This document shows, one piece after another, positions 1-64,000 of a stretch of 64,000 bases of DNA. The stretch is taken from IMG/VR virus record IMGVR_UViG_3300028837_001424, positions 48,592 to 112,591 of that record. One strand, written 5' to 3'. The first letter of the stretch is position 1; the number at the start of each line of letters is the position of its first letter. Both the position numbers and the translations under genes were made by a program. Source of the stretch: a virus. The notes beneath the pieces are model-generated. The model was not told the DNA's origin. It saw only the letters and a program-made list of their open reading frames with translations, and searched no databases.

Positions 1-1
1 T

Positions 2-253
2 AGCGTGACTCTGGCTGGCACCGGATTTAGAGATGGCGCGACGGTAACTTTCGACGGAGACGCTGCCGACAATATAGTGGTTGTCGATCCAACAGAAATT
101 ACCTGTGACACTCCTGCGCACGCGAAGGGTCTAGTTGATATAATAGTGACTAATGACGATACGCAGTCTGGAACTTTAGAAAACGGATTTGAATATCTTG
201 CCGGTAATGGCGGCAAGAGCCATGCTAAAAGACAACTACTAGGATTAATTTAA
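2..253 (+). CDS. IPT/TIG-domain protein, C-terminal part
   Basis: The reading frame is open to the left edge, so the gene is 5' partial; the GTG at 5 is probably internal. The fragment reads as one IPT/TIG immunoglobulin-like domain: VTLAGTGF near its start, then a VTFDG strand, TCDTPAHAKG and a closing FEYL. Such domains occur in surface and phage structural proteins. Placed before head-type genes, it may be the end of a capsid or decoration protein (inference). The stop overlaps the next start as TAATG. Confidence 0.7.
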   Translation, partial: SVTLAGTGFRDGATVTFDGDAADNIVVVDPTEITCDTPAHAKGLVDIIVTNDDTQSGTLENGFEYLAGNGGKSHAKRQLLGLI

Positions 254-519
254 TGGAAATTCCTCCTGAGGCAATCGTCAATGAAGCAGGTCAAGTTGCA
301 ATGTGCCACAGGAGACCTAGGCAAGTTTGCGTCAAGTGTGCTAACCGAAGCCATGTTTTTGTTCTTCGAGGCAATTGGGCACTTACATGGGTTGAAAGAG
401 AAGATGTGCCATGTATACTTGCCAAACGCTCAAAGCGTGGTTGTTGTGGCGGTAATAGCAGAAAGGCGTTTATGTTCGCCACAGCAGCGGCGATTAATTT
501 ATGGAATATGACGAAATAA
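253..519 (+). CDS. Small Cys-rich phage head-region protein (RGCCG tail)
   Basis: An 88-residue protein translationally coupled to the preceding gene by TAATG. Its C-terminal half has a DVP..LAKRSKRGCCGG segment followed by a short hydrophobic end. The same pattern (EDV, then RGCCG, then a hydrophobic end) closes the protein at 26858-27358, so the two tails look homologous. Similar tails are, from memory, common in small phage head-region proteins. Molecular role unknown. Confidence 0.6.
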   Translation: MEIPPEAIVNEAGQVAMCHRRPRQVCVKCANRSHVFVLRGNWALTWVEREDVPCILAKRSKRGCCGGNSRKAFMFATAAAINLWNMTK

Positions 520-532
520 TTTATTCATTAAC

Positions 533-561
533 TTGCACAATGTCAATTTGTTTTGTAAAAT
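533..561 (+). promoter_or_regulatory. Sigma-70 promoter before HeH protein and glycan cassette
   Basis: TTGCAC at 533-538 and TAAAAT at 556-561 are separated by exactly 17 bp. The next gene starts at 586 after a strong TAGGAGA site. It is the only clear promoter before the long plus-strand cassette. Confidence 0.55.
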
Positions 562-585
562 AGGTAAACACTTTAGGAGACGATC

Positions 586-1086
586 ATGACTGAATCAAAT
601 GTTGAAGAGGCCAAAGGATATACCAAAGAAGCGCTGATGCGAATGAGTAAGCAAGAAATCATCGCAGTGGCAGACGAGATCGGCGTTGATCTTTCTGTTT
701 TGCCTAAGCTTACCGAAGACTCGATTTCTGACGCCATCTTGGTTTTTCTTGAGCCTTATCTGGAAAAAGATGGTTCATTAGACGAGCTTCCAGTTGAGTA
801 TATTGAGGAAGAATTGGCAGAACCGACTGAGCCAGTCGAGTTAGAGGGACTGGTGGAACCAGAAGAGCCGACCGAGACTCCTGAGCCATGCGAAACGGAA
901 GAGGTGGCGGAATCAGAGGAGCCGGCTGAAGCAGAAGAACAAATCGAATCGGAAGAGCCTGTCGAGCCTGAAGAGCCATCAGGTCCAGATCCCACCGTAA
1001 TGTCTGGTTCTCATCAAGAGATTCTAAGGCCTGTCAAGATTGAACAATCTGTTAGGGTGCGGCGCATAGCGGAAAGCAATAAGTGA
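586..1086 (+). CDS. HeH/SAP-like N-terminal domain protein with acidic Glu-Pro tail
   Basis: Residues about 10-62 form a compact helical unit (TKEALMRMSKQEIIAVADEI, then DLSVLPKLT and DAILVFLEPY) resembling HeH/SAP/LEM-like mini-domains found in phage head proteins. Residues about 65-140 are low complexity, rich in Glu and Pro with repeated EEP/EPEEP blocks. The N-terminal domain is nearly identical to that of the protein at 26858-27358, which flanks the other side of the glycan and array regions. It overlaps the next gene by four bases (GTGA). Role unknown. Confidence 0.75.
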   Translation: MTESNVEEAKGYTKEALMRMSKQEIIAVADEIGVDLSVLPKLTEDSISDAILVFLEPYLEKDGSLDELPVEYIEEELAEPTEPVELEGLVEPEEPTETPEPCETEEVAESEEPAEAEEQIESEEPVEPEEPSGPDPTVMSGSHQEILRPVKIEQSVRVRRIAESNK

Positions 1087-1904
1087 AAATTGCTGTTACA
1101 GGACCTAAAGGGCGGCTAGGCTCTTGCCTAGTAGATAAAGGTTGTATCCCGCTTGACTTTGATATAAACAATCCAAGTCTTGTCGAGAGCGAACTGGATA
1201 GCATTAAGCCAGATGTACTTATAAACTGTGCAGCCTGGACCGATGTAGACGGTGCGGAGGTGGGCGAAAATCTTTATGAGGTGCTTCTTACCAATCTACG
1301 CTCACCTGGCATCCTAAGGGTAAATCACGAAGGCTTGTTTGTTCAGATATCCACTGGATATGTATTTGGAAATGATGAAGGCCCTTTTACTGAGGCAGAT
1401 GAACCAGATCCATTGAGTTGGTACGGTTGGTCGAAATTCGGAGGCGAGAAGGCCGCCGAAATACGCTCTCCAACTTTGATTATTCGAACGCTTGATTTAT
1501 TTGGAATTAACACTAGAACTGATTTTGTGAAACAAGTACGAGAAATGATTGAATCAAATTCCCAAATAGAATTGCCCGATAATCTTTTTGGTACACCTAC
1601 TTATATTCCACATTTAGCCGAGGCTTTGCTGATAGCAATCGAACGCGGTTTAACTGGCATTATAAACATCGCGGGCGATCTCACTCTGAGCCGCTACGAT
1701 TGGGGAAGAACGATAGCTAGACATTTTGGGGCTGACCCTGACATTATAGTACCTACCCAAACGATAAAGGGTAAGGCGCAGAGGCCACTGCGGGGTGGCT
1801 TGAATGTCAACAACGCCCAAAAACTAGGTCTTCCTATTTATTCTCCCATCGATGGATTACGCGGCATATCGGAGTGGGAGAATGCCAGGGGTAAAGCCTT
1901 CTGA
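1083..1904 (+). CDS. RmlD-like dTDP-4-dehydrorhamnose reductase / NDP-sugar 4-reductase
   Basis: A 273-residue short-chain dehydrogenase/reductase of the RmlD type. The dinucleotide loop GPKGRLG is at residues 7-13, INCAAWTDVDGAE matches the RmlD INxAAxTxVDxAE signature, and Tyr114-Lys118 form YxxxK. RmlD enzymes reduce a 4-keto-6-deoxy sugar nucleotide with NAD(P)H. The family motif STDYVF reads STGYVF here. No RmlA or RmlB is seen, while CDP-sugar enzymes lie downstream, so the true substrate may be a CDP-4-keto sugar (inference). GTG start, coupled to the preceding gene. Confidence 0.8.
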   Translation: MKIAVTGPKGRLGSCLVDKGCIPLDFDINNPSLVESELDSIKPDVLINCAAWTDVDGAEVGENLYEVLLTNLRSPGILRVNHEGLFVQISTGYVFGNDEGPFTEADEPDPLSWYGWSKFGGEKAAEIRSPTLIIRTLDLFGINTRTDFVKQVREMIESNSQIELPDNLFGTPTYIPHLAEALLIAIERGLTGIINIAGDLTLSRYDWGRTIARHFGADPDIIVPTQTIKGKAQRPLRGGLNVNNAQKLGLPIYSPIDGLRGISEWENARGKAF

Positions 1905-2346
1905 GCGTCCTCTAAACTCAGTTCTTTTCTTAACCTATAAAAGAGCCGATCTTATAGACGAGCGTATTAGAGAGATTGAGCGCTTGTACTCTTCGCGTTC
2001 CGACGTTGAGCTTATTGTATTTGATAACGGTTCTGAGGGTTCGAACATCGCATTATGCCTTTTGGCACAGTCCGAGGTGGCCAGACTCAATAATTGGAAA
2101 CTACAATTTCATACACATAAGATTGAAAAGAATGTCGGCTTTTCGGCTGGCTGGAATGAGGCTTTGCAATTCGCGAATGGCGAATATATATTCTTGCTCA
2201 GTGACGACGTACAGGCATTTGGCGATTTTATTACACCGGTTATTGCCGCATTAAAAGTAGCACCTAACGCAATTGTTGGGGAAGCGTATATTAATTGGCC
2301 CGCTGGCTGGAATGAGTTTGGGCACCTTCCACCAAAGGAGCCATGA
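1882..2346 (+). CDS. Short family 2 glycosyltransferase (GT-A)
   Basis: Start set at ATG 1882, overlapping the end of the reductase gene. The 154-residue product has a GT-A start (SVLFLTYKRADL), the VFDNGS strand end, NVGFSAGWNEA and a LLSDDVQAF metal-binding motif in place of DxD. It stops soon after that motif, so it lacks the C-terminal acceptor half of normal GT2 enzymes (230 or more residues). It may be a minimal enzyme or need a partner. Confidence 0.7.
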   Translation: MPGVKPSERPLNSVLFLTYKRADLIDERIREIERLYSSRSDVELIVFDNGSEGSNIALCLLAQSEVARLNNWKLQFHTHKIEKNVGFSAGWNEALQFANGEYIFLLSDDVQAFGDFITPVIAALKVAPNAIVGEAYINWPAGWNEFGHLPPKEP

Positions 2347-2603
2347 TGACTGATCCAATCAAACCCAGTATTGATGAGATTGATGTTGAACATTTGGAGA
2401 TTAAGCGAATAATCCCGATTCATCCCGAAGCCAAATATATGATCTTATGTGGCCCTGATGTTTTACAAGCAGAGGCCGATCAATTGGCGGTTAGGATAAA
2501 AGAATGGTACTCAGATCCCGAAACGCCAATTGCGATTGTAATGGGAGATATTTCGCTTGTCAGGGTTGACAAGATAACCGATGAGGCGTTGGACATTGGC
2601 TAA
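2343..2603 (+). CDS. Hypothetical protein in glycan cassette
   Basis: An 86-residue protein starting at ATG 2343, with AAAGGAG upstream and overlap with the preceding stop. Residues 33-70 (MILCGPDVLQAEADQLAVRI) suggest a small alpha/beta fold. No family recognised. It overlaps the start of the next glycosyltransferase gene. Confidence 0.6.
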   Translation: MMTDPIKPSIDEIDVEHLEIKRIIPIHPEAKYMILCGPDVLQAEADQLAVRIKEWYSDPETPIAIVMGDISLVRVDKITDEALDIG

Positions 2604-3564
2604 GAAAAAGAAACTCAAGGTCATAATAACAGGTATTTGGTATCCAGTAGCAATCTGTCGATACCTGTGGGAAGCCTTACTCAGCTATCCCAATATTGAA
2701 ACATGGTGTGCTGGTCCTTATGCAGGGCGCGAAATCCCTTGGGCTAATAAAGAAAATCCAAGAGGAATGAATCTGCCACAAAAATATGTACTCAAGCCAG
2801 ATCACCCGACGCCAATGACCCAACCTCCGATGGTTTCTTATGCAATGCTTGAGAAACACAAGCCCTGGGAACCCGACCTGTGGTTGGAAGTAAACGCCGG
2901 ATTGCAGGCTATAGGTAAGCCGATTAGTGCGCCATTGGCTGTTGTAGCAACAGATCCTCATGTGCTCAACTACACAGGTGCGCGCGAGCGCGCAGATTAC
3001 TTTTTCAATATGCAAACGCCCTATATGAAGTCAGGTGACATCTGGCTACCATATGCATATTCCCCTAAGTGGCACGCGCAAACGGATAAACCAATCAGAG
3101 AGCGCGAGTGGGACGCCGCCTTGATCGGCCTTCAATACCCCAACCGAATAAATCTTGTGAATAGGTTGCGCCAGCCAAACAATCATCTACACAGGGAAGG
3201 CGCTGGTTTCAAAGTCTTCTCGAAGCTAGGACCGTCCTATGATGATGCCCGTGAGATTTATCACAACACGAAGATAGGACTCAATTGGTCAAGTCTTCAA
3301 GACACAACGGCTAGATGCTACGAACTGATGGCCTTTGGTATACCAGCGGTTATGAACAGAGTTCCCGATCTCATGAAGCTTTTTAAGGATCGTCGAGATT
3401 TCCTTGGCTTTGACAGTGAGGACGAGGCCGTAGCCATCATTCACGAGCTTCTAAACGATATGGACTGGGCGGAGGAAGTTGGAAAGCAAGGACGCAAGGC
3501 CGTTGAGGAACATACTTGGGAAGCAAGAATAAAAACCATTATACAAGAGACAGGAGTGATTTAA
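2581..3564 (+). CDS. GT-B glycosyltransferase, CgeB/GT1-like
   Basis: A 327-residue protein. The C-terminal half is the donor-binding domain of GT-B enzymes: KIGLNWSSLQDTTARCYELMAFG followed by IPAVMN and a terminal EEHTWEARI helix, as in CgeB-like and GT1/GT4 proteins. The N-terminal half has a divergent acceptor domain (VIITGIWYP). The donor sugar cannot be told. The start may be ATG 2581 or TTG 2596. Part of the coupled cassette. Confidence 0.75.
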   Translation: MRRWTLAKKKKLKVIITGIWYPVAICRYLWEALLSYPNIETWCAGPYAGREIPWANKENPRGMNLPQKYVLKPDHPTPMTQPPMVSYAMLEKHKPWEPDLWLEVNAGLQAIGKPISAPLAVVATDPHVLNYTGARERADYFFNMQTPYMKSGDIWLPYAYSPKWHAQTDKPIREREWDAALIGLQYPNRINLVNRLRQPNNHLHREGAGFKVFSKLGPSYDDAREIYHNTKIGLNWSSLQDTTARCYELMAFGIPAVMNRVPDLMKLFKDRRDFLGFDSEDEAVAIIHELLNDMDWAEEVGKQGRKAVEEHTWEARIKTIIQETGVI

Positions 3565-3566
3565 TT

Positions 3567-4478
3567 ATGAAATGTGTCGTGATTGGAGGTTCGGGATTTC
3601 TTGGCGGCGCAATAGTTGACGAGCTAGTGGCAAGAGGCGATCAAGTTATTAGTGCCGATAGGAATATTCGCGAATTGAAAGATGGTGTCGAGAGCCGCTT
3701 CTGTGACTTGACGGAACCATCAACCATAAAAGATGTGGTTGATGGCGCAGACGAGGTTTATCTGATAGCTGGCGTTCTTGGAACGTCTGAATTGGATGAT
3801 CAGATTATTAGTGCGATTAGAGTAAATGTGATGGGAGCAGTGAATACCCTAAATGCCTGCGTCGAAGCTGGCGTAAAACGATTGTTCTACCCAAGCAAGC
3901 CCAATCCTTGGTTGAATACTTATACAATCACCAAGATCGCGGCAGAGCAATTCATGAAGATATACCACGAAAGATATGATCTGAACGTCATTGTAATGAG
4001 ATGGTTTAATGCTTATGGGCCAGGACAACATGCTTATCCTGTGAGGAAAATTGTTCCGACATTTTGCTTACAAGCAAGATACGGAGAGCTTTTGACCATA
4101 TTTGGGACGGGCGAGAACGTATGCGATCTTGTGTCCTCCAGGGATATTGCCCGGTGGTCCGTTGAGGCAACGAGGCTGGAATTGTGTAAGCAAGTTTGGG
4201 ATTTTGGCCGTGGAATAGGAATGACGGTCAACCAAGTAGCGGCAGATATTCTTACCGTTGCTGATAAAGATGTGCGAAATGTTCAACATATACCAATGCG
4301 TAGGGGCGAAGTTGAGGGAACGAAATTGGTGGCAGACATCGATGATTTGAGGGATGCGTTTGCCCAAAAAGGGAAAAAGATATATTTCGAATCATGGATG
4401 GAAACGCTCAGGGAAACCTATCGATATTACGAGCATTTGCCAATGGAGAAATTATTAAAAGCAATGGAGATCTGGTAA
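3567..4478 (+). CDS. NAD-dependent epimerase/dehydratase (extended SDR)
   Basis: Start set at ATG 3567. The 303-residue product has the NAD loop GGSGFLGG at 7-14, a YLIAGV strand end, YxxxK at Tyr119-Lys123, and MRWFNAYGPGQ, typical of extended SDRs acting on nucleotide sugars (UDP-glucose 4-epimerase or GDP/CDP-sugar dehydratase and reductase groups). A serine of the usual SSxxxYG segment is replaced by YPSKPNP. In this cassette it could do the final C4 reduction or epimerisation of a CDP-dideoxyhexose (inference). Confidence 0.8.
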   Translation: MKCVVIGGSGFLGGAIVDELVARGDQVISADRNIRELKDGVESRFCDLTEPSTIKDVVDGADEVYLIAGVLGTSELDDQIISAIRVNVMGAVNTLNACVEAGVKRLFYPSKPNPWLNTYTITKIAAEQFMKIYHERYDLNVIVMRWFNAYGPGQHAYPVRKIVPTFCLQARYGELLTIFGTGENVCDLVSSRDIARWSVEATRLELCKQVWDFGRGIGMTVNQVAADILTVADKDVRNVQHIPMRRGEVEGTKLVADIDDLRDAFAQKGKKIYFESWMETLRETYRYYEHLPMEKLLKAMEIW

Positions 4479-4484
4479 GTATTT

Positions 4485-4781
4485 ATGACGGAAAAAGATT
4501 GTATCTATGAGGCAATTGCCGCGCACTACGAGCGCATGATAACCTATAACGTGCGCGAGGCACTTGTGATGAACAAATGCCTTCATTCAGTAAGCGGGCT
4601 TTACGACGTGCTTTGGCAGCATAAGCGAGAGCTTATTATGTGCGGTGCATTTGATCAACTATGGGAAAGTGCTAACGCCTTGATGCAAGTAATTGAAGTG
4701 CGCGCAGAAATTACGGGATTAAGGGCTATTTCATCAGAGAGTATGACCAAGGATATTACAAATAAACTGAAGGATCTTTAG
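4485..4781 (+). CDS. Hypothetical helical protein
   Basis: A 98-residue, largely helical product just after the epimerase gene. It contains LYDVLWQHKRELIMCGAFDQLW and carries no motif I recognise. Close spacing on both sides makes it part of the cassette operon. Confidence 0.55.
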   Translation: MTEKDCIYEAIAAHYERMITYNVREALVMNKCLHSVSGLYDVLWQHKRELIMCGAFDQLWESANALMQVIEVRAEITGLRAISSESMTKDITNKLKDL

Positions 4782-4785
4782 GTAA

Positions 4786-5460
4786 ATGGGCAAAAAACTT
4801 GTTCCCACATCGGCAATATTTGAATTGAAAGATGCTCATAAATTTGGCATAGGAAAGGGACTAGAAATTCATGAGCGAATGAAGGGGCGCTATGCAGGCC
4901 AACCTTATGATTGGGGCGTTTTAGCAGAAATGATTAAGTGGGCAGGAGACGGGGATCATTTAGAAATCGGAACATTGTTTGGAGGAAGTGCCATATTATC
5001 GGCGTTGACGAAAATTAAATATGGGCTAAGTGGCAATATTATTTGCGTCGATCCACTAGATAGTTATTACGGCATTAAAGTCGATCCTGGAAGCAACGTT
5101 CCAGTCACACCCGAAATTGTGAGAAAGAATCTTGAGCTTTTCAATGTTCAGGATCGAATTGAGCTAGTGACTAAGAAATCTCAACCCTGGCCCTTGCCTC
5201 CAAACCGCAAGTTTAATAGTGCATATATAGATGGTCAGCATGATTATAAGGCCTGTTTATCAGATTGGGTAAATTGCGAAGCTTGTGTTGATAAGGTAAT
5301 ACAATTTGATAATCATGACATGGCACACGCTGCTATTTGCAACGTCGTTTCTCAAGTGTCTAAAGACGAATGGTTAACTGTACATATTAGTGGAATAAGC
5401 GCCGTGTTGGCGAGGCGTACTTGGCTTAGGCCCGATTGGAAAAAGAGGGAATTATGGTAA
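4786..5460 (+). CDS. Class I SAM-dependent methyltransferase (Methyltransf_24-like)
   Basis: 224 residues. Motif I is HLEIGTLFGGSA at about 58-69, followed by IICVDPLDSYYG as the acidic strand end and AYIDGQHDYKA as the motif-III-like segment, the pattern of cephalosporin-hydroxylase/Methyltransf_24 proteins. It is a paralogue of 6574-7218, which shares GG.AILAAL, VDPLD and IDG.HD. In a sugar cassette it probably O-methylates a sugar or polymer end (inference). Confidence 0.75.
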   Translation: MGKKLVPTSAIFELKDAHKFGIGKGLEIHERMKGRYAGQPYDWGVLAEMIKWAGDGDHLEIGTLFGGSAILSALTKIKYGLSGNIICVDPLDSYYGIKVDPGSNVPVTPEIVRKNLELFNVQDRIELVTKKSQPWPLPPNRKFNSAYIDGQHDYKACLSDWVNCEACVDKVIQFDNHDMAHAAICNVVSQVSKDEWLTVHISGISAVLARRTWLRPDWKKRELW

Positions 5461-6182
5461 ACAAAGATTTAAATATCGAGAATTACAAAAATCGCCATCT
5501 TGGAGAGCGGGCATTTATTGTAGGCAATGGTCTAGGCACAACTCCCGAAATACTGGATCGACTTGAGCATTCTGGATGGATCACATTTGGAATGAACCGT
5601 ATTGGAATGATCTTCCCCAAAACTTCCTGGCGTCCAAGATTTTATATAGGCACTACCTCGGCTATAAATGATCCTATCCATAGACCCGATAATCTGGCTG
5701 GTATTCGCTCGTCTGAGATTGCTTTTTGCTGTGATGGCTACAAGAATTATCTGGATGAAAGTATTAACGATAACGTGATTTATCTTAGTTGCTCCCAGCT
5801 TGAGGATTGGCTAGGAAAACACAATGAAGCAACCAATGATTTTTGGTCAGACGATATATCTAATCGCCTTTCTAAATTTGCTTGCACCGCTTTTCCGGCA
5901 ATGCAGGTGGCGGCTTATTTAGGACTTAATCCGATTTATCTTATTGGTTGCGACGCGGACTACAGACCTCCTGTTGATGGCGTCGATCCATCTCACTTTG
6001 ATCCTAAATATAGACCGTGGCACGCGTATCCAAGTTACGAGAACTTGAATCTAGGTATACAACGGGCACACGAAATAGCGCAAGTGGCTGCAGACAGATT
6101 GGGAATAGAAATAATTAATATTTCCCCAATCAGCGAAATTACTGCCCATACGTTTGGAAGCTTGGACGAGGCATTGGCATGA
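5454..6182 (+). CDS. DUF115/MptE-like (GT42-like) protein, single domain
   Basis: ATG 5454 is chosen because AGAGGGA lies just upstream. The 242-residue protein begins HLGERAFIVGNGLG, then GMNRIGMIFPKTSWRP, LIGCDADY and DPSHFDPKY. These match each half of 9198-10691. The set resembles the DUF115/MptE-like fold and, more loosely, the opening and Rossmann parts of GT42 sialyltransferases (GNGPSL and a GxD loop). Nucleotide-sugar transfer is the likely role; donor unknown. Confidence 0.65.
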   Translation: MVNKDLNIENYKNRHLGERAFIVGNGLGTTPEILDRLEHSGWITFGMNRIGMIFPKTSWRPRFYIGTTSAINDPIHRPDNLAGIRSSEIAFCCDGYKNYLDESINDNVIYLSCSQLEDWLGKHNEATNDFWSDDISNRLSKFACTAFPAMQVAAYLGLNPIYLIGCDADYRPPVDGVDPSHFDPKYRPWHAYPSYENLNLGIQRAHEIAQVAADRLGIEIINISPISEITAHTFGSLDEALA

Positions 6183-6577
6183 CTAAACCCAAAAGTGCAT
6201 TCAGTGGACACAAATTTAATATAGTTAGATGGCGCGGAAACCCAACGGAAGCAACGCTAAAAAGCGGACATGTTGTACGCAAAGAAAAATATATTTATTA
6301 TCGTGACACGAATGACAGGTGGATTGCTGTACGTGCCTCCGACTATCATGGCGAACACTTTGTCTATGTTGATCCACTTTTCAACGATGGTGTATTAGGG
6401 CATTTCTCGTTTATGTGTACTTGTGGTAGCCCCGCGGTTATTGTAGGCCCGGCAGACGCCGCACTAGAAGACACTAATTGCCCAGAACGATTATTGGTGT
6501 GCTACATATACCATCTTACGCTTACAAAGTATGGTCACGGCTGGCATCAAACCAGCGATGGTAGGAGATGGGTATGA
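6179..6577 (+). CDS. Hypothetical protein with Cys-containing segment
   Basis: 132 residues, overlapping the previous gene as ATGA. The middle has FMCTCGSPAVIVGPAD and the end HLTLTKYGHGWH, which look like a small beta-rich fold with possible metal ligands. No family recognised. It is followed by an ATGA overlap with the second methyltransferase. Confidence 0.55.
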   Translation: MTKPKSAFSGHKFNIVRWRGNPTEATLKSGHVVRKEKYIYYRDTNDRWIAVRASDYHGEHFVYVDPLFNDGVLGHFSFMCTCGSPAVIVGPADAALEDTNCPERLLVCYIYHLTLTKYGHGWHQTSDGRRWV

Positions 6578-7218
6578 AACTTAGTCATGAGGCCTGGTTT
6601 TTGGGGCTTAAACTGGAAGGGGAAATCAAAAAGAAACTGGTTGGCGAGTATCAAATGTGGGATAACCAGTTGGGTTTGCTCGCGCAAGTCGTTGAATGTG
6701 CCGGCAATGGATATCATCTTGACATAGGTACAATGTGGGGAGGATCAGCGATATTAGCCGCACTGGTAAAAAAGAGGATGGGCTTAGGCGGACTGGTTTA
6801 TACAGTTGATCCTCTTGATCAACAATTTTTTGATGATAATAAGGGTTATTTGAGCAGTCATAAAGACCCAGTTATACCTACAGTTGAACAAATACTGGAA
6901 AACTTCAAGACTTTTGGTGTCGAAGATCGAATTATTTTCAAGCAAGTTAAATCATCAGATTTGCCATATCAGTTTAGACGTTTACCAGTATCGGCATTTA
7001 TTGATGGGGCACACGACTTTGACAGCGTATTAATTGACTGGGCAACTTGTAGCAAATATTGCAATTTTATAATGTTCCATGATTATTCTGAGATCTCGGC
7101 TTGGAAGGGCGTGAATGAAGTGGTTGATAGATATGTGCTCAAGGACGATAAATTTGAAGTGCTAGGCGAGGCAATACACTGTATCGCTTTTGTAAGAAAA
7201 GAACAAGAGAATATATAA
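6574..7218 (+). CDS. Class I SAM-dependent methyltransferase, paralogue of 4786-5460
   Basis: ATG 6574 has AGGAGA five bases upstream; ATG 6568 is too close to it. 214 residues, with HLDIGTMWGGSAILAAL, TVDPLD, AFIDGAHDFDSVL and FHDYSE, the last being a metal-binding-like HD motif of Methyltransf_24 proteins. Likely a sugar O-methyltransferase; specificity unknown. Confidence 0.75.
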   Translation: MKLSHEAWFLGLKLEGEIKKKLVGEYQMWDNQLGLLAQVVECAGNGYHLDIGTMWGGSAILAALVKKRMGLGGLVYTVDPLDQQFFDDNKGYLSSHKDPVIPTVEQILENFKTFGVEDRIIFKQVKSSDLPYQFRRLPVSAFIDGAHDFDSVLIDWATCSKYCNFIMFHDYSEISAWKGVNEVVDRYVLKDDKFEVLGEAIHCIAFVRKEQENI

Positions 7219-7905
7219 ATGAAAGTTGTCATGATAGCCAGGAGTAAAAACGAGGCATTGAATATAGGAAGGTTTTGCAACGCCTATCGGGATTGTGTTG
7301 ACATGATACTTCTGGCAGATGGAGGGAGCGAAGACAATACCGTTGACATTGCAAAAGGCTTCAAGAATGTGCAGGTACGCCATTTCAAGGAACGAATGGA
7401 ATTTCCAGGAGGAGTTTGGAGGAATCCTCACGGCAAACACATGAACTTTCTTATTGATTGGGCATTAGAGGAAGATCCCGACTGGATTATCTTTGATGAT
7501 ATTGATTGTATACCGACCGAGGCACTTCGATTAAATCTTCGAGAAATAATGGCGAACGCCGATCATCCCTCAATTTGGCTTTATCGGTTATATGTTTGGG
7601 GGAAGGATCAATATTTTCCCAAACTTAATGAGCCAGGTAAAAGTATATATGCCTGGAAGCCCGAATTGGGTATAGTGGCACAAAACGAGCCGCCCTTAGC
7701 GTGTGTTCTTTTAAATGTTCCAAGCGATACTAAGGGAGTGATTCTTGAGCCTCCGTTTTGTATTATGCATTATTTTTGTCAGACCGAAGAGTTGGCCCAG
7801 GCCAAGTTGGAATTCTACAGGGCTACTGGAGAACAGACGGGCATACAACATCCGAGCAAATTTGGCGGGCCATTGGAATATTTGCCCGATTGGGCGCATG
7901 AGTGA
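7219..7905 (+). CDS. GT2-like glycosyltransferase, copy 1 of a tandem pair
   Basis: 228 residues starting VVMIARSKNEALNIGRF. Donor motif LADGGSEDNT is followed by WIIFDDIDCIP, giving a DDxD metal site. WRNPHGKHMNF and the ending GGPLEYLPDWAHE are shared with the next gene of equal length, so the two arose by tandem duplication. The fold is GT-A; the sugar is unknown. Spacing to the next gene is 5 bp. Confidence 0.75.
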   Translation: MKVVMIARSKNEALNIGRFCNAYRDCVDMILLADGGSEDNTVDIAKGFKNVQVRHFKERMEFPGGVWRNPHGKHMNFLIDWALEEDPDWIIFDDIDCIPTEALRLNLREIMANADHPSIWLYRLYVWGKDQYFPKLNEPGKSIYAWKPELGIVAQNEPPLACVLLNVPSDTKGVILEPPFCIMHYFCQTEELAQAKLEFYRATGEQTGIQHPSKFGGPLEYLPDWAHE

Positions 7906-7910
7906 AATAG

Positions 7911-8597
7911 ATGAAGATTGTGGTAGTGGTCAGAACCAAGAATGAGGTTCGTAACATAGCTCGATTTTGCGCTGCATATAAAGAATGCGCTGATCTTATT
8001 CTCGTGGCGGATGGCGGAAGTGAGGATTATACAGTACCCATTGCCAAATGCTTCAATAATGTAAAGGTTCGCCACTTTGAAGAACGCATTGAATTTCCAG
8101 GAGGCTTGTGGCGCAATCCGCATGGCAAACACATGAACTTTATGTTTGATTGGGCGGTTGACGAGGGTGCGGACTGGATTATTTTTGACGATTGCGATTC
8201 TGTTCCTACCGCTACGCTGAAAGAGAACATTCGGGAAATAATGACGAGTGCCGTCCATCCAACAATTTTCGCAGACAGATTGTATATTTGGGGTAGGAAT
8301 AAATATTTCCCCAAACTTAATGAATCGTGGACGCCTTTATATGCCTGGAGACCAGAAGCGGGTATAGTGGCAGAAGAGAGAAATCCAATAGCGTGCCAGA
8401 TATTGAATATACCGCCAGTGGAAGAACGCGTAATTCTTAAGCCGCCGCTGTGTTGTTTGCATTATTTTTGTCCAGACAAGGAGACTGCACAAGCTAAACT
8501 AGATTTCTATATAACTATCGGCGAGCAAAAAGACGCAACGCATCCGCTTGAATTCGGAGGGCCATTAGAAGATTTACCGGAGTGGGCACATGAATAA
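7911..8597 (+). CDS. GT2-like glycosyltransferase, copy 2 of a tandem pair
   Basis: 228 residues, colinear with 7219-7905: VVVVRTKNEVRNIARF, LVADGGSEDYT, WIIFDDCDSVP (DDxD site kept), NPHGKHMNF and the same WAHE end. The two copies differ across the central acceptor region, so they may add related sugars in sequence. The gene overlaps the FAH-like gene by 8 bp. Confidence 0.75.
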   Translation: MKIVVVVRTKNEVRNIARFCAAYKECADLILVADGGSEDYTVPIAKCFNNVKVRHFEERIEFPGGLWRNPHGKHMNFMFDWAVDEGADWIIFDDCDSVPTATLKENIREIMTSAVHPTIFADRLYIWGRNKYFPKLNESWTPLYAWRPEAGIVAEERNPIACQILNIPPVEERVILKPPLCCLHYFCPDKETAQAKLDFYITIGEQKDATHPLEFGGPLEDLPEWAHE

Positions 8598-9198
8598 AGT
8601 TGTAGCGTTGGCCATGAATTATAAATGCCTTTTGGGTTATCAAGAGCCTTATGAAGAGCCGATTGTTTTTCTAAAGTCTAGAGAAGCCATCATCGGACCT
8701 GGAGAGACAATCTTTATACCTCATGATGCTATTGTTTGGCCAGAGGTTGAATTGGCTATTATTATTGGCAAGCAGGCTAGGAATGTTTTGCCCAAGGATG
8801 CTTATAAATATATTATTGCGTATGCGATCGCAAATGATGTTACGGCATATTATGGGGATGAACGAGATGTGCATTATGCTAAATCCAAATGCCCAGACAC
8901 ATTTCTGCCAATGAGCCATATTGTATATGCGCCCGAAGCACCTATCTGGAAATCTCAAGAACTAACCACATTCATTAATAGCCATAGGGTGCAAGCTGGC
9001 AATGTTGGAGACATGATTTTTGGAGTTGAAAAAGCGGTAGAATTTATTTCTAGTTGGATGACGCTCAATAAAGGCGATGTTATTATAACTGGTACGCCCT
9101 GGCACAATCGACCAGAATTACACGACGGCGATATCGTGACTGTTGCGATTGAGGGATTGGGCGAAGTGATTAATCCGGTAAAACTAAGGAAAAACTAA
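8590..9198 (+). CDS. Fumarylacetoacetate hydrolase (FAH)-family protein
   Basis: 202 residues, close to the single-domain FAH length. PEVELAIIIGKQARNV carries the family glutamates, NDVTAYYGDERD matches the NDvTaRd block, KSKCPDTFLPMS matches the KsxDtfxPxGP block, and GDVIITGTP is the signature near the end. The usual GxNYxxH start reads AMNYKCLLG, so one metal-site neighbour may be altered. FAH enzymes cleave or decarboxylate beta-keto acids and related compounds. Its place between glycosyltransferase genes is unusual; a keto-sugar or acyl substrate is possible (inference). Confidence 0.8.
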   Translation: MNKVVALAMNYKCLLGYQEPYEEPIVFLKSREAIIGPGETIFIPHDAIVWPEVELAIIIGKQARNVLPKDAYKYIIAYAIANDVTAYYGDERDVHYAKSKCPDTFLPMSHIVYAPEAPIWKSQELTTFINSHRVQAGNVGDMIFGVEKAVEFISSWMTLNKGDVIITGTPWHNRPELHDGDIVTVAIEGLGEVINPVKLRKN

Positions 9199-10691
9199 TG
9201 GCTCATTCTATAACGCAGTTCAAAGATAAATATAAGGGCGAGCGCTGCTTCATTATAGGGAACGGTCCAAGCCTTGCTCGAACACCACTTAGTTTAATTA
9301 AGGGAGAATACTCTATTGGCATAAACAGGATAGGGATGCGATATGATAAAACCGATTGGCGTCCCAGTCACTTCTTGTGTGTTACTCAATGGGTAAAGAA
9401 GGACGATTATCGGGCAGATGTACTAAAATCAATCGATCTTGGCATACCTTGTTTTATAGGCGAACGTATTAGACACTTTATTAATCGGGAAGATGAAAAC
9501 ATCACTTGGGTTGATTGTACTTTTCCACACGCGGATGAATCGTATGACATAAACAAAACAAGTCTAAAGTGGTGGCTTAGAGATATATCAGATGGGATAT
9601 TGAATTATTATTCGAATGCAACATTTGCAGCAACGAAGCTGGCGGTTTATATGGGTTTTAATCCGTTAATTTTTGTCGGTTGTGATTTGGGCTGGAAAGG
9701 TTTAAATTATTTGGAATACGGCCTAGACCATGATCATTTTGATAATCGTTATGAAGACGCAACTTTTGAAAAACCCGCTGACCATTGGGACAAATTCAAT
9801 CCTGATGCAATTCGAGCGCACGAGATTATAAGAGTTTGTACAAAGAGTATAGGGGTAGATGTTTACAATGCCACTTTGGGCGGCGAGCTTGAAGTATATC
9901 CAAGAGTTAATTTTTTGAAGACGGCCATGAAGATTTCTGAACCGCAACCCAAGGGGCTTGATGTGAAAGAACTACTGGGCCAATATAAGGGAGAAAGGAT
10001 TTTCATAGTCGGCTGCTCAAAGAGTCTTACGGTAGAACAACTTGATCTTATTAAGGGCGAGTATTCGTTTGGATTAAATCGTATTGCGATGTTATACGAC
10101 GAAACCGAATGGAGGCCGACCTTTTATAAAGCGGCACCACCAGAATATTTGAGCTATAAGCCCTTTAGAGATGATGTAATCAGATCCATAGAGCTTGGAA
10201 TTCCCTCGTTCTTGTGTGTTCGCTTACGCTCACACGTAGAAAACGGCATTGAGTATGGTATTGGTGATGCATACGATAATGTTCATTATATTTCATGCAC
10301 GGCTAGGACTCATGGCGAGGATCTTGAGTGGTGGGCAACAAACTATAAAGAAGGGGGAAACGTCGGACGATATTCAAGCTCCACTTTTAGATCGGCCATG
10401 ATTGCGATCAAAATGGGTTTTGAGGAGATCGTATTTATCGGCGTAGATATGGATTATCAGATACACGAAGAGGATGGTCCTGACCCCAACCATTTTGCCC
10501 CTGACTATGTTCCAAGACTTGGGCGCTCCGATGTTCATTTAGAGGCGATTAATAAATCGTTTTTAGAGCAATATGAAAGGTTAGAGGAACAAGCCAAATT
10601 CTTGGGCATTAAGGTGATAAACGCAACAGAAGGTGGGCTACTTGAAGTTTTCCCGCGAGCCAATTTAAAAGAATTAATTAAAAGGGAATAA
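9198..10691 (+). CDS. Two-domain DUF115/MptE-like (GT42-like) protein
   Basis: 497 residues made of two copies of the fold at 5454-6182. Copy 1 (about 1-245) has YKGERCFIIGNGPSL, GINRIGMRYDKTDWRP, FVGCDLGW and DHDHFDNRY. Copy 2 (about 258-497) has YKGERIFIVGCSKSLT, GLNRIAMLYDETEWRP, FIGVDMDY and DPNHFAPDY. GNGPSL is intact only in copy 1; copy 2 reads GCSKSL, so one domain may have lost or changed activity. It fits a bifunctional or scaffolded glycosyltransferase (inference). Confidence 0.7.
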   Translation: MAHSITQFKDKYKGERCFIIGNGPSLARTPLSLIKGEYSIGINRIGMRYDKTDWRPSHFLCVTQWVKKDDYRADVLKSIDLGIPCFIGERIRHFINREDENITWVDCTFPHADESYDINKTSLKWWLRDISDGILNYYSNATFAATKLAVYMGFNPLIFVGCDLGWKGLNYLEYGLDHDHFDNRYEDATFEKPADHWDKFNPDAIRAHEIIRVCTKSIGVDVYNATLGGELEVYPRVNFLKTAMKISEPQPKGLDVKELLGQYKGERIFIVGCSKSLTVEQLDLIKGEYSFGLNRIAMLYDETEWRPTFYKAAPPEYLSYKPFRDDVIRSIELGIPSFLCVRLRSHVENGIEYGIGDAYDNVHYISCTARTHGEDLEWWATNYKEGGNVGRYSSSTFRSAMIAIKMGFEEIVFIGVDMDYQIHEEDGPDPNHFAPDYVPRLGRSDVHLEAINKSFLEQYERLEEQAKFLGIKVINATEGGLLEVFPRANLKELIKRE

Positions 10692-10692
10692 A

Positions 10693-11526
10693 ATGAACAA
10701 AATTATGGGTTTCATTGAGCATTTATTGGGCTGGGAAATTGAAAAAAAGCCCAACAAAACAGAAAATCGCTTGACAAACAGGCGAATACCTATGAATAAG
10801 ATTGCGGTTATTATACCCGCCAGACTTGCATCAACGAGATTTCCTCGCAAGGCCTTGGCCGATATATATGGAAAGCCCGTGATACAAAGAGTTTACGAGG
10901 CGGCTAGCCAAGCCAAAGGTATAGCTGACGCATTTGTTGCGACGCCCGATGTTGAATTGGCAGAGGTCGTCGAATCCTTTGGTGGCAAGTATATTATGAC
11001 TGGTCCACAAGACACTTGTCTAGGAAGATGCTCGGAGGCAATGAGAGACGACGCACTTTTTGATTATTATGGGGCAGTTATTGCACAGGGCGACGAGCCT
11101 ATGTTGAAGCCCGAAATGCTTGATGTAGCAGTTGAGGCACTTGGCAAGTATGGTGTTTGTTGGTTAGTAAAAAAGATTCTGCCCCATGAAGATCCAACCG
11201 ACATCAATATGATAAAGTGTGCTTTGAATAGTAACGGCAATATTATTTATGTTTCGCGCGGGGCAATTCCTATCCCTACGCCTGAAGGAGACCATGACTT
11301 TATACCAACTTATTATAAACAAGTAGGCGTAGTCGCATTTGGCAGAAGAATGCTAATCGAATTCAATAATCTTGAAAGAGGACCACTGGAGAAATGCGAG
11401 GGTATAGATTTGCTCAGATTTCTTGAGCATGGCGTAATAGTAAGTTCGGCTCTTTCGCCCTATGATACACAATCGCTTGACACCCCAGAAGATTTGGAAC
11501 GAATACTGGACATGTGGCCTAAATGA
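10693..11526 (+). CDS. KdsB-like CMP-sugar synthetase (cytidylyltransferase)
   Basis: From about residue 34 the product reads as 3-deoxy-manno-octulosonate cytidylyltransferase: IIPARLASTRFPRKALADI (CTP loop), VFVATPD-like strand, VIAQGDEPM in place of VQGDEP, YKQVGVVAF and the closing SLDTPEDLERI. KdsB activates Kdo with CTP. The 33-residue extension before ATG 10792 is absent from the family; ATG 10693 has the better ribosome site, ATG 10792 the better family length. A Kdo or Kdo-like sugar may join the glycan. Confidence 0.8.
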   Translation: MNKIMGFIEHLLGWEIEKKPNKTENRLTNRRIPMNKIAVIIPARLASTRFPRKALADIYGKPVIQRVYEAASQAKGIADAFVATPDVELAEVVESFGGKYIMTGPQDTCLGRCSEAMRDDALFDYYGAVIAQGDEPMLKPEMLDVAVEALGKYGVCWLVKKILPHEDPTDINMIKCALNSNGNIIYVSRGAIPIPTPEGDHDFIPTYYKQVGVVAFGRRMLIEFNNLERGPLEKCEGIDLLRFLEHGVIVSSALSPYDTQSLDTPEDLERILDMWPK

Positions 11527-12335
11527 ATAATAGAGTTGCAGCCATCATTGTTAATTATAATATGCCCGAAAGAACAGATGCCTTATGTTCTTATATAAAG
11601 GTACATGTTAAATGGCCCTACGATCTTATTGTTGTAGATAATGGTAGTGATCCAAAATATCCGTCCGAATGGACTACCGTTAAGCTTCAACAAAATGTAC
11701 AAACAACAAATGGCTGGTTGTGTGGTGTTGCCTATGCAAAAGGATTAGCTAGTATGCGCAAGGAGCCTTATTTGGGCTACTGGTTCATGATAACAAGTGC
11801 CGAGTTTGTAAAAGAAAGCAAAGACCCGCTTACGCCAATAGCGAATATATTGCTGGATATACCCGACGCGGTTGTGGCCTCGCCGGCGCTTACCAAGGAT
11901 AGCACAACTGCACATGTACAAATGATAACAAGAGGAGGCAACGACCCAAGACGCACATGGCTACTTGATAACATTGCTGCGTTATGGAGGGCAGATTGGC
12001 TCGATTCCATTGGCGGTTTCCCGCCAGAACTTACCATGGCCTGGGGTTGTGATTTTGAAACCTGTTATCTTGCAAGAAAGGCTGGCAAAAGTATCTGGAT
12101 ACACGAGGGCACGCGTGTCAAAAAAATAAGTGACATAGGTTACACAATGGATCGCATGGGAATGACCGCTGAGGAGAGAGGCCCTATGGCCGGTCTTGAA
12201 ATGAGGAATTATCTTGTGCCTAAATACGGCGAAGATTATGACGCAAGACTTCATAAGGAATACACAGACCCAAAATGGTGTAGTCGTGTTACAAGGATAA
12301 ATGAATGGCAGCCTTCTGCCGATAAGGAGAATTAA
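11523..12335 (+). CDS. Family 2 glycosyltransferase, rhamnosyltransferase-like
   Basis: 270 residues, ATGA overlap with the preceding gene. It has AAIIVNYNMPE, LIVVDNGSD and, later, WGCDFETCYLARKAGKSIW, the acceptor-side signature of WbbL-like GT2 enzymes (DxE..YR.R.aG). The central DxD is not evident; the corresponding segment reads FMITSAEF, so metal use may differ. Confidence 0.7.
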   Translation: MNNRVAAIIVNYNMPERTDALCSYIKVHVKWPYDLIVVDNGSDPKYPSEWTTVKLQQNVQTTNGWLCGVAYAKGLASMRKEPYLGYWFMITSAEFVKESKDPLTPIANILLDIPDAVVASPALTKDSTTAHVQMITRGGNDPRRTWLLDNIAALWRADWLDSIGGFPPELTMAWGCDFETCYLARKAGKSIWIHEGTRVKKISDIGYTMDRMGMTAEERGPMAGLEMRNYLVPKYGEDYDARLHKEYTDPKWCSRVTRINEWQPSADKEN

Positions 12336-12336
12336 A

Positions 12337-13203
12337 ATGGCCAAAGACCCTGCAGTGGGACCTATTACTAGATATGACAAATTCGGGAACGCAAGAGTTG
12401 ATCGAGGAGAGGCACTACCCGTTGTTCCAGTAGAGGAAGTAATTGAGTATGCTCCCGAAAAGAAGGACATGAAGACGATCATTTTGGCTGGCGGTCATGG
12501 TACTAGATTGCAGGATGAAACCGAGGGGAAGATCCCTAAGCCATTGGTAAAGATTGGCCTAATGACAATGCTTCAACACATCATTTACCTTTATGAAGGC
12601 CAAGGCAATAGCCAGTTCATAGTGGCGGGTGGCTATAAGGCAGACGCGTTGTTGAAATGGCGAGAAGAATTGCATGATGTGTTTGGGCATCGTGAATTAA
12701 ATGTTCTTATAACCGATACTGGCGTAGAGACGCAGACTGGTGGCCGGCTTCTACGTTTAAAATATTACTTGTCTAAACCGTTCATGATGACCTATGGCGA
12801 TGGCTTGTCTGATATAAATTTATCGGCGCTTGCGGAGTTTCATGATCGAATGGTTATTGATCACAACATTCTTGTTACTTTGACTGCGGTAAGACCGCCA
12901 GCGCGCTTTGGAAATCTTGTAATCGAAAACGGTCTTGCAAAGCTATTTGTAGAAAAATCGCAGGCTACAGGTGGTTGGATCAATGGCGGTTTCTATATTA
13001 TCCAGCCAGATGCTTTGAATTTGATCAGCGGTGATTCCTGTAGATGGGAATATGATGTTTTGCCTACATTGGCAATTCAGGGAAGGCTTGCCGCATACCA
13101 GCATACTGGTTATTTTCAAATGTGCGACACATCGCGAGATCTGGAATCACTGAGAAGTATATGGGAGCTTGGAAATGCCCCATGGGCGAGGTTATTTAAA
13201 TGA
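12337..13203 (+). CDS. rfbF: Glucose-1-phosphate cytidylyltransferase
   Basis: 288 residues, start at ATG 12337. From residue 45: TIILAGGHGTRLQDET (nucleotide loop), IPKPLVKIG, TGGRLLRLKYYL, MTYGDGLSDI, RPPARFGNLV, WINGGFYI and the ending WELGNAPW. These follow RfbF/AscA in order. The enzyme makes CDP-glucose from CTP and glucose-1-phosphate, the first step to CDP-3,6-dideoxyhexoses. A 44-residue N-terminal extension is not part of the usual family. It overlaps the next gene by ATGA. Confidence 0.92.
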   Translation: MAKDPAVGPITRYDKFGNARVDRGEALPVVPVEEVIEYAPEKKDMKTIILAGGHGTRLQDETEGKIPKPLVKIGLMTMLQHIIYLYEGQGNSQFIVAGGYKADALLKWREELHDVFGHRELNVLITDTGVETQTGGRLLRLKYYLSKPFMMTYGDGLSDINLSALAEFHDRMVIDHNILVTLTAVRPPARFGNLVIENGLAKLFVEKSQATGGWINGGFYIIQPDALNLISGDSCRWEYDVLPTLAIQGRLAAYQHTGYFQMCDTSRDLESLRSIWELGNAPWARLFK

Positions 13204-14249
13204 CAGACGATTTGATTAAGCAATTGAAAAACCAACGAGTTTTGGTAACCGGTGCCACTGGTTTTATGGGCCAAAGGCTTGTCGATATTTTATTGAGCGC
13301 GGGAGCGTATGTAAGCGCGCTAGTACTTGACATTGATTTTGCCAGTCGGTTTTATAGAGAAACCTACATGAGTTGTCTGGCCAATCGAATAGAGAAAACC
13401 ATCACCGGTGATCTGCGCAATTACTTTGACTGTGAACGGGCAGTTGCCGAATCGAGACCTACTATCATATTTCATTTGGCGGCCATAACCCAGGTATGCG
13501 ATGCAAGCAGGATGCCTCTACAAGCGTTTGATTCGAACATTATGGGTACGGCCAATCTGCTTGAGGCGGCGCGCAAGATAGCTCCTGGAGAGATTGCAAT
13601 AGTAGTTGCTTCAAGCGATAAAGCGTTTGGTGAACCAATTGACGAGATGCCATTTAATGAAAACTCAGTACTAAACCCTATTCATCCTTACGATGTATCT
13701 AAGGCATCGGCGGATCTGGTTGCGAGATGTTACGCTTTACATTATGGAGAAAAAGTTGCCATTACTCGTTGCGGAAATGTATACGGGCCGGGCGATATCA
13801 ATTGGCAGCGCCTCATACCCGAAGCGATTAGGTGTGGCCTAACTGGTAAAACGCTGATCATTCGTAGCGATGGGTCACTGGTGAGAGAATACAATTATGT
13901 CGATGACATAATTGATGCTTACATTCGGATTGCGCTTTCACTCATGCCTTGGGGCGGTCAACCTGAGCCATGGGCGCTGGGTACATCTTGGACGGTTTCA
14001 GATAATCGAGGACGTATGAGCGTTTTAGAAATAGTAGATAAGATAAGCGCCGTCATAAATCAAGATATCAAAATTGATATATTAGGAAAAGCTCAAGACG
14101 AGACGGGAGAATTGATACTTGAATCTGGTTTAATTAGACGCAAATTGGATTGGCGACCAAAAACGGAACTGCCAGAAGGCCTACGAAAAACTACCAGATG
14201 GCTTGTCAAGCACCTAAGAAGTAGAGGTGAGGTTGTAAAAACGGTATGA
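13200..14249 (+). CDS. rfbG: CDP-glucose 4,6-dehydratase
   Basis: 349 residues, the usual RfbG length. VLVTGATGFMGQ at 14-25 binds NAD; ASSDKAFG at 137-144 and Tyr164-Lys168 (YDVSK) form the active site; ITRCGNVYGPGDINWQRLIPE is diagnostic of the RfbG branch. It turns CDP-glucose into CDP-4-keto-6-deoxyglucose. It overlaps rfbF and the following epimerase-like gene by four bases each. Confidence 0.92.
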   Translation: MTDDLIKQLKNQRVLVTGATGFMGQRLVDILLSAGAYVSALVLDIDFASRFYRETYMSCLANRIEKTITGDLRNYFDCERAVAESRPTIIFHLAAITQVCDASRMPLQAFDSNIMGTANLLEAARKIAPGEIAIVVASSDKAFGEPIDEMPFNENSVLNPIHPYDVSKASADLVARCYALHYGEKVAITRCGNVYGPGDINWQRLIPEAIRCGLTGKTLIIRSDGSLVREYNYVDDIIDAYIRIALSLMPWGGQPEPWALGTSWTVSDNRGRMSVLEIVDKISAVINQDIKIDILGKAQDETGELILESGLIRRKLDWRPKTELPEGLRKTTRWLVKHLRSRGEVVKTV

Positions 14250-14728
14250 ATGGTTTGATTGATGGCGTAAGTGTGACGGATCTAAAAGTTATTAAGGATG
14301 AGCGCGGGGCCGTATGGCATATGCTGCGCGCGGGCAATATGCCATTTTTTGAGCCAATGGGAGAAGTATATTTTTCAATGGTGCGTCCAAATGTTGTAAA
14401 GGCCTGGCACTGTCATAAAGCCATGAGGCTAAATTATTGCTGTGTTGTTGGAGAAATTCAATTAGGATTAGTGGATCTGAGGCTATCCAGTCCAACTTTT
14501 GGCATAGAGAATACAATATATTTAAGTGACGGAATGTTACCGAATTACAAATTAGTTAGCATACCGCCGCTTGTATGGAACGGGTTTAGAAGTCTTGCTA
14601 TAAACAACAATAGCGCGCTTATGGCCAATATGGCCACGCTTCCGCATGATCCAGAAGAAATAGTTAGAGTCCACCCTAGAGAATTTCCAGTAGATTATTA
14701 TTGGGGAGATTACGAAATAGCGGGCTAA
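14246..14728 (+). CDS. RmlC-like sugar epimerase (cupin)
   Basis: 160 residues with a cupin core: VVKAWHCHKAMRLNYCCVVGEI resembles the KaWHxHxxQ segment of RmlC 3,5-epimerases, and the closing PREFPVDYYWGDYE fits RmlC-like ends. Beside RfbF, RfbG and RfbH it could be an AscE-type 5-epimerase on the way to CDP-ascarylose, or epimerise a dTDP or CDP keto sugar. The exact reaction is inference. Confidence 0.75.
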   Translation: MNGLIDGVSVTDLKVIKDERGAVWHMLRAGNMPFFEPMGEVYFSMVRPNVVKAWHCHKAMRLNYCCVVGEIQLGLVDLRLSSPTFGIENTIYLSDGMLPNYKLVSIPPLVWNGFRSLAINNNSALMANMATLPHDPEEIVRVHPREFPVDYYWGDYEIAG

Positions 14729-14769
14729 TTGCGCCCAGGCACGCAGGAGCGTGTAGGAGACGATTTTTG

Positions 14770-14805
14770 ATGGAAAACATGATACAGGACACCTTAATCC
14801 GATGA
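14770..14805 (+). CDS. Possible 11-residue leader peptide
   Basis: ATG 14770 follows a strong TAGGAGA site, like the one before 586, and reads 11 codons to a TGA at 14803 that overlaps the start of the next gene as ATGA. The next gene has no other good ribosome site, so this short frame may serve to couple its translation. It could also be a decayed gene end. Confidence 0.35.
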   Translation: MENMIQDTLIR

Positions 14806-15167
14806 TGATCATTGTAAACTGTCGGGCGCTATATTCTTGCCCATGGATTTCATATTTACTCAGTGAGCTACAACCAGCCGAAAATCAGGTTGTAGTATGC
14901 GGGATGCTCTCCGACTATGACAGCGGCAAGATTGAAGCCGCCAAAGCAGCGTTCCGAGCGATAGATTACGAGATCTGCCAGGATAATAACTTGCGTAGTC
15001 ATGTTGCAATGCTCAATCTATTGACAAATCGGCACCAGGAAAAGACGGGCGACTTCCTGCTTGTAAGCAGTATACCTGCCGATCAGGAAGCCGCCGTATC
15101 GATCGGCATGGAATATATTCAACCGGAGTTGTTCGATGTAGTTTATAAAGGATTGATTAATGGCTAA
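14802..15167 (+). CDS. Hypothetical protein, HAD-like C-terminal segment
   Basis: 121 residues. The final part (DFLLVSSIPADQEAAVSIGMEYI) resembles the end of HAD-type phosphatases, where a GDSxxDxxAAxxxGM segment is found, but the nucleophile DxD near the start is not visible. It may be a reduced or inactive HAD-like protein. It overlaps rfbH by 8 bp. Confidence 0.5.
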   Translation: MMIIVNCRALYSCPWISYLLSELQPAENQVVVCGMLSDYDSGKIEAAKAAFRAIDYEICQDNNLRSHVAMLNLLTNRHQEKTGDFLLVSSIPADQEAAVSIGMEYIQPELFDVVYKGLING

Positions 15168-16476
15168 TAAGCAATCAAGGCTTAAGCTCCAAATAGCCGG
15201 TCTGGCTGATATCTACGCCGAGAGAGAGTATCGAGGCCAGGAAGAATTCAAGGCTGGAAAAACCTATATACCTCCAAGCGGAAAAGTTGTTCGAGGCCTA
15301 GAGGCGGCGTATGGCGTAGAGGCCGTTCTTGACGGTTGGCTTACGGAGGGCCGTTGGGTTGATCAATTCGAAAAGAAACTAGCGTCTTACATCAGCGTCA
15401 GATATGCATCAATGTGTAACTCAGGATCATCGGCAAATCTATTAGCTATTAGTGCGTTGATGTCCCCCAAGTTCAAGAAGCGCCTTAAGCCTGGCGACGA
15501 GGTGATTGTTGCCGCGGCCGGCTTCCCAACAACGCTCAACCCCATCATTCAAAAAGGATTAATTCCGGTATTTGTCGATGTAGAGCTAGGGACTTATGTG
15601 CCAACCATAAAGATGATCAAGAACGCTATGACAGATAAAACGCGCGCCATCTTCTTAGCCCATACGCTCGGCAACCCAGTTTCCATTGCAAAATATTGCC
15701 AAAAATGGCAAGATACTGGCATATATTTGATTGAGGATAATTGTGACGCACTTGGCTCTACACTAAGGGGTAAGCGCACTGGCTCCTTTGGCATTATGGC
15801 GACTCACAGCTTCTATCCTGCACATCACATTACTACAGGTGAGGGCGGTGCGGTGGTTACGAATAAACCTAGCGTGAAGAAGATTGTTGAAAGCTACCGT
15901 GACTGGGGGCGAGCTTGTTGGTGTAAACCGGGCAAAGAAAATACGTGTGGCAAGCGCTTCGAGGGCAAGTTTGGAAAATTACCAGAGGGCTATGATCATA
16001 AATACGTATATTCACATATCGGCTACAATCTAAAAAGCACTGACATCCAGGCGGCCATAGGTTTAGCCCAGCTTACAAGATTAGATCAATTTAAAATGAT
16101 AAGATGCAGAAACTTCGCTTTTTTGCTAGAAATCTTAAAGGATTATAGCGATCTTATCATCTTGCCCGAAGCAACCAAAAACTCTGAGCCATCGTGGTTT
16201 GGTTTTCCCATCACGATACGACCAAAAGCGCCGTTTGCTCGCAAAGAAATGATTGAGTATCTCAACAGGCGCAAGATTGGAACGCGTCTTTTATTCGGAG
16301 GCAATTTATTAAAGCAGCCAGCTTATGAGGGTATAAAGTATCGCCATTTTTCAAGACTAAAAAACTCAAACCTAATCGCTAGCAATACTTTTTGGATAGG
16401 ATGTTGGCCGGGCATTGACGATGCAAGATTAACTTTCATGGCCGAAGTTCTCCGGGCATTCTTGGAGCAATTTTAA
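15160..16476 (+). CDS. rfbH: CDP-4-keto-6-deoxyglucose 3-dehydratase, PMP and [2Fe-2S] enzyme
   Basis: 438 residues, full RfbH/AscC (E1) length. It belongs to the DegT/StrS aminotransferase fold, but the PLP lysine is replaced by His222 in SFYPAHHITTGEGGA, the hallmark of this branch. Cys195, Cys253, Cys255 and Cys263 have the known X57-X1-X7 spacing of the [2Fe-2S] ligands. It removes the C3 hydroxyl of CDP-4-keto-6-deoxyglucose. The partner reductase (RfbI/AscD) is not in the window and may come from the host. Confidence 0.94.
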   Translation: MANKQSRLKLQIAGLADIYAEREYRGQEEFKAGKTYIPPSGKVVRGLEAAYGVEAVLDGWLTEGRWVDQFEKKLASYISVRYASMCNSGSSANLLAISALMSPKFKKRLKPGDEVIVAAAGFPTTLNPIIQKGLIPVFVDVELGTYVPTIKMIKNAMTDKTRAIFLAHTLGNPVSIAKYCQKWQDTGIYLIEDNCDALGSTLRGKRTGSFGIMATHSFYPAHHITTGEGGAVVTNKPSVKKIVESYRDWGRACWCKPGKENTCGKRFEGKFGKLPEGYDHKYVYSHIGYNLKSTDIQAAIGLAQLTRLDQFKMIRCRNFAFLLEILKDYSDLIILPEATKNSEPSWFGFPITIRPKAPFARKEMIEYLNRRKIGTRLLFGGNLLKQPAYEGIKYRHFSRLKNSNLIASNTFWIGCWPGIDDARLTFMAEVLRAFLEQF

Positions 16477-17531
16477 TGACTTCATACAAAATAGATCTCT
16501 TAGCAACTCATGGAAGTCCATTGGGTGTGACACCGCCAGACATTTATGGACACGGTGTTGGGGGTGCCGAATTAGCCATGATGACTCTAATGCAAACATT
16601 TGCCGAGAGGGGCCATCAGGTGCGCGTTTTCAATGACCCAAAGAAACCTGGGGAATATGATGGTGTGCAATATCTATTCCGTAATCAATTTAAGCCAAAA
16701 GATAAAAGGGATGTTCTTATTCCATTTAGACAACCCAACGCATTAGTTAAGGCTTCCCGTGCCGCAAAGGGAAAATTTTGGTGGTCCACTGATCAATACA
16801 CAATTGGAGATTACGCGAAGTTTTCAAAGGTAGTTGATTTTTGCGTAACGATTAGCCCACATCATACTGAGTACCATAAAAACCGTTATGGTATACCGGA
16901 TGAAAAAATAGGCCATATCGACTTAGGAGTTCGCCTTGCAGACTACGACATTAAAGTAGATAAAGTTCCAGGCAGAATGATATTTTGTAGCGTACCGGCC
17001 AGAGGTCTTATGATCCTTCACTCGGCATGGCCACTTATACGGCGAAAAGCGCCGAAGGCGACTCTGGTTATAACAAGCGATTATGCTCTTTGGGGAGCAG
17101 GCGGCGGAGGGACTGCTAAATGGCGGATTCATTGGGTTGGGATGGAGGGCGTAAATTATGTCGGAAATGTTCCTCGTCGCGAGCTTATCAAATACCAACT
17201 AGAGGCCGAGGTTTTACCATATACTTGTACATATGACGAGCTATTTTGTCTCTCAGTCGCGGAGTGTCAAGTTGCCGGCGCAATGCCTGTTACTACAGAT
17301 GCGTCGGCACTTAAAACCACAAATCAATTCGGAATAAAGGTTTCTGGAGATCCTACAACGCCTCAGTTTGTAGAGGAGTTTTCTGATCGAGTAGCCGCGC
17401 TCGTTACTACAGAGAGACAATTTCTAGAAGCCAGACGCGCAAGCATGATTGCGGCTGCCAAGTCTCGATTTGATTGGCATGTAATTGCCGAAAAGTGGGA
17501 AAAACTGTTTGAGGATGGGAGGATTAAGTGA
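16476..17531 (+). CDS. GT4-like glycosyltransferase
   Basis: 351 residues with a GT-B layout. HGVGGAELAMMTLMQTFAERG is the N-terminal G-rich segment and DELFCLSVAECQVAGAMPV is the donor-site E-x7-E signature of GT4. TAATG overlap at its start and GTGA overlap at its end tie it to the neighbours. Donor unknown. Confidence 0.8.
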   Translation: MTSYKIDLLATHGSPLGVTPPDIYGHGVGGAELAMMTLMQTFAERGHQVRVFNDPKKPGEYDGVQYLFRNQFKPKDKRDVLIPFRQPNALVKASRAAKGKFWWSTDQYTIGDYAKFSKVVDFCVTISPHHTEYHKNRYGIPDEKIGHIDLGVRLADYDIKVDKVPGRMIFCSVPARGLMILHSAWPLIRRKAPKATLVITSDYALWGAGGGGTAKWRIHWVGMEGVNYVGNVPRRELIKYQLEAEVLPYTCTYDELFCLSVAECQVAGAMPVTTDASALKTTNQFGIKVSGDPTTPQFVEEFSDRVAALVTTERQFLEARRASMIAAAKSRFDWHVIAEKWEKLFEDGRIK

Positions 17532-18814
17532 TTTTATTTATTAGCGACTTCGATTTTAGGGGTTCGGGATATCTGCACATAGCAACAAGCTTGTGCAACG
17601 AGTTGGCGACTAGACATGGTAGAAAAGTTACTGCGTTGGGCATCGGCTACGACCGATCACAACACAATTGGCCCTTTTCGATTATTCCAGTTCGTCAGCG
17701 CGAATGGGGAAGACATATTCCAGCCATGGTCCATAACTTTATCCAGATGGGGAAATCTGGCCAATGGGATGAAGTAGAGGCGATTGTTGTTGCCTTAGAT
17801 ATTCCTATGCACGCAAATATGATGAAGATCAAAAGGGAAAACACGCCCTATATAGGCATCTTTCCAATTGAGAGCGGCCCTTTATGCAATACATGGGACT
17901 TTGCTATTGGTCACATGAGCGAACGATTAGTGATTAGCGAGTTCGGAAAGCATATGATTGACGAGTCTGGCACCAATACCTCCGTTTATATACCTATAGG
18001 AATCGATTCAACATCTTGGCGTATGCCATCGGATGTAGAAAGGAAGGCAATTAGGAAAGGGATGGGTTATGATGAAGATCAGTTTGTGGTTCTGACGGTT
18101 GCCGATAATCAAGAGCGCAAAAACTTGAGCATAGCGGCAGATGTTATAGAGCGCCTCAAAAAACATTTAAACGTGAGGTGGTCGTTGGTGACTCGAATCA
18201 ACTGTCCAGTAGGCTGGAAGCTCGACGATCTCATGCATCAATTCGACATAATTGATCAAGTAGATAAATATGATAAGGGACTGGCGTTTGATCGGCTATG
18301 GATGCTATATGCTTCAGCAGACGCATTCCTGTTGACGAGCAAGGCCGAGGGGCTTTGTTTACCAATCCTAGAAGCAATGGCAACTGGGTTGCCAGTTGTG
18401 GCAACCTCTTGTACCGCAATTCCCGAACACATTTGGGAAGATCCTGATTGGAGTCGCTGTAGTGATGGTATCTGGCACAAAGGAAAGCCACGAGGCCGAA
18501 GAGGCTATGGTTTGAACGTGGAATACACAACTATTGATCCTTGGGGTAACTCCGTTAGAAGCTTTCCAGATCCCAAGCACGCCGTAAAATTGCTAAGGAA
18601 GATCGCCAAGATGAAGCCGTCTCAAAAGCAGGATTTCATTCAACCAGGTAGGGACTATGCCGTTGGTCGAACTTGGCAACGAGCAGGAAATGTACTGGAA
18701 GAGACGCTCAAACGGGTGATCAAAAAGGCGCAACCAAAAGATGAGCCTGGAACTGTGATACCATCATCACAGCCAAGGGTGATACCCGAAATAACAGAGG
18801 AGAATTCGGTATGA
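17528..18814 (+). CDS. GT4 family glycosyltransferase
   Basis: 428 residues. SGYLHIATSLCNELATRHG matches the GT4 N-terminal loop, VLTVADNQERKNL the linker strand, and SKAEGLCLPILEAMATGLPVV the E-x7-E donor site. An extra Arg/Gly-rich loop near 315-330 and a charged, Pro-rich tail of about 30 residues follow the catalytic core. ATGA overlap with the next gene. Confidence 0.85.
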   Translation: MILFISDFDFRGSGYLHIATSLCNELATRHGRKVTALGIGYDRSQHNWPFSIIPVRQREWGRHIPAMVHNFIQMGKSGQWDEVEAIVVALDIPMHANMMKIKRENTPYIGIFPIESGPLCNTWDFAIGHMSERLVISEFGKHMIDESGTNTSVYIPIGIDSTSWRMPSDVERKAIRKGMGYDEDQFVVLTVADNQERKNLSIAADVIERLKKHLNVRWSLVTRINCPVGWKLDDLMHQFDIIDQVDKYDKGLAFDRLWMLYASADAFLLTSKAEGLCLPILEAMATGLPVVATSCTAIPEHIWEDPDWSRCSDGIWHKGKPRGRRGYGLNVEYTTIDPWGNSVRSFPDPKHAVKLLRKIAKMKPSQKQDFIQPGRDYAVGRTWQRAGNVLEETLKRVIKKAQPKDEPGTVIPSSQPRVIPEITEENSV

Positions 18815-19710
18815 GCAAGCGCACAAGGGCAAGAAAGCCAAAACAGGGAAGAGCAAGAAAGAAACAAGGACCAGCGCCGAAAACATTGGTTGATATCTGT
18901 ATGCTGGTCTTTGGTGAGTGGGGGTTACTCTCAAAAGCTATCAGGGCGATTCCGGCTGCAGCCGAGGGGCTGAATGCCAGCTATCGAGTCATAGTCGTCG
19001 ATAATGGCACACCTGATTGGGAGACTGAGGAAAAGGAAATTGTAACGGCCAAGGAACAATCAGCACCAATTAAGGAACTGCTTAGGCCACAGGACATCTT
19101 TTTTAGGCTCGATGAAAACAAGGGCTTCCCCGGTGGTTACAACGTCGCGGTCGGCAAGGGGCGCTCGCCGCTTATTCTCATCTTGACTTCAGACGTTTTC
19201 CTGTTTCCTGGCGCGATTACAAAACTTGTTAGCGTTCTGGACGATCCTGAAGTTGGTATCGCAAGCCCGATGTTGCTCTATCCAGCGGACGAATCTCCCC
19301 ACGGGCCTCCTGGTAGCGTGCAGCATGCCGGCATTGGATTCGATATTCGAGGCGATCCCTATCATATTTTCATGGGTTGGCAGCCAGATCATGAGAAGGT
19401 AAATCAGCGTAGAGAGTTACAAGCGGTTACGGGAGCATGTATTCTAACTCGGCGTGCTTTATGGCAAAGAATAGGCGGCTTCTCTGAGCTTTATAATCAG
19501 GGAACATTTGAGGATATGGAGCTTGCATTTGCCATCCGCCAAATGGGCTACAAAATAATTTTCGAGCCAAGCGCGCGAGGTGAACACTATGTTGGAGGTT
19601 CCATAAAACATGGTGCTATGAGGCCGGGTTTTAATCTCGCATTAAATTCAACAATTTTCCGTGGCCGTTGGGCACCATCTCTGAAATGGGATACTTATCG
19701 ATTTTATTGA
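18811..19710 (+). CDS. Family 2 glycosyltransferase, WbbL-like, with basic N-terminus
   Basis: 299 residues. The first 25 are rich in Lys and Arg. Then come RVIVVDNGTPDWE, NKGFPGGYNVAVG, LILTSDVFLF (SDV metal site), VTGACILTRRALWQRIGGF and FEDMELAFAIRQMGYKI, the WbbL order. It is the last gene of the cassette: its TGA at 19708-19710 is followed without a gap by the five-base repeat array. Confidence 0.82.
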   Translation: MSKRTRARKPKQGRARKKQGPAPKTLVDICMLVFGEWGLLSKAIRAIPAAAEGLNASYRVIVVDNGTPDWETEEKEIVTAKEQSAPIKELLRPQDIFFRLDENKGFPGGYNVAVGKGRSPLILILTSDVFLFPGAITKLVSVLDDPEVGIASPMLLYPADESPHGPPGSVQHAGIGFDIRGDPYHIFMGWQPDHEKVNQRRELQAVTGACILTRRALWQRIGGFSELYNQGTFEDMELAFAIRQMGYKIIFEPSARGEHYVGGSIKHGAMRPGFNLALNSTIFRGRWAPSLKWDTYRFY

Positions 19711-19873
19711 CCCTGCCGTGCCAAGCCCAACCTAACATCGCCAGACCTCGCATCGCCAAGCCGTACTCCGCCGCGAACCGCCTAGCCATGCCTCGTTTAT
19801 AATTCATTCCTAGCCTCGCCACACCGCACCAAACACTGCGCCACCTAGCCGGACACCGCCCCACCTTGCCCTA
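19711..19873. repeat. Degenerate pentanucleotide array A (CCNNR)
   Basis: Thirty in-phase five-base units in two blocks: 17 units at 19711-19795 and 13 at 19809-19873, split by an AT-rich 13-mer at 19796-19808 with core ATAATT. All 30 units end in a purine and 23 begin CC, while the middle bases vary. On the minus strand the unit is YNNGG. It starts directly after a glycosyltransferase stop codon and lies 3' of the RAMP-like gene on the other strand. A period of five rules against coding. Confidence 0.85.
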
Positions 19874-19875
19874 AC

Positions 19876-19903
19876 TGGGGAGAGTTCTCACATACTCTCC
19901 CCA
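19876..19903. terminator. Hairpin between convergent genes
   Basis: TGGGGAGAGT at 19876-19885 is perfectly complementary to ACTCTCCCCA at 19894-19903, with an 8-base loop. It sits between array A and the stop of the minus-strand RAMP-like gene, so it could end transcription from either side. A U-tract is lacking on both strands. Confidence 0.55.
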
Positions 19904-19910
19904 ATTCGAA

Positions 19911-20507
19911 TCAAAGTATCGAAACTTCGAATCGTCCATATGGCCCGCCCTTTGCAGGACGCCAATCGCCAAGACCTACAGCGTTGCCAGCCAGTTCGAG
20001 CCAGTGGATGAGTCTGTCTTTATCCACAAACTCTTCGTTGTACTGTAGCTCGCCTTCAATACTCCAATCTTCTGGAATAATTGGGCGAGTGCGCATGACG
20101 GTAGCCTGCCCGACACGAACGCCAATGCGGAAGCGGAAGCGTTCATCTTTCCACAGTTCCTTGGGATCTTTAGGACCGTCGTATTGAAGGACATAGTGGT
20201 GGTCACAAAATATACCAACACCTGCTGCCTTTCCTTCCTTCTCCATACGAGCGGCGCTACCCCTGCCAGCCAAGGCCGCCTTTAGTAATCGACCTGGAAT
20301 GACAGGCACTCCGTCATTGATGTATAGCGCACCCATAAACTCAAGGCGCGCCATTTCCTCGAAATCCTTCTCAGTCTTCTTGCGCTGAGAACTCACCTTC
20401 TTGAGCTTTTTTGCCCAAGTATTCAATGGATCTGCTAGCTGTCCATTGTGGAGGATCAGGGGGCTGATCCCCGTCAAACGAAATTTCAGAGTCTTCAGGA
20501 CGTTCAT
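19911..20507 (-). CDS. RAMP-like phage protein A
   Basis: Start set at ATG 20507; 198 residues. It has FRLTGISPLILHNGQ, then KKTEKDFEEMARLEF, a VIPGRLLKAALAG segment like the RAMP IPGxSLKGALR loop, VMRTRP, and a C-terminal AGNAVGLGDWRP...GRFEV, which resembles the Gly-rich RAMP loop. The same order recurs in 23240-23878. RAMP proteins, including Cas7, bind RNA; that fold here is my inference from motifs. The gene starts 137 bp inside the HNH gene in another frame. The family is frequent in phages from memory but has no assigned role. Confidence 0.7.
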   Translation of the reverse strand: MNVLKTLKFRLTGISPLILHNGQLADPLNTWAKKLKKVSSQRKKTEKDFEEMARLEFMGALYINDGVPVIPGRLLKAALAGRGSAARMEKEGKAAGVGIFCDHHYVLQYDGPKDPKELWKDERFRFRIGVRVGQATVMRTRPIIPEDWSIEGELQYNEEFVDKDRLIHWLELAGNAVGLGDWRPAKGGPYGRFEVSIL

Positions 20508-20805
20508 CGAACTTCTCCAATATCTTAACCGGCAAGCCCGCTTCCACATTGTCCTCTATTATCGTTTCGGCTCGACGTGAGTATCGAAGCCCTCTGATAT
20601 ATGAGGTGAGAAAGTCGTGGCATCGACGGCAGACGGTTATGAGATCCTCACCGATCTCTTCTCCGTATCTTTCGTATGTCTTATGATGCACCTCCAATTC
20701 TTCTACACAAGGAACTCCTGTTAATTCGGCAATGCCGAATATTTTTGAAAGTTGACATTCGTAGTTATCTCTTTCTAGGATTGCTTTTCTTACTAGGTTA
20801 TCCAT
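20371..20805 (-). CDS. HNH endonuclease
   Basis: ATG 20805 has GGAG upstream. 144 residues: AILERDNYECQ, then ELEVHHKTYERYGEE and LITVCRRCHDF give the H-N-H metal finger with paired cysteines. The last 45 residues overlap the RAMP-like gene and are Pro, Ser and acid rich, with no domain visible. It is first in a transcript from the promoter at 21228-21256, after a long leader holding array B. Confidence 0.8.
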   Translation of the reverse strand: MDNLVRKAILERDNYECQLSKIFGIAELTGVPCVEELEVHHKTYERYGEEIGEDLITVCRRCHDFLTSYIRGLRYSRRAETIIEDNVEAGLPVKILEKFDERPEDSEISFDGDQPPDPPQWTASRSIEYLGKKAQEGEFSAQED

Positions 20806-20827
20806 AATGGACTCCGAATAAAGTAAT

Positions 20828-21078
20828 CCTTGCCTCGCCCTGTCGTGCCGGACCTTGCCAAACCGTACCAGACCGCGCCCAAACATACACTGCCAGATCC
20901 AGCCACGCCTGGCCGCGCCTCGAATATAATTCCTTCCCTGCCATGCCCCGCCGTATCCCACCGCGCCAGATCGTGCCTAGCCGGACTTCGCCACGCCAAA
21001 CCACGCCTTGAACATAATTGCTGTCCTTGCCGCGCCCCACCAAACCTCTCCATGCAGCACCAAGCCTGGTCGCGCCAA
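20828..21078. repeat. Degenerate pentanucleotide array B (CCNNR)
   Basis: Three blocks of the same unit as array A: 19 units at 20828-20922, 15 at 20936-21010 and about 11 at 21025-21078. They are separated by AT-rich 13- and 14-mers at 20923-20935 and 21011-21024, both holding ATAATT. All 34 units of the first two blocks end in a purine and 27 begin CC. The array lies in the predicted 5' leader (about 415 bases) of the HNH and RAMP-like transcript on the minus strand. Confidence 0.85.
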
Positions 21079-21227
21079 ACCTTAACTTACCGTGCCTCGA
21101 AACCAAAATCCCGCCACCCATTATTCGAGGTTGCCCTACCATGAACAAGCCAAGCTGTAATGGGAAGCGGGAGTCTGATCTCGATAAAAACAAAAGGCTT
21201 GGTAGATGTCCATGGCAGGTTAGTAGA

Positions 21228-21256
21228 AGTGTACCATAGCGGGCACAGTATGTCAA
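21228..21256 (-). promoter_or_regulatory. Sigma-70 promoter for the HNH/RAMP-like module
   Basis: Read on the minus strand: TTGACA (21251-21256), 17 bp, TACACT (21228-21233), with GG before the -10. The sequence upstream of the -35 matches the shared operator found at 22712, 45049, 46648 and 55755 only in its first bases. Confidence 0.75.
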
Positions 21257-21273
21257 GACCAATGTATTAATCG

Positions 21274-21302
21274 TTTAAAACAACCAAATTCCATGATATA
21301 AT
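21274..21302 (+). promoter_or_regulatory. Extended -10 promoter for structured RNA / basic protein
   Basis: TGATATAAT at 21294-21302 is a perfect extended -10 element; TTTAAA lies 17 bp upstream at 21274-21279. It fires divergently from the HNH-module promoter and would start RNA near 21309. Confidence 0.6.
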
Positions 21303-21308
21303 TATCTT

Positions 21309-21868
21309 TGCACTTTACCAAACCAATCGCTTGGTGGCTCGAAGAATACCGTTCTACGGGTTAAAAAAGGCACACACGACAGGTGGCGGTGTGGTTCCAG
21401 GCGATGGGAAGCATAAGGGTCGTGGAGATCGGGCGAATGCGCCGCCTTACCGATCGAGCGCGACATCGTTGGTAGCTCAAAACTACATATCCAGTAGACG
21501 ACGATGTGCGGGCAAGATTCCCGCCAGTGACGTTGATGCTAGCTAGGCCAGTTAGCGGAGTCCTGTGGCCCGAATAATGCGACTGATTGCCGAGAGGTTG
21601 GGAGGATTGGCATCCTCCCCTGAGCGATTGTGTTTGGTGAAGTCATCAGAAAGGAAATTGGTAAATTTCATGGTAAAATAGATTTGCGAGCGCGCCTCTT
21701 CATTGGGCTATATTTCCCCTAATGATGAGAACTACTCCTGAGTAGCGCTTAGCTCAGGAGGCTAAGCTGGTAACAGCGGACGCGGTAGCCGGTGCCGCTA
21801 TACACAGAGACCGGCAATCACTTTGTAACAAAGGAGGCCAACATGACGAACCTTTAGTGAGGTGAATC
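21309..21868 (+). ncRNA. Probable structured RNA or long leader
   Basis: About 560 bases without a convincing gene, led by the promoter above. Stable hairpins include GCGGG/CCCGC near 21510, GGGAGGA/TCCTCCC near 21600, and CTCCTGAG/CTCAGGAG with a ten-base loop near 21740. A CTTTG/CAAAG hairpin overlaps the AAAGGAGG site at 21832. The size and hairpin density suggest either a large ornate ncRNA or a regulatory 5' UTR for the basic protein that follows. No known RNA class recognised. Confidence 0.45.
21843..21857 (+). CDS. Possible four-residue upstream ORF
   Basis: An AAAGGAGG site precedes ATG 21843, which reads only four codons before TAG at 21855-21857. A second site (GAGGTGA) then leads to the basic protein at 21869. 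The layout resembles a regulatory upstream ORF, though chance is possible. Confidence 0.3.
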   Translation: MTNL

Positions 21869-22072
21869 ATGTCCAAAATTCAGAAAGGCGGTAAGAAAAA
21901 CCGCAAACATGGCCGTGCAGCGCGCAAGCCCAAAACTGCACGGTATCGTATTTCCAATCGTCGAGCAAAAAATAAAACCAAAAGAGTTCTGCGTAGCAGC
22001 GGCAAAAAGGCTGCAAAACAATACGCGCGGGAACAAAACACAACTGGCTATCTACTCAAATTGCTAAGTTGA
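21869..22072 (+). CDS. Small very basic protein
   Basis: 67 residues, about one third Lys or Arg, with KKNRKHGRAARKPK, NRRAKNKTKR and SGKKAAKQYAREQ. Start at ATG 21869 with GAGGTGA eight bases upstream. It could be a nucleic-acid-binding or nucleoid-type protein; no family recognised. A terminator follows at 22140-22173. Confidence 0.6.
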   Translation: MSKIQKGGKKNRKHGRAARKPKTARYRISNRRAKNKTKRVLRSSGKKAAKQYAREQNTTGYLLKLLS

Positions 22073-22139
22073 ACACTGATATGTAACAACTTATTGCACG
22101 ATAACATATTTTATGTTATTGCGAATTTTAATGTTAATG

Positions 22140-22173
22140 AAAAAGCCCCTAAGCTGGAAGCCAGGGACTTTTT
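22140..22173. terminator. Bidirectional intrinsic terminator
   Basis: AAAAAGCCCCT at 22140-22150 pairs with AGGGACTTTTT at 22163-22173 with one mismatch, giving a stem flanked by A and T runs that works on both strands. It separates the basic-protein gene from the convergent exported-protein gene. A second hairpin, ATAACAT/ATGTTAT, lies at 22101-22119. Confidence 0.8.
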
Positions 22174-22226
22174 CGTATCGCGCCATTGTGCCACTCCGGC
22201 ACGGTTACATTATATCACAACTGGGC

Positions 22227-22664
22227 TTACTCAGCGACGATTGGCTCAGGGAGCATTTCTCCCATAATGTCGGTTTCTATTTCGGCCAATCTATAAGTAT
22301 CCGTATCAGTAAGATGCTCAAAACCGACTCGGTAATACGTCCGCACGTTTTGATTAAAGCTAACGTAGTCAATCCAGCCGCGAATAACGTAATAATCAAG
22401 AGCGTTAGGCTCATTCTTGTATTCCTTCATGTCACATTCGGACCACTCTTGAAATACTGCTCCCGTCTTATCCCATAGAATATCTTCGATGGTCTTTTGA
22501 GAGCGGCTGCATAGCTGACCCTTAATTGACGGGCCTTGATCACTGGTAGTTGCTTTACCATTTAGTAAATAATGTGCGGAAGTGGCAACGGCATATGCCA
22601 GCAGAATGAGAGTAAAAACGGCAACATATCTTAGACATCCTTTACCGGTCGTATTTTTCTTCAT
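22227..22664 (-). CDS. Membrane-anchored or exported hypothetical protein
   Basis: 145 residues. Residues 12-33 (YVAVFTLILLAYAVATSAHY) form a signal anchor, after a Lys-rich start. The rest is soluble, with two Cys and a YYVIRGWIDYV strand. No family recognised. It has its own promoter at 22688-22716 with the shared operator and may act at the host envelope (inference). Confidence 0.6.
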   Translation of the reverse strand: MKKNTTGKGCLRYVAVFTLILLAYAVATSAHYLLNGKATTSDQGPSIKGQLCSRSQKTIEDILWDKTGAVFQEWSECDMKEYKNEPNALDYYVIRGWIDYVSFNQNVRTYYRVGFEHLTDTDTYRLAEIETDIMGEMLPEPIVAE

Positions 22665-22687
22665 GGTATTTATCCTTTACTGTGATT

Positions 22688-22716
22688 ATGCTACCCGATA
22701 CGGTACAGTATGTCAA
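22688..22716 (-). promoter_or_regulatory. Sigma-70 promoter with shared operator
   Basis: Minus strand: TTGACA (22711-22716), 17 bp, TAGCAT (22688-22693), preceded by GGG. The 21-bp operator at 22712-22732 covers the -35 and extends upstream; it holds two TAC-containing half sites eight bases apart and recurs at 45049, 46648 and 55755. Confidence 0.75.
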
Positions 22717-22742
22717 GTTACCTTGGTACTATCAATAAATAA

Positions 22743-22768
22743 AGAGGCGGGTATATATACCTGCCTCT
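22743..22768 (-). terminator. Intrinsic terminator of the GIY-YIG/RAMP-like transcript
   Basis: AGAGGC...GCCTCT at 22743-22748 and 22763-22768 form a nearly perfect stem with the inner GGTA/TACC arm. On the minus strand a T-rich stretch follows. It would end the transcript that carries array C just before the next promoter. Confidence 0.75.
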
Positions 22769-22806
22769 TGTGCTGTCTGGCAACCAGACGATCACCCACC
22801 ACTGAT

Positions 22807-22859
22807 TGTCAACTTATAAGTTGTCAAATGATGATGGAATGACAACAAATATGTTATCA
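22807..22859. promoter_or_regulatory. Two matching palindromic operator-like sites
   Basis: Two 20-bp palindromes of the form TGWCAAC-N6-GTTRTCA at 22807-22826 and 22840-22859, with centres 33 bp apart (about three DNA turns). The first is a near-perfect dyad with a 14-bp perfect core. The spacing suggests co-operative binding of a dimeric protein. They lie at the 3' end of the 22882-23076 gene, so their target is unclear. Confidence 0.5.
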
Positions 22860-22881
22860 ACAACTAAAGCTCAATGCGATT

Positions 22882-23076
22882 TTAGATCTCATTGATAAAT
22901 TGTCCAAGTCGTTCAACTTTTTCTTGAACAACACTAAAGTTTTTTGCGACACGAGCAACATCTCCAAAAATCAAGCCCCTATTTGCTTTATCAAGAGCTT
23001 TATTAATGTCTTGATACAAGCTCTTGGCAGTCTCGATGGGTTTGTAATTGGCACAGTTCTCACAAGTTTTGTTCAT
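22882..23076 (-). CDS. Small CxxC protein
   Basis: 64 residues, start ATG 23076 with GGAGGT eight bases upstream. Residues 4-9 are a CENC pair; the rest is helical (ALDKANRGL, VVQEKVERLGQFI). It is the last gene of the array C transcript and begins 25 bases after the array. Role unknown. Confidence 0.55.
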   Translation of the reverse strand: MNKTCENCANYKPIETAKSLYQDINKALDKANRGLIFGDVARVAKNFSVVQEKVERLGQFINEI

Positions 23077-23100
23077 CTTAGTTACCTCCGATGTAAAAAG

Positions 23101-23235
23101 CTTTGCTATGCTTTGCTCTGCTTTGCTGCGCTCTGCTGCGCTGCGCTTTGCTAAGCTTTGCTGGGCTCGGCTACGCTGCGCTTGGCTGCGCTCCGCTTGG
23201 CTAGGCTCGGCTGCGCTCTGCTGCGCTGCGCTACG
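23101..23235. repeat. Perfect degenerate pentanucleotide array C (CTNNG x 27)
   Basis: Twenty-seven consecutive five-base units, every one of the form CTNNG on the plus strand (CNNAG on the minus strand), with no insertion or deletion. The two middle bases vary freely. It begins four bases after the stop of RAMP-like gene B and ends before the ribosome site of the 22882-23076 gene. Unlike arrays A and B it has no AT-rich punctuation and uses CT in place of CC. Confidence 0.95.
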
Positions 23236-23239
23236 ACCA

Positions 23240-23878
23240 CTATTCCATTGTTACAGGGTTAGTATCCTTCTCAAGAGTTTGCACAGTCCCGATTTCTTTA
23301 ACTTTCTTCCATTCAACTACTTCAAATGAACCAAAGGTTGGTCTATAGGCACATAGCCCTACGAATATACCGCCACGATTAAACCAATCCTCGGCCTTGG
23401 AAATGCTGAAATACTCATTTTCGTAAATGCTTATATTGAATTTTAATGACCAGGGCAAATCCAAAACGGGACGACTCACATTGACCCTAACTTTTGGGTT
23501 TGGCCTTGCCATTCTTGTATCTATGTAAAATGGAGACTTATTCAAATCTTCGGCGACCTCCAGTTTTACATTGCTTTCTTCGTGTTCTTTTCCATTTTGG
23601 AAAGGAATATATGCGGGTTGCACAGAGATACAACCACGGATCACTGGAGACAAAGTTTTCCACTCTTTGCTATTTACAAACATCCGTAGGCAGGAATGGC
23701 TATCTTTACTCGCCAGAAAGCCTTCGATGCTTGAGCTTGGCAAGCAGACGGTTTTGCCGTCGCGGGGGTCGAGGTAAATTTTTTGCTCGACGGGCGTTTC
23801 GTCCTGCGAGACCCATTTGTCGAACATGATCGGCGTCAGACCGTTTAAGACTACTTGTACTTTCACCATGTTTAGCAT
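23240..23878 (-). CDS. RAMP-like phage protein B
   Basis: 212 residues, ATG 23878 preceded by AAAGGAG. It follows RAMP-like A in order: VVLNGLTPIMFDKW, then CLPSSSIEGFLAS (the IP..S.KG-like loop), SRPVLD, and a C-terminal GGIFVGLCAYRPTFGSFEV. Overall identity is low but these anchors and their spacing agree, so the two are distant paralogues. It starts 173 bp inside the GIY-YIG gene and is followed four bases later by array C. RNA binding is inferred from fold resemblance only. Confidence 0.65.
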   Translation of the reverse strand: MLNMVKVQVVLNGLTPIMFDKWVSQDETPVEQKIYLDPRDGKTVCLPSSSIEGFLASKDSHSCLRMFVNSKEWKTLSPVIRGCISVQPAYIPFQNGKEHEESNVKLEVAEDLNKSPFYIDTRMARPNPKVRVNVSRPVLDLPWSLKFNISIYENEYFSISKAEDWFNRGGIFVGLCAYRPTFGSFEVVEWKKVKEIGTVQTLEKDTNPVTME

Positions 23879-24236
23879 TGTTCTTGCTCCTTTCGCTTAT
23901 AAAGCGGCGCGACTGGTCAACCAATTCTCGGCGCGCATCACTTATTCTTTCTATTAGAGGTTGCTCTTTTCCTTCCAACCAGTTTATTACGAGCTTTAGA
24001 ATTTCATCATCAAGTTTAAATATCTCCCGATCATCAAAGCAATAAGAAGCCAGTAGGCACTTAAGTTCATCTTCGACTTTCAGGGGTTCATCAACTAGGC
24101 TGGCGTGGCATATTGTTAATTTGCTGTTGGCGGCTAAAAAAGCACGATAGCGCCTATTGAAATCGTCGGCTTTTCCTATTTTGAATAGATTATCAAATCC
24201 GAGGTCAAATAGGTAAACGTAGCCGCTAGACATCAT
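23706..24236 (-). CDS. GIY-YIG-like (T5orf172/MUG113-type) nuclease
   Basis: 176 residues. GYVYLFDLGFDNLFKIGKADDFNRRYRAF is the GIY-YIG-like core of the T5orf172 group (YVYL, FKIGKA, R.YR). VEDELKCLLASYCF and REIFKLDDE continue that domain. After residue 100 it becomes helical and then basic (ARRAKNLPRPPRRQNR), the basic part overlapping RAMP-like gene B in another frame. First gene after the promoter at 24257-24285. Confidence 0.75.
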   Translation of the reverse strand: MMSSGYVYLFDLGFDNLFKIGKADDFNRRYRAFLAANSKLTICHASLVDEPLKVEDELKCLLASYCFDDREIFKLDDEILKLVINWLEGKEQPLIERISDARRELVDQSRRFISERSKNNAKHGESTSSLKRSDADHVRQMGLAGRNARRAKNLPRPPRRQNRLLAKLKHRRLSGE

Positions 24237-24256
24237 TCTCCTTCATTTGTAACTTA

Positions 24257-24285
24257 ATCATATCACATACTTGATTATGAGGCAA
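24257..24285 (-). promoter_or_regulatory. Promoter for the GIY-YIG/RAMP-like module
   Basis: Minus strand: TTGCCT (24280-24285), 17 bp, TATGAT (24257-24262). The gene starts at 24236 after AAGGAG. No shared operator is seen here. Confidence 0.65.
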
Positions 24286-24392
24286 ATTTAAATAGACGGT
24301 GCAAATGCTCTACTAACCCATTACAAAAATGGCTAATATAAAGTCGAATTTGAAGTTTTTTCGTCGCGGCAATTTGTGGAGGGATGTGAGAA

Positions 24393-24707
24393 ATGACCGA
24401 GGAACAAGCAACGCAAGGTCCGAAGCTCGATCCGCGCTACAACCCAGCAGTTGAAAATAGCAAGATCAGGATAGAGTTTTCGGGGAATACCGCGCGCATC
24501 GCCGACGTTGGCTTTTACCAAGTTGATTCGTTTCAACTAATTGCGATTGGCGAGTATTTGAAGCAGCGCGGCCTTCAAATGATTGCAATGACTGAGGCTA
24601 AAGTTGCTCAGGACATGATGCGACGTGCCCAAGCCGAAAAAATAGCAGTCGCCGGACGTATTCCTGAGCCTGACGAGCTACCTGCTAACATGAGGCCACC
24701 TGGCTAG
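24393..24707 (+). CDS. Hypothetical protein at the start of the structural operon
   Basis: 104 residues, with GGAGGGATGTGAG before ATG 24393. KIRIEFSGNTARIADVGFYQVDSFQL suggests a small beta fold, and MTEAKVAQDMMRRAQAEK a helix. A short Pro-rich end follows. Its position before the connector gene suggests a head-related role; no family recognised. Confidence 0.6.
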   Translation: MTEEQATQGPKLDPRYNPAVENSKIRIEFSGNTARIADVGFYQVDSFQLIAIGEYLKQRGLQMIAMTEAKVAQDMMRRAQAEKIAVAGRIPEPDELPANMRPPG

Positions 24708-24744
24708 AGATTTTAGCCTCATAAATTGAATAAAGGATTCGACA

Positions 24745-25449
24745 ATGGCTGTGGATTGGGTTCATTTGGCACCCGTTATCCTGACAGACGATCTTTTCTT
24801 TAGTTATATTGGAGATCCGGTTTATACGGGTACTTCAACCCAGCGCGATGCTGCTTATTTAATAGCCGAGCAGGAAATGATCCAAGAGATCAAGACGCCA
24901 CTCTTGCCCACGTCGATGACAGGCACTTGGAGGTATCCAGGTATTTATGGTAACCCAACCATCGTTCTACCTTATCAAAAGATTAATACTGTAGACAGCG
25001 TTGCAATTCTATATGGTGGTGGTACTGGTGTTTGCGGCCTACAAAGTGTCGCCGGCTGCCATCGGATTAAGAGTGATACATATGGATACATTGATGCTCA
25101 TTGTATAGGCAATCTTGCAATATTAAATTGCGGTTGCACTATTACCGATATGTATCAGGTTCGAGTAGCTTTTACGGCTGGTTTATCAACTGGCATCGCC
25201 GCTGATGACAAGTCATTACACATGGCATTGGCGATGATCGCAGAGCAATATTTAACAGAGATTATCGATCCTGGTGCTAGTCCGGGCGGGCCAGGCGCAC
25301 CTGGCATTGTAGGTTGGTCATCATTGGGGTACAGCGAGAAAATGAATCCGGCTGCATTAAAGTTGACTCCAATGGGGGCTAGTGGAAGGATGAATGCGGT
25401 TAGACGTATGGTCCGGCACCTTAAAAAGAAACGTGCCCTGAGGTTCTGA
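24745..25449 (+). CDS. Head-tail connector/adaptor (gp6-like)
   Basis: 234 residues with the layout of gp6-like adaptors: an N-terminal helical unit (AAYLIAEQEMIQEIKTPLL), a beta insertion (QKINTVDSVAILYGGG), then a helical part (LHMALAMIAEQYL) and a basic C-terminus (RRMVRHLKKKRALRF). It would sit under the portal and join the tail. TGATG-type overlap with the next gene. Confidence 0.65.
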   Translation: MAVDWVHLAPVILTDDLFFSYIGDPVYTGTSTQRDAAYLIAEQEMIQEIKTPLLPTSMTGTWRYPGIYGNPTIVLPYQKINTVDSVAILYGGGTGVCGLQSVAGCHRIKSDTYGYIDAHCIGNLAILNCGCTITDMYQVRVAFTAGLSTGIAADDKSLHMALAMIAEQYLTEIIDPGASPGGPGAPGIVGWSSLGYSEKMNPAALKLTPMGASGRMNAVRRMVRHLKKKRALRF

Positions 25450-25835
25450 TGCAGCACCTTGTAACCAAATTTGATGTTTATCGGATAACTTTTGCCGACG
25501 ATTCGGTTGGTGGCGCAGAAGCAACAAGTAGTCTCACTTATAAAAATATCAGAGGCACTATGCTGATCAGGCCTCCGTCTCAACTTCTCCTTGAGCAGGG
25601 CCTAGAAACGCCCAGAGTAGCCGATGTGATTATACGGCCTCGACCAGGAACAGCTACTTTATATGAAAGAGATCAATTGCTGGTAACCGGGCCTCCAGGA
25701 CATCCAAACCTAAACGAGCGCTGGCGCATCGAGAGTGTTCAGCAGCCTGATATGCACCCTAAAAATCGGAGGACATTTTTCAAACTTAGGTGTACTCGGA
25801 TTGATCGAACAAGGACGGAATCGGCGGTAGTTTAA
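25449..25835 (+). CDS. Head-tail joining/stopper protein
   Basis: 128 residues, mainly beta: KFDVYRITFADD, GTMLIRPPSQL, then RDQLLVTGPPGHPNLNERWRI. Size, fold and position between adaptor and neck genes fit the head-closure (stopper) proteins of siphoviruses. Sequence support alone is weak; gene order gives the call. Confidence 0.6.
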   Translation: MQHLVTKFDVYRITFADDSVGGAEATSSLTYKNIRGTMLIRPPSQLLLEQGLETPRVADVIIRPRPGTATLYERDQLLVTGPPGHPNLNERWRIESVQQPDMHPKNRRTFFKLRCTRIDRTRTESAVV

Positions 25836-26401
25836 TGGCAAATGTTAGAAGGCGTAGTAGCAATAGCGAGATCAGAAACCGATTAATCATTGGCGGTTTA
25901 AAGGGCATTCATGCCTGGGCGTGGTTAGTCTCTCAGCGCGCCCAACACTACGCGCCTGTTGCACAGCATCATCTTTCGCCCAGTATACATCCAGGTTTGC
26001 CACATGTTGAAGATGAAGCAGTTTTCAATAACAAGGTTGGCACGAACGTTGAATATGCACGAGCGCATGAATACGGATCTGGTATTCACGCACTTAATCC
26101 AGCAGACAGAGAACTTATTTTAATTGAGGCTGGTTATTGGACAGGTAAGAGTGATAAAAAAGCATTATCTTTCCATTGGCCCGGTGGGCCAAAGGATTTG
26201 CCGAATTACGATCCCAAGAGAGATAAATTTGTCTTTACTAGAGTTTGGCATCCTGGCGTGCCAGCAGCCAACCAAGGAGAGGGCTTCCTTAGAAAAGCAA
26301 TGAAAGAATCGGCCAAGGAAGGACGCAAGTTATTTCTCGACGCAGTGTTTGCCGAGTTTCCCAAAACTGCCCATCATCTTGGATCTTTGCTAGAGGACTA
26401 A
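25835..26401 (+). CDS. HK97 gp10-like neck/tail-completion protein
   Basis: 188 residues. GIHAWAWLVSQRAQHYAP is the gp10-like N-terminal helix, VGTNVEYARAHEYG is the diagnostic gp10 segment (vgs.vpYA...E.G), and GEGFLRKAMKES is the matching C-terminal helix. A roughly 40-residue insertion precedes that last helix. It overlaps the previous gene by TAATG. Confidence 0.75.
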   Translation: MANVRRRSSNSEIRNRLIIGGLKGIHAWAWLVSQRAQHYAPVAQHHLSPSIHPGLPHVEDEAVFNNKVGTNVEYARAHEYGSGIHALNPADRELILIEAGYWTGKSDKKALSFHWPGGPKDLPNYDPKRDKFVFTRVWHPGVPAANQGEGFLRKAMKESAKEGRKLFLDAVFAEFPKTAHHLGSLLED

Positions 26402-26402
26402 C

Positions 26403-26843
26403 GTGATTGACAATGCAGTTATCCAAGCGGATCTGGTAACAGATCTAAAAGCAGACGGCACATTAACTGCTTTGTTGGCTTCGGAAGATGAAGTAAGAGA
26501 GGATCAATATCAAGGCACAGTATTTGGTTATCCGGCAGTAAGAGTTGCTATAGACGGCCAAACACCTATAGACGATAGAGAGCAGTGCGATCATGCTCGA
26601 CTCAACTTCACTATTGTTTGTTTGACCGAAACTGGATCAAGCAAAACGTGTGACGAACTTGCTGGTGTAGTAAAAGATCGTCTGCATAAAAGGTTTTTTG
26701 TTGGTACTGGTTGGCGCTCATGGTTTCGTTGTACTGGTTTGCGCTCGGCCGATCGGTTACCTCAAAAACTATGGAGAGCAATAGTTATGGTTTCGGGTGT
26801 TGTTTATCCCACAACGCCTCAGACCGGCTGGCATTCACCATAA
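26403..26843 (+). CDS. Tail terminator-like protein
   Basis: 146 residues from GTG 26403. DLVTDLKADGTLTALL starts it, and FGYPAVRVAIDGQTPIDD and CDELAGVVKDRLH fit the alpha/beta layout of tail-terminator (gpU or gp17-like) proteins. Position after gp10-like and before the major tail protein supports the call. Confidence 0.6.
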   Translation: MIDNAVIQADLVTDLKADGTLTALLASEDEVREDQYQGTVFGYPAVRVAIDGQTPIDDREQCDHARLNFTIVCLTETGSSKTCDELAGVVKDRLHKRFFVGTGWRSWFRCTGLRSADRLPQKLWRAIVMVSGVVYPTTPQTGWHSP

Positions 26844-26857
26844 TCGGGAGTTGTTAT

Positions 26858-27358
26858 ATGGCCGAATCAAAAGAATATACCAAAACTACTCTAATGCGAA
26901 TGAGCAAGCCAGACATTTTCGCAGTAGCAAACGAGATCGGCGTCGACTTGTCAGTTTTACCTAAGCTTACAAAAGATTCGATTGCTGACGCCATTATTGT
27001 ATTTTTGGAACCCTATGTGGAAATGAGTCCTGTTGCCGAGGATCATGAATTAGAAGAAGTTGAGGAAACAACCGAACCGCGCGTCTCGGAGCCTGAATCT
27101 GCGACAGTTGAGGTTGAAGAGGTCAAGCGTCAAATTCCAGCGCAGTTTGCAATCGTCGAAACAGCCATCAAGTCACAGTGGCCAGGTCGTCTTGTGGTTA
27201 GCAATAACCCAAGTGGCAAGGAATATATTTGGGAAAAGCCTGGCGATACAATTATGGTGGCAAATGAGGATGTGAACCACGTCATGAGTAGGAACCGAAG
27301 CGAAGCCCGCGGGTGCTGCGGTTCTACTGGTGGTCACATCTATTTTGTATTAGCCTAG
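26858..27358 (+). CDS. HeH/SAP-like protein with RGCCG tail, paralogue of 253-1086
   Basis: Start at ATG 26858, not further upstream, because the domain homologous to 586-1086 begins here. Residues 5-50 (YTKTTLMRMSKPDIFAVANE, then GVDLSVLPKLT) nearly repeat that protein. The acidic linker is shorter, and the end (EDVNHVMSRNRSEARGCCG) matches the 253-519 product. One protein here thus unites parts that are two genes at the left of the window. Confidence 0.75.
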   Translation: MAESKEYTKTTLMRMSKPDIFAVANEIGVDLSVLPKLTKDSIADAIIVFLEPYVEMSPVAEDHELEEVEETTEPRVSEPESATVEVEEVKRQIPAQFAIVETAIKSQWPGRLVVSNNPSGKEYIWEKPGDTIMVANEDVNHVMSRNRSEARGCCGSTGGHIYFVLA

Positions 27359-27382
27359 GTAACTAGGTAATGGAGGAAAGCT

Positions 27383-28018
27383 ATGGCACTCTTAACAGGT
27401 ACTCCTGAAGGCACTATCGTCACTCAGGAAGAGGTTTTCATTGAGGGCGCGCCGTACATCTACTATCAGGACTATGATGCTCCTTTACTATTTAATCCTG
27501 AGACGGTAGGAGGTGTTGACTTCTACTGGGGTTTGTCGGGAACGGCTGCTTACCCCGTGTATGAGTTGGCGTGCTACGAGGATGTTGCACTCGCGGATGA
27601 CCTAACCGTGAATTCGGTTCGATGCGATCAAGTTGGTGATAGGGCGGTGATTCAGAAACGCAACCACCTTGTGTTCACTTTCAGCTTATCGGCCTTATTC
27701 CCGCTCACTACGATCAAACCGATTATCCGTGGCTCAGCGGTGACGACAAGTACTGACTGGGAACATATGGGTATCGGAACGATCAACAATAACCTTTACT
27801 ACCATGTATATCTGCCAAAGGTCTACGACGAGGATGCGGCTGACTGGGTTTCGATAACCATTCACCGTGCTCAATTCGTGGATGCTTGGACGATTGCTAT
27901 GGTGTCGGGAGATAAGTGGATGCTAGGAGGCATTGCGCTTTGGGCATTGTCCGATTCTACAATGCCATCAGGCCAGGAGTTTGCTACGATTACCCGTTTT
28001 GATCGGAGTGCGCTCTAA
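27383..28018 (+). CDS. Major tail tube protein (candidate)
   Basis: 211 residues, beta-rich, with a strong ribosome site. GAPYIYYQDYDAPLLF, DDLTVNSVRCDQVGD and FTFSLSALFPLTTIKP resemble tube proteins in size and layout. The order (terminator, this gene, chaperones, tape measure) is the standard one for the major tail protein. Confidence 0.6.
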   Translation: MALLTGTPEGTIVTQEEVFIEGAPYIYYQDYDAPLLFNPETVGGVDFYWGLSGTAAYPVYELACYEDVALADDLTVNSVRCDQVGDRAVIQKRNHLVFTFSLSALFPLTTIKPIIRGSAVTTSTDWEHMGIGTINNNLYYHVYLPKVYDEDAADWVSITIHRAQFVDAWTIAMVSGDKWMLGGIALWALSDSTMPSGQEFATITRFDRSAL

Positions 28019-28025
28019 TCTCGCA

Positions 28026-28673
28026 ATGAATCGAATTGACCTAGATCTAGGTGGGCGCACTTACATGGTACAGCGCGCCCGCCTAGGAACGTATCTTGAT
28101 TTACAAGATCAATTAACCGCGTTGGCCAAGGCTGTTAAGAATCGTGACACCATGGCAATGGCTGATGCTATTTTTGAATATCTTAGAATTGCGATACTTG
28201 AGATTTCTCGCGCTCAATTCGATGAGTTTCCTTGGCTTGAGATAACCTGGGCGTTTGCCAGGGTTGTGCTGTTGAATCAAATACCAGGAAAGCTAGCAAT
28301 GCTTCAGCATAAAATCGGGGGCGGTAAGCCAGTACCTTGGGATCATGGAGAACGCGACAGACTTACATGGATTCATATTATCGCCAGAACTTATCATTGG
28401 TCAAAAAAAGAAATCGAAAACCTCTGGCCCGAAGAGGCTATTGGGCTTATTCAAGAAATACTAGCTGATCAACAATTGGATCGAGAGTTTATGCACGCTC
28501 TGTCCGAGGTGGCTTATGTTTTTAATACACAAACAAAGAAGAGTAAATACGTTCCTCTCCTTCGGCCTCCCTGGATGGTGCTACGAGATATCGAACAGGT
28601 AGTTACACTTATACCCAAGAAAATGCTTCCTGTTGGACACATCGTAAGGGCAGCCGGTGAGGAAATACATTAA
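28026..28673 (+). CDS. Tail assembly chaperone G-like protein
   Basis: Start set at ATG 28026. 215 residues, starting IDLDLGGRTYMV as in many tail chaperones, then helical. It lies between the tail tube and tape-measure genes and overlaps the next frame, the usual site of the G/GT chaperone pair. The Trp-rich helices (FPWLEITWAFARVV) could bind the tape-measure coil. Confidence 0.6.
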   Translation: MNRIDLDLGGRTYMVQRARLGTYLDLQDQLTALAKAVKNRDTMAMADAIFEYLRIAILEISRAQFDEFPWLEITWAFARVVLLNQIPGKLAMLQHKIGGGKPVPWDHGERDRLTWIHIIARTYHWSKKEIENLWPEEAIGLIQEILADQQLDREFMHALSEVAYVFNTQTKKSKYVPLLRPPWMVLRDIEQVVTLIPKKMLPVGHIVRAAGEEIH

Positions 28674-29019
28674 CGAAATTCCCCAACCGATGAACATCAA
28701 CGACGCGATTGAGGTCATGAAGATCGTCGCGCCTCACGCTCAATATTTAATTAATCATGGAGACACAGGTCCTAGTCTTATATTGGCACTTATTGACGTT
28801 CTTGAAAGCTCTAAACCGACAGATTCTTTTAAACTCATATCGTTGATGCACAACAAATCGGTTGATGAAGTAACCAAAGATATGATTAATTTCGGTGGCG
28901 AGGGCTTAGTTAGTGCGCTCAGTAGTGGCTTTGCGGCAAACCCATTACCAGATATGATAAATGGCGCAGCCGTTATTGGTTTATGTGATCAGAGGTGGAG
29001 AAATGCCAGCGGCGGATGA
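28657..29019 (+). CDS. Tail assembly chaperone T-like second frame
   Basis: About 120 residues from GTG 28657, or 109 from ATG 28690; neither has a good ribosome site. The frame is +1 relative to the preceding gene and overlaps its end, so it may be made by a +1 (or -2) frameshift before the stop at 28671. DAIEVMKIVAPHAQYLINH is helical. No clear slippery sequence is seen. Confidence 0.5.
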   Translation: MRKYINEIPQPMNINDAIEVMKIVAPHAQYLINHGDTGPSLILALIDVLESSKPTDSFKLISLMHNKSVDEVTKDMINFGGEGLVSALSSGFAANPLPDMINGAAVIGLCDQRWRNASGG

Positions 29020-31723
29020 TTTTGTTGTAGATGCTCTTGTAGTTGAAATTTTTGCTGATGCTCGTAATTTGTTAAAGGGTTTAGAAGAAGCATTGGAAGA
29101 TGCCGAGGGCGAGTTAGAAAAGTGGGACGCTGTTGAAGAGCGGATCTATAATGGCATTGAGCGCATTAAAACCGCCGCCGAGGAGGCTGGTGTTGTATTG
29201 ACTGATGCGTTTATTAAACAGTTGGCCCCTAGCCTAGCTGAAATGGCAAGAATAGCTCCGAATATGGAAAAGTTCGGTGATGCCATGGACGAAATAATGC
29301 CAAAGATAATTGAGGAGGCGAAATTATATGAAAAAATGGATGAAGTATTAAAAGACGTTAATAAGCATTACGCCGAAATGGGCAAGGTAATGCCGCTTGA
29401 AGAGCAAAAAAAGCTTATAGACCAATTGAAGAAACAGATAAAGCTTGGCAATGAGCTTGACACAAGCCAAAAAGAAATCATTGACAATATGGAGAGAGTC
29501 GGAGGGGAGTTTAAAGAGGCGACTGTAGAAGGGCAAGGCCTTGGCGGGATGCTCGGTGGGCTAAAGGGGCAATTAACAGGACTCATTACCAACTTTGCTA
29601 AAGGCTTGGCGGTTTTAACTCTTTTACGAAAAGCGTTTCAATCACTAAAGAAGCTTATAAGCGAAAGTGTAGTTGAGATGGCGCAAGCCGTCGAAACCGG
29701 CTTTGAATTGCAGGCGGCTGTTCGAGGTTACCAGATGGCGGTCGGCGAAGCGGCTGGTACACAGGCTGAGTGGTTAGCATTTACCAAGGACCTACGTGCT
29801 GAGTTCGGATCTACTACTGAGGAAGTCAATAGAATGACATCCGCGGCCGTGACAATTGCCGCGCAATATCATTTAACCGGCGAGGAGGCACAGGATTTAG
29901 CTAGGCACTCTATGGCACTGGCCGAAGTTACTCGTATAGGACCTTTGTCTGCGATGCAGGCATTGACTCAATATATTACTCGTGGAACGATCCCTCGAAT
30001 TCAAGGACTCAATATCAATCTTACCCAGTCGGCACTCCAGGCTTTTGCTTTCAGTAAGGGAATTGAGCAGAACGTCAAGGATTTGTCTGACGCTGATCAG
30101 CAAGCGCTTCGTTATGCATTCGCTCTTGAACAAACGAATTGGGCATTGGAAACTGCCAGCGAGGGTGCAGACACTTATACTGAGCGCTTGGAACGTCTCC
30201 AGATGGAACAGGAAGACGTGAAGGAGGGTATTGGGGCGCTTGCCGCACCGTTCGTTGAATTCTGGGAGCTTATGAAGACACGTACCATTCAAGCGGTTGG
30301 AGTAATACTTGCTACAGTATTGAAATTGTCGGTTGGACTTGGCAAGATTGTTGCGCAAGGAATAATGGCGTTCGCGGTAACGATTAAAGCTGTTATTGAC
30401 GATCTTGTGGCTCGTTATGAAGGAGCCAAGGCCGCGTTTGAGAAGGGGGGCATTGGTGAACTTGCCAAATATTTAATTGAGGGTGGTGAAGATACAGGAT
30501 TAAAAGAAAAAGGGCTACTTCAAACCTTTACCGAATCATGGGAGTCGGCGGGCGAGCAGTTTGATCAAATAATAGGAGAGAAGTTTTCGTCAGCGTTCGC
30601 CAATTTGGCTGACATGTTTGGCGCAAGCGAAGATGATGCCGCCGCTTGGTCAGCAGCAATGAAGGATATGCTGCTCGAAGTTGGTGAGGATATAACGAAA
30701 CTGGCCAACCAATGGGCGACTGGCCTTGAAAGGATAGAGCAACGATTACAGGATGCAATTGCCGACATTCACCTGAATTTTGCCCGACGCAGGCGCGATG
30801 CGGCCATTGATTTAGAGCAAGATCTGGAAAAGATAGACCTTGATTTTATGAGGCGTCGTCAAGAAGCAAAATTCGAGAACCAACTTGAGGAAAGGCGTCG
30901 GCTGGAAGATCACCTGATCGCAATGAAGCGATTAGAAATGGATTATTTGTTCGATCTCGAAGACGCGGTAAGAGAGCGTGATGCTCGTGCAGTAATAGAC
31001 CTCACTAGACGCTATAAGAAAGAAAAGAAAGAGCGCGAGGGGGATTACAGCTTACAAAAACAACGGAGAGAACAGGATAATAAGCTTGATCTTCAAGAGA
31101 TGAAGCAACTTGCCATTCTCAAGAAACTTGAACGTATAAAGGCATTTGAAGAGGAGATGTACGATCTCGCTGTTCAGGAACAGGAGAGAATTGCTGATCG
31201 CCAAGTGAGGGTCGAACGGGAGATACGGGATCTTCAAAAAAATATTCAGAACAAATTACAACTGGAAGCACAGGGTCTAAGCGAGTCTCTTCAATTGAAC
31301 CAGGAATACACAAAGCAACTGTTTGACATTCTTAATGCCGCTTTTGGTGCGGGCGGATTTACTGAGGAGCTTATAGAAAGATATATATCTCTATTACAAA
31401 TGGCAGCATCGGCTACCGGAGGGACTGCTACAACAGCGCCTACGGTCACAACTACGCGGAGACAAAGTGGAGGCGATTTTATTGCAACTTCGCCAATGAC
31501 AATGATGGTTGGAGAAGGTCGACCTGAAAGGGTTAGTGTAACACCTCTTTCGGGTGCAACAGGCGCGCCCATGGGTGGGTTTGGCCAGGAAGGACAGCCT
31601 ATACAAATTGACTTGAATGTTGATGCTGACGAAAGGCTCATCGTAGAAGTTGCAGAACAAACCATGAGTAGGGTGGCCGATGTCATTGTCAGCGTCAATA
31701 GAAAGTCAAAGCGAGGCATGTAA
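29003..31723 (+). CDS. Tape measure protein
   Basis: Start ATG 29003 after AGGTGGAG; 906 residues, the longest helical protein among the tail genes. It has heptad-rich segments, a Gly-rich LGGMLGGLKGQLTGLITNF stretch, hydrophobic spans (VGVILATVLKLSVGLGKIVA), and a charged coiled coil at about 580-760 full of Arg and Glu. It sets tail length and forms the channel for DNA entry. Overlaps the next gene by TAATG. Confidence 0.88.
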   Translation: MPAADDFVVDALVVEIFADARNLLKGLEEALEDAEGELEKWDAVEERIYNGIERIKTAAEEAGVVLTDAFIKQLAPSLAEMARIAPNMEKFGDAMDEIMPKIIEEAKLYEKMDEVLKDVNKHYAEMGKVMPLEEQKKLIDQLKKQIKLGNELDTSQKEIIDNMERVGGEFKEATVEGQGLGGMLGGLKGQLTGLITNFAKGLAVLTLLRKAFQSLKKLISESVVEMAQAVETGFELQAAVRGYQMAVGEAAGTQAEWLAFTKDLRAEFGSTTEEVNRMTSAAVTIAAQYHLTGEEAQDLARHSMALAEVTRIGPLSAMQALTQYITRGTIPRIQGLNINLTQSALQAFAFSKGIEQNVKDLSDADQQALRYAFALEQTNWALETASEGADTYTERLERLQMEQEDVKEGIGALAAPFVEFWELMKTRTIQAVGVILATVLKLSVGLGKIVAQGIMAFAVTIKAVIDDLVARYEGAKAAFEKGGIGELAKYLIEGGEDTGLKEKGLLQTFTESWESAGEQFDQIIGEKFSSAFANLADMFGASEDDAAAWSAAMKDMLLEVGEDITKLANQWATGLERIEQRLQDAIADIHLNFARRRRDAAIDLEQDLEKIDLDFMRRRQEAKFENQLEERRRLEDHLIAMKRLEMDYLFDLEDAVRERDARAVIDLTRRYKKEKKEREGDYSLQKQRREQDNKLDLQEMKQLAILKKLERIKAFEEEMYDLAVQEQERIADRQVRVEREIRDLQKNIQNKLQLEAQGLSESLQLNQEYTKQLFDILNAAFGAGGFTEELIERYISLLQMAASATGGTATTAPTVTTTRRQSGGDFIATSPMTMMVGEGRPERVSVTPLSGATGAPMGGFGQEGQPIQIDLNVDADERLIVEVAEQTMSRVADVIVSVNRKSKRGM

Positions 31724-32091
31724 TGGCAATTGGCGATTATAAAATTGATGGACATGCAATCCTAAGTCCCACTACGGGACGCTGGTTGCCTCGACGGCCA
31801 CTTGATATTCAAGGGGACAGTAGGGCTATCTATCCTGGCGTAAGATCGTTTGAGTTGAAATGGCAACTTGTTTCTCATGAGGAATGGTCGGATCTGGTTC
31901 AAAACTTCAGTAACATAGAATGGACGGGTACTCACGCCATTTGGATTCCATGCTGGCCAACGGCAACTGGCTCGGCGTTTGCTTTTTGTAATTATAGTGG
32001 AACGTTGCTACTTGAACCGACAATGGGGCCGTACTTCGAAACGTATCCGAGCAATGTTGTACTCGCGATAACGAAAATAGTTGCTGGTTAA
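31723..32091 (+). CDS. Tail tip-associated protein (distal-tail-like)
   Basis: 122 residues, beta-rich, directly after the tape measure. It has SPTTGRWLPRRPLDIQGD, SFELKWQLVSHEEWSDL and a Trp-rich centre. Position and size suggest a distal tail or minor tail protein; sequence alone does not settle it. Confidence 0.5.
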   Translation: MAIGDYKIDGHAILSPTTGRWLPRRPLDIQGDSRAIYPGVRSFELKWQLVSHEEWSDLVQNFSNIEWTGTHAIWIPCWPTATGSAFAFCNYSGTLLLEPTMGPYFETYPSNVVLAITKIVAG

Positions 32092-32099
32092 TAATAAAA

Positions 32100-32173
32100 G
32101 TTGGAGAATTGAGAGCAGCGCTTGAACATAGTGGGTTTCTTGTTATCACTGGCTACGCTCTCAAAACTCCAAC
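32100..32173. other. Stem-loop element between tail genes
   Basis: GTTGGAG (32100-32106) pairs with CTCCAAC (32167-32173), GAGAGC (32111-32116) with GCTCTC (32157-32162), and AGTG with CACT inside. The three nested stems fill most of the 117-base gap before the 1061-residue tail protein. It lacks a T-run, so an RNA regulatory element or processing site is as likely as a terminator. Confidence 0.5.
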
Positions 32174-32208
32174 ACTAGGATTGTACCATTAATAACTTGT
32201 AGGTAAAC

Positions 32209-35200
32209 ATGTACTTAACTCCCAATCAACTTACGAGCGTGCGGAACAGGCCTCACCGAACGACTCTCTGGTTGGGCATCTATCAACCTGTCACCGTATT
32301 CTCTGCTCAGATTAATATGCCAGCCATTGCCAAGGGGGAGCGGGCCATTACTGTTACGTCACTAAGCGGCGCGCCAGCAAGCGTTGTGGATGGTATGACT
32401 GCGTATTTTGGCGTTAGTGCGGGCAATAAAAATCTAGGCAGAATCAGAGTTCGGGCGGCAACCGCGACTACAATTACCCTCGCAGAAAACTCTATCAATT
32501 GGTCAAATGGATGGTATCTAACCATTGTTCGGTACTTTGAACCCTGGACGGTTATGCCGCGAATCGTACTTGACGATGACAACGTGCCAATCTTTTATAA
32601 GGACTATGATATTCTTTACACGGATCAAAACCAACTATACGATCCTGTAGTTTGCCTGGGACCGCACCATGCAGGATTTATCGAGTCAGGTATTACTGGC
32701 ACTCATCAGGTATGGTACACGTCTAGTGGGAGCTATGATCCTACACCGGGCGGGGGAATAGATAGTTATGACTGGGCCTTTGAGGGCGGCAATCCTTCTG
32801 GATCTACATCGGCTGATCCTGGCTGGGTAACTTATACTGGTTGCGGGCATTTCACAACTTCGCTTGAAATCACCACGGATGATTCTAAGAGCTTTACAGG
32901 ATATAGGCACGTTCAGATACTAACAAAGCCAGAGAACGCCGTGCCAGGCTGCCTACCGATAGCTGGCTGGGGTTTAAAGAGCCTTGAGGGCGACCGTGAT
33001 GGTGGCGGCTACACGGCAGGGATTTGGGTGCGCCAACCGATCGATCTTGATAATATTGTTGATGGCTCTCTGTGTGTTATTTTCTCAGAGGATTGGGAAG
33101 GTACACAGGAAACCAAAGTCGGCGCAAATGCCGAGAATCGAGATCATACCCTGTTTGTCGGCTACATTGTAAAAGATAGCATAAGATATGATGCGGTTAC
33201 CAGTGTTGTTGAATTTGACGTAGAAAATGCTTTGCTTGTTATGGAAAATTCGTCTACCATTTTCACCGCTATTTTGGATGATAAAAGAACAGCAAGTACT
33301 TGGAACGAATTAAGAGACATGACAATGGATCGTGCCTTGGTTCATTTTTTACGCTGGCATTCAACCCTATTGAAAGTGTCTGATTTCTCTCCCACGGGCA
33401 ATACCAAGAACGTCAAGAGTCAAGTGTTTAGTGGTCAGAACATTTACGAAATATGCAACACGATGATGGAGAGTAGCTTATTGGCTCACATGGTGTCCGA
33501 TAGGCAGGGTAAAGTATGGACCGAGATTGATGCAAGTGTGATGCCTACGGGAAGTGCCCGCATGGCCACTGGTAGCTCGCGCCATGGCATCGGTCATATG
33601 CAAGACGTGATCAGTATGACTCGTCAAGATTGGCGCAACGAGATCTCCATTGAAAGAGAACCCGCTTGTGAATTAGCTTATTTAGAACTAGGCGGCATAG
33701 CCTATTCAGGAAATGTGACTGGTACGATTGATCCATTCCTTTCGGGAGCTCCGGGAGTAGCGCCAGATTATCATGGTGGCATTGAAAGATATAGTGGCCT
33801 TGTTATTGATGGACAAGCTGGACTAAATGAAATCACAGGATATTCTTGGGCAAGAAAAAATGCAGTTTATCCGATTGTAAGTATTCCACTCGCCGGCGAT
33901 TACCGATTCCTTGACATAGCGCCTCAACAAAGAGTTTTGCTTAATGTTGAAGAATCGGATACTTGGCGACGGATAAACTTTGTCGAAAAGTCGTTTATTC
34001 CTCAAGCAATAAGTTACGATTGGAGTGCGGATCATCAAGTATTGCTTATGGACATGGACTTGAGGGAGGAAACATATGGATACCTTGCCGATTCGGTGAT
34101 TATTCCAACAGATCCGCCTTGGGATGATCCAAGATTACCTATTTGGACGATTGATTTTCCTCCAATTATTCCGCCTGAACCTTGGGAACCTCCAATTACG
34201 CCACCAGAAGGTTCTGGCGGGCTAGTTTATGTAATGACTTCCAATAAATTGACTCGAACGCGAAACGGAAATGCACCTACAGGCATCATGGTCAATTGGG
34301 AGGACATTACCCCAAACTATGGAGATGACGGCATTACTGGAAGTATGTGGGGCTTCTGGCTTGATACTGCAGATCCAGAAAATTTTGGTTATCTACACAC
34401 AAGAGTAGGTGCCAGTGACGGTTATATTTATAGAATCAGTCAACTGAATAGCGCAACACCAGTTTATACTGAGATTCTAAATCCTGCTCAATGGGACGCT
34501 ATAATAGGTGCCCCTGACTATGGTGGCCAATTACGTGATTTTAGCCAATCGCCCGTAATGCCGAATGTTTGTTGGTTACTTGGCGACGACGATAGTGGCT
34601 CATGGAGATTGAGAATTGCATGGTCACCAGATTATGGTGTTAACTGGAATCTAGTAGCAACTGGCGAGCGCGACATAAGAGACGAGCGCAATTTGTGTAT
34701 TGATGCATCTGAGTGGTCATCCCCATCCGCATATCAAGGCTGGAATGCATATCGTTGGGGTCAAGATGGCCTTATGCGTACTCAGACGATGGGCGGAGTT
34801 TGGGTACAAACTAACGCGCCGAACTTTAATGAACTACATGATTTTGTTATACCATACGAAGATAATGCGGGAGATAACAAGCTCTATGTATCTAGCGAGT
34901 CAGGAGCAAATAAGGTTCTTTATTACGGTCTAACAATGTATCTTGGCGACTTGACTGTGATAACACCATCATATGATGGTTATAATTGGGGGCGAAAACG
35001 CAGTGGCCAGAGGAGCGGGAATTATAGAGGCCTTGGTGTCTGTCGACATGATTCTAATAAACTTGGATTCTGGCTACAAAGAGCAGTTGCCGAACCAGGA
35101 GATCATGCCGTCTCGGTATTTTTCCGTAGTACTACAGGCCCGTTTGGCCTTGTACCTCTATATTCAATAAATACTTTTATGTGCATCCAAGATTGGCACA

Positions 35201-35394
35201 AGAACAATGACAGTATTCTTTGGGCACTAGGCATGTTGTATAGCTCACAGCCTGGGAAGATTATACGAACACTTAATTTTGGCGATAAGTGGGACGATTT
35301 GACGCCAGCATGGGAGCGGGATATAGGAACAATAGGTGCGCCCGATAATCTAGGTTTTAATCCGATGTCGCTACAGATTTGTTGGACGGTATAA
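32209..35394 (+). CDS. Large tail tip / baseplate protein
   Basis: 1061 residues. The N-terminal two-thirds is beta-rich with hub-like features (LGIYQPVTVF, YDAVTSVVEFDVENALLVM, WNELRDMTMDRALVHFL). After a Pro-rich linker (PPIIPPEPWEPPITPPE, near 665) the C-terminal third has repeated Trp/Asp loops such as SPDYGVNWNLVATGERD, like BNR/beta-propeller sugar-binding repeats. It probably contacts the host surface. Confidence 0.65.
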   Translation: MYLTPNQLTSVRNRPHRTTLWLGIYQPVTVFSAQINMPAIAKGERAITVTSLSGAPASVVDGMTAYFGVSAGNKNLGRIRVRAATATTITLAENSINWSNGWYLTIVRYFEPWTVMPRIVLDDDNVPIFYKDYDILYTDQNQLYDPVVCLGPHHAGFIESGITGTHQVWYTSSGSYDPTPGGGIDSYDWAFEGGNPSGSTSADPGWVTYTGCGHFTTSLEITTDDSKSFTGYRHVQILTKPENAVPGCLPIAGWGLKSLEGDRDGGGYTAGIWVRQPIDLDNIVDGSLCVIFSEDWEGTQETKVGANAENRDHTLFVGYIVKDSIRYDAVTSVVEFDVENALLVMENSSTIFTAILDDKRTASTWNELRDMTMDRALVHFLRWHSTLLKVSDFSPTGNTKNVKSQVFSGQNIYEICNTMMESSLLAHMVSDRQGKVWTEIDASVMPTGSARMATGSSRHGIGHMQDVISMTRQDWRNEISIEREPACELAYLELGGIAYSGNVTGTIDPFLSGAPGVAPDYHGGIERYSGLVIDGQAGLNEITGYSWARKNAVYPIVSIPLAGDYRFLDIAPQQRVLLNVEESDTWRRINFVEKSFIPQAISYDWSADHQVLLMDMDLREETYGYLADSVIIPTDPPWDDPRLPIWTIDFPPIIPPEPWEPPITPPEGSGGLVYVMTSNKLTRTRNGNAPTGIMVNWEDITPNYGDDGITGSMWGFWLDTADPENFGYLHTRVGASDGYIYRISQLNSATPVYTEILNPAQWDAIIGAPDYGGQLRDFSQSPVMPNVCWLLGDDDSGSWRLRIAWSPDYGVNWNLVATGERDIRDERNLCIDASEWSSPSAYQGWNAYRWGQDGLMRTQTMGGVWVQTNAPNFNELHDFVIPYEDNAGDNKLYVSSESGANKVLYYGLTMYLGDLTVITPSYDGYNWGRKRSGQRSGNYRGLGVCRHDSNKLGFWLQRAVAEPGDHAVSVFFRSTTGPFGLVPLYSINTFMCIQDWHKNNDSILWALGMLYSSQPGKIIRTLNFGDKWDDLTPAWERDIGTIGAPDNLGFNPMSLQICWTV

Positions 35395-36848
35395 TGGGAA
35401 AAGGCAAAAAAAGACTAGAGGGCGCATTATCTAAGCTTATTGGAGATAAGGCCGACAAGCTTGAGTTGGTGCCGGCTAGCGTCGGTGCGTACATAAATGG
35501 TCGCAAGACGGTCCAGGTTGTCGATAAGCCCGATTATATTTGGGTTCGTGTTCGAGGTACTACAGAGCAGAGGACACAGGCATTTAATTCGCATCCATCA
35601 GGCGTTGGTCACCATTGGGATTTGCCAGTTCTAATCTATAAAGATCCTGCCTTTCCTCAAATCTGGAAGGTGTATGGCAGAGACATTGAGAGATACACTG
35701 ATTGGGAAGGTGTAGCATATCAAGTACCTCATGGAAGGAGTCATTCTTTTTTAGGCGGCTCTCAGAAGTGTGGTGATGATCCAGTGTGGGTTGCCCGCGA
35801 GCAAATCACGCCATTACAACCTCACCCGAAACCTACTGGCACATGTGCTATTGATATAAGTTCTGACTTCTATTATTTCGGTGGTCGTTATCATTGGTTT
35901 ACTGCAACTGGCACTATTGATCTTTGTGCTAGTTTTCTACCCACTGGTGGTCATCATGGCAAGTTTGTCACGGTTTATCTTGATGGTGATACAGGGAATC
36001 CTGCTTATCTTGAAGGACCTGAATTTGATCTTATTCTTGCTCCCACCGATCCTGGTATTTATATTTCTGTGCCAACTGACGAGCAGGGTGTACCAGTTGC
36101 AGCCTGTTTAATGACAACTGGAACCACATGGGTCGGATGGGGTGAACTATACGACTTAAGATTTATTCAATCACCAGTTGTTGCTACTGGTTCATATGTG
36201 TGGATTTACGACGAAGGTGCTATCCAGGGACGGGTGCATTCATTAAATTTCGAGGGTGACGGAATCGCAGCTATTGTTTCGGGTAGTTTTGTGCATATCG
36301 TTTATACGCCACCAGCAGCGTCTTTGGGCGCAACCATGCACTGGGACGATGGTTCGCCTCTTTGTACTGGTACAATTATTGATTGGGGTAATAATCTTGA
36401 TGTCTCTTGTAGTGGCACAGTGGTCCGTGTTGATGCATCGGGACTAGGAACCGAGGTTTTACTAAAAACGGCCCACAGTGATGCCGCTGATGCACATACG
36501 ACAGATAATACGTGGGAAGACATTGACAGTATGGTTGTATTGATTTCTCCAACACAATCCTGTGATATTAAATCTGATATTACGTTTGAATGTAGCCCCG
36601 CGTCTGTCAACTGGGAGCATTGGGCCATAAGGTTTGTACTTAATACTGGTACGTTTAGCGAAAATTGGGAGCGCGGCAAAGATGCTAATGCTGATCAAGA
36701 TTGGCTAAAGCTTTTCCATTGCCATACTGTATTTGAAAACGTGTCTGCAGGCACACATCAAGTAAAGGCGCAATGGTGGGACAGAGGCTCTAACATGGAC
36801 CTAACGTTTCAATCAAGACGATTAACGGTCACGACAATAGAAAGGTAA
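35394..36848 (+). CDS. Tail fibre or tip protein
   Basis: 484 residues from ATG 35394, overlapping the preceding stop (TAATG). Beta-rich, with LVPASVGAYINGRKTVQVVD, a VTVYLDGDTG strand pair, and a repeat-like IPL/VRVDASGLG segment that resembles phage fibre shafts. The order points to a fibre or tip accessory; no receptor domain can be named. Confidence 0.55.
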   Translation: MGKGKKRLEGALSKLIGDKADKLELVPASVGAYINGRKTVQVVDKPDYIWVRVRGTTEQRTQAFNSHPSGVGHHWDLPVLIYKDPAFPQIWKVYGRDIERYTDWEGVAYQVPHGRSHSFLGGSQKCGDDPVWVAREQITPLQPHPKPTGTCAIDISSDFYYFGGRYHWFTATGTIDLCASFLPTGGHHGKFVTVYLDGDTGNPAYLEGPEFDLILAPTDPGIYISVPTDEQGVPVAACLMTTGTTWVGWGELYDLRFIQSPVVATGSYVWIYDEGAIQGRVHSLNFEGDGIAAIVSGSFVHIVYTPPAASLGATMHWDDGSPLCTGTIIDWGNNLDVSCSGTVVRVDASGLGTEVLLKTAHSDAADAHTTDNTWEDIDSMVVLISPTQSCDIKSDITFECSPASVNWEHWAIRFVLNTGTFSENWERGKDANADQDWLKLFHCHTVFENVSAGTHQVKAQWWDRGSNMDLTFQSRRLTVTTIER

Positions 36849-36946
36849 TAGAATCAATTTATCCAAATTCTACGGTGCAAATTATCTTGCTAATTGTCGA
36901 TTGAAGGATTATTGTTTATAAGCACTTCGCTTTTGTGAGGTTCTAA

Positions 36947-37288
36947 ATGGCTGGGAACAAAAACAGTAAAAACAGCGGGCGTGTATCGACTCAGCAATTT
37001 CATGACGAGCAAATAAAAGCAACCGAGGCAATTGGTGACATTAGATTAGAGATGTCCGCGATGGAGCTACGCATTGTAGAGAAAATCAATAAGACAATAA
37101 CCGATGGAATCACGGCACAACTCGAATACCAGAAAGGGGCAGACGCCAAGTTCGCCGCCGACAAGGTTCGCATTGGCACACTAGAAGGTAATGTTGAAAA
37201 ACTAGAGAAGTGGGATAAACGAATAGGAGTCGTATCTGCAATTAGCACAATTATAGGTGGAATTCTTGGAATAGATAGACTTAGTTAA
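36947..37288 (+). CDS. Coiled-coil protein with C-terminal membrane segment (XhlA-like)
   Basis: 113 residues. A long heptad-rich helix (IGDIRLEMSAMELRIVEKIN, then VRIGTLEGNVEKLEKWDK) is followed by a hydrophobic end (IGVVSAISTIIGGILGI). This resembles XhlA/BhlA-type proteins that work with holins. The neighbouring holin-like gene supports a lysis role. Confidence 0.55.
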   Translation: MAGNKNSKNSGRVSTQQFHDEQIKATEAIGDIRLEMSAMELRIVEKINKTITDGITAQLEYQKGADAKFAADKVRIGTLEGNVEKLEKWDKRIGVVSAISTIIGGILGIDRLS

Positions 37289-37316
37289 TTGGGGAAGTGA
37301 GTAACAGGAGGATAAT

Positions 37317-37628
37317 ATGGATGCACCACTCTTTATAACCGCAACCGCTCTTGCCGCCTTTGTTGTGGAACTGGTGAAATACCTGATCCGCAACTTCATA
37401 CTGAAAGACCCTGAGTTTGACTTTGCACCGATTTTCTACGAGATCGGCGTCCCGCTTGTGGTTTTTCTTTCTGAGCTACTGCTAGGATTAGCAGAGCTTG
37501 GACCAATGCCCGAATTTAGCCTTGTGTTCTTTGCTCGTTGGTTCATCGGTGTAGTGATTGCGCTGGGAACTTACATGCTTACAATCAAGCCGCACAAGGT
37601 CTACCGCGCAAGTCTGCGAGATCAATAA
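37317..37628 (+). CDS. Holin-like membrane protein
   Basis: 103 residues with three hydrophobic spans (about 5-25, 42-62 and 72-92) and a charged C-terminus. ATG 37317 follows CAGGAGG. Size, spans and position next to the XhlA-like gene at the end of the late operon fit a holin. No endolysin is seen in the window. Confidence 0.6.
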   Translation: MDAPLFITATALAAFVVELVKYLIRNFILKDPEFDFAPIFYEIGVPLVVFLSELLLGLAELGPMPEFSLVFFARWFIGVVIALGTYMLTIKPHKVYRASLRDQ

Positions 37629-37659
37629 TCTCGCTTTCTCACTTCCCACCCCCCGCGAC

Positions 37660-37684
37660 AGCCGCCCTCATCGTGAGGGCGGCT
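37660..37684 (+). terminator. Late-operon terminator hairpin
   Basis: AGCCGCCCTCA (37660-37670) pairs perfectly with TGAGGGCGGCT (37674-37684) around a three-base loop. This very stable hairpin follows the holin-like gene. Only a short T-rich stretch follows. Confidence 0.7.
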
Positions 37685-37714
37685 TGGATTAAACAAATCT
37701 TCGCAAAATTGATG

Positions 37715-37720
37715 TATAAT
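37715..37720 (+). promoter_or_regulatory. Possible -10 element of a near-leaderless transcript
   Basis: TATAAT at 37715-37720 ends only ten bases before ATG 37731, which has no ribosome site. Transcription would start about four bases before the codon. No -35 match is seen at 17 bp. Confidence 0.4.
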
Positions 37721-37730
37721 ATTATATAAA

Positions 37731-38096
37731 ATGAAAAAGCTTATAAGTAGTGGATTAATTAGGTCTGGCAGTATACTACCATGGGTTTTTATGTACGAGG
37801 AAAATTTTGAGGATTGGTTTGTTAATAATCAATATAACAGAAGCTTTTTTGAGGACTTTGAGGACGATTGGTCTACCGACAACGCATTCGTGTCCTCCGT
37901 CTTTACTGAAGAGTTCGAGAGTTGGCCGTTGCCTGGCACATGGGTTGTGACATTCACTGATGTTTTCGAGAGTAATTGGTTCGTCGATAATGCGTATGGA
38001 GTATTGCTAGAAGAAGATTTTGAGTCAACTTGGTCCCTCGACAATGCGTTTGATACTCCAGTCATGACAGAGGATTTTGAAAATGGAGTTTGGTGA
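37731..38096 (+). CDS. Repeat protein with FEDxW/DNAF units
   Basis: 121 residues. After a hydrophobic start, about five repeats of roughly 20-23 residues follow, each with a FE..W segment and often DNAF or DNAY (EDFEDDWSTDNAF, DVFESNWFVDNAY, EDFESTWSLDNAF). The last unit, EDFENGVW, is the usual opening of a lectin-like domain, and the next gene continues that domain in another frame. Probably a virion surface or fibre protein. Confidence 0.55.
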   Translation: MKKLISSGLIRSGSILPWVFMYEENFEDWFVNNQYNRSFFEDFEDDWSTDNAFVSSVFTEEFESWPLPGTWVVTFTDVFESNWFVDNAYGVLLEEDFESTWSLDNAFDTPVMTEDFENGVW

Positions 38097-38641
38097 TGGC
38101 AAGGTCAGACTGGGATATTGGAGGTGATGGGGGTCAAGGCATTACTGATGTTGATGGGTCGAAGCGGTGCGAATTATCAGGCATAAAGTGGATGGCCTGG
38201 AATGGCGATTCGGAATTAACCGATGTAGAAATCATCGCAGATATTAGATTATATGGAACGAATGGCTATAATCAAGGCGGTCTATTTCTTAGGGCAGGCG
38301 AGGGAGTAGCACCTGGATCAGACCCGACGTGGAACTGCTATCGGTTTAGGCGTCAATATCAAAGCCACTGTTATCTAGATGTAATCGCAAACGGCGTTAA
38401 AACACAATTAGCATATGCAACGACTAGCTTTAACTATAACCAATGGGTGCGTACTAGGTTTAGAATTGATGGATGGCAAATTTCCGTAGATGAATATTTC
38501 GGAAGTGACTGGCAACAATTGATGTTGGTCGAGGACACGAGCCATCATCACCTTGACGGTTATGTGGGGCTTATTGGGACCAATACTAATTCTGTAGGCT
38601 CGATCTTATATGATGATATTGAGATATCGGAGAAAGCATAA
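38096..38641 (+). CDS. Concanavalin A-like lectin/glucanase-fold protein
   Basis: 181 residues from ATG 38096. SDWDIGGDGGQGITD, GGLFLRAGEG, YRFRRQYQ, WVRTRFRIDGWQISV and SILYDDIEIS follow the strand order of jelly-roll carbohydrate-binding domains. The usual first strand (EDFENGVW) is instead the end of the preceding gene, joined by TGATG. Natural coupling or a frame break are both possible. Confidence 0.6.
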   Translation: MARSDWDIGGDGGQGITDVDGSKRCELSGIKWMAWNGDSELTDVEIIADIRLYGTNGYNQGGLFLRAGEGVAPGSDPTWNCYRFRRQYQSHCYLDVIANGVKTQLAYATTSFNYNQWVRTRFRIDGWQISVDEYFGSDWQQLMLVEDTSHHHLDGYVGLIGTNTNSVGSILYDDIEISEKA

Positions 38642-38667
38642 TAAGAAATTAGTTAGAACTCGCCTCT

Positions 38668-40131
38668 CTAATATCGCCAACCAACGTCATCCCCATATTT
38701 ATCTTGTGCGTCAGCATTAATTTGTTCAAGATGATTCCTGGCTTCATAGCTCTTGCCATTGTAAATTGCCGTACCGTTATTGATGAGAATAGGTGTAACG
38801 GTGTGATAATCTTGATCATCAAAGTATTCAACAACGCCAACACATTGCTGCCAATTCTGTCTGGCCTTTTTACCAGGCACAACGCCATCTATTCTACAAA
38901 GACAACCCATTGACCATACGCCAACCGTCCTCGCCCCATTGCGCTCGTGTATGGTTTTTAATGCACATTCCACTCTATGGCTATGGCCAATGATGTGAGT
39001 TTCGTTGACATCGTTTATCATTGCCGAAACAGTGCCACCAGACTTTGCGCGCACGACTTGTCCGTGTTCACAAACAATATAATCGTTCAACCATACCTGC
39101 CCGTTAGGATAATCCTCTATCCATTCAACGTCGATGTCGTGTAGGGCCATAATACGAGGGATGCTCATAAGAGGCGGTAAATCAATCCCATCAACTGAAC
39201 GAAGCCCAAAAGCCTCCTTGAAATGCTTATTCAAAATATTTGGGATTCTTATTTCGTGATTACCCTGAATTAAGGCCGCACGGGCTTTAGGATCAGCTAG
39301 ACGGAATTGCACCATCCACCACTTGCCTTCAATAACGGCGGGTTGTGTCGTCCAGTAATAGTTTGGTGATCGAATAAATTTATCTGTCCAATCAGCTAGA
39401 TCCAACCAGTCGCCTAAGTAGATGTGTGCGTCAAAGTGATATGTCTGTGCAATCTGTAAAGCTATATCGAGCGCGCCTCTATCATGGAAAGGCGTGAGCT
39501 TTGCCGTGCGGAGCGATTTCGTAAAACCGAACTGTGCATCAGGGATTATGAGCGCACGCTTCATAAAAGCCGCCTCCTGGGGCTGAGGCTGCTCTAGCTG
39601 AGTGACCGTGATCTCGACTGGCGAAACAACTGGAAATAAAGGAATTGGCTTTTTTCGAACTAGCCACACCTTCACCTGGAACAATGGCTCAACAACAATT
39701 TCCTCACAACCTTTTGGACCAAACTTAGCACCAACCTCCCACTTATTAATTATGTGTCTTTGTACTTCCCAAATATCCAGGTCGATCTCGCAATATTCTA
39801 TGAGTTGTTCGAGCGATGTAATTCTATCGCTCTTTATAGATTCGACAATCATCATATTGTCTTTTTCTTCAAATTCGACCACGGCCATTTCCGGTACTTC
39901 TCTACGGCGCTCCCCCTCTGTTTCTGCTTGGCCATTTAAAACAGCAGACCACTTGCGCTCAATGGACCTGAGCGAGCGCCCTAATGCCTCTGCTATTTCT
40001 TTATTCATTAAGTTGGTGTGGAGCTTACAGTGCTCCAAGAATTTCCGCTCGTCTGGATGCCAGGGACCAGTAATGAAGCCGTCATCATCAATTCTGATGC
40101 GGCCCTCATATCTCATTCCTTTATATTCCAT
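38668..40131 (-). CDS. Metallophosphoesterase with N-terminal Myb/HTH-like domain
   Basis: 487 residues. Residues about 24-64 (WHPDERKFLEHC..., then KEIAEALGRSLRSIERKW) form a DNA-binding helical domain. From about 205 the calcineurin-type motifs appear in order: IPDAQFG, YLGDWLDLADW, LIQGNHEIRI, CEHGQVV and IIGHSHR. It could hydrolyse nucleotides or nucleic-acid ends. Its own promoter lies at 40173-40201. Confidence 0.8.
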   Translation of the reverse strand: MEYKGMRYEGRIRIDDDGFITGPWHPDERKFLEHCKLHTNLMNKEIAEALGRSLRSIERKWSAVLNGQAETEGERRREVPEMAVVEFEEKDNMMIVESIKSDRITSLEQLIEYCEIDLDIWEVQRHIINKWEVGAKFGPKGCEEIVVEPLFQVKVWLVRKKPIPLFPVVSPVEITVTQLEQPQPQEAAFMKRALIIPDAQFGFTKSLRTAKLTPFHDRGALDIALQIAQTYHFDAHIYLGDWLDLADWTDKFIRSPNYYWTTQPAVIEGKWWMVQFRLADPKARAALIQGNHEIRIPNILNKHFKEAFGLRSVDGIDLPPLMSIPRIMALHDIDVEWIEDYPNGQVWLNDYIVCEHGQVVRAKSGGTVSAMINDVNETHIIGHSHRVECALKTIHERNGARTVGVWSMGCLCRIDGVVPGKKARQNWQQCVGVVEYFDDQDYHTVTPILINNGTAIYNGKSYEARNHLEQINADAQDKYGDDVGWRY

Positions 40132-40172
40132 ATGGGGACTCCAAGTTATCGATTTCCCTTCTCACGATAAGC

Positions 40173-40201
40173 ATTATAGACTATTAGTATCTTTTTAGCA
40201 A
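40173..40201 (-). promoter_or_regulatory. Sigma-70 promoter for the metallophosphoesterase gene
   Basis: Minus strand: TTGCTA (40196-40201), 17 bp, TATAAT (40173-40178). The gene starts at 40131. Confidence 0.75.
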
Positions 40202-40220
40202 AACAGTTTGCACCTAAAGA

Positions 40221-40246
40221 AAACACCCCTTTTTCGGGGTTTTTTT
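40221..40246. terminator. Intrinsic terminator
   Basis: ACCCC/GGGGT (40225-40229 and 40236-40240) with A and T runs on either side can end transcription on both strands. It closes the minus-strand transcript of 40269-40916 before the next promoter. Confidence 0.75.
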
Positions 40247-40268
40247 CATGCCCTAGAACAAAATACCG

Positions 40269-40916
40269 TCAATCATGTTTTACTAGAACGGGCTTCCAGC
40301 CACGCTTCAAGTATCCATCAACCTGCTTGTCAGTTACGTTCTCGTCAACCACTACTTCAATGGCATCTGGTTTCCAAATCCTAAAAATACCAGGACTGAA
40401 CTCTGGTTCTCTTGTTGAGCCATCGTCTTGCTGAGGATATTCAGCGATCACTTTCCTATGGGCCAATAAGACAAACGTTTCTCCGATCTTGAAGTCGCGA
40501 GGTATCGAGTTGAGCCGGCGACTTATCCCCATTTCCTCGGCTTCAATTATGAAGTGACCAATTGTGGGATAAAACCTCTTGCCAATCCAGATCAAACCAG
40601 CCTTTAGATCTTGGCTATTATCGGTTGCCAAGAGGCCTCTACTGACAATTTGATTAATGACACAATGAGCACATTCGGCCAATGGGGCATAACAAGGAAC
40701 ATCTTTAAGGCAAGCCAAAATCAATCTTTCGGCATCGACCCATGTCCATCCTCTCGCGGGCTTGAAGCCAGTGCCACAACAAGGACAAACCTTGAGAGGA
40801 ATTGGCAGACGGCCACAACGAATTGGAGGCCCTCTACCCACCAGATATTTACCACCTATCTTTCGGTAGCCACAGCCTCGCTTTGATTCAACTGAGATTT
40901 TGACAGATGGATGCAT
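40269..40916 (-). CDS. Hypothetical phage protein with zinc-finger-like cysteines
   Basis: 215 residues. CPCCGTGFKPARGWTWVDAE and a later CAHCV pair could hold a metal, and IGHFIIEAEEMGISRRLNSIP looks conserved. A C-terminal KQVDGYLKRGWKPVLV segment follows. I recall such proteins from other phages but no function is known to me. It precedes the RNA ligase gene on a different transcript side. Confidence 0.6.
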   Translation of the reverse strand: MHPSVKISVESKRGCGYRKIGGKYLVGRGPPIRCGRLPIPLKVCPCCGTGFKPARGWTWVDAERLILACLKDVPCYAPLAECAHCVINQIVSRGLLATDNSQDLKAGLIWIGKRFYPTIGHFIIEAEEMGISRRLNSIPRDFKIGETFVLLAHRKVIAEYPQQDDGSTREPEFSPGIFRIWKPDAIEVVVDENVTDKQVDGYLKRGWKPVLVKHD

Positions 40917-40980
40917 TTACATCTCCTTATCCAATAGACCTGGCATGGCGGCATGTGGGGGAATTAGTTTGATTCATGTG

Positions 40981-41619
40981 TCACACTGCGAAGTCCTTAT
41001 GTTTTATTTTTGTAATTATCCTGCCCCCGCTTCTGTTGCGCAATTCCACCTGCGGGCGCATTACCAATCCTTCAGCAAGAAAATCTCCGAATGTCGATTT
41101 TAGACCATCGCTAACTAAGTCAATGCCAGTGCCTAATTCACCCGTACCCACGATAGGCACGACATCAATCCCTAAAACGCCCGCTATATCCTCTACGTTT
41201 TCTCTTTCAAGCCACACTTCGCCAATGCGAACATCGAACGCAATAAACGACACGCCATCAGGGATATAATTGACGCCGACCTTTTGTATTTTTGCGCCAT
41301 ATCCTTCCCCATAAATCGTCATGCTCGTTTCGGGATAAGCCGCCAGGAATTTTTCTTTAGGAAATATAGTTTGTAATTTAGAGAATAGGAATGTGGGCAT
41401 TTGCGCTCTCTCTGTTCTGCCCCCCAGTCTCACTTCCCCATCCTCGCAATCCCACATAACACGGATATTTGTGCCATCTATCTTCTCTGTGAATACCCAA
41501 GTATTACTCTTTAGATAATCGAACTCTTGCAGGGCGTATAGTCCCCATAGAAGAGTCTTATAGTTGTTCTCTGGATCACGCAGAAACACAGTCTTGATTT
41601 TCGGGTATTTGTCACTCAT
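40981..41619 (-). CDS. Rnl2-like RNA ligase
   Basis: Start ATG 41619; 212 residues. Motif I is EKIDGTN with the nucleotidyl lysine at 46; IYGEGYG is motif III, SFIAFDV motif IIIa, EGLVMRP motif IV and KIKHKDF motif V. All catalytic motifs of the ligase core are present, without the C-terminal domain of T4 Rnl2. It would seal RNA breaks and may counter host RNA cleavage (inference). Confidence 0.85.
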   Translation of the reverse strand: MSDKYPKIKTVFLRDPENNYKTLLWGLYALQEFDYLKSNTWVFTEKIDGTNIRVMWDCEDGEVRLGGRTERAQMPTFLFSKLQTIFPKEKFLAAYPETSMTIYGEGYGAKIQKVGVNYIPDGVSFIAFDVRIGEVWLERENVEDIAGVLGIDVVPIVGTGELGTGIDLVSDGLKSTFGDFLAEGLVMRPQVELRNRSGGRIITKIKHKDFAV

Positions 41620-41655
41620 CTCTCTCGCCTCAAAACGCAATATACTCGTGGCTCG

Positions 41656-41862
41656 TCACTCAAACTTTTCATGCCATTTATCATAAACGTCTCGACTAAC
41701 TTTCATAGTAGAAACGATGCGAATTTCGTCATCAAATTGATCTTGAAGTTCTATCATCCATTCCCACGGTTCCTGATCTATAAAACAGTTATCTAGTTTC
41801 CAGTCCGAGTTCGGTTTATTGTTCCGCCAAATATATGAGATGAAGTAGCAGTTATTATTCAT
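41656..41862 (-). CDS. Small hypothetical phage protein
   Basis: 68 residues from ATG 41862, whose AAGGAG site lies inside the end of the methyltransferase gene. It reads CYFISYIWRNN, then NCFIDQEPWEWM and a VSRDVYDKWHEKF end. This looks like a small phage family seen elsewhere; role unknown. Confidence 0.55.
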   Translation of the reverse strand: MNNNCYFISYIWRNNKPNSDWKLDNCFIDQEPWEWMIELQDQFDDEIRIVSTMKVSRDVYDKWHEKFE

Positions 41863-41863
41863 T

Positions 41864-43210
41864 TCAATCTCCTTCTGATTGAACATCCCTTAGTGCCGGA
41901 ATGCGTTTGCCCTCAATTAATTCAGGAACGCATATGATCACGCATTTTTCTTCATCCTGTTCGCCAATGCCAGCCATCGATGCCGTCTTAATCATGTCCT
42001 TTGTTGGCTTGTATAGGCAGGCCAACACTCCTCGTTGCGCCCTCTCTTTGGTGACAGTGCCGATCAGATCTCTTACATGTGCGAGGTGATTGCGCCCGCC
42101 TTTGACCGAGATAATTGTTTTGTAAACCTCACCGTCTTTAAGAACGTCCACCAACACACCATCAATACCGCTATCCTTGCCTTTCTTAGCAGTCTTTTGT
42201 TTGACCTTATTTACCTCAAGAACATTCAATACCCATGCTTGGAACTGGAATTTATCTCGCATAGCCAATGCTTCTGCTTGCTTGAAGGTGTGAGGTTCGC
42301 CACTAATTTCTACTTCAAACCCAGCCTCTTGTAATCGTCGCTCAGCTATGTCGATCGCCATGAAGGTAAGATCACATCCTATGCCGACACGCCCTAGTTT
42401 GGCAGCTACCACCACTGTAGTACCAGATCCGCAGAATGGATCGAATACTACATCGCCTGGATTGCTTGAAGCTTTGATAATGCGCTCTAGAAGTCGCTGA
42501 GGCTTCTGGGTTTGGTAACCTGTGTATTCGATTGATGAGCGTGGGGCAATCCCAATACCTGTCCACCAATCCTCGGGAATCTTACCTTTGACAATGTACT
42601 TTGGGTCATCTATATTAGATTTGCCGCCCTTGAACCCGCCGGCGTGTGGTCCACCATCAGCATGAGGTATCCTAACTTCGTCTTTATTAAACGTCCAGGC
42701 TTTACCAATTGAATACCAGAGAATATTGTCATGTTTACGATTAAACTGGCGCATACCTGGAGAACCTGGACCTGTGTACGCCCATATTACCTCATTGCGG
42801 AAGTTGTCAGCACCAAATATTGCATCCATTAACGATCGCAAGTGATGTACTGCAAACTTGTCACAATGTAAGTAGATGCTCCCAGTCTCTTTCAATAGCC
42901 TTCGACATTCAATTAACCTCTCGGCCATAAAGTAAAGATAGGAGAGCATCCCACAACTACCAATGATCTTGAGCATACCTTCGGTCCATTTGGAGATAGA
43001 GTTTCCGCGCTTCACTAAGCGCTCGTAAAGCCTCATATCACTAGAGTCCCACGACCAGGTATCATCAAAGGCTTTTGCTTGTCCATTGGCCACTATAACG
43101 TTGTATACCTTTTTTGAGTTGAATGGGGGGTCTAGGTAGATGAGATCAACGCTTTCATCTGCCATGTCTTGCATAAAGGTTAGGTTATCTCCAAAGTGCA
43201 AGCGATGCAT
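41864..43210 (-). CDS. DNA methyltransferase fused to a PD-(D/E)xK-like domain
   Basis: Start at ATG 43210 (GGGGATCAAT upstream); 448 residues. LIYLDPPFN is motif IV near 30 and VVFDPFCGSGTT motif I near 263, the order of beta-class N6-adenine/N4-cytosine enzymes. Beyond residue 330, FQAWVLNVLE, DSGIDGVLVDV and TIISVKGG give a possible nuclease D...xxK core, with a transcription-like HVRDLIGTVTKERA end. It may be a restriction-modification fusion. Confidence 0.8.
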   Translation of the reverse strand: MHRLHFGDNLTFMQDMADESVDLIYLDPPFNSKKVYNVIVANGQAKAFDDTWSWDSSDMRLYERLVKRGNSISKWTEGMLKIIGSCGMLSYLYFMAERLIECRRLLKETGSIYLHCDKFAVHHLRSLMDAIFGADNFRNEVIWAYTGPGSPGMRQFNRKHDNILWYSIGKAWTFNKDEVRIPHADGGPHAGGFKGGKSNIDDPKYIVKGKIPEDWWTGIGIAPRSSIEYTGYQTQKPQRLLERIIKASSNPGDVVFDPFCGSGTTVVVAAKLGRVGIGCDLTFMAIDIAERRLQEAGFEVEISGEPHTFKQAEALAMRDKFQFQAWVLNVLEVNKVKQKTAKKGKDSGIDGVLVDVLKDGEVYKTIISVKGGRNHLAHVRDLIGTVTKERAQRGVLACLYKPTKDMIKTASMAGIGEQDEEKCVIICVPELIEGKRIPALRDVQSEGD

Positions 43211-43229
43211 ATTGATCCCCAAAGTTATT

Positions 43230-43577
43230 TTAATTCCAAGTGAGATAGATTGATCTAATACCAAGAACAAAATTTATTATTCCTAATAGGTTAAAGATAA
43301 GCCCTATAAGGCTGGGTTCCCAAACGTGCCAAGTTAGAAGCATTGCCGGTCCAGTATATGCATTTGGTGGCTTAAACTTACTTTTGGTTGTTTGATCTTT
43401 CCACACACCAATACTAAACAGAATCGCACCCGCAGAAAGTGTCTGTAACTGAGAATTTGAAACACCCTTAGTTTCAATACAGAGCGAGGTGATAAACACA
43501 ACAACTCCTGTATAAAAAATCGCTTTATACCATTTGTCAATAGCCATTGCCTTAAAAAAGTCAGTCATTATATTCAT
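43230..43577 (-). CDS. Membrane protein
   Basis: 115 residues with three hydrophobic spans (about 20-35, 45-60 and 88-105). It lies between the methyltransferase and the lipoprotein genes, with GAGGGTCA before the start. Role unknown; an exclusion or envelope function is possible. Confidence 0.55.
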   Translation of the reverse strand: MNIMTDFFKAMAIDKWYKAIFYTGVVVFITSLCIETKGVSNSQLQTLSAGAILFSIGVWKDQTTKSKFKPPNAYTGPAMLLTWHVWEPSLIGLIFNLLGIINFVLGIRSIYLTWN

Positions 43578-43600
43578 TGACCCTCATTTTTGTTCCAATA

Positions 43601-43630
43601 GGCCTAGCGGGGTTCGACGCCCGCTAGGCC
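43601..43630 (-). terminator. Hairpin after the lipoprotein gene
   Basis: GGCCTAGCGGG (43601-43611) pairs perfectly with CCCGCTAGGCC (43620-43630) around an eight-base loop. It follows the lipoprotein gene on the minus strand. No T-run is present. Confidence 0.6.
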
Positions 43631-43654
43631 CAAGTCATTCATTCGTAGATTTTT

Positions 43655-44995
43655 CTACTGACCACCGACTGGTTGAGGTGGATCAGGTCTCTCAACCCCG
43701 TGGCACTTATCAAACGATTCTTGGTCACGCTGGCCTCGTAGGTGTCTTGCCCACAAGCACTTGAGGACGCAAATAGGCTGTCGGTAATAACCGTACCGAT
43801 CGCAAGCCCAGTAACCATATTCGGTTCCATCGTCATAGACCATGCCACCGCAAGGCTGATTGTCTGCGACCCACTCCACAACTCCCGCACCACAAATGGC
43901 TGGTTGCCGTTCGACAGATACTCCGCTTTCGGTCAAGACCATACAGTAGGGGAGCCATCCTTCGGGCGGGCTGTAGCTAATGAGAAGTTGCAACGGACAC
44001 ACTGGCTTAGGATAGGTACACGATCCGTCATCAAGCTCTGCAGCCGGATTGTAATTCATGGCTTCGGGATCTGTACAGCCATAAATGGCGGCTCTCTCTT
44101 CGGTTTCGATTTGTTGATCGCATTCGTGTTCTGGATCACGACTGTCGAAGTATTCAATGAGGCGGTGTCTGAACCATATGCCGTCTTCCAGATACCAGTC
44201 AGCCCACTCTCCAATGATCTTGTTGGTAACGGAACAAACTTGATAATATTCACAGCTACCATCGTCATATTCGGCGTCAGGGTTGTAATTCTCGGCATCT
44301 TCGTCCGTGCAGCCACCAATGGCATCCTTATACTCTGTTTCAGTGCGAGTAGAGCATATGTGTTCAGTATTTTGGGCGTCATAGATGGTTACTGTTCTTG
44401 AACGCACCCACTCATCTCCTACTAGCGCCCACTCTGACCAATTGCCATAGACAGGATCGGTTTGCTCATCGCACACCTGATAGTATTCACAGGAGCCATC
44501 ATCATATTCGGCTTCGGGATTGTAGTTTTCAGCCACGGGATCAGTACACCCCTGGGTGGCATCCCGATATTCGTATTCCATATCGCTTGAGCACGCATGC
44601 TGCTGATTGCGCACGTCGTAGAATGTGACAGAACGCGAGCGCTCCCATGTATCGCTTACCAGAACCCAATCAGACCATGCACCAAAGACAGGGCCGATCT
44701 GCTCGCTACATACTTCGTAATAGATGCACGAGCCGTCATCCACGGTGGCATCTGGATTGAAGTTTTCGGCGGCGGGGTCGGTGCAACCGGGAACGGATGG
44801 ACACCATGAATGACCATAGAAACGAGATTCAAACATTCCAGGATCATCGGTGCTTTGAACGACGCCGTCTTTGGTATAGTAGTAAAGCCCATCCTGCTCA
44901 CAATAACCGAGCACTTCGTAATTGTGTCCGCCGTACTCACAACCAGTTAATAGTAGACCGATTATGAGCATGAAAAAAATCAGCCATCTTTTCAT
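43655..44995 (-). CDS. Lipoprotein with GCTDxxAxNYNP repeats
   Basis: 446 residues. The signal ends in LLLTGC, making Cys19 the lipid site. Four GCTDPxAxNYNPxAxxDDGSC units follow, each ended by a paired Cys, and alternate with WxDWxLVxDxWxRSR modules of about 60 residues. The last third is unique. Such repeats are known in secreted bacterial surface proteins and may bind calcium. A phage lipoprotein could block superinfection (inference). Confidence 0.75.
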   Translation of the reverse strand: MKRWLIFFMLIIGLLLTGCEYGGHNYEVLGYCEQDGLYYYTKDGVVQSTDDPGMFESRFYGHSWCPSVPGCTDPAAENFNPDATVDDGSCIYYEVCSEQIGPVFGAWSDWVLVSDTWERSRSVTFYDVRNQQHACSSDMEYEYRDATQGCTDPVAENYNPEAEYDDGSCEYYQVCDEQTDPVYGNWSEWALVGDEWVRSRTVTIYDAQNTEHICSTRTETEYKDAIGGCTDEDAENYNPDAEYDDGSCEYYQVCSVTNKIIGEWADWYLEDGIWFRHRLIEYFDSRDPEHECDQQIETEERAAIYGCTDPEAMNYNPAAELDDGSCTYPKPVCPLQLLISYSPPEGWLPYCMVLTESGVSVERQPAICGAGVVEWVADNQPCGGMVYDDGTEYGYWACDRYGYYRQPICVLKCLWARHLRGQRDQESFDKCHGVERPDPPQPVGGQ

Positions 44996-45024
44996 CGTTA
45001 TGACCCTCCTTTTAGGTCAACCAA

Positions 45025-45053
45025 ATTATACCCGCACGGGCATATATGGTCAA
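45025..45053 (-). promoter_or_regulatory. Sigma-70 promoter with shared operator
   Basis: Minus strand: TTGACC (45048-45053), 17 bp, TATAAT (45025-45030), GGG before the -10. The operator copy is at 45049-45069. It drives the lipoprotein gene, whose start follows AAAGGAGG. Confidence 0.85.
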
Positions 45054-45065
45054 GTTACTTTGGTA

Positions 45066-45158
45066 CTATTTTTTGCTCGTTGAACCAAGCCAACGAACCA
45101 GGTTTACAAAGACTAGTGCAATCACGATCACTAATATGTTAGAGTAATTCAGGGGCAT
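45066..45158 (-). CDS. Small single-span membrane protein (30 residues)
   Basis: ATG 45158 lies inside the 3' end of the Rad52-like gene, with AGAAGGA upstream. The frame codes 30 residues: a polar start, ILVIVIALVFVNLV as one membrane span, and a Lys end. Its stop falls in the operator of the next promoter. Similar tiny membrane genes occur at 56803 and 63138. Confidence 0.45.
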   Translation of the reverse strand: MPLNYSNILVIVIALVFVNLVRWLGSTSKK

Positions 45159-45924
45159 CGTTTTCCTTCTTTTCGCTATCATCGGGTGGTTTTGATGCCT
45201 TCTTTTTATTTAAGAGCAACTGATACATTGCTCGATAGCACTCGACGGTTTTCTCTTCGCATTCTGATTCCTGTAGATTGATCCACGCGTTGGCCTCTTT
45301 TTGGATCATGCCGATCTCGTCAATTGCATAATCGTATACGGATCGTCTCGCCTGAGGCGGAGTAACTTCAGCAGACTTTATATGATCCTCGCCGTTTTCT
45401 GTGGCCTCTGACGACTCTGGTGCTGCGTCTTCTTCAACAGCGCGTTGATCAGCTTTAGGATTTTTTAACCAACCATAGAACTGGCCTTTTGCATTAAGCT
45501 TGCAAGATAATCTTCGAATTGGGTAATCGTATGAATCTCGGCCTATTCCCCATTGGAAACCAGCGCGCTTGAAGCCCTGAGAGACTAGACCCTTCTTGCC
45601 TCCGAAGCCGCTTTCATCTCTTTCCAGTTTCTCTTGACCAGTATCCCACTTCCAGATCCAGTCTTCCGTTTCGGGATTATGAATACCTATCCCTACCATC
45701 AAAATGCCAGCTATTTCCCTCACCCCGCTTTGCCAACTGAGAGGGCCACAAGCAGCGTCTAATCGAGATTGAGTAAACCGGGCGTCGATATGTGGCAGTG
45801 CTATCGCACTGGCTGAACCGTTTGGCAATTTTTGGATCGAACCCTTACGAGCTACAAAGGAAATGTTTCCTGGTGGGGTTGGTGATTGAAGAATTTCAAC
45901 TATTTCTTTAATTGTCCTAGTCAT
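45139..45924 (-). CDS. Rad52/22-like single-strand annealing protein
   Basis: 261 residues from ATG 45924. HIDARFTQSRLDAACGPLSW, WIWKWDTGQ, KGLVSQGFKRAGFQWGIGR are the Rad52/22 (Sak-like) core in order. The rest is acidic and probably flexible. The protein would anneal DNA strands in phage recombination. Zinc-ribbon genes precede it in one transcript. Confidence 0.82.
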   Translation of the reverse strand: MTRTIKEIVEILQSPTPPGNISFVARKGSIQKLPNGSASAIALPHIDARFTQSRLDAACGPLSWQSGVREIAGILMVGIGIHNPETEDWIWKWDTGQEKLERDESGFGGKKGLVSQGFKRAGFQWGIGRDSYDYPIRRLSCKLNAKGQFYGWLKNPKADQRAVEEDAAPESSEATENGEDHIKSAEVTPPQARRSVYDYAIDEIGMIQKEANAWINLQESECEEKTVECYRAMYQLLLNKKKASKPPDDSEKKENDAPELL

Positions 45925-46147
45925 TGTTTGGCTCCTTCGCCTCGTCATTATAACCTATAACTAGCAATCCTTGCTTGAATTGAAGCTCACGAATAATTGG
46001 CAAACAATTGATACATGAGTAGGTGCCCTCGTTAGGCGCACCACCACTGGGGAAGGCCTTACATATTGGGATTGGATAAATGTATGGGCGCATATCACCC
46101 CTTTTCATTGGCGTACCACAGAACGGGCATTCAAGAGTGCTTTTCAT
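45917..46147 (-). CDS. Zinc-ribbon protein
   Basis: 76 residues. CPFCGTPMKRGD and CINC supply four cysteines for a zinc site. It overlaps the next gene's start and follows the 46144 gene by ATGA. Role unknown, perhaps nucleic-acid binding. Confidence 0.55.
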   Translation of the reverse strand: MKSTLECPFCGTPMKRGDMRPYIYPIPICKAFPSGGAPNEGTYSCINCLPIIRELQFKQGLLVIGYNDEAKEPNND

Positions 46148-46365
46148 ATTAGCGTGTCCGCTGCTTTGCGAATTGCCTCCAAATTGTCTGGTACTGGCTT
46201 GCCCCAGCTTGGCGGTATGTTAGGCGGATAGATTGTAATGCCCCAAACTACATATCTTTTACATTCAGGACATTGATGGTATTGTCCTGCTTCTATGTCG
46301 AGCCTTGTTGCTTCAGACCAGTGGAATTTATGGGAACAGTAAGGGCAACTAGGTTTATATTTCAT
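46144..46365 (-). CDS. Zinc-ribbon protein
   Basis: 73 residues with CPYCSHKF and CPECKRY as two CxxC pairs, then a Pro-rich stretch and IRKAADTLI. Coupled to both neighbours by ATGA-type overlaps. Role unknown. Confidence 0.55.
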   Translation of the reverse strand: MKYKPSCPYCSHKFHWSEATRLDIEAGQYHQCPECKRYVVWGITIYPPNIPPSWGKPVPDNLEAIRKAADTLI

Positions 46366-46589
46366 ATTTGATCACTCCTTTCTGCTAACCTGCGCTGTTC
46401 GTTCAGTTCTTGAAGTGTCACAATCTCGCCTTCGTAGCAATCTGCACATTGCTGCTTACCAGGAAAGCCGATGAACCAGTCGTAATATTCGGGGTAATCA
46501 GGATGGCGTTCTTGTTGTAATCTGCCACAATTAATGCAGCGTACCCCAAGCGTGCCATCACTAACAGTTTGTGAAGATTGTTTAGTCAT
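46362..46589 (-). CDS. Zinc-finger protein
   Basis: Start at ATG 46589 with GGAGGT upstream; 75 residues. CINCGRLQ and CADCYEGE form two CxxC pairs. First gene of the transcript from the promoter at 46624-46652. Role unknown. Confidence 0.55.
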   Translation of the reverse strand: MTKQSSQTVSDGTLGVRCINCGRLQQERHPDYPEYYDWFIGFPGKQQCADCYEGEIVTLQELNEQRRLAERSDQI

Positions 46590-46623
46590 ATTACCTCCTT
46601 CACAAGATGGTCGTGTTAGACGT

Positions 46624-46652
46624 ATTATACCATAATAGGAATAGTTAGTCAA
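46624..46652 (-). promoter_or_regulatory. Sigma-70 promoter with shared operator
   Basis: Minus strand: TTGACT (46647-46652), 17 bp, TATAAT (46624-46629), with GG before the -10. The operator copy at 46648-46668 covers the -35. It drives the zinc-ribbon and Rad52-like genes. Confidence 0.88.
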
Positions 46653-46693
46653 GGTACGTTGGTACTATATGAAATGTTAAATCGTCAAAAAAC

Positions 46694-46722
46694 TTGCGCG
46701 ATGTAAAAGCTTGTGCTAATAT
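46694..46722 (+). promoter_or_regulatory. Promoter of the predicted ncRNA
   Basis: TTGCGC (46694-46699), 17 bp, TAATAT (46717-46722). It is divergent from the operator-controlled promoter at 46624-46652. Confidence 0.65.
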
Positions 46723-46728
46723 ATTCTT

Positions 46729-46910
46729 CTAGGGAGAAGTGAGGCGCGGGTGTCCAACGTCAAATCCAAAAATCCAAATCAAAACGGCGGATCAACAATA
46801 GAACGCCTGCGTCGTTTTGAACAAGCGTTTCCTCCAGAAACAAATATGGAATACAATCAATCGGCGACACGTAAAGTGTTTCTCACTTCTCCTATAGAAA
46901 CGGTTTTTTT
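46729..46910 (+). ncRNA. Predicted ~180-nt structured RNA with intrinsic termination
   Basis: The RNA would begin a few bases after the -10 and end in a T-run at 46904-46910. GGAGAAGTGAG (46733-46743) pairs perfectly with CTCACTTCTCC (46882-46892), extended by TTCTA/TAGAA, so the ends close on each other. Inside, GTGTC pairs with GACAC near 46866, and CAAAACG with CGTTTTG form an apical arm. Size and closed-rod shape recall 6S RNA, but no homology is claimed. A 56-codon GTG frame (46750-46920) also fits here. Confidence 0.55.
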
Positions 46911-46913
46911 ATG

Positions 46914-47117
46914 CCAATGATCTTATAATGCCATCAACTGAAAGCAACCCAACGCGGCCAAGCGAAAGATCATTGGTAAGATAGACCTCCTCAGGCAGCC
47001 ATAATGTGATGAAACAATCCAACCCCGCATCGAAGCAAGCAAATAGCTCAGCCTCTCGCATTATGGCTATCCTTCATCCGGTAGATCAGTGATTGCCGCT
47101 CGCTGAAAAACCGGATG
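46914..47117. repeat. Three consecutive inverted repeats before the initiator gene
   Basis: CCAATGATCTT (46914-46924) matches AAGATCATTGG (46966-46976); AGCCATAATG (46997-47006) matches CATTATGGCT (47059-47068); CATCCGGT (47075-47082) matches ACCGGATG (47110-47117). All are perfect, with loops of 41, 52 and 27 bases; the first two loops share a GAAA.CAA.CCAAC.C stretch. They fill the space before the replication initiator-like gene and may be the origin or a structured leader. Confidence 0.6.
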
Positions 47118-47156
47118 CCTGAGGGGGCCTATCTTTTACTTTGCGATGGAGTAAGC

Positions 47157-47960
47157 ATGTCAGACGCATTATCACAACCTGAAAGTTATCGTGATTTTAT
47201 CCGTAGCATTCTGGGTGATCGAGTTGTAGCTTATTATCCTAGTCTTGCCAGACGGTTCGGTGTAAAGAGCGCCATCCTGCTATCGCAGTTATTCCATTAT
47301 GCTAGCCTACAGGAAGATCCCGATGACTGGTTCCATGCAAAGATTACGACTATCCATGATCATACGGGTATGACAAAGAAAGAACAGGTTGGTGCGCGCA
47401 AGGTACTATCCCAGTGGGATGTATTGAAAGTTGAGCGCAGAGGTATGTCACGGAAGAACTGGTACAAGTTAGACCTTGAGGCCCTAGTACTGGCGGTTTC
47501 GGAAGATGCTGTAATGCCAGAACCACCAGAACCAGCACTACCGGAGAGGAACGAACTACCAGAACCAGCACCACCAGTAGTTACCAAAGGGCACCACCGT
47601 AGGTCCCCAAAGAGCACCACTGGTAGTGCCGAAAGGGCACCACGTATTAAAGAGTCTTTTAAAGAGTCTCTTAAAGATAAAGAGGAAGAGATTGGATCTC
47701 TTTCTCAAGACGAATGGGTGCTAGTTTTAATTTATATGAAGCGTCACTATTATCCTCGTCCTTCAAATGACAAAGATTACGACCATTTCTGGGGCGATAC
47801 GGGTTTTGCCGGACGGAAGAATGGTAAATATCAAGTTGTTTGTCGAGACAAGAAACATCGGGATTACCTTGATAGTCATGGCACAAAGATGATTTGTGAA
47901 AATGCGCTACTTAATGTGTTGGGAGAGAAAGTTGAAGTTGAGTTTGTGGTGGAGGGATAG
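47157..47960 (+). CDS. Replication initiator-like protein with winged-helix N-terminus
   Basis: Start ATG 47157 after GATGGAG; 267 residues. ARRFGVKSAILLSQLFHYAS, then TTIHDHTGMTKKEQVGARKVL and ERRGMSRKNWYKL, are typical of phage replication-protein winged helices (DnaD/replisome-organiser N-termini). A Pro/Glu linker joins a C-terminal domain with a DYDHFWGDTGFAGRK segment. Overlaps the methyltransferase by GTG. Confidence 0.65.
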   Translation: MSDALSQPESYRDFIRSILGDRVVAYYPSLARRFGVKSAILLSQLFHYASLQEDPDDWFHAKITTIHDHTGMTKKEQVGARKVLSQWDVLKVERRGMSRKNWYKLDLEALVLAVSEDAVMPEPPEPALPERNELPEPAPPVVTKGHHRRSPKSTTGSAERAPRIKESFKESLKDKEEEIGSLSQDEWVLVLIYMKRHYYPRPSNDKDYDHFWGDTGFAGRKNGKYQVVCRDKKHRDYLDSHGTKMICENALLNVLGEKVEVEFVVEG

Positions 47961-48688
47961 TGAATTTCGGTAGTCTATTCTCTGGAGTTGATGGCCTCGG
48001 ATTAGGACTCGAATGGGCTAGTATGACTTGCGCGTGGCAAGTAGAAATAGATGATTGGCGTCGATGGGTACTTGAAATGCACTGGCCAGACGTGCCGAAA
48101 TATGGAGATGTAAGAAATGTCGGACGACACAACCTTGAGCCAGTTGACCTTATTGCTGGCGGATTCCCTTGCCAACCTTACAGTGTTGCCGGGAAGCGAA
48201 GAGGCGCAGAAGATGACCGCAATCTCTGGCCAGAATTTAGCCGAGTTATTAAAGAGATGCAACCAAGATACGTCCTTGCTGAGAACGTTCCTGGAATCAT
48301 CACCACCTATCTCGACACAGTGCTATCTGACTTGGAAAGTCAGGGCTACACCTGCGGGACGTTTAATATTCCAGCTTGTGCCTTCGGCGCACCACATAGA
48401 CGGTATCGCATCTTCGTTGTGGCCTACTCCGGCAGCAAGAGATGGCTATTTGATAAGCCGGATTTCGATAGCGTCTCGAGCAAAGACGTATGGCGAACGC
48501 ATGAACAGAAGCCAATTAGGGGAAGTATTAGCGGGCGATTACGGTTGGGGCCACCACCCAACGTTCAGCGAGTGGATGATGGGTCTGAGTTTGGGATTCA
48601 CCGACTTAGAGCGTTAGGTGACGCAGTCGTGCCACAAGTAGCCGAATGGATTGGTAGAAGGATAATTGAATTTTCGGAGGGCACATGA
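47960..48688 (+). CDS. DNA cytosine C5 methyltransferase
   Basis: 242 residues from GTG 47960. Motif I NFGSLFSGVDGLGLGLEWA, motif IV GGFPCQPYSVAG with catalytic Cys71, motif VI AENV at 107-110, motif VIII GAPHRRYRIFVV, motif X LGDAVVPQVAEWIG. It has a short target-recognition region. All catalytic blocks are intact, so it should methylate C5 of cytosine and protect phage DNA. A second long reading frame overlaps it (48117-48617). Confidence 0.92.
   Translation: MNFGSLFSGVDGLGLGLEWASMTCAWQVEIDDWRRWVLEMHWPDVPKYGDVRNVGRHNLEPVDLIAGGFPCQPYSVAGKRRGAEDDRNLWPEFSRVIKEMQPRYVLAENVPGIITTYLDTVLSDLESQGYTCGTFNIPACAFGAPHRRYRIFVVAYSGSKRWLFDKPDFDSVSSKDVWRTHEQKPIRGSISGRLRLGPPPNVQRVDDGSEFGIHRLRALGDAVVPQVAEWIGRRIIEFSEGT
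48117..48617 (+). CDS. Overlapping alternative-frame ORF inside the C5 methyltransferase gene
   Basis: 166 codons in another frame of the methyltransferase gene. It reads CYLTWKVRATPAGRLIFQL, LWPTPAARDG, NRSQLGEVLAG and FSEWMMGLSLGFTDLE. From memory these phrases recur in annotated phage and methyltransferase-associated proteins, so the frame may be a true overlapping gene. It could equally arise because conserved methyltransferase codons shift into similar peptides. No ribosome site is clear. Confidence 0.3.
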   Translation: MSDDTTLSQLTLLLADSLANLTVLPGSEEAQKMTAISGQNLAELLKRCNQDTSLLRTFLESSPPISTQCYLTWKVRATPAGRLIFQLVPSAHHIDGIASSLWPTPAARDGYLISRISIASRAKTYGERMNRSQLGEVLAGDYGWGHHPTFSEWMMGLSLGFTDLER

Positions 48689-49365
48689 AACAAAGCAAGA
48701 GTAATTTAGAGAGAGCTTTCGATACCCAGTTCCGTATTCTTGGAGAAGATCTACCGAAGCCAGAAAGCGATTATGTTTTTCATCCAACTCGTAAATGGCG
48801 TCTTGATCGAGCGTGGCCAGATTATAAACTAGCGGTTGAGATCGAGGGCGGTGTTTATGGTAGGCCAGTCAAATGTCACAATTGCGGTGTCCAGGTTAGG
48901 GCTAGAAAAAAGGACGGCTCTGTTGGCAAAGTACTAAGACCTTCTTATGGACATGCCTCATTTGGTCGGTATATGGGCGACAAGGAAAAATATAATACAC
49001 TTGAGTCAATGGGCTGGAATCTTCTGCGCTTTAGCAATGAAGATATATTGGCAACCCCATTCGAGATGGTGGATCTCATAAGAGAGGCACTTCATAGCCG
49101 GCGATATAGAGTAAGCATGATCGAGAAAATAACTAATCGGGAAATGGACGTATTGCGTCTTATAGCTGCAGGATTCAAAACGCCACAAATTGCCAAACGT
49201 CTTGGCGTGAAGCCAAACGCCGTGAGGACTTACGTCGGCGATCTCTGCCAAAAACTGATAGTACCTAATCGCGCAAGTGCTGTAGCTAGAGCGTGCTGTT
49301 GGGGGATTCTTAATCTTGATGAGATACCCTGGCCTGAGGAAGTTCTTGCCATAGATCTAGAATGA
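48685..49365 (+). CDS. PD-(D/E)xK (DUF559/Vsr-like) nuclease fused to LuxR-type HTH
   Basis: 226 residues. WRLDRAWPDYKLAVEIEGG is the nuclease D...ExE core, followed by a CxxC insertion and DKEKYNTLESMGWNLLRF, as in DUF559/Vsr-type domains. From about 148, KITNREMDVLRLIAAGFKTP and IAKRLGVKPNAVRTYVGDL are a LuxR/GerE HTH. Coupled to the methyltransferase gene by ATGA, so it may act on its sites (inference). Confidence 0.75.
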   Translation: MKQSKSNLERAFDTQFRILGEDLPKPESDYVFHPTRKWRLDRAWPDYKLAVEIEGGVYGRPVKCHNCGVQVRARKKDGSVGKVLRPSYGHASFGRYMGDKEKYNTLESMGWNLLRFSNEDILATPFEMVDLIREALHSRRYRVSMIEKITNREMDVLRLIAAGFKTPQIAKRLGVKPNAVRTYVGDLCQKLIVPNRASAVARACCWGILNLDEIPWPEEVLAIDLE

Positions 49366-49375
49366 AAACTCCTAC

Positions 49376-49404
49376 TTGATTGTGACAATAATCTCATATA
49401 TAAT
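49376..49404 (+). promoter_or_regulatory. Promoter of the predicted sRNA
   Basis: TTGATT (49376-49381), 17 bp, TATAAT (49399-49404). It lies between convergent genes and drives no long reading frame. Confidence 0.65.
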
Positions 49405-49410
49405 AGAGAG

Positions 49411-49490
49411 GCAAGGCACGAGTACAATTGCCTTGCCTCCTTCGCACAGCTTCGGCGCTCAACCACCCCTTGCGCCGAAGCTTCTTTAAA
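49411..49490 (+). ncRNA. Predicted small RNA with two perfect hairpins
   Basis: GAGGCAAGGC (49408-49417) pairs with GCCTTGCCTC (49430-49439), and AGCTTCGGCGC (49448-49458) with GCGCCGAAGCT (49472-49482), both perfect, with TTCTTT following. Promoter, two stable stems and absence of a gene suggest an 80-base RNA. The second stem could also be the terminator of the operon ending at 49365. Confidence 0.5.
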
Positions 49491-49758
49491 GGCCCCTTGA
49501 AGACTCTTGCCATTTTCGAACATGGAAAGTAGTCGGCATTGGTTTAACTGTTATTTGGAGTGGTAGCCTTCTCCAGTTCATCATTGGTAAAGCCTTTTGT
49601 AGATCGCTTTCAGGAATGTCAAATTGGATGCGCATCCCATCTCCACCACCAGTGATCTTGATGGCCGATTGTATATCAGGGAATGATGCGTTGAACGTTA
49701 CTGACCTCAATTTATCTTGATCCTCTTTCGATAAGTAAGAAAACGGGTCTTCGCTCAC
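49486..49758 (-). CDS. Hypothetical phage protein
   Basis: 90 residues from GTG 49758, with GGGAGG upstream. ASFPDIQSAIKITGGGDGMRI and FDIPESDLQ look conserved, and the end is basic. Similar proteins occur in other phages from memory. A palindrome at 49775-49794 precedes the ribosome site. Confidence 0.55.
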   Translation of the reverse strand: MSEDPFSYLSKEDQDKLRSVTFNASFPDIQSAIKITGGGDGMRIQFDIPESDLQKALPMMNWRRLPLQITVKPMPTTFHVRKWQESSRGL

Positions 49759-49774
49759 TTGTCTATATCCTCCC

Positions 49775-49813
49775 AGTTGAAAATATTTTCAACTATGCTT
49801 ATTTTTTCAACTC
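49775..49813. promoter_or_regulatory. Palindrome plus half-site before 49486-49758
   Basis: AGTTGAAAATATTTTCAACT at 49775-49794 is a perfect 20-bp palindrome; a matching half (AGTTGAAAA on the minus strand) lies at about 49805-49813. The palindrome ends next to GGGAGG, so it could be an operator or, in RNA, a hairpin shielding the ribosome site. Confidence 0.5.
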
Positions 49814-50560
49814 TCATGCAAGAAATAGAGGTCCAACCGATTGCCTTACGTATTCTTCATGAATATCAATGCCGATACCTTTTCGTTTCAATCCCTCAGC
49901 CACATGCACAGTTGTAAAGCTTCCAGCAAAAGGATCGAGTACAGAATCACCAATAAACGAATATAGTTCTATCAATCTTTTAGGTAACTCTGCGGGGAAT
50001 GGTGCAGGATGCCATTTCCTTGTTTTGGGAGGAAAATACCAAATCGAACTCGTGGCCTTAATAAATGTGTCAGAATCAATTGTATCTTCGCCCTTGGCTC
50101 GTTTTGCATCTCCCTTGTGGCCTACGATTATAAACTCATGCTGATCACGGAGCGATGGATTGGATGCTGAGAGCCAAGACCCCCAGGCTGTTCCTAGTAT
50201 TGAGTGGGTTTTATTCCAAATAATTACACCGCGTAGTTCAAAGCCGATGTTCTCTAATTGATCTGTAACCCTATGCCCAAGCGGGAAATAGCCATCTGGG
50301 CTGCCAGGTCGACCATACCCATGGACGACATTGATTGCAATTCTTCCACCATTACAAAGAACTCTATGACATTCTTTCCAAGCCAATAACATATCTGCGA
50401 GGTATTCATCATATCCTTCCCACGACGAATAGCTACGGGCATTTGCATATGGCGGCGAAGTGACTATAAGTTGAATGCTTTCATCTTCTATAAGATTCAT
50501 ATTACGAGCATCACCTAAATAATATTTCGCCAAGGCCCTTTCGTGAATTAATTTCATCAT
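49814..50560 (-). CDS. DNA N4-cytosine/N6-adenine methyltransferase
   Basis: 248 residues from ATG 50560 (ATGA overlap). YYLGDARNMN, IVTSPPYANARSY (SPPY motif IV) and GDSVLDPFAGSFTTVHVA (motif I) are in beta-class order. SPPY favours N4-cytosine. The third DNA methyltransferase in the window. Confidence 0.85.
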   Translation of the reverse strand: MMKLIHERALAKYYLGDARNMNLIEDESIQLIVTSPPYANARSYSSWEGYDEYLADMLLAWKECHRVLCNGGRIAINVVHGYGRPGSPDGYFPLGHRVTDQLENIGFELRGVIIWNKTHSILGTAWGSWLSASNPSLRDQHEFIIVGHKGDAKRAKGEDTIDSDTFIKATSSIWYFPPKTRKWHPAPFPAELPKRLIELYSFIGDSVLDPFAGSFTTVHVAEGLKRKGIGIDIHEEYVRQSVGPLFLA

Positions 50561-51063
50561 GATACTGCCGGGTTGCACAATGCTCTCCTTAGACGAGGGA
50601 AACGACTTTCCATCAACCTCAATCTTTTTGGACCAACTATCAAGAAGTCTTGATGTTCGCCAACCAATCCAAGGACCTCGAACACTTCTTGAGTATGATC
50701 ATTAAGCCAAAGACTGCCCGAAGGATATACGCCAGTTTCTCTACCCTCATCCATTTGAGTTTCGGTCATATAGCTTCCCAAAAAACATTCGGTTGGATCG
50801 GCAACGCATCGATAAGAAGGATATCTTTTACTTAGAGGTGCCCCATTTAGAAGCTCTAACTCGCGCTTTCTTTTATTTGACTCTCTTTTGGCGATAAGAT
50901 AATCATTGTTAGCACTGGAACGAACTTTTTCTGAATGTTTCAAATAACACGAATTACAGAGCCAGCGTTGATGTATTCTCGATGTTTGTCTTTTGGATGC
51001 ACCTTTAAAGCTTTCGGGGTTATCGTCGCCGCAATCATCACATGGTCTGATCAACACATCCAT
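50557..51063 (-). CDS. Hypothetical zinc-binding protein
   Basis: 168 residues. RPCDDCGDDN and WLCNSCYLKH provide two CxxC pairs near the start, like small HNH-type or zinc-finger proteins, but no nuclease histidines are evident. The rest has DPTECFLGSYM and a basic end. It overlaps the methyltransferase by ATGA. Function unknown. Confidence 0.55.
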   Translation of the reverse strand: MDVLIRPCDDCGDDNPESFKGASKRQTSRIHQRWLCNSCYLKHSEKVRSSANNDYLIAKRESNKRKRELELLNGAPLSKRYPSYRCVADPTECFLGSYMTETQMDEGRETGVYPSGSLWLNDHTQEVFEVLGLVGEHQDFLIVGPKRLRLMESRFPRLRRALCNPAVS

Positions 51064-51084
51064 GCCGAGGTACTCCTATTGAGT

Positions 51085-51333
51085 TTAATTTAATTTAGGT
51101 TTGCCTGGCTTACGAGGTTTTTTGTTAAACTCTAGTATGTCACTTAAATGAATGAGATATTGATTTCCTTTCTTCATGGCCGGCAAACGACCAGAGGTAA
51201 TAAAAACACGGACTCGACGTTGAGTTAGCCGAAGGATTTGAGCGGCCTCGGCGACCGTTCTTAAAGTAGCCATATCGGATCTTGTGCGTACCTTAATTTC
51301 TTCCTGGACTGGATCGGCTGGCAATGGTGTCAT
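51085..51333 (-). CDS. Excisionase/MerR-like HTH protein
   Basis: Start ATG 51333 with AAGGAG upstream; 82 residues. TLRTVAEAAQILRLTQRRVRVFITSGRLPAMKKG is the helix-turn-helix of excisionase-type regulators, followed by LIHLSDILEF and a basic Pro/Lys tail. Driven by the promoter at 51371-51399. A candidate regulator of the phage promoters. Confidence 0.75.
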   Translation of the reverse strand: MTPLPADPVQEEIKVRTRSDMATLRTVAEAAQILRLTQRRVRVFITSGRLPAMKKGNQYLIHLSDILEFNKKPRKPGKPKLN

Positions 51334-51370
51334 CTTTTTGATATCTCCTTGCTTATTATCACATTGTCTG

Positions 51371-51399
51371 ATTGTACCAGATAGGGAACGCTTGGTCAA
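51371..51399 (-). promoter_or_regulatory. Sigma-70 promoter
   Basis: Minus strand: TTGACC (51394-51399), 17 bp, TACAAT (51371-51376), GG before the -10. The full shared operator is absent here, only an ATAGT remnant is seen. Confidence 0.75.
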
Positions 51400-51626
51400 T
51401 CACTATTTCTAAGTAGCTCCCGCTCCCTTTGCCTATTCCATTCAGGATCGATCAGGTCATAATGATGGCGCTCATTATCTTCTTCTATCAAGCGTCTAAC
51501 GGTTTCCGCCTTGCTTAAATCCAACCTATGGCTGATCTGAGTCAGGATAAAATCTTCGTATTGATTCAAACTGACATATACAGTGAGCTTTCTTCGCTTT
51601 TTGTCAGGAATTTTCTCGAATGCCAT
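51396..51626 (-). CDS. Ribbon-helix-helix-like protein
   Basis: 76 residues. RRKLTVYVSLNQYEDFILTQ, then LDLSKAETVRRLIEED fits a CopG/Arc-type beta strand plus two helices. The rest is charged. A candidate DNA-binding regulator. Confidence 0.6.
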   Translation of the reverse strand: MAFEKIPDKKRRKLTVYVSLNQYEDFILTQISHRLDLSKAETVRRLIEEDNERHHYDLIDPEWNRQRERELLRNSD

Positions 51627-52134
51627 AAACTATTCGCCTTTCTACAAGCTCGAATTTGACAACCCAAACAAGAGGATTGTTGTCCCAAAAATAATCGGTA
51701 CGGCGGTAGATGCTATTCCATAGGCTCGCAAAACGTGACACGATAAAACGATCAAGCAATGGTTGTGCAAGATGCATCACGTCATCATATTCAATTCCTT
51801 CAGCAATTGCATCTGCCGCCGAGATCGATCTTACAGGCTCTTGCCGCAACTCTAGAATTTTGAAACGTCCCAATTGCCAACCGCCTCTACAAGCTTGAAT
51901 GGCATATGTTGGCTGGTTGTCAGTGATTACCCTATCGCCGTTTACGCGACTACGCTGGCGTTGTTTATTACTCCAATCAATAGTACCATCTCCGACCCGC
52001 AGGTACATTCTACCCTTTCGTTTGAAAGCAATAATTCTGCCATCCTGGTAAATAGGTTCGTCATCCTCATAGACAGGACGGCGGGTTTGATCCTTTTTGC
52101 CCTTGAAGATTAATTGCCACGTCTTAAAAATCAT
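51604..52134 (-). CDS. ASCH/PUA-like phage protein
   Basis: 176 residues from ATG 52134. FKGKKDQTRRPVYED, YAIQACRGGWQLGRFKILELR, SAADAIAEGIEYDD and LWNSIYRRTDYFWDNNPLVWVV follow a phage ASCH-like family in order. Such domains bind nucleic acid or modified bases; the role here is unknown. Confidence 0.7.
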   Translation of the reverse strand: MIFKTWQLIFKGKKDQTRRPVYEDDEPIYQDGRIIAFKRKGRMYLRVGDGTIDWSNKQRQRSRVNGDRVITDNQPTYAIQACRGGWQLGRFKILELRQEPVRSISAADAIAEGIEYDDVMHLAQPLLDRFIVSRFASLWNSIYRRTDYFWDNNPLVWVVKFELVERRIVYGIRENS

Positions 52135-52502
52135 TTTGTTTTCCAATCAGCTTTGTATCCTAGCGGATGCGCATACCAAATGCCCCGTTTTTTATTATCT
52201 TTGGTATACTTGAACTCTAGCCTTACAGCGTCGCCAACTTGAACGATTCCACCAACTTGAAAGCGTTTCAATATTCGTGTAAAGTAACGACGGCCATGAG
52301 TCTTGATTATTACAAACTCAGGAAGAATTTCAGATACCCAGCCCCAATAATTATAAGTCACTGCAACGAAATCGCTGTTAGGTAATTCGACCAGGACGCC
52401 CTCTCTAGCATGTCGACGAAGGTGACTAGTAAGCGCTCCCCTATTTCCACCTATTGATTTGCCGCAAACATCACAAACAAAATTACTATAATTGATAGGC
52501 AT
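52131..52502 (-). CDS. C2H2-like zinc-finger protein
   Basis: 123 residues. FVCDVCGKSIGGNRGALTSHLRRH is a C2H2-type finger at 8-31. A beta-rich part with GDAVRLEFKYTKDNKK follows. May bind DNA or RNA. Confidence 0.6.
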   Translation of the reverse strand: MPINYSNFVCDVCGKSIGGNRGALTSHLRRHAREGVLVELPNSDFVAVTYNYWGWVSEILPEFVIIKTHGRRYFTRILKRFQVGGIVQVGDAVRLEFKYTKDNKKRGIWYAHPLGYKADWKTK

Positions 52503-52692
52503 TAAGCAATTCTCTTTCGGCGATCAATTCAGCAGTACGAGATCCGATGGTGTATGACCAGCCATTCTTTGTCATAACCCTATAATTACGACCCTGAGCC
52601 ATCATCTTAATATCTCGCTCCTCCAAGTCACGGCTCATAAATACTGGCTCTATTGTGCCAACAAGTGGCTTAGTATAACTTGAGTCTTTCAT
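52486..52692 (-). CDS. Small hypothetical protein
   Basis: 68 residues with RNYRVMTKNGWSYTIGSRTAEL. No family recognised. Overlaps its neighbours on both sides. Confidence 0.45.
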   Translation of the reverse strand: MKDSSYTKPLVGTIEPVFMSRDLEERDIKMMAQGRNYRVMTKNGWSYTIGSRTAELIAERELLNAYQL

Positions 52693-52876
52693 CGATATCC
52701 TCTAAGTTAATTGGTTTTATATTATTGATGTTTCGCAAAAGATCCGAAACTACGGCTCGATAGACCTGCATCAGTGATGGAGTTATCCGGTCATCTGTGC
52801 CGTCAAAACGGAAATCCTCTTGAAGTTGAGCTATCAGCTTTGCGATATTACGGATCTCGTTTTTATTCATTGTCAT
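52670..52876 (-). CDS. Small helical hypothetical protein
   Basis: 68 residues from ATG 52876, ATGA overlap. NKNEIRNIAKLIAQLQ and ITPSLMQVYRAVVSDLLR are helical. No family recognised. Confidence 0.45.
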   Translation of the reverse strand: MTMNKNEIRNIAKLIAQLQEDFRFDGTDDRITPSLMQVYRAVVSDLLRNINNIKPINLEDIDERLKLY

Positions 52877-53070
52877 AGTTCCCATTGTGGAAGCGCTGGA
52901 TTAGGTATAAGTTTCCCCGGCTTTTTCGGCTGCTCGTTTTTTTCTTTATGGAATTCCCCATTTTTGGTTTCAAGATCAGCACCATAAAGCGCCTGCCGAA
53001 TATCGCAAAGTATGACAGCATTCCAGAGCAATAGAACGATGATGATTACGAGTAAAATATTACGCATCAT
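52873..53070 (-). CDS. Small membrane protein
   Basis: 65 residues with one N-terminal span (ILLVIIIVLLLWNAVIL) and a charged, Pro-rich cytoplasmic or external end. Role unknown; spanin- or exclusion-type roles are possible. Confidence 0.55.
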   Translation of the reverse strand: MMRNILLVIIIVLLLWNAVILCDIRQALYGADLETKNGEFHKEKNEQPKKPGKLIPNPALPQWEL

Positions 53071-53546
53071 TATGGATTCCCCGCATTCCGAGCATCGCTG
53101 ATTGTCTCACTATTGTCTGAAGACTCTTTGTGACTAACGTCTTTGTTCCTTTTGGCACATTCGGCAAGGGCTTCTTTTTCTGTCGGGAATAATCTATCAA
53201 CAGACCATAACCGACCACCACCGATTCCAGTTTCAATGCACATATATTTTTCTTCTCTTTTTTCCTCTTGAAATTCAAAACTGCGTATCCTTACTTCGAT
53301 CTGCCCAATTGTAAGCACATGACCAACCACCCATATTTTACCGACAATTTTCCATTCTCCACCATCGCCTTTACAAATTGGACAACGAACGATTTTCCCG
53401 TCTCGGCCAGTAATTTCGGATCTATTAAGCATACTTGTTGGTTTGTTGCTACCTTCGCAGAACGTACAGCGTATCCATATTCTTGATCTCTCCTCTTTGA
53501 TGCTAATTACTTCCTGTCCTAAGTTATATCTGGTTCGAATATCCAC
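53070..53546 (-). CDS. Zinc-binding protein with CPxCxG motifs
   Basis: 158 residues. CTFCEGSN and CPICKGDGGEW form a DnaJ-like zinc finger. IWVVGHVLTIGQIEVRI follows as a beta unit. Similar small proteins are common in phage early regions. Role unknown. Confidence 0.55.
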   Translation of the reverse strand: MDIRTRYNLGQEVISIKEERSRIWIRCTFCEGSNKPTSMLNRSEITGRDGKIVRCPICKGDGGEWKIVGKIWVVGHVLTIGQIEVRIRSFEFQEEKREEKYMCIETGIGGGRLWSVDRLFPTEKEALAECAKRNKDVSHKESSDNSETISDARNAGNP

Positions 53547-53556
53547 TTCAGTCTCC

Positions 53557-53952
53557 TTAGAATGGAATATCTTGTTTGTCTAATTCCTTGGCACAATGCG
53601 GGCAAACCTCACAACCTAATCCGGGTATATCAACACCATATCTCACGGCAGGGGAACAGGTGCATCTATTTTCCTCATGCTCATCAATCTCTCGCTGATC
53701 TCTAACCGCGTCCATTATCCTGTCTCTGATCCTCCGACGGAAGACAAACAGCTTGTCAATTCCTCGATAACCGGGGAGCAGCTCGTCACAGCGCACTAAA
53801 ACGATGTTCATGGCCCGATCGAAGTCGAGTCCTGTTTCTCGTGCCAGAAATTCGGCAAGCTGTTGTTTTTCAAGGGATAATTGCTCTAATGTCTCGGTGT
53901 ATTCTTTCATTCTTAGTTCCCGGTTTATCTTAGCGAATGAGTTACGAGGCAT
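53557..53952 (-). CDS. Hypothetical helical protein with C-terminal cysteines
   Basis: 131 residues from ATG 53952, with AAGGAG upstream. KEYTETLEQLSLEKQQLAEFL is a coil, and CTCSPAVRYG and CEVCPHC near the end may bind zinc. No family recognised. Confidence 0.5.
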   Translation of the reverse strand: MPRNSFAKINRELRMKEYTETLEQLSLEKQQLAEFLARETGLDFDRAMNIVLVRCDELLPGYRGIDKLFVFRRRIRDRIMDAVRDQREIDEHEENRCTCSPAVRYGVDIPGLGCEVCPHCAKELDKQDIPF

Positions 53953-54169
53953 TGAATTGCTCCTTAATTTTGATTTGCCATCGAACAAATTCACTCTCTG
54001 GGCCCGGATGTATAGTTGCTTTATTTGTTAGGACTAACCGATATGCAATCCATTGAAGCCTTTTTATTGACCCATCGGTAATCTTATGATAAGAATTTTG
54101 TTTATGGTTCCTATAGAAAAAGGCACTTGCACCATCTTTGTAGGCAACAAGCGAAATATCATTGATCAT
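53942..54169 (-). CDS. Small hypothetical protein
   Basis: 75 residues with SLVAYKDGASAFFYRN and a KITDGSIKRLQWIAYRLV helix. No family recognised. Its ribosome site lies in the AEEQ codons of the preceding gene. Confidence 0.45.
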   Translation of the reverse strand: MINDISLVAYKDGASAFFYRNHKQNSYHKITDGSIKRLQWIAYRLVLTNKATIHPGPESEFVRWQIKIKEQFNAS

Positions 54170-54618
54170 TTCATCTGCTCCTCTGCTTTGCTGATTATCC
54201 CAACACGGTGTCGGGATAAAACCTCACGGGCATTATTAATTTCATTATCGTAGAACGATTTACCATAAAGTTTTATTTCATGTGCGTGTCGTTCCAAAAA
54301 TCTTGCCAAAACATCTAGCAAATCATCGTTGATGGCTTCGAGTTTCTCTATCTTCCTATATGGGGCCATTCGAGCATCAAGTTTGGCTTGGTATTTGGCA
54401 GAGGTTTTATATTGCCGTTCCTCTACCTTGTCAGGATCGTGTTGGCTACACCATCGATGACCGCGTTTTTCTACTTTCCATTTACGCGTGCACTGATGCC
54501 AATGCCATCCGCCCTGACCAGACACGGAAGCCGCACAGTAATCTGGATCAAATTCTGCTTCATATCTATCACGCTTTTTATAAACAAAAAGCCCTCCAGG
54601 CAATATTTGCTCACTCAT
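54166..54618 (-). CDS. Hypothetical protein with His/Cys-rich segment
   Basis: 150 residues. YCAASVSGQGGWHWHQCTRKW and RWCSQHDP could form a metal site. Ends with SKAEEQMK, whose AGAGGAGCA codons provide the next gene's ribosome site. Confidence 0.5.
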   Translation of the reverse strand: MSEQILPGGLFVYKKRDRYEAEFDPDYCAASVSGQGGWHWHQCTRKWKVEKRGHRWCSQHDPDKVEERQYKTSAKYQAKLDARMAPYRKIEKLEAINDDLLDVLARFLERHAHEIKLYGKSFYDNEINNAREVLSRHRVGIISKAEEQMK

Positions 54619-54971
54619 TGCGATTGCTCCTCTGCTTTGCGGATGGCTTCACTTGCCTGCTTTTTTAGCGCAAGCAATACTAAGGCATTTCCGACTGAAA
54701 CCTCATCGTCATATTCGCCTAATTTATCTATCAGCCCAAAGGCGGCTTTTGCTACCTCCAGCAGGTCATCATGGCAGTTGCAAGCGGTGACGATGAGGCG
54801 GGCGTTGGCTTTATCCTCGTTATCATTGGATAACCCAACCGTATAACAGATTTCTGTTCTCCACTGTGCCTGCTTGTGAGTACCTGATTTATTGGCTTGA
54901 ATGCTCCTGCAACCTCCTACATTTGGAGGCATTGGTTGTACTCTCCAAGGTAAAGCCGTATGCTCGGTCAT
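54615..54971 (-). CDS. Phage family protein starting MTEHTALPWRV
   Basis: 118 residues from ATG 54971 (ATGA overlap). HTALPWRV, NKSGTHKQAQ, DKANARLIVTACNCHDDLLE are the common features of a widespread phage/prophage family of unknown function. Ends RKAEEQSQ with the next ribosome site. Confidence 0.65.
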   Translation of the reverse strand: MTEHTALPWRVQPMPPNVGGCRSIQANKSGTHKQAQWRTEICYTVGLSNDNEDKANARLIVTACNCHDDLLEVAKAAFGLIDKLGEYDDEVSVGNALVLLALKKQASEAIRKAEEQSQ

Positions 54972-55300
54972 CTTGTCTGCTCCTTTATTTCCTTCCATCG
55001 AAAGCCAGTCCATTTCCAACGGCGAAGGATCTTAAAGGTTGGTTCGGTGTAGTTTGGTACTTCATGCAATTCGTTTGTACCAGGAGTGCTTGATAGCCAG
55101 AGGCTTTGGCAGACTCTCGTAATTTTTGCCATAGCTATTACACTCCCGCGTTTGCGATTATTCTTGCCATAATCTAAATCTGGAGACCAGTCTGGTTCTT
55201 GGGAAAATTCAACCCAGTATGCTCTCCCATTATCTATCCATACGGGAGCATACTCAGTTACAATTTGTCCGACAGTAATACCTGATTTGATGGCTGTCAT
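54968..55300 (-). CDS. Hypothetical protein
   Basis: 110 residues, beta-rich, with APVWIDNGRAYWVEFSQ and an LRRWKWTGFRWKEI end. No family recognised. The KEQTR codons hold the next gene's AAGGAGCAGAC ribosome site. Confidence 0.45.
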   Translation of the reverse strand: MTAIKSGITVGQIVTEYAPVWIDNGRAYWVEFSQEPDWSPDLDYGKNNRKRGSVIAMAKITRVCQSLWLSSTPGTNELHEVPNYTEPTFKILRRWKWTGFRWKEIKEQTR

Positions 55301-55503
55301 CTTGTCTGCTCCTTACCATCACAATAGTCTTGCCAGCCTTTGCGCAACTTCTTAATGTAATCACGTTGTCGCTCTCTCAGACCACGGGCGTAATCGCTAA
55401 GGTAAGTCTTGCCACAGTGCTTGCATACGCTCCAAGTGGGATCGCGACTTTGCTGAGAGCGCGCTAGATCTGGCTCGTGCTTACAATCTATTTGGTCGGT
55501 CAT
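55297..55503 (-). CDS. Small zinc-finger-like protein
   Basis: 68 residues from ATG 55503 with GGAGG upstream. CKHEPDLARSQQSRDPTW, then CKHCGKTYLSDYARG, give a Cys/His cluster. Ends GKEQTR like the next gene. Confidence 0.5.
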   Translation of the reverse strand: MTDQIDCKHEPDLARSQQSRDPTWSVCKHCGKTYLSDYARGLRERQRDYIKKLRKGWQDYCDGKEQTR

Positions 55504-55705
55504 CTTGTTGATCCTCCGCTTTGCGGATTGCTTCGTGGGCGAGGTCTTGTGCTTCAATTCCGTCAAGAGTTGTTAATAGAATATCTTCGGGGTCGAGTCC
55601 GCCGCGCCCCTGTAGTATCAGCCCTTGGGCATCTGTCTTGAAACAAATGTCTTCCAGCGTTGAATGCTTTGTGGGCTTTGTAATGATCCAGAATTTATGC
55701 GTCAC
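55481..55705 (-). CDS. Small hypothetical protein
   Basis: 74 residues from GTG 55705, with GGAG upstream. THKFWIITKPTKHS, then DPEDILLTTLDGIEAQ. First gene of the transcript from the promoter at 55731-55759. Ends with RKAEDQQ, similar to 54615. Confidence 0.5.
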   Translation of the reverse strand: MTHKFWIITKPTKHSTLEDICFKTDAQGLILQGRGGLDPEDILLTTLDGIEAQDLAHEAIRKAEDQQDDRPNRL

Positions 55706-55730
55706 CTTATTTGCTCCTTCAATCAACACA

Positions 55731-55759
55731 AGTATACCGCACAAGGAATAATTGGTCAA
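55731..55759 (-). promoter_or_regulatory. Sigma-70 promoter with shared operator
   Basis: Minus strand: TTGACC (55754-55759), 17 bp, TATACT (55731-55736), GG before the -10. The operator copy is at 55755-55775. Confidence 0.85.
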
Positions 55760-55774
55760 GGTACTTGGGTACTA

Positions 55775-55821
55775 TTAAAAAGAGCCTAGCCCCACAACAT
55801 CATCGGGTTGGGCTAGGCTCT
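55775..55821 (-). terminator. Intrinsic terminator
   Basis: AGAGCCTAGCCC (55781-55792) pairs perfectly with GGGCTAGGCTCT (55810-55821); on the minus strand TTTTAA follows. It ends the transcript of 55852-56121 just before the next operator. Confidence 0.88.
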
Positions 55822-55851
55822 CGGCTACAGGGCGAACGATCAGAATCCTCT

Positions 55852-56121
55852 TTACTCCTTTATTTGATCGCCCTGATCCGAAACAGGGGGTTTCTTCGTG
55901 CGCTTTGGTTTAGTGTTCGGCTTGGGCTTAGCTCTTTTGAGATGTTTGAATATCTCAAGATCGCCGCAGATTGGACAGAAAACCATTGAGACTTGGATTT
56001 TCTGAACCAGCACTTTGCTGGCAGGATCGTATTGGAGATTAAGTAATTGAGGCTGCTCAAATTTATCCTCGGCCTCCTCTACGTAATTTCCACAGATCCA
56101 GCAATATGGTCCTTGTTCCAT
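55852..56121 (-). CDS. Zinc-finger protein with basic tail
   Basis: 89 residues from ATG 56121 with GGAGGT upstream. CWICGNY and CPICGDLE are two CxxC pairs; a Lys/Pro-rich tail follows. Probably nucleic-acid binding. Confidence 0.55.
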   Translation of the reverse strand: MEQGPYCWICGNYVEEAEDKFEQPQLLNLQYDPASKVLVQKIQVSMVFCPICGDLEIFKHLKRAKPKPNTKPKRTKKPPVSDQGDQIKE

Positions 56122-56133
56122 TGTAACCTCCGT

Positions 56134-56171
56134 ATACATTTTGTATATGATTGACTACAAAGTGTATTCAA
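56134..56171 (-). promoter_or_regulatory. Promoter region with 12-bp inverted repeat
   Basis: ATACATTTTGTA (56134-56145) and TACAAAGTGTAT (56156-56167) match in 11 of 12 positions as an inverted repeat. On the minus strand TTGAAT (56166-56171) and TATACA (56142-56147) are spaced 18 bp, so a repressor bound here would cover the promoter of 55852-56121. Confidence 0.5.
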
Positions 56172-56393
56172 TTACTCGAAGATTAATACCTCTGATCTAA
56201 TCTTGCTAAGTATTCGATACATCGAGGCGTACATATTTTTGAGATGTGTGAATTTCCCATGGATTTTCTCATAAGCACGCCAGCTTTTGGTGCTACTCCT
56301 ACAAGCATCTCGAACAATCTCCCAAAGCTCATCCTCTGTCTTGTCGCCCATGTGAAAAGTTAATTCTTTTACTTGCTTAATGCGATCACCCAT
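56172..56393 (-). CDS. Small helical hypothetical protein
   Basis: 73 residues from ATG 56393 with GGAGG upstream. TEDELWEIVRDACRSST and HLKNMYASMYRILSKI are helical. No family recognised. A leader with alternative stems precedes it. Confidence 0.5.
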   Translation of the reverse strand: MGDRIKQVKELTFHMGDKTEDELWEIVRDACRSSTKSWRAYEKIHGKFTHLKNMYASMYRILSKIRSEVLIFE

Positions 56394-56429
56394 TCTAGCC
56401 TCCATCTTCATCTTTGGCAGACCTTCTCC

Positions 56430-56520
56430 TACCCCTTTATACGTCTGCCCTTACGACCTGCCCGTGTGTCACGGCGTCTTGGGCGAGGAGAACCACTTCG
56501 CTACACCCACGTAAGGGGTA
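56430..56520 (-). other. Leader with two mutually exclusive stems
   Basis: TACCCCTTACG (minus strand, 56520 to 56510) can pair either with CGTAAGGG (56455 to 56448) or with AAGGGGTA (56437 to 56430), each 8 bp and perfect. A CCGTG/CACGG hairpin lies between (56462-56474). Competing stems before a gene are typical of attenuators or riboswitch-like leaders. No ligand class recognised. Confidence 0.4.
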
Positions 56521-56540
56521 CAGGCCGTGCCATACATTGT

Positions 56541-56750
56541 TTACTCTCGTATTTCAACGCCATAGTACATCATGGCTCGGACTAGGTGTGCAGTAGCCTT
56601 TCGAATATGGCTCATCGCACGTTCTTTATCATAGGACTTATAAGCAGCATTCTTAGCTTTCTGGAGTTCCAATTCTGATTCTGATGCAATTGCCTCAGCG
56701 ACTTGTTGAAATCTATGTTCCAATGTATGGCGTACTTTATATTTTGTCAT
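56541..56750 (-). CDS. Small helical hypothetical protein
   Basis: 69 residues, one long helix (HRFQQVAEAIASESELELQ) and AMSHIRKATAHLVRAM. No family recognised. Confidence 0.5.
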   Translation of the reverse strand: MTKYKVRHTLEHRFQQVAEAIASESELELQKAKNAAYKSYDKERAMSHIRKATAHLVRAMMYYGVEIRE

Positions 56751-56802
56751 TTCTCACTCTCCTAAATATCTATGGTAAGGTCCGTTGCGTTATGTGACGC
56801 AG

Positions 56803-56955
56803 TCACTCCGATAGAAGATCTGATAGGAAAGCGCCAATAAGATAAAGAATTATCAACAATGTAACTATGCATAACCAATGCCAATCCAAAAGGGGAGTCA
56901 AGTTGGCAACCAAAACACCAATCAGATATCCAATGTCGTACCTTTTTATTTTCAT
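56803..56955 (-). CDS. Small membrane protein (50 residues)
   Basis: ATG 56955 follows GGGAGAG. The 50-residue product has IGYLIGVLVANLTPLL and WLCIVTLLIILYLIGAFL as two spans. The gap 56956-57099 holds a repeated CCGCTGGCYGAT pair about 70 bases apart and no gene that I can see. Confidence 0.5.
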   Translation of the reverse strand: MKIKRYDIGYLIGVLVANLTPLLDWHWLCIVTLLIILYLIGAFLSDLLSE

Positions 56956-57099
56956 CTCACTCTCCCGCAACACACTTGCGCATAGCCACTCTATGCTCTT
57001 ATCCCTGCCTACCGCTGGCTGATCTTATTCCTGCCCATTTCCCCGCATTTTTTCCCATGCTCCGGCACGCATTGCCCCCTGCCGCTGGCCGATAAGAAA

Positions 57100-57357
57100 C
57101 TAATTTTCGCTGTGTGCGAGGCTGGATTCTGCTACCTTCGCCTGCTCAAACAGGATTGGCTCAGGAAACCTAGTCATCGCCTGGGCGAACCAGAGTTCCA
57201 CGGTAGGATACATTGGCCCATTTGGATTAGCGGGTTGAGCTACGGCACTCATGACGAGATTGCCCGATATCTCCCAGCCCTTATCTCTAAAATCATTAAC
57301 TGCTTTTTCAAGATCTGAGGCGCTGTCGTAAACAAGGATCTGATATGTGTCGGTCAT
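57100..57357 (-). CDS. Hypothetical protein, DUF1737-like
   Basis: 85 residues. TYQILVYDSASDLEKAVNDFRDKGWEISG resembles small proteins with a beta-strand and helix followed by a GW..xG segment. A VELWFAQAM strand follows. Function unknown. Confidence 0.5.
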   Translation of the reverse strand: MTDTYQILVYDSASDLEKAVNDFRDKGWEISGNLVMSAVAQPANPNGPMYPTVELWFAQAMTRFPEPILFEQAKVAESSLAHSEN

Positions 57358-57923
57358 TCGACACCTCCATCTAATTGCTTTAATAATAAGTCAAGCGAAA
57401 CCGGAAAATAGTTCCAACAATCCACACCAACATCTAAACGAATACCGCTCTTTTCGTCGATCGGAACGTTAGGATCGTAATTTTCATATTGATGATCAAT
57501 TTTGCCATGGGAATGTGCATGAAAATGTAGGCTACCTCGGTTCGATCCCTCCCAAGAATGTAGAGGATAATGGCACAAAGTAATTTTCTTCTTTTGATAC
57601 TTTATGGTGAGAAGAGGCGGCAAGATGCGCAGGTTTTCGGGCATATTGTAAGTAGGCTTTTTCATATCTTTAATCCAGCGCTTATCATGACCACCAGGTA
57701 TCAAGCTGATAAAACCATTTAACTGGCTGAAGAATTTCATAAAAGTTTTGTATCCGCCTAATGTAAAATCACCCAAATAATAAACAGTATCGCGATTTGA
57801 TACTACGCCGTTCCAGCGCCGAATCATCTCGCTATTCATTTCATCAACAGACACAAATGGTCGCTCACAATACTTGATAATTTTAGCGTGATCAAAGTGA
57901 TGACCTGCAGATAGATAGATCAT
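57354..57923 (-). CDS. Calcineurin-like phosphoesterase with altered metal ligands
   Basis: 189 residues. HFDHAKIIKYCERPFVS, YYLGDFTLGG and TLCHYPLHSWEG keep the phage metallophosphoesterase order, but the first Asp of SDxHF reads SAGHHF and GNHD reads GGHD. Two metal ligands thus look changed, so activity may be reduced or altered. Overlaps both neighbours by ATGA-type junctions. Confidence 0.7.
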   Translation of the reverse strand: MIYLSAGHHFDHAKIIKYCERPFVSVDEMNSEMIRRWNGVVSNRDTVYYLGDFTLGGYKTFMKFFSQLNGFISLIPGGHDKRWIKDMKKPTYNMPENLRILPPLLTIKYQKKKITLCHYPLHSWEGSNRGSLHFHAHSHGKIDHQYENYDPNVPIDEKSGIRLDVGVDCWNYFPVSLDLLLKQLDGGVE

Positions 57924-58204
57924 TGATTTACTACTTCCTTAGCGTCGGGGGAGAGATTGTGCCATGCCTCAAACAAGATTTTAAGATCAACCGCAGGATT
58001 GGGAGCTTGGATGTCACTAAACGCTGGCAAGAACTTAGCCAACTCCCTAATCACACGAGCCATGCGCAATGTTTCCCTAGAGTTAGTAATATAGCGAAAG
58101 ATTTGATTTTCAATATCGTATTTGCAGTTCCTTTCAATCTGACTTAGGCGCAAAGCAAACGGCTCCTGTTTTTCAGGAGGAAGTTCGACTTGAACATTAG
58201 TCAT
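57920..58204 (-). CDS. Hypothetical protein, paralogue of 58201-58512
   Basis: 94 residues. RMARVIRELAKFL and NLSPDAKEVVNQ match RMARVIRELVKQ and EWSPDAKELVEAY of the next gene, so the two are tandem duplicates. Function unknown. Confidence 0.5.
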   Translation of the reverse strand: MTNVQVELPPEKQEPFALRLSQIERNCKYDIENQIFRYITNSRETLRMARVIRELAKFLPAFSDIQAPNPAVDLKILFEAWHNLSPDAKEVVNQ

Positions 58205-58512
58205 TTATCACTCTCCTTCACCACAAAGTAAGCTTCAACTAACTCCTTGGCATCGGGGGACCACTCGTCACGCAAAGCAATCACGATATTAGTTAGTGCA
58301 TCGTCTAAAACCCGCGGGTCAGCTTCTTCAGGGGTATCGTTAGCAATATTGCGTACCTCTTTTATCTGTTTCACCAACTCCCTAATCACACGAGCCATGC
58401 GGTTTCCGTCTATCTCGTAGTGGTCCAATGCCACGTATGCCTGCCCTATTGTGGCGGTATCTGAGCCCTCTGTAATTTTGATTCGAAACTCAATCTCACT
58501 CAGCCAAGTCAT
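58201..58512 (-). CDS. Hypothetical protein, paralogue of 57920-58204
   Basis: 103 residues with the same MARVIREL and SPDAKEL segments as its neighbour, plus an N-terminal WLSEIEFRIKITEG strand. Function unknown. Confidence 0.5.
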   Translation of the reverse strand: MTWLSEIEFRIKITEGSDTATIGQAYVALDHYEIDGNRMARVIRELVKQIKEVRNIANDTPEEADPRVLDDALTNIVIALRDEWSPDAKELVEAYFVVKESDK

Positions 58513-58533
58513 CTTACAACCTCCATATCGGCG

Positions 58534-58800
58534 TCAATCACCTACCTCTTCGTATCCTAGTTGTTTCAACAATCCCGTGATATATGCGGGCTGGTTTGTT
58601 ATGAATGCCCGTGTCCACATTTCTATCTGCTGTAAACGTACAATTTCTGCTTCGAGTTGGACGTAATCATCATACAGGGCTTTGTATTGCGCAGTCAAAT
58701 CATAAAGCCCAATAGCAAGCTCGTCCATGTCACCCTCGCCCGACTCCCATAACTCATATATGTTTTCTGACTTCTCCACTCTTGGCGGATAGTCGCTCAT
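58534..58800 (-). CDS. Coiled-coil hypothetical protein
   Basis: 88 residues, mainly helical with a YDDYVQLEAEIVRLQQIEMW coil, like the coiled coils at 63219 and 63706. Function unknown. Confidence 0.5.
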   Translation of the reverse strand: MSDYPPRVEKSENIYELWESGEGDMDELAIGLYDLTAQYKALYDDYVQLEAEIVRLQQIEMWTRAFITNQPAYITGLLKQLGYEEVGD

Positions 58801-58994
58801 TACTCACATCCGAGGGCTTTCTTTATAATATCTTCCAATTCACAGGAGCCGATCTTGGGTGGCATCCAAACATGATGCTCAAGAAAAGAATGTGGGGCAT
58901 CATCTTCCCAATACTCAATTCTCATGAACCGCCAGCCCACCATCTCGTCAATGGGATAACTCTGGACTCCGTACTCGGTCACAGAAACATACAT
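58800..58994 (-). CDS. Small hypothetical protein ending ALGCE
   Basis: 64 residues from ATG 58994 with GGGAG upstream. VSVTEYGVQSYPIDE and HVWMPPKIGSCELEDI. Ends KKALGCE, a variant of the ALGGE junction, whose codons hold the next ribosome site. Confidence 0.5.
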   Translation of the reverse strand: MYVSVTEYGVQSYPIDEMVGWRFMRIEYWEDDAPHSFLEHHVWMPPKIGSCELEDIIKKALGCE

Positions 58995-58998
58995 TATT

Positions 58999-59235
58999 CT
59001 ACTCCCTAAGCGGCAACCAATGTCTAAGCTCCCTAGCCAATGCATCATAAGCCATCCGGTGTTGCGGATTCGACCTTGCTAAATCCTCAATAAATTTAAT
59101 GGTATCATCAATGGCCTCGTTGTATATGAATCGGATTTGCGCCCTCCTGTTTAATCCTATTATACTAGCACCAAGTGCCTCGACTATCTTCTTGCCGTCC
59201 TTAGAGAAATCGACATCTTTGGTTACCTTACCCAT
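58999..59235 (-). CDS. Small hypothetical protein
   Basis: 78 residues from ATG 59235 with GGAGGGACC upstream. Helical, with GLNRRAQIRFIYNEAIDDTI. Function unknown. Confidence 0.5.
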   Translation of the reverse strand: MGKVTKDVDFSKDGKKIVEALGASIIGLNRRAQIRFIYNEAIDDTIKFIEDLARSNPQHRMAYDALARELRHWLPLRE

Positions 59236-59909
59236 GGTCCCTCCAATTGAACATAAAACTTTATTTGAAATAGTAACCACCAAACATCAAAACTATATCG
59301 CTTTCCTTGGAGAGGCAATGTGTCAACGTGTTCTTGCGATATATATGGCTCTTCCTGATCGATCATAAAACGAGGAAGTAATGCTCGTATATTATGCCTA
59401 CTAATTTCTGGAAGGGCTGGATAATAGATAAACTCAACGCCAAACTTGGTGACATTGGTAAGGTCCTCCAATTGCTTTGTAAAACCTTTTGATGTCTGAT
59501 CGAATTTGGCGAAGCGAGGAATCATATTTTTCCAATTCAAATGACCGCCACCAGGAAGACCTACGGCGCACCAAACGCGCGAACGATTGCCGGCATCGCT
59601 AAGCCCCCAAATTCCAGTCCATCCAACGAGGCGCTTATTAACCAATTCGCTACGGCGTGTCCTGGCACTTGAGTCAGTCATTATCTTCCGTACCTCGCCG
59701 TCCGTTCTAGTGAATTCGGGTAGATGGCTATACATTTCTTCATCTGTCATTGGACCAAGTTCATATAGAATATGCCAGACTTCCCATTGCTTACGACGAA
59801 TATCAACCACGGACCGGGCGGCCTCGTATGATGTCTCAGGATCTCCGTGCCTTGTCGGTGCATATTCGTCAAACAGATCAAGTTGTTGGTAAAACTTTTT
59901 TCTCATCAT
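59223..59909 (-). CDS. Phage protein with DPETSYEAA and winged-helix-like segment
   Basis: 228 residues. GDPETSYEAARSVVDIRRKQ and GPMTDEEMY, then SSARTRRSELVNKRLVGW, match a common phage N-terminal helical unit. The C-terminal half has LFQIKFYVQLEGPW. Function unknown; DNA binding is possible. Confidence 0.6.
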   Translation of the reverse strand: MMRKKFYQQLDLFDEYAPTRHGDPETSYEAARSVVDIRRKQWEVWHILYELGPMTDEEMYSHLPEFTRTDGEVRKIMTDSSARTRRSELVNKRLVGWTGIWGLSDAGNRSRVWCAVGLPGGGHLNWKNMIPRFAKFDQTSKGFTKQLEDLTNVTKFGVEFIYYPALPEISRHNIRALLPRFMIDQEEPYISQEHVDTLPLQGKRYSFDVWWLLFQIKFYVQLEGPWVR

Positions 59910-59916
59910 TTGCCAG

Positions 59917-60201
59917 TTAATCGGATTTCTCTAGGTATTTCTCTGCCCACGTCAGCATATTGCGGAATTGCCGAATCGTTCGCAATTTGTCCTTATTGAT
60001 TGAATCAAGAGATTTCACCAACAGAGATAGTGCCTTGTTGCCCGTTGTTTTGAATCCTTTGATTCTGCTGACAAGGGCTTTGTTTGTAGCCCTAGCCTTA
60101 TCGCGTTGCCTGGTTGTTAACGTAGTGCCCTTGTTCATGCCCAAGAGATAACCAAAACCAAGGGTAAAAAGCGTCCAGAAAATACTAGCGTAAATATTCA
60201 T
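59917..60201 (-). CDS. Small membrane-anchored protein
   Basis: 94 residues from ATG 60201 with GGAGG upstream. IYASIFWTLFTLGFGYLLG is one span; the rest is basic and helical. Function unknown. Confidence 0.5.
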   Translation of the reverse strand: MNIYASIFWTLFTLGFGYLLGMNKGTTLTTRQRDKARATNKALVSRIKGFKTTGNKALSLLVKSLDSINKDKLRTIRQFRNMLTWAEKYLEKSD

Positions 60202-60215
60202 CGTATTGCCTCCTG

Positions 60216-60401
60216 TCAACTCATTGGTTTTTCAAAAGCAGCGATCAGTTTGGCGTCCCATACATTACCACACTTATCTGTATGTAAGACCACCAAACCA
60301 AGTGGGCATTGTGTTTTTTTGCGGATCTCACCAGGCTTTCCCCAAAAACCGAAGATCTGCAACCCACATTCAGGACATTGAATCTTGCAGGGGGTATTCA
60401 T
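60216..60401 (-). CDS. Small zinc-binding protein
   Basis: 61 residues. CPECGLQIFGF, CPLGLVVL and a CGNVWDAKLI segment provide cysteines. Function unknown. Confidence 0.5.
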   Translation of the reverse strand: MNTPCKIQCPECGLQIFGFWGKPGEIRKKTQCPLGLVVLHTDKCGNVWDAKLIAAFEKPMS

Positions 60402-60411
60402 TTGTTTTATC

Positions 60412-61050
60412 CTATTCTCGAATAGGTGCTGGCAATTGTTTGGTCATGAATTCTTGACCAGCATCCCAGGTTTCACGATCTAGGCTAGTTGATATGTCTC
60501 CCTCAAGGCCCGACAGTACATAAAGGAACTGTTCCAACTCGTCGCCCTTATGTAAGAAATAGGCAGTCTTCCGTGCCTCAATCACGGCAAGCAACGCCAT
60601 CTTTGCCCCCACTTTCTCTATTAGCTCATCGGAACTTGAGCCAGCCAAGCTAATGAGATCATCAAAGATTGCTGGCGATAACCCTTGCGATATACTTGCT
60701 AGGTGCCTTAAGAAACCTGAAGGTAATTCGCCATTGCGTAGCCAGATGTAACAGATTCTTCCTTCATCATCACGACCTAGATCCAATGGTGGCATTATGT
60801 AGATGTTATCAGTATCCCTTGTCTGAGTTGCCTTTCTGACCTTACTGAACCAGGACTTGGCATAGTTTCGATTATAGGTGACGGCCAGTTGGTCCATGGC
60901 TAGGAACATCATTTCTTGGCACTCCCCTTTGAACCAGTATATGCCATGCCCATTGCTCTCGTCGCTTAGGCAAAGCGTGTGCATTCTCTTGGCGATGCGC
61001 AATGCCTTGCTCTTCGTCCCCCTCGTATATTTATGGAACGACTTAGGCAT
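60412..61050 (-). CDS. Hypothetical protein
   Basis: 212 residues, with ALRIAKRMHTLCLSDE and HGIYWFKGECQEMMFL. No family recognised. Overlaps the ParB-like gene's stop by 8 bp, so it may share its task. Confidence 0.5.
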   Translation of the reverse strand: MPKSFHKYTRGTKSKALRIAKRMHTLCLSDESNGHGIYWFKGECQEMMFLAMDQLAVTYNRNYAKSWFSKVRKATQTRDTDNIYIMPPLDLGRDDEGRICYIWLRNGELPSGFLRHLASISQGLSPAIFDDLISLAGSSSDELIEKVGAKMALLAVIEARKTAYFLHKGDELEQFLYVLSGLEGDISTSLDRETWDAGQEFMTKQLPAPIRE

Positions 61051-61828
61051 TTCTAAGCTCCTCCAAATTCTTTTTAAATACCCTTAGTGCATAAATGGCA
61101 TCATCAACTTTTTTGATCATCAATGGCGTGTGTCCCTTGGGATCAATCTTTCCAATTTCGGCTGATACGCCCCATTTGGCTGATTGATTAATGATGCGGC
61201 CAAGTAGGTCCATCATTTCCCTAACACCAGGCGCGCGCTCGTACATGTCAGCTAGTGTTGGTTTAGGCTCTGGGAACTTTGCCTTGGCTGCCTGCTTTCG
61301 TTCGTGTGCACGGACAGCAGCAGTAGCACCTATCTCGCCAGACCTGACTTGCTCCTTGATTTCGGGGTCGTCCTGGACTGCTTCAACACGACGGACGGTA
61401 GCATCAGAAGCACCAGTAACAGCGGAGACTTGAGAGCGAGAAACATCGGGGGTCGTCTGTGGACTACCCCCAAGCTGCTTGGCTCTACCTATCTTGCCAG
61501 CATCACTTGCATCAACGGCTTTACTTGGCCCATAAGCATCAAAGAATATCTGTACTTTCTGACCTTCGGTTAGATGGCGACGCCTCATATTGGCACCTAA
61601 CACCAATTCTAGCGGATCTACATCATCGCCCTTATCGTTGCATGGTGCATCAATGCCCAACTCAAGGCAAATTTCATAACGATTGCGACCGTCCAGAATC
61701 ATCCCTTGACAGATCGTAATTGGCTGGAGCAGTCCGATTTCTTGGATGCTCTTTTTGAGCAACTTGCGCTCATCTGGCGGCAACATGGGGAAATATCTCG
61801 ATAATGGGTGATACTCATAGGTTTTCAT
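61043..61828 (-). CDS. ParB-like nuclease-domain protein
   Basis: 261 residues. YFPMLPPDERKLLKKSIQEIGLLQPIT, DGRNRYEICLELG at 46-58 and ANMRRRHLTEGQ are the ParB N-terminal (ParB/Srx) order. A VSAVTGASDATVRRVEAV HTH follows near 140. Could regulate transcription or partition. ATGA-like overlap with the basic gene upstream. Confidence 0.8.
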   Translation of the reverse strand: MKTYEYHPLSRYFPMLPPDERKLLKKSIQEIGLLQPITICQGMILDGRNRYEICLELGIDAPCNDKGDDVDPLELVLGANMRRRHLTEGQKVQIFFDAYGPSKAVDASDAGKIGRAKQLGGSPQTTPDVSRSQVSAVTGASDATVRRVEAVQDDPEIKEQVRSGEIGATAAVRAHERKQAAKAKFPEPKPTLADMYERAPGVREMMDLLGRIINQSAKWGVSAEIGKIDPKGHTPLMIKKVDDAIYALRVFKKNLEELRNA

Positions 61829-61970
61829 CTTTAATCTCCTTTGCCTTCTTGATAATTATATCAACAATTGTGAATATTGACCTACCATCAACGCGCATAC
61901 CGGAACGCTTCTTTTTATACTTCCGGTCGCGCCTAGCATGTTTTGATCGGTCTCTTTTCCTTGCAGACAT
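61815..61970 (-). CDS. Small very basic protein (51 residues)
   Basis: ATG 61970; 51 residues with ARKRDRSKHARRDRKYKKK, then IFTIVDIIIKKAKEI. AAGGAG inside its end leads to the ParB-like start at 61828. Similar in character to 21869-22072. Function unknown. Confidence 0.5.
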   Translation of the reverse strand: MSARKRDRSKHARRDRKYKKKRSGMRVDGRSIFTIVDIIIKKAKEIKDENL

Positions 61971-61990
61971 TTTATTAGCCAGATATAAAC

Positions 61991-63124
61991 CTAGTGTGCT
62001 GTTCGTAGCATGAGTTCTTTTTGAACTCGTGCCATAGTCCAGTTACCATCTTTAGCCTCACGCAAAAAGTCTTGTCGAACAACCGCCCCGTCAGGGCTAA
62101 AGAGGTTAAAACACGACTCTACCGTTGCTTCATCTGGTTTATCTATCAGCCATTGGCGATCAATACGTCCAGGGCGTAAGAAATATTCGTCTATGGCACC
62201 AATGTTGTTTGCAGTAATTATAAGCAAGCGCCCTTCAGAAGCAAGTGGACCATCAATTGCGTTGAGTAAACCAGAGACGGTCATCGCTGTCTTTTCTAGA
62301 CTAATCTTCTCGAAGTCTTCAATAATAAGCAGACACTTATCGGGCGTTCTTCCCAAGGCCCTAGCTAGTCCGCTGTCTGTCATATCGGGATCTGATAACG
62401 ATAGCAAATAGATAGGCAGATCTAACTCGGTGGCCAAAACTTGAATAACCGTTGATTTCCCATTTCCCGCGGGACCGTAAAGAAGATAGCCTCTTCGATA
62501 GGGCACTCCTCTTTCGCGATACCAATCTGTCCCAGCCAAGAATTTCTTTGCGTCTTCGGCGATCTCGTCAAAGAGGCCCCGACGTAAGAACAATGAATTT
62601 CCTGAACGGCTAGGAAAGAGTCGAATACGATCCCAATAACCTGATCTATCATTAATATAGATAATATTCTTGCCAAAACGCTCTGCATTTGCCATGTCAA
62701 CTGCCAATTCAATAACTCGCCGTATCGGTTCTGGATCGCGACCTAAGACCCTCATTGTGAGCACACTAATTTTTCCAGCAACCCCCTGATCTTCCAGCGT
62801 ATGCTCAATCCAGTATCGTGTACCCATATCTTGGAAAGAGTGCAAACCAATCCCTGGCCTAATGATAGCATCAAGCCCATTTGTTCTATGAATCGTAGAT
62901 ACATCAAGCCATTGGCACCTCTTCCCGTATTCTGTTTCGGCCAACCATACACTGATCCACTGAATGAGAGTTTGATCCCTTGTTGTAATTAGGATAGCCC
63001 ATTTTCGCTGAACGATATGCCAGATCAAGGTAGGCGTGTATCTTATTGCGGCCATTACAGCACCCATAAGCATGAGAGCTAAACCGCCCCGAAAGAAATC
63101 GTTGCTAGCAAATATTTCGTCCAT
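61991..63124 (-). CDS. BCS1-like AAA ATPase with N-terminal membrane segment
   Basis: 377 residues. A hydrophobic segment at about 9-29 comes first, then the Walker A GPAGNGKS at 217-224, Walker B LLIIEDFE at 265-272, and TANNIGAID plus LRPGRIDRQW, as in BCS1-type AAA proteins. Mitochondrial BCS1 moves folded proteins; bacterial and phage relatives are poorly known. It could remodel membrane-bound complexes. Confidence 0.8.
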   Translation of the reverse strand: MDEIFASNDFFRGGLALMLMGAVMAAIRYTPTLIWHIVQRKWAILITTRDQTLIQWISVWLAETEYGKRCQWLDVSTIHRTNGLDAIIRPGIGLHSFQDMGTRYWIEHTLEDQGVAGKISVLTMRVLGRDPEPIRRVIELAVDMANAERFGKNIIYINDRSGYWDRIRLFPSRSGNSLFLRRGLFDEIAEDAKKFLAGTDWYRERGVPYRRGYLLYGPAGNGKSTVIQVLATELDLPIYLLSLSDPDMTDSGLARALGRTPDKCLLIIEDFEKISLEKTAMTVSGLLNAIDGPLASEGRLLIITANNIGAIDEYFLRPGRIDRQWLIDKPDEATVESCFNLFSPDGAVVRQDFLREAKDGNWTMARVQKELMLRTAH

Positions 63125-63137
63125 TTTAATGTGGCTC

Positions 63138-63218
63138 CTAAAGCCAGATAGCCCCCCACAAGACCGCGGCGAGTATCAGCAAAAGCAGTAGCCCGACAGT
63201 AATCATGGTGTCATTCAT
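63138..63218 (-). CDS. Single-span membrane peptide (26 residues)
   Basis: ATG 63218 follows the strong GGAGGTGAG of the ALGGE junction. The 26-residue product is MITVGLLLLLILAAVLWGAIW after a polar start. Function unknown; membrane association of the next gene may be related. Confidence 0.5.
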   Translation of the reverse strand: MNDTMITVGLLLLLILAAVLWGAIWL

Positions 63219-63524
63219 TTACTCACCTCCGAGGGCTTCATACCAAGCGACCATCTCGTCGTCATCAGCATGATAAATGTTGTCTCCTATTGTGAATGTC
63301 AACTCATGCCATAGTTCTTTTCCTAGAGACTGCAACCGCTCATTCTCGGCTTTCAATACTTGAATAGTGTCAGCATCCATGATTATCTGCGCCGAGCTAT
63401 CAGCAAGATCATCTTCGAGTTGGGCGATGCGCTCGCGGGCATTACGCAAAACTTCTGCCCCATATTCGTCGTCCTGCTCTAGTTGATGCTTCTCAAAGTG
63501 TTCAAGCCGTTCATCCAATTCCAT
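63219..63524 (-). CDS. Coiled-coil protein ending ALGGE
   Basis: 101 residues from ATG 63524. Long coil (ARERIAQLEDDLADSS, VLKAENERLQSLG). Ends WYEALGGE, with the next ribosome site in the same codons. Function unknown. Confidence 0.55.
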   Translation of the reverse strand: MELDERLEHFEKHQLEQDDEYGAEVLRNARERIAQLEDDLADSSAQIIMDADTIQVLKAENERLQSLGKELWHELTFTIGDNIYHADDDEMVAWYEALGGE

Positions 63525-63709
63525 CACTCACCTCCGAGGGCTTTGTCTGCTTTTTTACGAGCATTTTCTTCTATTGCCTCTTCTTCGGATAAAGTCCAAG
63601 CCTCAACTTCTCCTGTTCCGCCACATCGAGAGCAGGGTATATGTTCTGCCTATCTGCTTGCCCCAAGACCATTACATTGTGGACAATCAACTTGGTCGCT
63701 TGGCTTCAT
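63524..63709 (-). pseudogene. DnaJ-type zinc-finger gene interrupted by in-frame TAG
   Basis: ATG 63709 reads CPQCNGLGASR to a TAG at 63650-63652, then continues in the same frame with IPCSRCGGTGEVE and ends ALGGE at 63524. The two halves make one CxxCxGxG pair finger, so the stop splits a real protein. Sequence error, pseudogene or readthrough are possible. Confidence 0.6.
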
Positions 63710-63906
63710 TGCTCACCTCCGAGGGCGTTCAATAACAAACACCAAGCATCTGTTGGATTTCCTTCATCTCCTACCAACAACTCGGCTGCATCTTCGATCT
63801 TGCGCAACCGCGCATTCTCGGCTTCGAGTTGGGCAATATATTTATCAACTTCACTGGCATAATAAGCCGGTCTTCCACCTGACGTAACGGTTTTTGTCAG
63901 CTTCAT
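63706..63906 (-). CDS. Small coiled-coil protein ending ALGGEQ
   Basis: 66 residues from ATG 63906. YIAQLEAENARLRKIEDAAELL is a coil. Overlaps the next gene by ATGA. Function unknown. Confidence 0.55.
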   Translation of the reverse strand: MKLTKTVTSGGRPAYYASEVDKYIAQLEAENARLRKIEDAAELLVGDEGNPTDAWCLLLNALGGEQ

Positions 63907-64000
63907 CACTCACCTCCCAAATATTTTAGAATCAACTGTGCATATTCCTTACAAAATAGGCTGGAGTGTTTCATATCTTGAGGCCACGTTCTTATATGCG
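63906..64000 (-). CDS. Partial small protein ending YLGGE
   Basis: The frame is open to the right edge on the minus strand, so the gene is 5' partial. The visible end reads KHSSLFCKEYAQLILKYLGGE-like, with TGATG overlap with the next gene. Function unknown. Confidence 0.4.
   Translation of the reverse strand, partial: HIRTWPQDMKHSSLFCKEYAQLILKYLGGE

What the first reader, a model, noticed from the sequence alone, without database searches (positions are those of the whole stretch)
19711..24285. Duplicated nuclease + RAMP-like protein + five-base repeat array module
Seen: two minus-strand modules share one layout. Each has a promoter, a nuclease gene (HNH in one, GIY-YIG/T5orf172-like in the other), a RAMP-like gene starting inside the nuclease gene in another frame, and a degenerate pentanucleotide array just 3' of the RAMP-like gene. 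Module A has a second array in its 5' leader. Inference: RAMP folds bind RNA, so the array transcripts could be guides, decoys or assembly scaffolds for these proteins, with the nuclease as effector. I know of no described system with this make-up.
Basis: partly seen in the sequence, partly recalled or inferred. Interest (0 to 1): 0.88.

Follow-up and report, generated by a model that had tools for sequence, protein, structure and literature searches.

The report
Two RNA-guided VIPR modules in phage
This phage carries two copies of a recently described CRISPR-like weapon called VIPR, in which short five-base-repeat RNAs guide a protein to matching DNA; the two copies use different repeat alphabets, and two amino acids in the protein appear to decide which alphabet is read.

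Summary
The layout is real. Both "RAMP-like" genes belong to one family (phrog_4652), fold like Cas7/Csm3, and match the solved Vipr protein of phage SUSP1. The arrays are phased guide-RNA repeats. The preprint's mechanism: the NN of each GGY/NN repeat pairs with double-stranded DNA, skipping one base between dinucleotides.

The two modules are not a recent duplication. Module A has an HNH nuclease, GGY/NN repeats and five guides. Module B has a GIY-YIG nuclease, AGC/NN repeats and one 27-unit array. Their Vipr proteins are 22% identical and lie in different clades. A search for arrays alone recovered Vipr genes beside both alphabets, almost always on the same strand. HNH-VIPR recurs in three viral contigs and five rhizobial or Azospirillum plasmids.

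New here: two Vipr sites (R139 and D181 in A; V134 and A177 in B) track the alphabet across about 13 code switches on the best tree. They exceed every shuffled-label control, but only 3-5 switches lie on well-supported branches. No natural target was found.

The parts
21228..21256 (-). promoter-like site of module A (TTGACA-17-TACACT, TG-extended)
   Evidence: consensus scan, 10 of 12 matches; weak on its own
21022..21096 (-). vrRNA A1 repeat tract, 15 five-base units (GGY/NN)
   Evidence: strict 5-nt phase
20933..21007 (-). vrRNA A2 repeat tract, 15 units
   Evidence: followed by linker GAATTATATTCGA
20830..20919 (-). vrRNA A3 repeat tract, 18 units
20371..20805 (-). HNH nuclease, accessory (vap-like) gene of module A
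   Evidence: Pfam HNH above cut-off; homologous HNH directly upstream of Vipr in L131, L151, L246 and in plasmid loci L311, L313, L314, L321, L322
19911..20507 (-). Vipr A (RAMP protein, GGY reader; R139 and D181)
   Evidence: phrog_4652 E 3e-50; SUSP1 Vipr 36pp E 2e-29; Csm3-like fold
19870..19909 (-). hairpin between Vipr A stop codon and vrRNA A4
   Evidence: MFE -21.9 kcal/mol, z -4.1
19806..19870 (-). vrRNA A4 repeat tract, 13 units
19713..19792 (-). vrRNA A5 repeat tract, 16 units
24257..24285 (-). promoter-like site of module B (TTGCCT-17-TATGAT, TG-extended)
   Evidence: consensus scan, 9 of 12 matches; weak
23706..24236 (-). GIY-YIG (T5orf172) nuclease-like gene of module B
   Evidence: Pfam T5orf172 25.8 bits, cut-off 20; no relative beside any other Vipr fetched and none in named phages
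23240..23878 (-). Vipr B (RAMP protein, AGC reader; V134 and A177)
   Evidence: phrog_4652 E 8e-7; profile of its clade matches SUSP1 Vipr 36pp E 4e-31; Csm3/Cas7-like fold
23098..23232 (-). 27 perfect AGC/NN units, probably two guides (23153-23232 and 23098-23152, each ending AGCAA AGCTT)
   Evidence: the split into two guides is inferred

Best explanation
The region holds two VIPR systems of different lineage, side by side in a phage. Shown here by sequence and fold: each has a Vipr RAMP protein and phased pentanucleotide guide arrays on the Vipr strand, beside a nuclease gene that overlaps vipr. Inferred from the preprint's experiments on SUSP1: Vipr subunits line up along the array RNA, one per unit; the constant triplet anchors the RNA and the two variable bases of each unit together read double-stranded DNA with one base skipped between dinucleotides. 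Inferred with less support: the HNH or GIY-YIG protein cuts the bound DNA of a rival phage, prophage or satellite. The two modules use different constant triplets (GGY and AGC), which would keep each Vipr loaded with its own guides.
For: Sequence match of Vipr A to the solved SUSP1 Vipr, E 2e-29, and of the Vipr B clade profile, E 4e-31; both in phrog_4652; Csm3/Cas7-type fold; the SUSP1 locus itself shows the same gene with GGY arrays. Arrays in strict 5-nt phase, on the Vipr strand. Arrays searched blind in viral contigs led to Vipr in 91 of 120 GGY loci and 40 of 119 AGC loci, same strand 511 to 13. HNH upstream of Vipr recurs in eight further loci. Mechanism of relatives.
Against: No natural target was found for four module A guides (A2-A5) or for the B1 half of the array (one exact 8- or 9-unit core each). 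The GIY-YIG gene has no counterpart beside other Viprs, so its role may be incidental. The preprint links nuclease accessories to host defence types, whereas this is a phage contig. vrRNA expression here is untested, and module A's tails are very short compared with SUSP1.
Confidence: 0.9

Rival explanations
1. VIPR of the silencing kind: Vipr-vrRNA complexes repress transcription of rival elements, and the nuclease genes act separately, for example as homing endonucleases that spread the module.
For: SUSP1 VIPR works by repression without a nuclease; the HNH-Vipr pair sits between terminase and portal genes in L151 and L246, as homing genes often do; the GIY-YIG gene is seen only once.
Against: HNH and Vipr overlap or abut in eight further loci, including plasmids, which points to a joint function.
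Confidence: 0.35
2. The arrays are DNA binding sites or operators for the RAMP proteins rather than sources of guide RNA.
For: The arrays lie in intergenic DNA next to the genes.
Against: Strong strand bias of arrays relative to vipr, 511 to 13, variable NN at fixed phase, and sRNA-seq and pull-down in relatives.
Confidence: 0.03
3. The arrays are ordinary microsatellites from replication slippage and their nearness to RAMP genes is accidental.
For: The AGC array is perfect in its constant bases and low in complexity; 79 of 119 AGC loci showed no Vipr gene in the stretch fetched.
Against: Strand bias, recurrence beside divergent Viprs, absence from control loci, clade-wise alphabet.
Confidence: 0.02

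Closest known systems
VIPR of Escherichia phage SUSP1 (type II; PMC13142463, PDB 36pp)
   Same: homologous Vipr protein, GGY/NN guide tracts on the vipr strand, phage-borne
   Different: SUSP1 has one module with a predicted DNA-binding vap downstream; here there are two modules with nuclease genes upstream and overlapping, module B uses AGC, and module A guides have 13-14 nt linkers instead of a structured tail
Nuclease-bearing VIPR types (within III-V of the preprint)
   Same: predicted nuclease accessory gene next to vipr
   Different: the preprint places its nuclease types with host defence; this one is in a phage contig; the exact type could not be assigned because supplements are not readable here
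CRISPR type III Csm3/Cas7 backbone
   Same: RAMP fold; periodic RNA binding
   Different: no cas genes, no CRISPR repeats or spacers, 5-nt instead of 6-nt period
TIGR-Tas (recalled, not tested)
   Same: phage-linked RNA-guided system with repeat arrays
   Different: recalled as built on Nop-domain proteins; no such protein was seen here

Membership tests
VIPR | Vipr protein: small RAMP with RRM core, G-loop and thumb | tested here: met
   G-loop GLGDWRPAKGGPYGRF in A, GLCAYRPTFGSF in B; the thumb was not separately checked
VIPR | vrRNA tract of 9-16 GGY/NN units or related consensus, next to vipr, same strand | tested here: met
   module A: 13-18 units, mostly GGY; module B: 27 AGC units, consistent with two tracts
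VIPR | hypervariable NN positions | tested here: met
   NN differ from unit to unit and between the guides by inspection; no entropy statistic was computed
VIPR | structured invariable 3' tail on each vrRNA | tested here: inconclusive
   module A has a recurring 13-14 nt A/T-rich linker, a shorter one in relative L131; no stable fold shown; module B has none obvious
VIPR | vap gene with a DNA-related function | tested here: met
   HNH and T5orf172 domains
VIPR | target recognition by the 1-nt skip rule | tested here: inconclusive
   no target found for five guide cores; no self target in the contig
VIPR | array transcripts bound by Vipr | not testable with these tools
   needs sRNA-seq and pull-down
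CRISPR-Cas | cas genes and CRISPR repeat-spacer array | tested here: not met
   no padloc match for the Viprs or the HNH and only a weak unnamed one for the GIY-YIG protein; arrays are 5-nt tandem units

The most novel reading that the evidence does not exclude
Two residues of Vipr set the repeat alphabet: an acidic residue in the G-loop together with a basic residue two before the other conserved RP (D181 and R139 in Vipr A) read guanine at the first repeat position (GGY), and their loss (A177 and V134 in Vipr B) goes with adenine (AGC). A phage can therefore run two insulated RNA-guided systems in one cell.
Probability: 0.5. Interest if true: 0.82.

Novelty: new variant of a known kind. Interest (0 to 1): 0.62.

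Why it matters
VIPR is proposed as an ancestor of CRISPR RAMPs, and how Vipr recognises its guide scaffold is basic to that claim and to its use as a tool. A natural pair of modules with different alphabets, plus a two-residue correlate, makes scaffold specificity directly testable and suggests that orthogonal VIPRs could be run in one cell. Finding nuclease-bearing VIPR in a phage also widens the preprint's picture, which ties nucleases to host defence.

Tried and rejected
Single-protein and full-alignment searches of viral contigs for Vipr gave nothing; searching by array pattern worked. Target searches by the 1-nt skip rule with cores of A2, A5, A3, B1 (viral) and A4 (genomes) gave 5, 7, 13, 35 and 2 exact core hits, but matches outside the core were near chance (at most 9 of 20), so no target is claimed. 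Skip lengths 0-3 against 2.3 Mb of fetched DNA gave only the arrays themselves, at skip 3. Rfam found nothing. Host assignment failed: the best protein match was to Clavibacter and Microbacterium phages at about 30%, too weak. Considered and dropped: CRISPR, operator arrays, microsatellite, recent duplication. The VIPR type could not be assigned because the preprint's supplements are not readable here, and whether its fig. S17 already lists AGC is unknown.

Full report
OBSERVATION. On the minus strand, module A reads leader guides A1-A3 (21096-20830), HNH gene (20805-20371), RAMP-like gene (20507-19911), hairpin (19909-19870), guides A4 and A5 (19870-19713). Module B reads GIY-YIG gene (24236-23706), RAMP-like gene (23878-23240), array (23232-23098). 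Each RAMP-like gene starts inside the nuclease gene in another frame (137 and 173 nt overlap). The arrays keep strict 5-nt phase: 77 units in five module A tracts, mostly GGY followed by two variable bases, and 27 perfect AGCNN units in module B. No other run of 5 or more such units exists in the 112,591-base contig.

NOT CHANCE. In 60 control viral loci (543 kb) there is no Vipr gene and no array. Among 17 loci found by protein similarity alone, in phages of Escherichia, Mycobacterium, Gordonia and Pseudomonas and in rhizobial and Azospirillum plasmids, 14 carry at least 8 of 12 phased GGY units, all on the Vipr strand; no control reaches 8. Arrays lay on the Vipr strand 511 times and on the other 13 times. 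The AGC loci without Vipr were not explained.

WHAT IT IS. Both RAMP-like proteins match phrog_4652, a family of unknown function. AlphaFold models (pLDDT 96.3 and 91.1) match CRISPR effector structures, chiefly Csm3/Cas7. A literature search found the VIPR preprint: Vipr RAMP protein, vrRNAs of 9-16 GGY/NN repeats, DNA recognition by NN with a one-base skip, repression of rival phages and satellites. Its model phage SUSP1 carries the same gene, and the solved SUSP1 Vipr (36pp) matches Vipr A at E 2e-29 and the Vipr B clade profile at E 4e-31. Vipr B alone found no convincing PDB match. The region is therefore VIPR, twice.

NOT A RECENT DUPLICATION. Vipr A and B are 22% identical. On the tree A is nearest L131, L246, L233 and L151, all GGY; B is nearest L103, L094, L049 and L042, all AGC (neither placement lies in a strongly supported set). 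The nucleases are unrelated. Two separate acquisitions fit better.

NUCLEASES. The HNH gene upstream of Vipr recurs in L131, L151 and L246 with an overlap of about 137-140 nt, and in plasmid loci L311, L313, L314, L321 and L322 with varying or no overlap. The aligned HNH proteins keep the paired His, Cys and Cys-His positions. The GIY-YIG gene was found beside no other Vipr, so its part in the system is uncertain.

TWO ALPHABETS. Viprs divide by array alphabet: 92 GGY and 28 AGC among 120 labelled Viprs; only one locus (L092) showed both motifs. The best tree needs 13 changes of alphabet against 25 for shuffled labels. Two alignment sites stand out. The residue before W/F/Y-RP in the G-loop is D or E in 80 of 90 GGY Viprs and in 0 of 28 AGC Viprs. 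The residue two before the other conserved RP is R or K in 84 of 90 GGY and in 1 of 27 AGC Viprs. In Vipr A these are D181 and R139; in Vipr B, A177 and V134. At least one such charge is present in 90 of 92 GGY and 1 of 28 AGC Viprs. Over 13 independent pairs the combined trait goes the expected way in 11-13 and never the other way. These sites rank first of 2068 column-by-class tests, and 300 label shuffles with 13 pairs never exceeded 8 net, against 10-12 observed. Limits: only 3 pairs (5 on a tree without the two columns) lie on well-supported branches, too few for significance; alphabet labels come from pattern-selected loci; the shuffles do not keep tree structure. That these residues touch the first repeat base is inference.

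HOW IT LIKELY WORKS. Inferred from the preprint: Vipr coats its vrRNA one unit at a time and presents the NN pairs to DNA. Inferred with less support: the nuclease cuts the bound DNA. Different alphabets would stop each Vipr taking the other's guides. Targets are unknown: exact cores of A2, A3, A4, A5 and B1 gave only chance-level matches, and no self target exists in the contig.

VERDICT. The system is known since 2026. The locus is a new variant: two VIPR modules with two alphabets and two nuclease types in one phage. The residue-alphabet correlation is the part most likely to be new, but the preprint's supplements could not be checked.

Noticed in passing
window 21310-21870 (+): Candidate large structured RNA between the two modules: MFE -208.6 kcal/mol, z -4.6, long closing helix, promoter-like TTTAAA-17-TATAAT just upstream (21274-21302); no Rfam match and no blastn match in named phages.
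   Followed up: partly
window 21869-22072 (+): Small, very basic 67-aa ORF directly after the structured RNA candidate; no Pfam or PHROG match.
   Followed up: no
L002 3753-3803, 3876-3940, 5210-5262, 5346-5405; L003 1650-1699, 2981-3030, 3098-3147: Between guide tracts in mycobacteriophage LittleE and Gordonia phage MakoManhole lie elements that look like tRNA minihelices (acceptor-like stem plus T-arm with TTCGA loop), with stems that differ between copies yet mostly still pair. They might be processing signals.
   Followed up: partly
L010-L128: 79 of 119 loci with AGCNN arrays show no detectable Vipr in the fetched stretch; some may hold divergent RAMPs, others are cut or low-complexity.
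   Followed up: no
L312, L321, L322: Vipr genes on Bradyrhizobium plasmids are followed by AAA-family ATPase genes, with a metallophosphoesterase gene in L312 and L322, possibly a larger defence cluster.
   Followed up: no
window 41864-43270 (-): DNA methyltransferase gene in the phage (phrog_67, E 1e-66).
   Followed up: no

What the first reader, a model, noticed from the sequence alone, without database searches (positions are those of the whole stretch)
19711..21078. Arrays A and B: CCNNR blocks punctuated by a conserved AT-rich 13-mer
Seen: five blocks (17, 13, 19, 15 and about 11 units) are parted by 13-14-base inserts whose core is always ATAATT. In the first four blocks all 64 units end in a purine and most begin CC. 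Regular punctuation makes a composite element, not a plain microsatellite. The insert could be a -10-like element, a protein site or a processing site. Arrays A and B use CC where array C uses CT, so each module may have its own array code.
Basis: partly seen in the sequence, partly recalled or inferred. Interest (0 to 1): 0.76.

Follow-up and report, generated by a model that had tools for sequence, protein, structure and literature searches.

The report
Phage RNA-guide arrays of VIPR type
The strange five-letter repeats are very probably guide-RNA arrays of VIPR, a recently described phage weapon related to CRISPR, and comparing many such arrays suggests which two amino acids of the partner protein read a fixed letter of the repeat.

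Summary
The arrays are real and not microsatellites. On the minus strand they are YNNGG tracts flanking a RAMP-fold gene (19911-20507) homologous to the Vipr protein of phage SUSP1 (PDB 36pp, E 2e-29). Such tracts beside vipr are VIPR guide RNAs, described in an April 2026 preprint (PMC13142463): a known system, new member. Of 171 viral contigs with a diverse CCNNR or CTNNG array 127 carry vipr; of 68 with low-diversity repeats none do. The AT-rich inserts part successive guides; the nearest relatives checked have different or no spacers. Read by the published one-base-skip rule, guide B2 spells the VDPYTLAG motif of phage capsid genes (30 database hits, 1 for one shuffled order); guide A2 spells the Vipr glycine-loop (weaker). 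No full-length target was found. Array C (CNNAG) belongs to a second, divergent Vipr. Across 107 Viprs the fourth unit base follows two residues, 139 (basic) and 181 (acidic): every GG locus has at least one, 23 of 24 AG loci have neither. The preprint's main text does not give such a rule; its supplement could not be read.

The parts
21025..21099 (-). vrRNA block B3, 15 YNNGG units; first block in the presumed direction of transcription
21011..21024 (-). 14-base insert (sense ACAGCAATTATGTT) between guides B3 and B2
20936..21010 (-). vrRNA block B2, 15 units; the NN read with a 1-base skip spells [KN]V[FL]VDPYTLAGTG[IM][SR], a major capsid protein motif
20923..20935 (-). 13-base insert (sense AAGGAATTATATT) between B2 and B1
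   Evidence: no stable fold
20828..20922 (-). vrRNA block B1, 19 units; target unknown
20371..20805 (-). HNH endonuclease-like gene (from the internal ATG of P0002), overlapping the vipr start; candidate accessory (vap) gene
   Evidence: HNH relatives directly upstream of vipr also in L007, L083 and L030
19911..20507 (-). vipr gene 1 (P0001; the listed ORF runs to 20549): RAMP-fold protein, phrog_4652, R139/D181, GG-type
19873..19906 (-). strong hairpin between the vipr stop codon and block A2
   Evidence: z -4.9
19809..19873 (-). vrRNA block A2, 13 units; reads [SR][KN]GGPYG[SR][FL]AV[DE]Y, the Vipr glycine-loop motif
19796..19808 (-). 13-base insert (sense AATGAATTATAAA) between A2 and A1
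19711..19795 (-). vrRNA block A1, 17 units; target unknown
23101..23235 (-). array C: 27 uninterrupted CNNAG units, guide array of the second module
23240..23878 (-). vipr gene 2 (P0003): divergent RAMP-fold protein with V and A at the two specificity positions, AG-type
23706..24236 (-). GIY-YIG / T5orf172 nuclease-like gene, candidate accessory gene of module 2

Best explanation
Arrays A and B are the guide-RNA (vrRNA) arrays of a VIPR system in the phage. Shown here: five tracts of YNNGG units on the strand of a flanking vipr gene, whose product is a Cas7/Csm3-fold RAMP (predicted model) homologous to SUSP1 Vipr. Inferred from the preprint's experiments on SUSP1 and P. fulva VIPR: the region is transcribed, Vipr binds each tract, and the variable NN pairs recognise double-stranded DNA whose matched pairs are parted by one unread base. 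The complex then blocks transcription of rival phage genes. The AT-rich inserts part successive guides (inferred). Predicted targets are a rival's major capsid gene (B2; well supported as a reading, no full-length target seen) and a rival's vipr gene (A2; weaker). A second module uses CNNAG units, and two Vipr residues appear to set whether the fourth base is G or A (strong correlation, not tested in the laboratory).
For: P0001 matches PDB 36pp 'SUSP1 Vipr protein' at E 2.1e-29; the family profile matches it at 2.8e-46. The AlphaFold2 model (mean pLDDT 97.3) matches CRISPR RAMP chains throughout the best 50 Foldseek rows; VIA-align gives Z 12.0, rmsd 3.3 over 153 residues to a Csm-complex chain. 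The preprint defines vrRNAs as 9-16 YNNGG repeats flanking vipr. 88 of 120 loci picked only by (CCNNR)8 carry the gene, median 72 bases away, sense strand agreeing in 86 of 88. Degenerate arrays: 88 of 117 (CC) and 39 of 54 (CT) have vipr; low-diversity repeats: 0 of 68. B2 read with a 1-base skip gives 30 hits in viral contigs against 1 for the same units shuffled once. 26 of 30 read VDPYTLAG, 24 or more in a long open frame; the 8 B2-hit proteins tested all hit Pfam Phage_capsid, and the 9 tested in PHROGs hit major head protein families.
Against: No transcript data exist for this phage. No full-length target was found: B2 over 10 units has 0 hits in genome contigs, and no window block has a target in the 4.66 Mb searched. 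Blocks of 17 and 19 units exceed the preprint's 9-16. The inserts lack the folded 3' tail seen in SUSP1 vrRNAs. A2's genome-contig scan gave 38 hits, none in a vipr gene. A1 and B3 gave 36 and 20 hits without one dominant family. The strand-consistency test was positive for GG arrays (z 3.1) but not for AG arrays (z -1.8).
Confidence: 0.93

Rival explanations
1. Simple pentanucleotide microsatellites or low-complexity DNA without function.
For: Five-base periodicity; many (CTCTG)n-type repeats in viral contigs are plain microsatellites.
Against: NN positions are diverse while GG and Y are held. 0 of 68 low-diversity loci have a vipr gene, against 127 of 171 degenerate ones. Strand agreement with the gene is 86 of 88 for CC loci.
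Confidence: 0.01
2. The arrays are DNA sites: Vipr or another protein binds the double-stranded pentamers, or they are decoys for a host defence, and RNA is not the active form.
For: No RNA data for this phage; the inserts are unfolded AT-rich stretches.
Against: RAMPs are known RNA binders. In SUSP1 and P. fulva, vrRNAs are expressed and co-purify with Vipr (preprint). Several relatives have hairpin or tRNA-3'-half-like spacers, which suggests transcribed RNA. Readings of B2 and A2 as coding motifs are unexpected for plain binding sites.
Confidence: 0.03
3. VIPR arrays that are decayed relics, not active guides. Non-canonical units such as CGGTT, TATGT and TAAGT would be mutations.
For: 14 of 64 units in the first four blocks lack GG (counted).
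Against: The frames of P0001 and the HNH gene are open, and Y is kept in all 64 units. B2 still reads as a capsid-like motif.
Confidence: 0.08
4. The insert is a promoter: each vrRNA starts from its own -10-like TATATT/TATAAA/TATGTT on the sense strand, instead of being cut from one transcript. (This concerns only how the guides are made; it can be true together with the best explanation.)
For: All three inserts carry a near -10 hexamer on the sense strand (read).
Against: No -35-like hexamer was seen by eye upstream of one insert that I looked at; the promoter scan tool was not run. The closest relative L007 has only 4 bases between blocks, too short for a promoter.
Confidence: 0.2

Closest known systems
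VIPR systems (Viral Interference Programmable Repeat), preprint PMC13142463, SUSP1 type II
   Same: RAMP-fold Vipr homologous to SUSP1 Vipr; YNNGG tracts on the vipr sense strand on both sides of the gene; phage-borne minimal locus
   Different: HNH gene upstream and overlapping vipr, no relative of the downstream wV8/LESphi2 partner gene found in the window by phmmer; short unfolded 13-14-base spacers instead of a folded 3' tail; tracts up to 19 units
VIPR with 'a related consensus' (fig. S17 of the preprint, not readable here)
   Same: Array C and P0003 form the same kind of locus with a changed unit, CNNAG
   Different: Whether CNNAG is among the consensuses of fig. S17 could not be checked
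CRISPR class 1 RAMPs (Csm3/Cas7)
   Same: Fold: VIA-align Z 12.0 (P0001) and 12.8 (P0003) to a Csm-complex chain; protein bound to a guide RNA (by analogy)
   Different: No CRISPR repeat-spacer array or cas operon in the examined stretch; the guide is a 5-base repeat with two reading bases per unit

Membership tests
VIPR | Vipr RAMP protein homologous to known Vipr | tested here: met
   P0001 vs PDB 36pp E 2.1e-29; profile led by P0003 E 6e-42; RAMP fold
VIPR | Flanking tandem YNNGG (GGY/NN) tracts on the vipr strand | tested here: met
   for A and B; array C is CNNAG, the published 'related consensus' or a further variant
VIPR | Tracts of 9-16 units per guide | tested here: inconclusive
   A and B have 13, 15, 15, 17 and 19 units; C has 27 uninterrupted; guide ends unknown without RNA data
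VIPR | Structured invariable 3' tail (shown in the preprint for the SUSP1 clade) | tested here: not met
   inserts of 13-14 bases do not fold. The preprint states that array architecture varies between the seven types, so this is a feature of the SUSP1 clade and not of VIPR as a whole
VIPR | Accessory vap gene | tested here: inconclusive
   HNH (P0002) and GIY-YIG (P0004) genes lie directly upstream; the preprint assigns nucleases or helicases to types III-V; the type was not assigned here
VIPR | vrRNA expression and binding to Vipr | not testable with these tools
   no RNA data
VIPR | NN pairs specify a DNA target by the 1-base skip rule | tested here: inconclusive
   B2 reads as a capsid motif under this rule (30 hits vs 1 shuffled); no full-length target found
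CRISPR-Cas | Direct repeats with unique spacers plus cas operon | tested here: not met
   arrays A-C are 5-base units without such repeats; the neighbours tested are nuclease-like, glycosyltransferases and unknowns; PADLOC models empty for five proteins

The most novel reading that the evidence does not exclude
Vipr proteins read the fourth base of every guide unit through a two-residue switch: a basic residue at position 139 and an acidic residue in the glycine-loop at 181 read G; small uncharged residues at 181 with a non-basic 139 read A. Phages have flipped this switch repeatedly, making guides unusable by a rival's Vipr. One phage, as here, can thus run two non-interfering VIPR systems side by side, one of them aimed at rival vipr genes.
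Probability: 0.5. Interest if true: 0.82.

Novelty: new member of a known kind. Interest (0 to 1): 0.66.

Why it matters
By its authors' account VIPR is the first guide system with a non-contiguous code and a possible ancestor of CRISPR; it was made public only in April 2026. This window gives a phage with two VIPR modules of different unit code, predicted targets in a rival's capsid gene and a rival's vipr gene, and a simple testable rule linking two Vipr residues to one fixed base of the repeat. If the rule holds, guide and protein pairs that do not cross-react could be told apart from sequence, and unannotated vipr genes could be typed from sequence alone. It also shows that the arrays can be found in bulk by pattern search alone.

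Tried and rejected
Tried without result. P0001 as a single query in viral contigs: 4 stretches matched a pattern, none confirmed. Rfam on the window at gathering score, on 19600-24300 at E up to 1 and on 8 loci: 0 matches. The tRNA-half-like spacers of LittleE and MakoManhole were recognised by eye from the GGGTTCGA-type motif (recalled), not by a tool. tRNA scan of the window: none. PADLOC: 0 families for 5 proteins. NCBIfam: only a weak IscB HNH match for P0002, 25.5 bits against a cut-off of 175. tblastn of four inferred target peptides in phages: no match. Target search of 420 of 480 array blocks in the 6.2 million bases held (both strands) at skips 0-2: 3 real blocks reached E < 0.01 (two at skip 2, one at skip 0, none at skip 1), none E < 1e-4. 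Window blocks at skips 0-3 in 4.66 million bases: no match above the shuffled controls apart from themselves. Vipr in 369 + 394 genomes of two classes: one weak partial and one full match; 0 of 7. Literature: four searches gave nothing on the point; in PMC3185647 I saw only passages on repeats, in PMC4837284 nothing beyond the listing. The preprint was found through the PDB name Vipr; a further search found no other paper.

Rejected: microsatellite; promoter-only reading of the insert as a general rule (relatives have 4-base or no spacers); G-quadruplex as the common principle (AG-type arrays lack GG; reasoning only).

Limits of the residue rule. Loci L005-L248 were chosen by array pattern, so GG and AG proportions are not natural, and other dyads were looked for only within 2 kb of these genes. 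155 columns were screened and the two best are reported. On the first tree, built with these columns in it, 9 starred independent pairs support it (median p 0.008 and 0.016). On a quicker tree with the columns masked only 5 starred pairs remain, 4.9 and 3.7 in the same direction and none opposite, p 0.06 and 0.13. The 13 Viprs that were not array-selected all predict and show GG, but six of them have only 4-5 units in an unbroken run, one (L381) is a near relative of wV8 which was in the first set, and no AG case was among them. L335, also not array-selected, has no array in its locus, and L382 was too partial to be read. Three of 110 Viprs (L018, L072, L183) carry arrays only on the other strand or of unclear unit and were left out of the 107.

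Full report
What is there. On the + strand the region shows CCNNR pentamers; on the minus strand, which is the coding strand of both genes between the arrays, these read YNNGG. Parsing gives five tracts: B3 (15 units), B2 (15), B1 (19), then the HNH gene and vipr, then a strong hairpin, then A2 (13) and A1 (17). Chance is excluded (48 matches against 1.73 expected). The three inserts part successive tracts. Array C (23101-23235) has 27 CNNAG units without an insert and sits next to a second gene of the same family.

What the gene is. P0001 belongs to PHROG 4652, of unknown function. P0003 is a distant member (E 8e-7). AlphaFold2 with 75 aligned sequences gave a model of mean pLDDT 97.3. Foldseek against the PDB lists CRISPR RAMP chains throughout its best 50; VIA-align gives Z 12.0 with rmsd 3.3 over 153 residues. 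P0003 modelled with its own relatives (pLDDT 89.5) gives Z 12.8, rmsd 4.2 over 165 residues. By sequence the closest solved protein is 36pp, 'SUSP1 Vipr protein'. The name led to one preprint (PMC13142463), whose main text I read in full; its supplement could not be read. It describes VIPR: a phage RAMP with guide RNAs of YNNGG repeats that recognise double-stranded DNA through the NN pairs with one skipped base, repress rival phages and come in seven types.

How far the coupling goes. 88 of 120 carry the gene, median distance 72 bases, and the array sense strand equals the gene strand in 86 of 88. A scan for eight CTNNG units also stopped at its limit, with 119 loci, of which 39 carry the gene. 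Splitting by diversity of the NN pairs, 127 of 171 degenerate arrays have the gene (88 of 117 CC, 39 of 54 CT) and 0 of 68 low-diversity repeats do. Of the 44 degenerate arrays without it, 25 lie within 1.5 kb of the locus end. Seen from the other side, the first five phages fetched by protein similarity alone (LESphi2, wV8, LittleE, MakoManhole, DSL-LC04) all have YNNGG tracts near the gene.

The inserts. They are AT-rich, 13-14 bases; the one folded has no stable structure. In the nearest relative, L007 (50% identity), seven tracts are parted by ACAT, ACTT or ATTT. L050 has a single A, L209 has none over 60 units, and L141 and wV8 have longer, hairpin-like spacers. So the inserts mark guide boundaries and are specific to this phage. 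Whether they are cut sites, start sites or part of the guide ends is open.

Predicted targets. Reading each tract as NN plus one free base, the free base would often be a codon's third position, as the preprint reports. B2 reads [KN]V[FL]VDPYTLAGTG[IM][SR]. Eight of its units searched exactly in viral contigs gave 30 hits; the same units in another order gave 1 (one shuffle only). Most of the 30 lie in a long frame reading VDPYTLAG (my count is 24 in frames over 300 codons, with two short stop-containing readings and the rest on the other strand or frame). The 8 B2-hit proteins tested against Pfam all match Phage_capsid and the 9 tested against PHROGs match major head proteins. Flanking units match only 33% outside the searched part, so none of these contigs is itself a full target. 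A2 reads [SR][KN]GGPYG[SR][FL]AV[DE]Y, which is the Vipr glycine-loop (P0001 itself has AKGGPYGRFEVSI). Only 3 viral contigs match eight units; one match (L335) lies in a vipr gene at that loop, 19 of 26 bases. The own vipr gene matches at 18 of 26 and ties for the best site in the own genome. Against this, shuffled A2 orders reach 19 in 5 of 200 trials, and 38 matches in bacterial genomes include no vipr gene. The vipr target is therefore a lead. A1 and B3 gave 36 and 20 hits spread over several families; B1 was not scanned.

Array code and protein. Among 110 Viprs reduced at 80% identity, each locus shows one clearly dominant unit type on its strand: GG 83, AG 24, 3 unclear (two GG loci also carry 5-6 units of another dyad). 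The tree needs at least 9-11 changes for the AG label, against 22 for shuffled labels. So the code is clustered but has switched many times. Of 155 columns screened, the two that go with the label best are 181, in the glycine-loop GLGDWRP, and 139, in VMRTRP (numbering from the ATG at 20507). Acidic at 181: 74 of 83 GG, 0 of 24 AG. Basic at 139: 77 of 83 GG, 1 of 24 AG. Every GG locus has at least one of the two; 23 of 24 AG loci have neither. Independent pairs on starred branches: 7.8 of 9 in the same direction for 181 and 7.1 of 9 for 139, none opposite. With the columns masked and a quicker tree only 5 starred pairs remain, 4.9 and 3.7 in the same direction, none opposite, which is short of significance. 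The window fits: P0001 R/D with GG, P0003 V/A with AG. Thirteen further Viprs not chosen by array all have an acidic 181 and GG units, six of them only 4-5 units in a run. One, L390, was found with an AG-type query at 51% identity, yet has R/E and GG units. Arginine and aspartate are common readers of guanine (general knowledge); that they touch this base is inference. The words arginine, aspart- and acidic do not occur in the preprint's main text.

How it most likely works. One transcript, or several, from the minus strand carries the guides; Vipr coats each tract; the complex pairs with rival phage DNA through the NN pairs and blocks transcription. Guide expression, binding to Vipr, DNA recognition and repression are shown in the preprint for other VIPRs, not here. 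The HNH and GIY-YIG genes directly upstream may add cutting: the preprint assigns nucleases or helicases to types III-V, and HNH relatives sit at the same place in L007, L083 and L030.

Verdict.

Noticed in passing
window 21180-21860: About 600-700 noncoding bases between array B and a 66-residue basic ORF (about 21870-22073, +); no Rfam match; 21700-21849 folds somewhat better than shuffles (z -2.2).
   Followed up: partly
L014, L028, L036, L062, L066, L092, L105 and others: Degenerate CCNNR or CTNNG arrays without a detectable vipr gene although the array lies over 1.5 kb from the locus end (16 of 117 CC loci, 3 of 54 CT loci): possibly orphan guide arrays or undetected Viprs.
   Followed up: no
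L183:1413-1732, L018, L072: Arrays whose usual unit reads on the strand opposite to vipr; L183 may be a third unit type (TNNGC on the vipr strand). All three proteins have R139 and an acidic 181.
   Followed up: partly
L126 (phage wV8) 3768-3825 and 5161-5218: The annotated direct repeat DR_4 of wV8 lies between YNNGG tracts and is probably the shared vrRNA tail.
   Followed up: no
L384-L389, L390: Vipr genes on Bradyrhizobium and Azospirillum plasmids and on a phage-like Rhodoplanes plasmid, with YNNGG tracts near the gene; an HNH gene is annotated just upstream in L386.
   Followed up: partly
L127 and L128 (LittleE, MakoManhole); L042 and L010: Spacers between tracts look like 3' halves of tRNAs (GGGTTCGA-type arm), suggesting use of tRNA processing; Rfam did not confirm this (empty).
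   Followed up: partly
window 17528-19710: Two glycosyltransferase genes (GT group 1 and family 2) end directly before array A on the other strand.
   Followed up: no

Follow-up and report, generated by a model that had tools for sequence, protein, structure and literature searches.

An uninterrupted AGC/NN array beside a divergent Vipr gene in a viral genome: a probable VIPR-type guide array in which the anchor triplet is changed

The DNA analyzed here, referred to as the window, is a stretch of 64,000 nucleotides from a viral genome record (IMG/VR IMGVR_UViG_3300028837_001424, positions 48,592 to 112,591). As read directly from the sequence, the plus strand carries 27 units of CTNNG at positions 23101-23235, 135 bases without a slip; in GCTNN notation the array starts at 23100 and comprises 27 GCT triplets. 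The genes flanking the array are all on the minus strand, as are the genes of a second system in the same window (Table 1). The first-pass annotation, which had picked out the 27 perfect consecutive units, described the plus strand. The relevant strand is the minus strand, on which the array reads NN-AGC, with AGC in 27/27 units. The count itself was borne out, and from base frequencies the chance of finding 27 such units anywhere in 64 kb is ~5e-46. The 26 inner NN pairs use 11 of the 16 dinucleotides, with an entropy of 2.99 bits. No match to the reversed pattern occurs anywhere in the 112,591-base record, and a skeleton scan over periods 3-12 returned only period-5 stretches, with looser ones at ~19746-19795 and ~20824-21084, plus a period-10 echo of the CTNNG array itself. 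In the RNA sense, the NN order of the array is GC GC AG GC CG CT CA GG GC CA GC GT CG CC AA TT AA GC GC AG GC AA AG AA AT AA. The run GC GC AG GC fills units 1-4 and again units 18-21, a repetition that may reflect duplication within the array or mark where a second guide begins.

Table 1. Features of the array locus and of the second system in the window
Feature	Position	Strand	Remarks
Putative AGC/NN guide array	23100..23235	-	27 triplets, uninterrupted
RA, divergent Vipr, RAMP/Cas7-like, 212 aa	23240..23878	-	Ala177 in glycine-rich loop, Val134; phrog_4652 8e-7, jackhmmer family; predicted Csm3/Cas7 fold
GIY-YIG-type ORF (T5orf172), overlaps RA start	23706..24236	-	Pfam 25.8 bits, cut-off 20
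64-aa ORF, after array	22882..23076	-	GGAGG 10 nt after last AGC
RB, second Vipr, GGY type, 199 aa	19911..20510	-	Asp182, Arg140; phrog_4652 2.7e-50; SUSP1 Vipr 36pp 1.8e-29; model pLDDT 96.4
HNH ORF, overlaps RB start	20371..20805	-	Pfam HNH
GGY/NN blocks upstream of HNH/RB	20832..21008	-	20832-20880 and 20940-21008; looser units on towards 21100
GGY/NN block after RB	19710..19880	-	clear at 19710-19793

It had been proposed that the array is noncoding. This fits: on the gene strand, a stop codon (that of RA, 7 nt before the first AGC) precedes the array and the ribosome-binding site of the 64-aa ORF, the following gene, comes after it, although a plus-strand ORF at 23048-23329 runs through the array. 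No 3' tail is visible after the array (folding z-score of -0.47), there is no Rfam match in 19000-25000, and PADLOC gave no match. Promoter-like sites numbered 8, versus 3.5 in shuffles; a sequence search found no terminator-like site and likewise did not demonstrate a promoter.

The VIPR system, which is RNA-guided and uses a non-contiguous code, was described in a preprint of April 2026 (PMC13142463, bioRxiv 2026.04.26.720920). According to the main text of that preprint, VIPR systems consist of RAMP-fold Vipr proteins and vrRNAs built of GGY/NN repeats, in which the NN pairs specify DNA and the fixed triplets anchor the protein. The triplet is worded there as GGY "or a related consensus"; "AGC" is absent from the main text, and the related consensus of fig. 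S17 may include it, in which case the AGC anchor would already be known. In the PMC literature on VIPR or vrRNA, this was the only preprint found on the subject (PMC13142463).

Both RA and RB match phrog_4652, a PHROGs family of unknown function, and a jackhmmer search over the ORFs of the collected loci joined them in one family, together with 35 of these loci, whose retrieval had relied on the DNA pattern GCTNN only. RB alone matches the solved SUSP1 Vipr protein 36pp. RA used alone as a sequence query found no solved structure; a profile of 48 relatives headed by RA matches 36pp at 2.7e-53. A homology search with RA or RB alone against viral contigs found nothing. The RA model (pLDDT 90.4, pTM 0.84) has Cmr/Csm subunits as its best Foldseek matches, with 73 chains at E<=1e-3, and VIA-align likewise returned Cmr/Csm3/Cas7 subunits, at Z 13.1. 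Judged by sequence profile and by model, RA is a member of the Vipr family (phrog_4652, SUSP1 Vipr), with the predicted fold of CRISPR Csm3/Cas7. In two groups of 398 and 369 genomes, scored with at most 7-8 candidates per genome, 1 and 0 Viprs were found.

Each of the two Vipr genes has a candidate accessory gene overlapping its start, a GIY-YIG-type ORF at RA and an HNH ORF at RB. A similar ORF occupies the same place as the GIY-YIG ORF in loci L273 and L317, and homologues of the HNH ORF do so in L260, L355, and L240. Both are possible accessory nucleases and candidates for vap, the accessory gene (vap1-6) that the preprint's main text places beside vipr (PMC13142463). The arrays around HNH and RB are looser than the window array, being GGY with deviating units. 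Elsewhere in the window, a DNA N6/N4 methyltransferase is fused with an Mrr-type restriction domain in one ORF (41864-43270, minus strand), an AAA ATPase with a match to the BCS1 N-terminal domain is found, in a phage, at 61991-63124 (minus strand), and sugar-related phage genes span 9198-19710 (plus strand), including an MptE-like/sialyltransferase-like protein, a DegT aminotransferase, and glycosyltransferases.

Among viral contigs, 104 stretches with at least 9 GCTNN units were sorted into 58 plain microsatellites, 1 intermediate, and 45 with variable NN, defined as a maximum entropy of at least 2 bits. A Vipr gene is present in 35/45 of the variable AGC/NN loci, several of which are near copies of one another, versus 0/58 of the microsatellite loci and 0/1 of the intermediate. 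AGC is on the Vipr strand in 69/74 arrays, and the other five are all in L055. There, at 1412-1729, AGC arrays lie on the strand opposite to a Vipr with the residues Glu and Arg, which predict GGY under the residue rule described below; no second Vipr was found in the L055 record. For the GGY loci, among the matches listed, a Vipr accompanies 91/116 with variable arrays, and 216/218 arrays are on the Vipr strand. In the genome collection, a scan that required longer arrays than the viral-contig scan gave at least 130 GCTNN arrays, all those listed being microsatellite-like, with an entropy of at most 1.31.

Common as plain GCTNN microsatellites are in both collections, there is next to no chance that the window array is an ordinary pentanucleotide microsatellite decayed at two positions: decay would strike all five positions, whereas the array keeps three of them in every unit and leaves two near random, and it is variable arrays, not microsatellites, that accompany a Vipr gene and follow its strand. 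Microsatellite identity is refuted by the split between the variable and microsatellite classes, and the whole unit is not repeated. Nor was any support found for the earlier suggestion of a copying process that randomizes two bases; variable NN are what guide information would look like. The accompanying suggestion of selection on a spaced skeleton, with a hint at RNA binding, fits well: the skeleton recurs with other NN in viral contigs, next to a RAMP-fold gene and in that gene's orientation.

AGC arrays were seen in several layouts. In L012, L020, and L078 there are blocks of 7-14 units with spacers of ~40-70 nt; long runs directly after the gene occur in L016 (66 units), L048 (28), L066 (24), L085 (24), and the window (27). 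The densest set seen is that of L112, where 18 AGC blocks of 7-12 units, mostly 11 nt apart, surround the Vipr at 1637-2377. In many relatives, arrays lie on both sides of the Vipr gene. Some NN blocks of 8-10 units are common to different contigs; otherwise the NN differ between loci. For example, the long AGC arrays of L016 (8677-8980) and L034 (2571-2770) differ except for a common run of ten NN units, which would fit the exchange or retention of a guide.

Such an array might instead be an mRNA or DNA binding site for a ring or filament protein, as in TRAP-like operon autoregulation, with no targeting by the NN. Indeed, the window array is placed just ahead of the ribosome-binding site of the 64-aa ORF, and a triplet followed by two free bases is the spacing of TRAP sites. 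We nevertheless regard this as improbable. The neighbor is a RAMP protein, not TRAP; the presence of arrays on both sides of the gene in many relatives is also against it; and the NN vary by locus, yet some blocks are common to contigs, as guides would be. Moreover, the related SUSP1 system is reported, in the main text of the preprint, to guide DNA binding by its NN under a 1-nt skip rule (PMC13142463).

The association of Vipr proteins with two different triplets allows the residues that go with each to be compared. The alignment holds 121 different Viprs: 89 GGY, 28 AGC, and 4 unlabelled, with RB labelled GGY by hand because RA's array lies within the reach of the labelling search. Of the 178 columns, two separate AGC from GGY best: column 760 (rank 1), which exceeds the others by 10.6 sd, and column 704 (rank 2), by 7.9 sd. 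The first of these lies in the glycine-rich loop (Ala177 of RA, Asp182 of RB); in 36pp the loop Asp is part of GDWRP. Column 760 holds 52 Asp, 25 Glu, 5 Thr, 4 Arg, 1 Ala, and 2 gaps in the GGY proteins, and 10 Ala, 7 Gly, 6 Asn, 4 Ser, and 1 Thr in the AGC proteins, giving Asp/Glu in 77/87 versus 0/28. Column 704 (Val134 of RA, Arg140 of RB) has Arg/Lys in 81/87 GGY versus 5/28 AGC proteins. Exceptions to the rule at column 760 are one GGY Vipr with Ala and four with Arg, and RA's nearest GGY relatives carry Thr in the loop, not Asp/Glu.

On systems that had not been used, the residue rule agreed in 8/8 cases (3 AGC, 5 GGY). These held-out Viprs were found elsewhere in the records of AGC or GGY loci, 26/36 records being without a match, and rows L362 and L365 were dropped as repeats of systems already used. 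Ten further loci, from nine named phages and one other genome, all have Asp/Glu at the loop column; this set tests one direction only, and Saal and Brocalys within it are close relatives. Seven of the ten have clear GGY arrays, two have weak ones (7/10 units), and that of phiHSIC is GCA/NN. In this Listonella phage (L472, AY772740.1, ~3639-3900), three GCA/NN arrays lie beside the Vipr gene ORF22, which has Asp and Lys at the code columns. GCA is a third triplet, with G again first.

The arrays themselves also vary. The 469 units of AGC arrays include 414 AGC, 30 AGT, and 13 GGC, and the 1627 units of GGY arrays include 1234 GGC and 262 GGT. The single units that deviate within arrays also point to the pattern R-G-Y. 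The main difference between GGY and AGC lies in base 1, and a carboxylate can form bonds with the Watson-Crick edge when that base is G, though not when it is A; the simplest explanation is therefore that base 1 is read directly.

Alternatively, the array may belong to a VIPR system, but the correlation between residues and AGC or GGY may reflect shared descent only, so that the loop residue does not read base 1. The triplet label is indeed clustered on the tree, changing 11 times on the FastTree tree and 12 times on the IQ-TREE tree, versus 25 when shuffled; at least 6 and 5 of these changes, respectively, are forced by supported branches. A sign test on independent pairs across supported branches had 5-6 pairs only and fell short of 0.05 (p 0.06-0.125), and the contact between loop and base is a predicted one. 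However, all columns share the same tree, yet two of them stand out from the other 176 by the margins given above. In addition, 0 independent pairs at the loop column run in the wrong direction, and the held-out systems followed the rule throughout. Shared descent as the sole cause is therefore unlikely, though a good deal less so than the TRAP-like alternative.

The broader proposition is that VIPR uses more than one anchor code, with base 1 (G/A) read by the residue after the loop glycines, helped by one strand residue, that lineages have switched this base repeatedly, and that some phages, this one among them, carry two Viprs with different codes, which keeps their guides apart; GCA/NN of phiHSIC would be a third code. 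We consider it evenly balanced between true and false. The window record holds one AGC Vipr and one GGY Vipr, whereas by the same profile 48 other records, many of them fragments, hold a single Vipr apiece. Two codes in the same genome would stop guides from pairing with the wrong protein.

At skips 0-3, no target of the window array was found in its own genome or in the examined loci. Three 8-unit seeds from the array, run against viral contigs, gave no target either: they hit 3, 33, and 59 stretches, with matches outside the seed of 28%, 25%, and 24%, i.e., chance. When 281 AGC segments of 11 units were compared with the examined loci, matches of at least 20/22 numbered none at skip 0, none at skip 2, none in the shuffled control, and 8 at skip 1. 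Four of these eight, from the window array at 20/22, were discarded, as they fall in loci fetched by the array's own seeds; the other four come from two arrays of L048. The best pairs a guide of L048 with a 479-aa gene of L026 (near copy in L067) at 21/22 NN bases with skip 1. The skipped base is at codon position 3, ~0.008 such matches are expected by our estimate, and in the L048 array, which has 31 triplets, the match takes up the final 11 inner units. As a sequence match, it weakly supports a 1-nt skip rule for AGC guides.

A second L048 match (L242, 20/22) is not in any convincing gene. The gene matched in L026 looked like a terminase, but PHROGs assigns it to a family of unknown function and Pfam gives only a sub-threshold ResIII match. 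With 493 GGY segments, matches of at least 20/22 numbered 1 at skip 0, 2 at skip 1, 0 at skip 2, and 1 when shuffled, so the published rule is not visible for GGY either in this small DNA set. The guide common to L016 and L034 gave 4 seed matches, none of which extends. Because these two loci share ten units and the one good target match spans 11 inner units, our guess is a guide length of ~10-11 units.

The array is a genuine functional element, and we put at about 0.88 the probability that it serves a VIPR-type RNA-guided system as its guide component, with AGC as an altered anchor triplet. In such a system, the minus strand would be transcribed together with the Vipr gene RA, and copies of RA would bind the RNA, one per AGC triplet, as in the VIPR model. 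The free NN would then pair with DNA in which the same dinucleotides are separated by a single unpaired base, following the skip rule of SUSP1 VIPR. The complex would silence a competing phage or satellite, or cut it if the overlapping GIY-YIG gene is its partner. At the anchor, the loop Asp/Glu of most GGY Viprs is Ala177 in RA and the strand Arg/Lys is Val134, a correlation that is observed directly; from these two residues we infer a contact by which base 1 would be read as A, not G.

Against the VIPR reading are the triplet, which is not GGY, the length of 27 units, the lack of a tail, the lack of a target, and the lack of a structure match for RA alone. The characterized type II VIPR has 9-16 repeats followed by a 3' tail, and the main text reports other array types too (PMC13142463). 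We call the system a variant that would work like VIPR because the protein family and the logic of the array agree, and strict GGY, tail, and length do not; targeting is predicted.

If the anchor triplet is lineage-specific and set by one or two residues, the pairing of guide and protein would be predictable from sequence. Orthogonal VIPRs could then be selected from nature, and single substitutions could test how an early RAMP protein recognized its RNA. That one phage has two codes suggests that such orthogonality matters in nature.

A CRISPR array consists of direct repeats of ~20-40 nt with unique spacers; in contrast, the window array has period 5 only. TRAP, the trp RNA-binding attenuation protein, reads (G/U)AG in ~11 repeats, with the triplets two free nucleotides apart. 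The window array shares this spacing of triplets and differs in having AGC, with a free base before AG and a fixed C after it, in 27 repeats, and a RAMP neighbor. The RAMP subunits of class 1 CRISPR systems (Csm3, Cmr4, Cas7) resemble RA in its predicted fold, and by analogy with them a filament on the guide RNA is the likely mode of action. Unlike these, the window array has no CRISPR repeats and its guide would be read with gaps, and the sequence identity is 10-19%. The closest likeness is to VIPR, with a RAMP-fold phage protein of the same family and pentamers that combine a constant triplet with free NN, adjacent to the gene and in its orientation, in a phage setting. It departs from VIPR in having AGC in all units, in a single run of 27 rather than 9-16, in the absence of a visible tail, and in the overlapping GIY-YIG ORF. 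AGC is one base from GGC, and the second system of the same phage uses GGY with deviating units.
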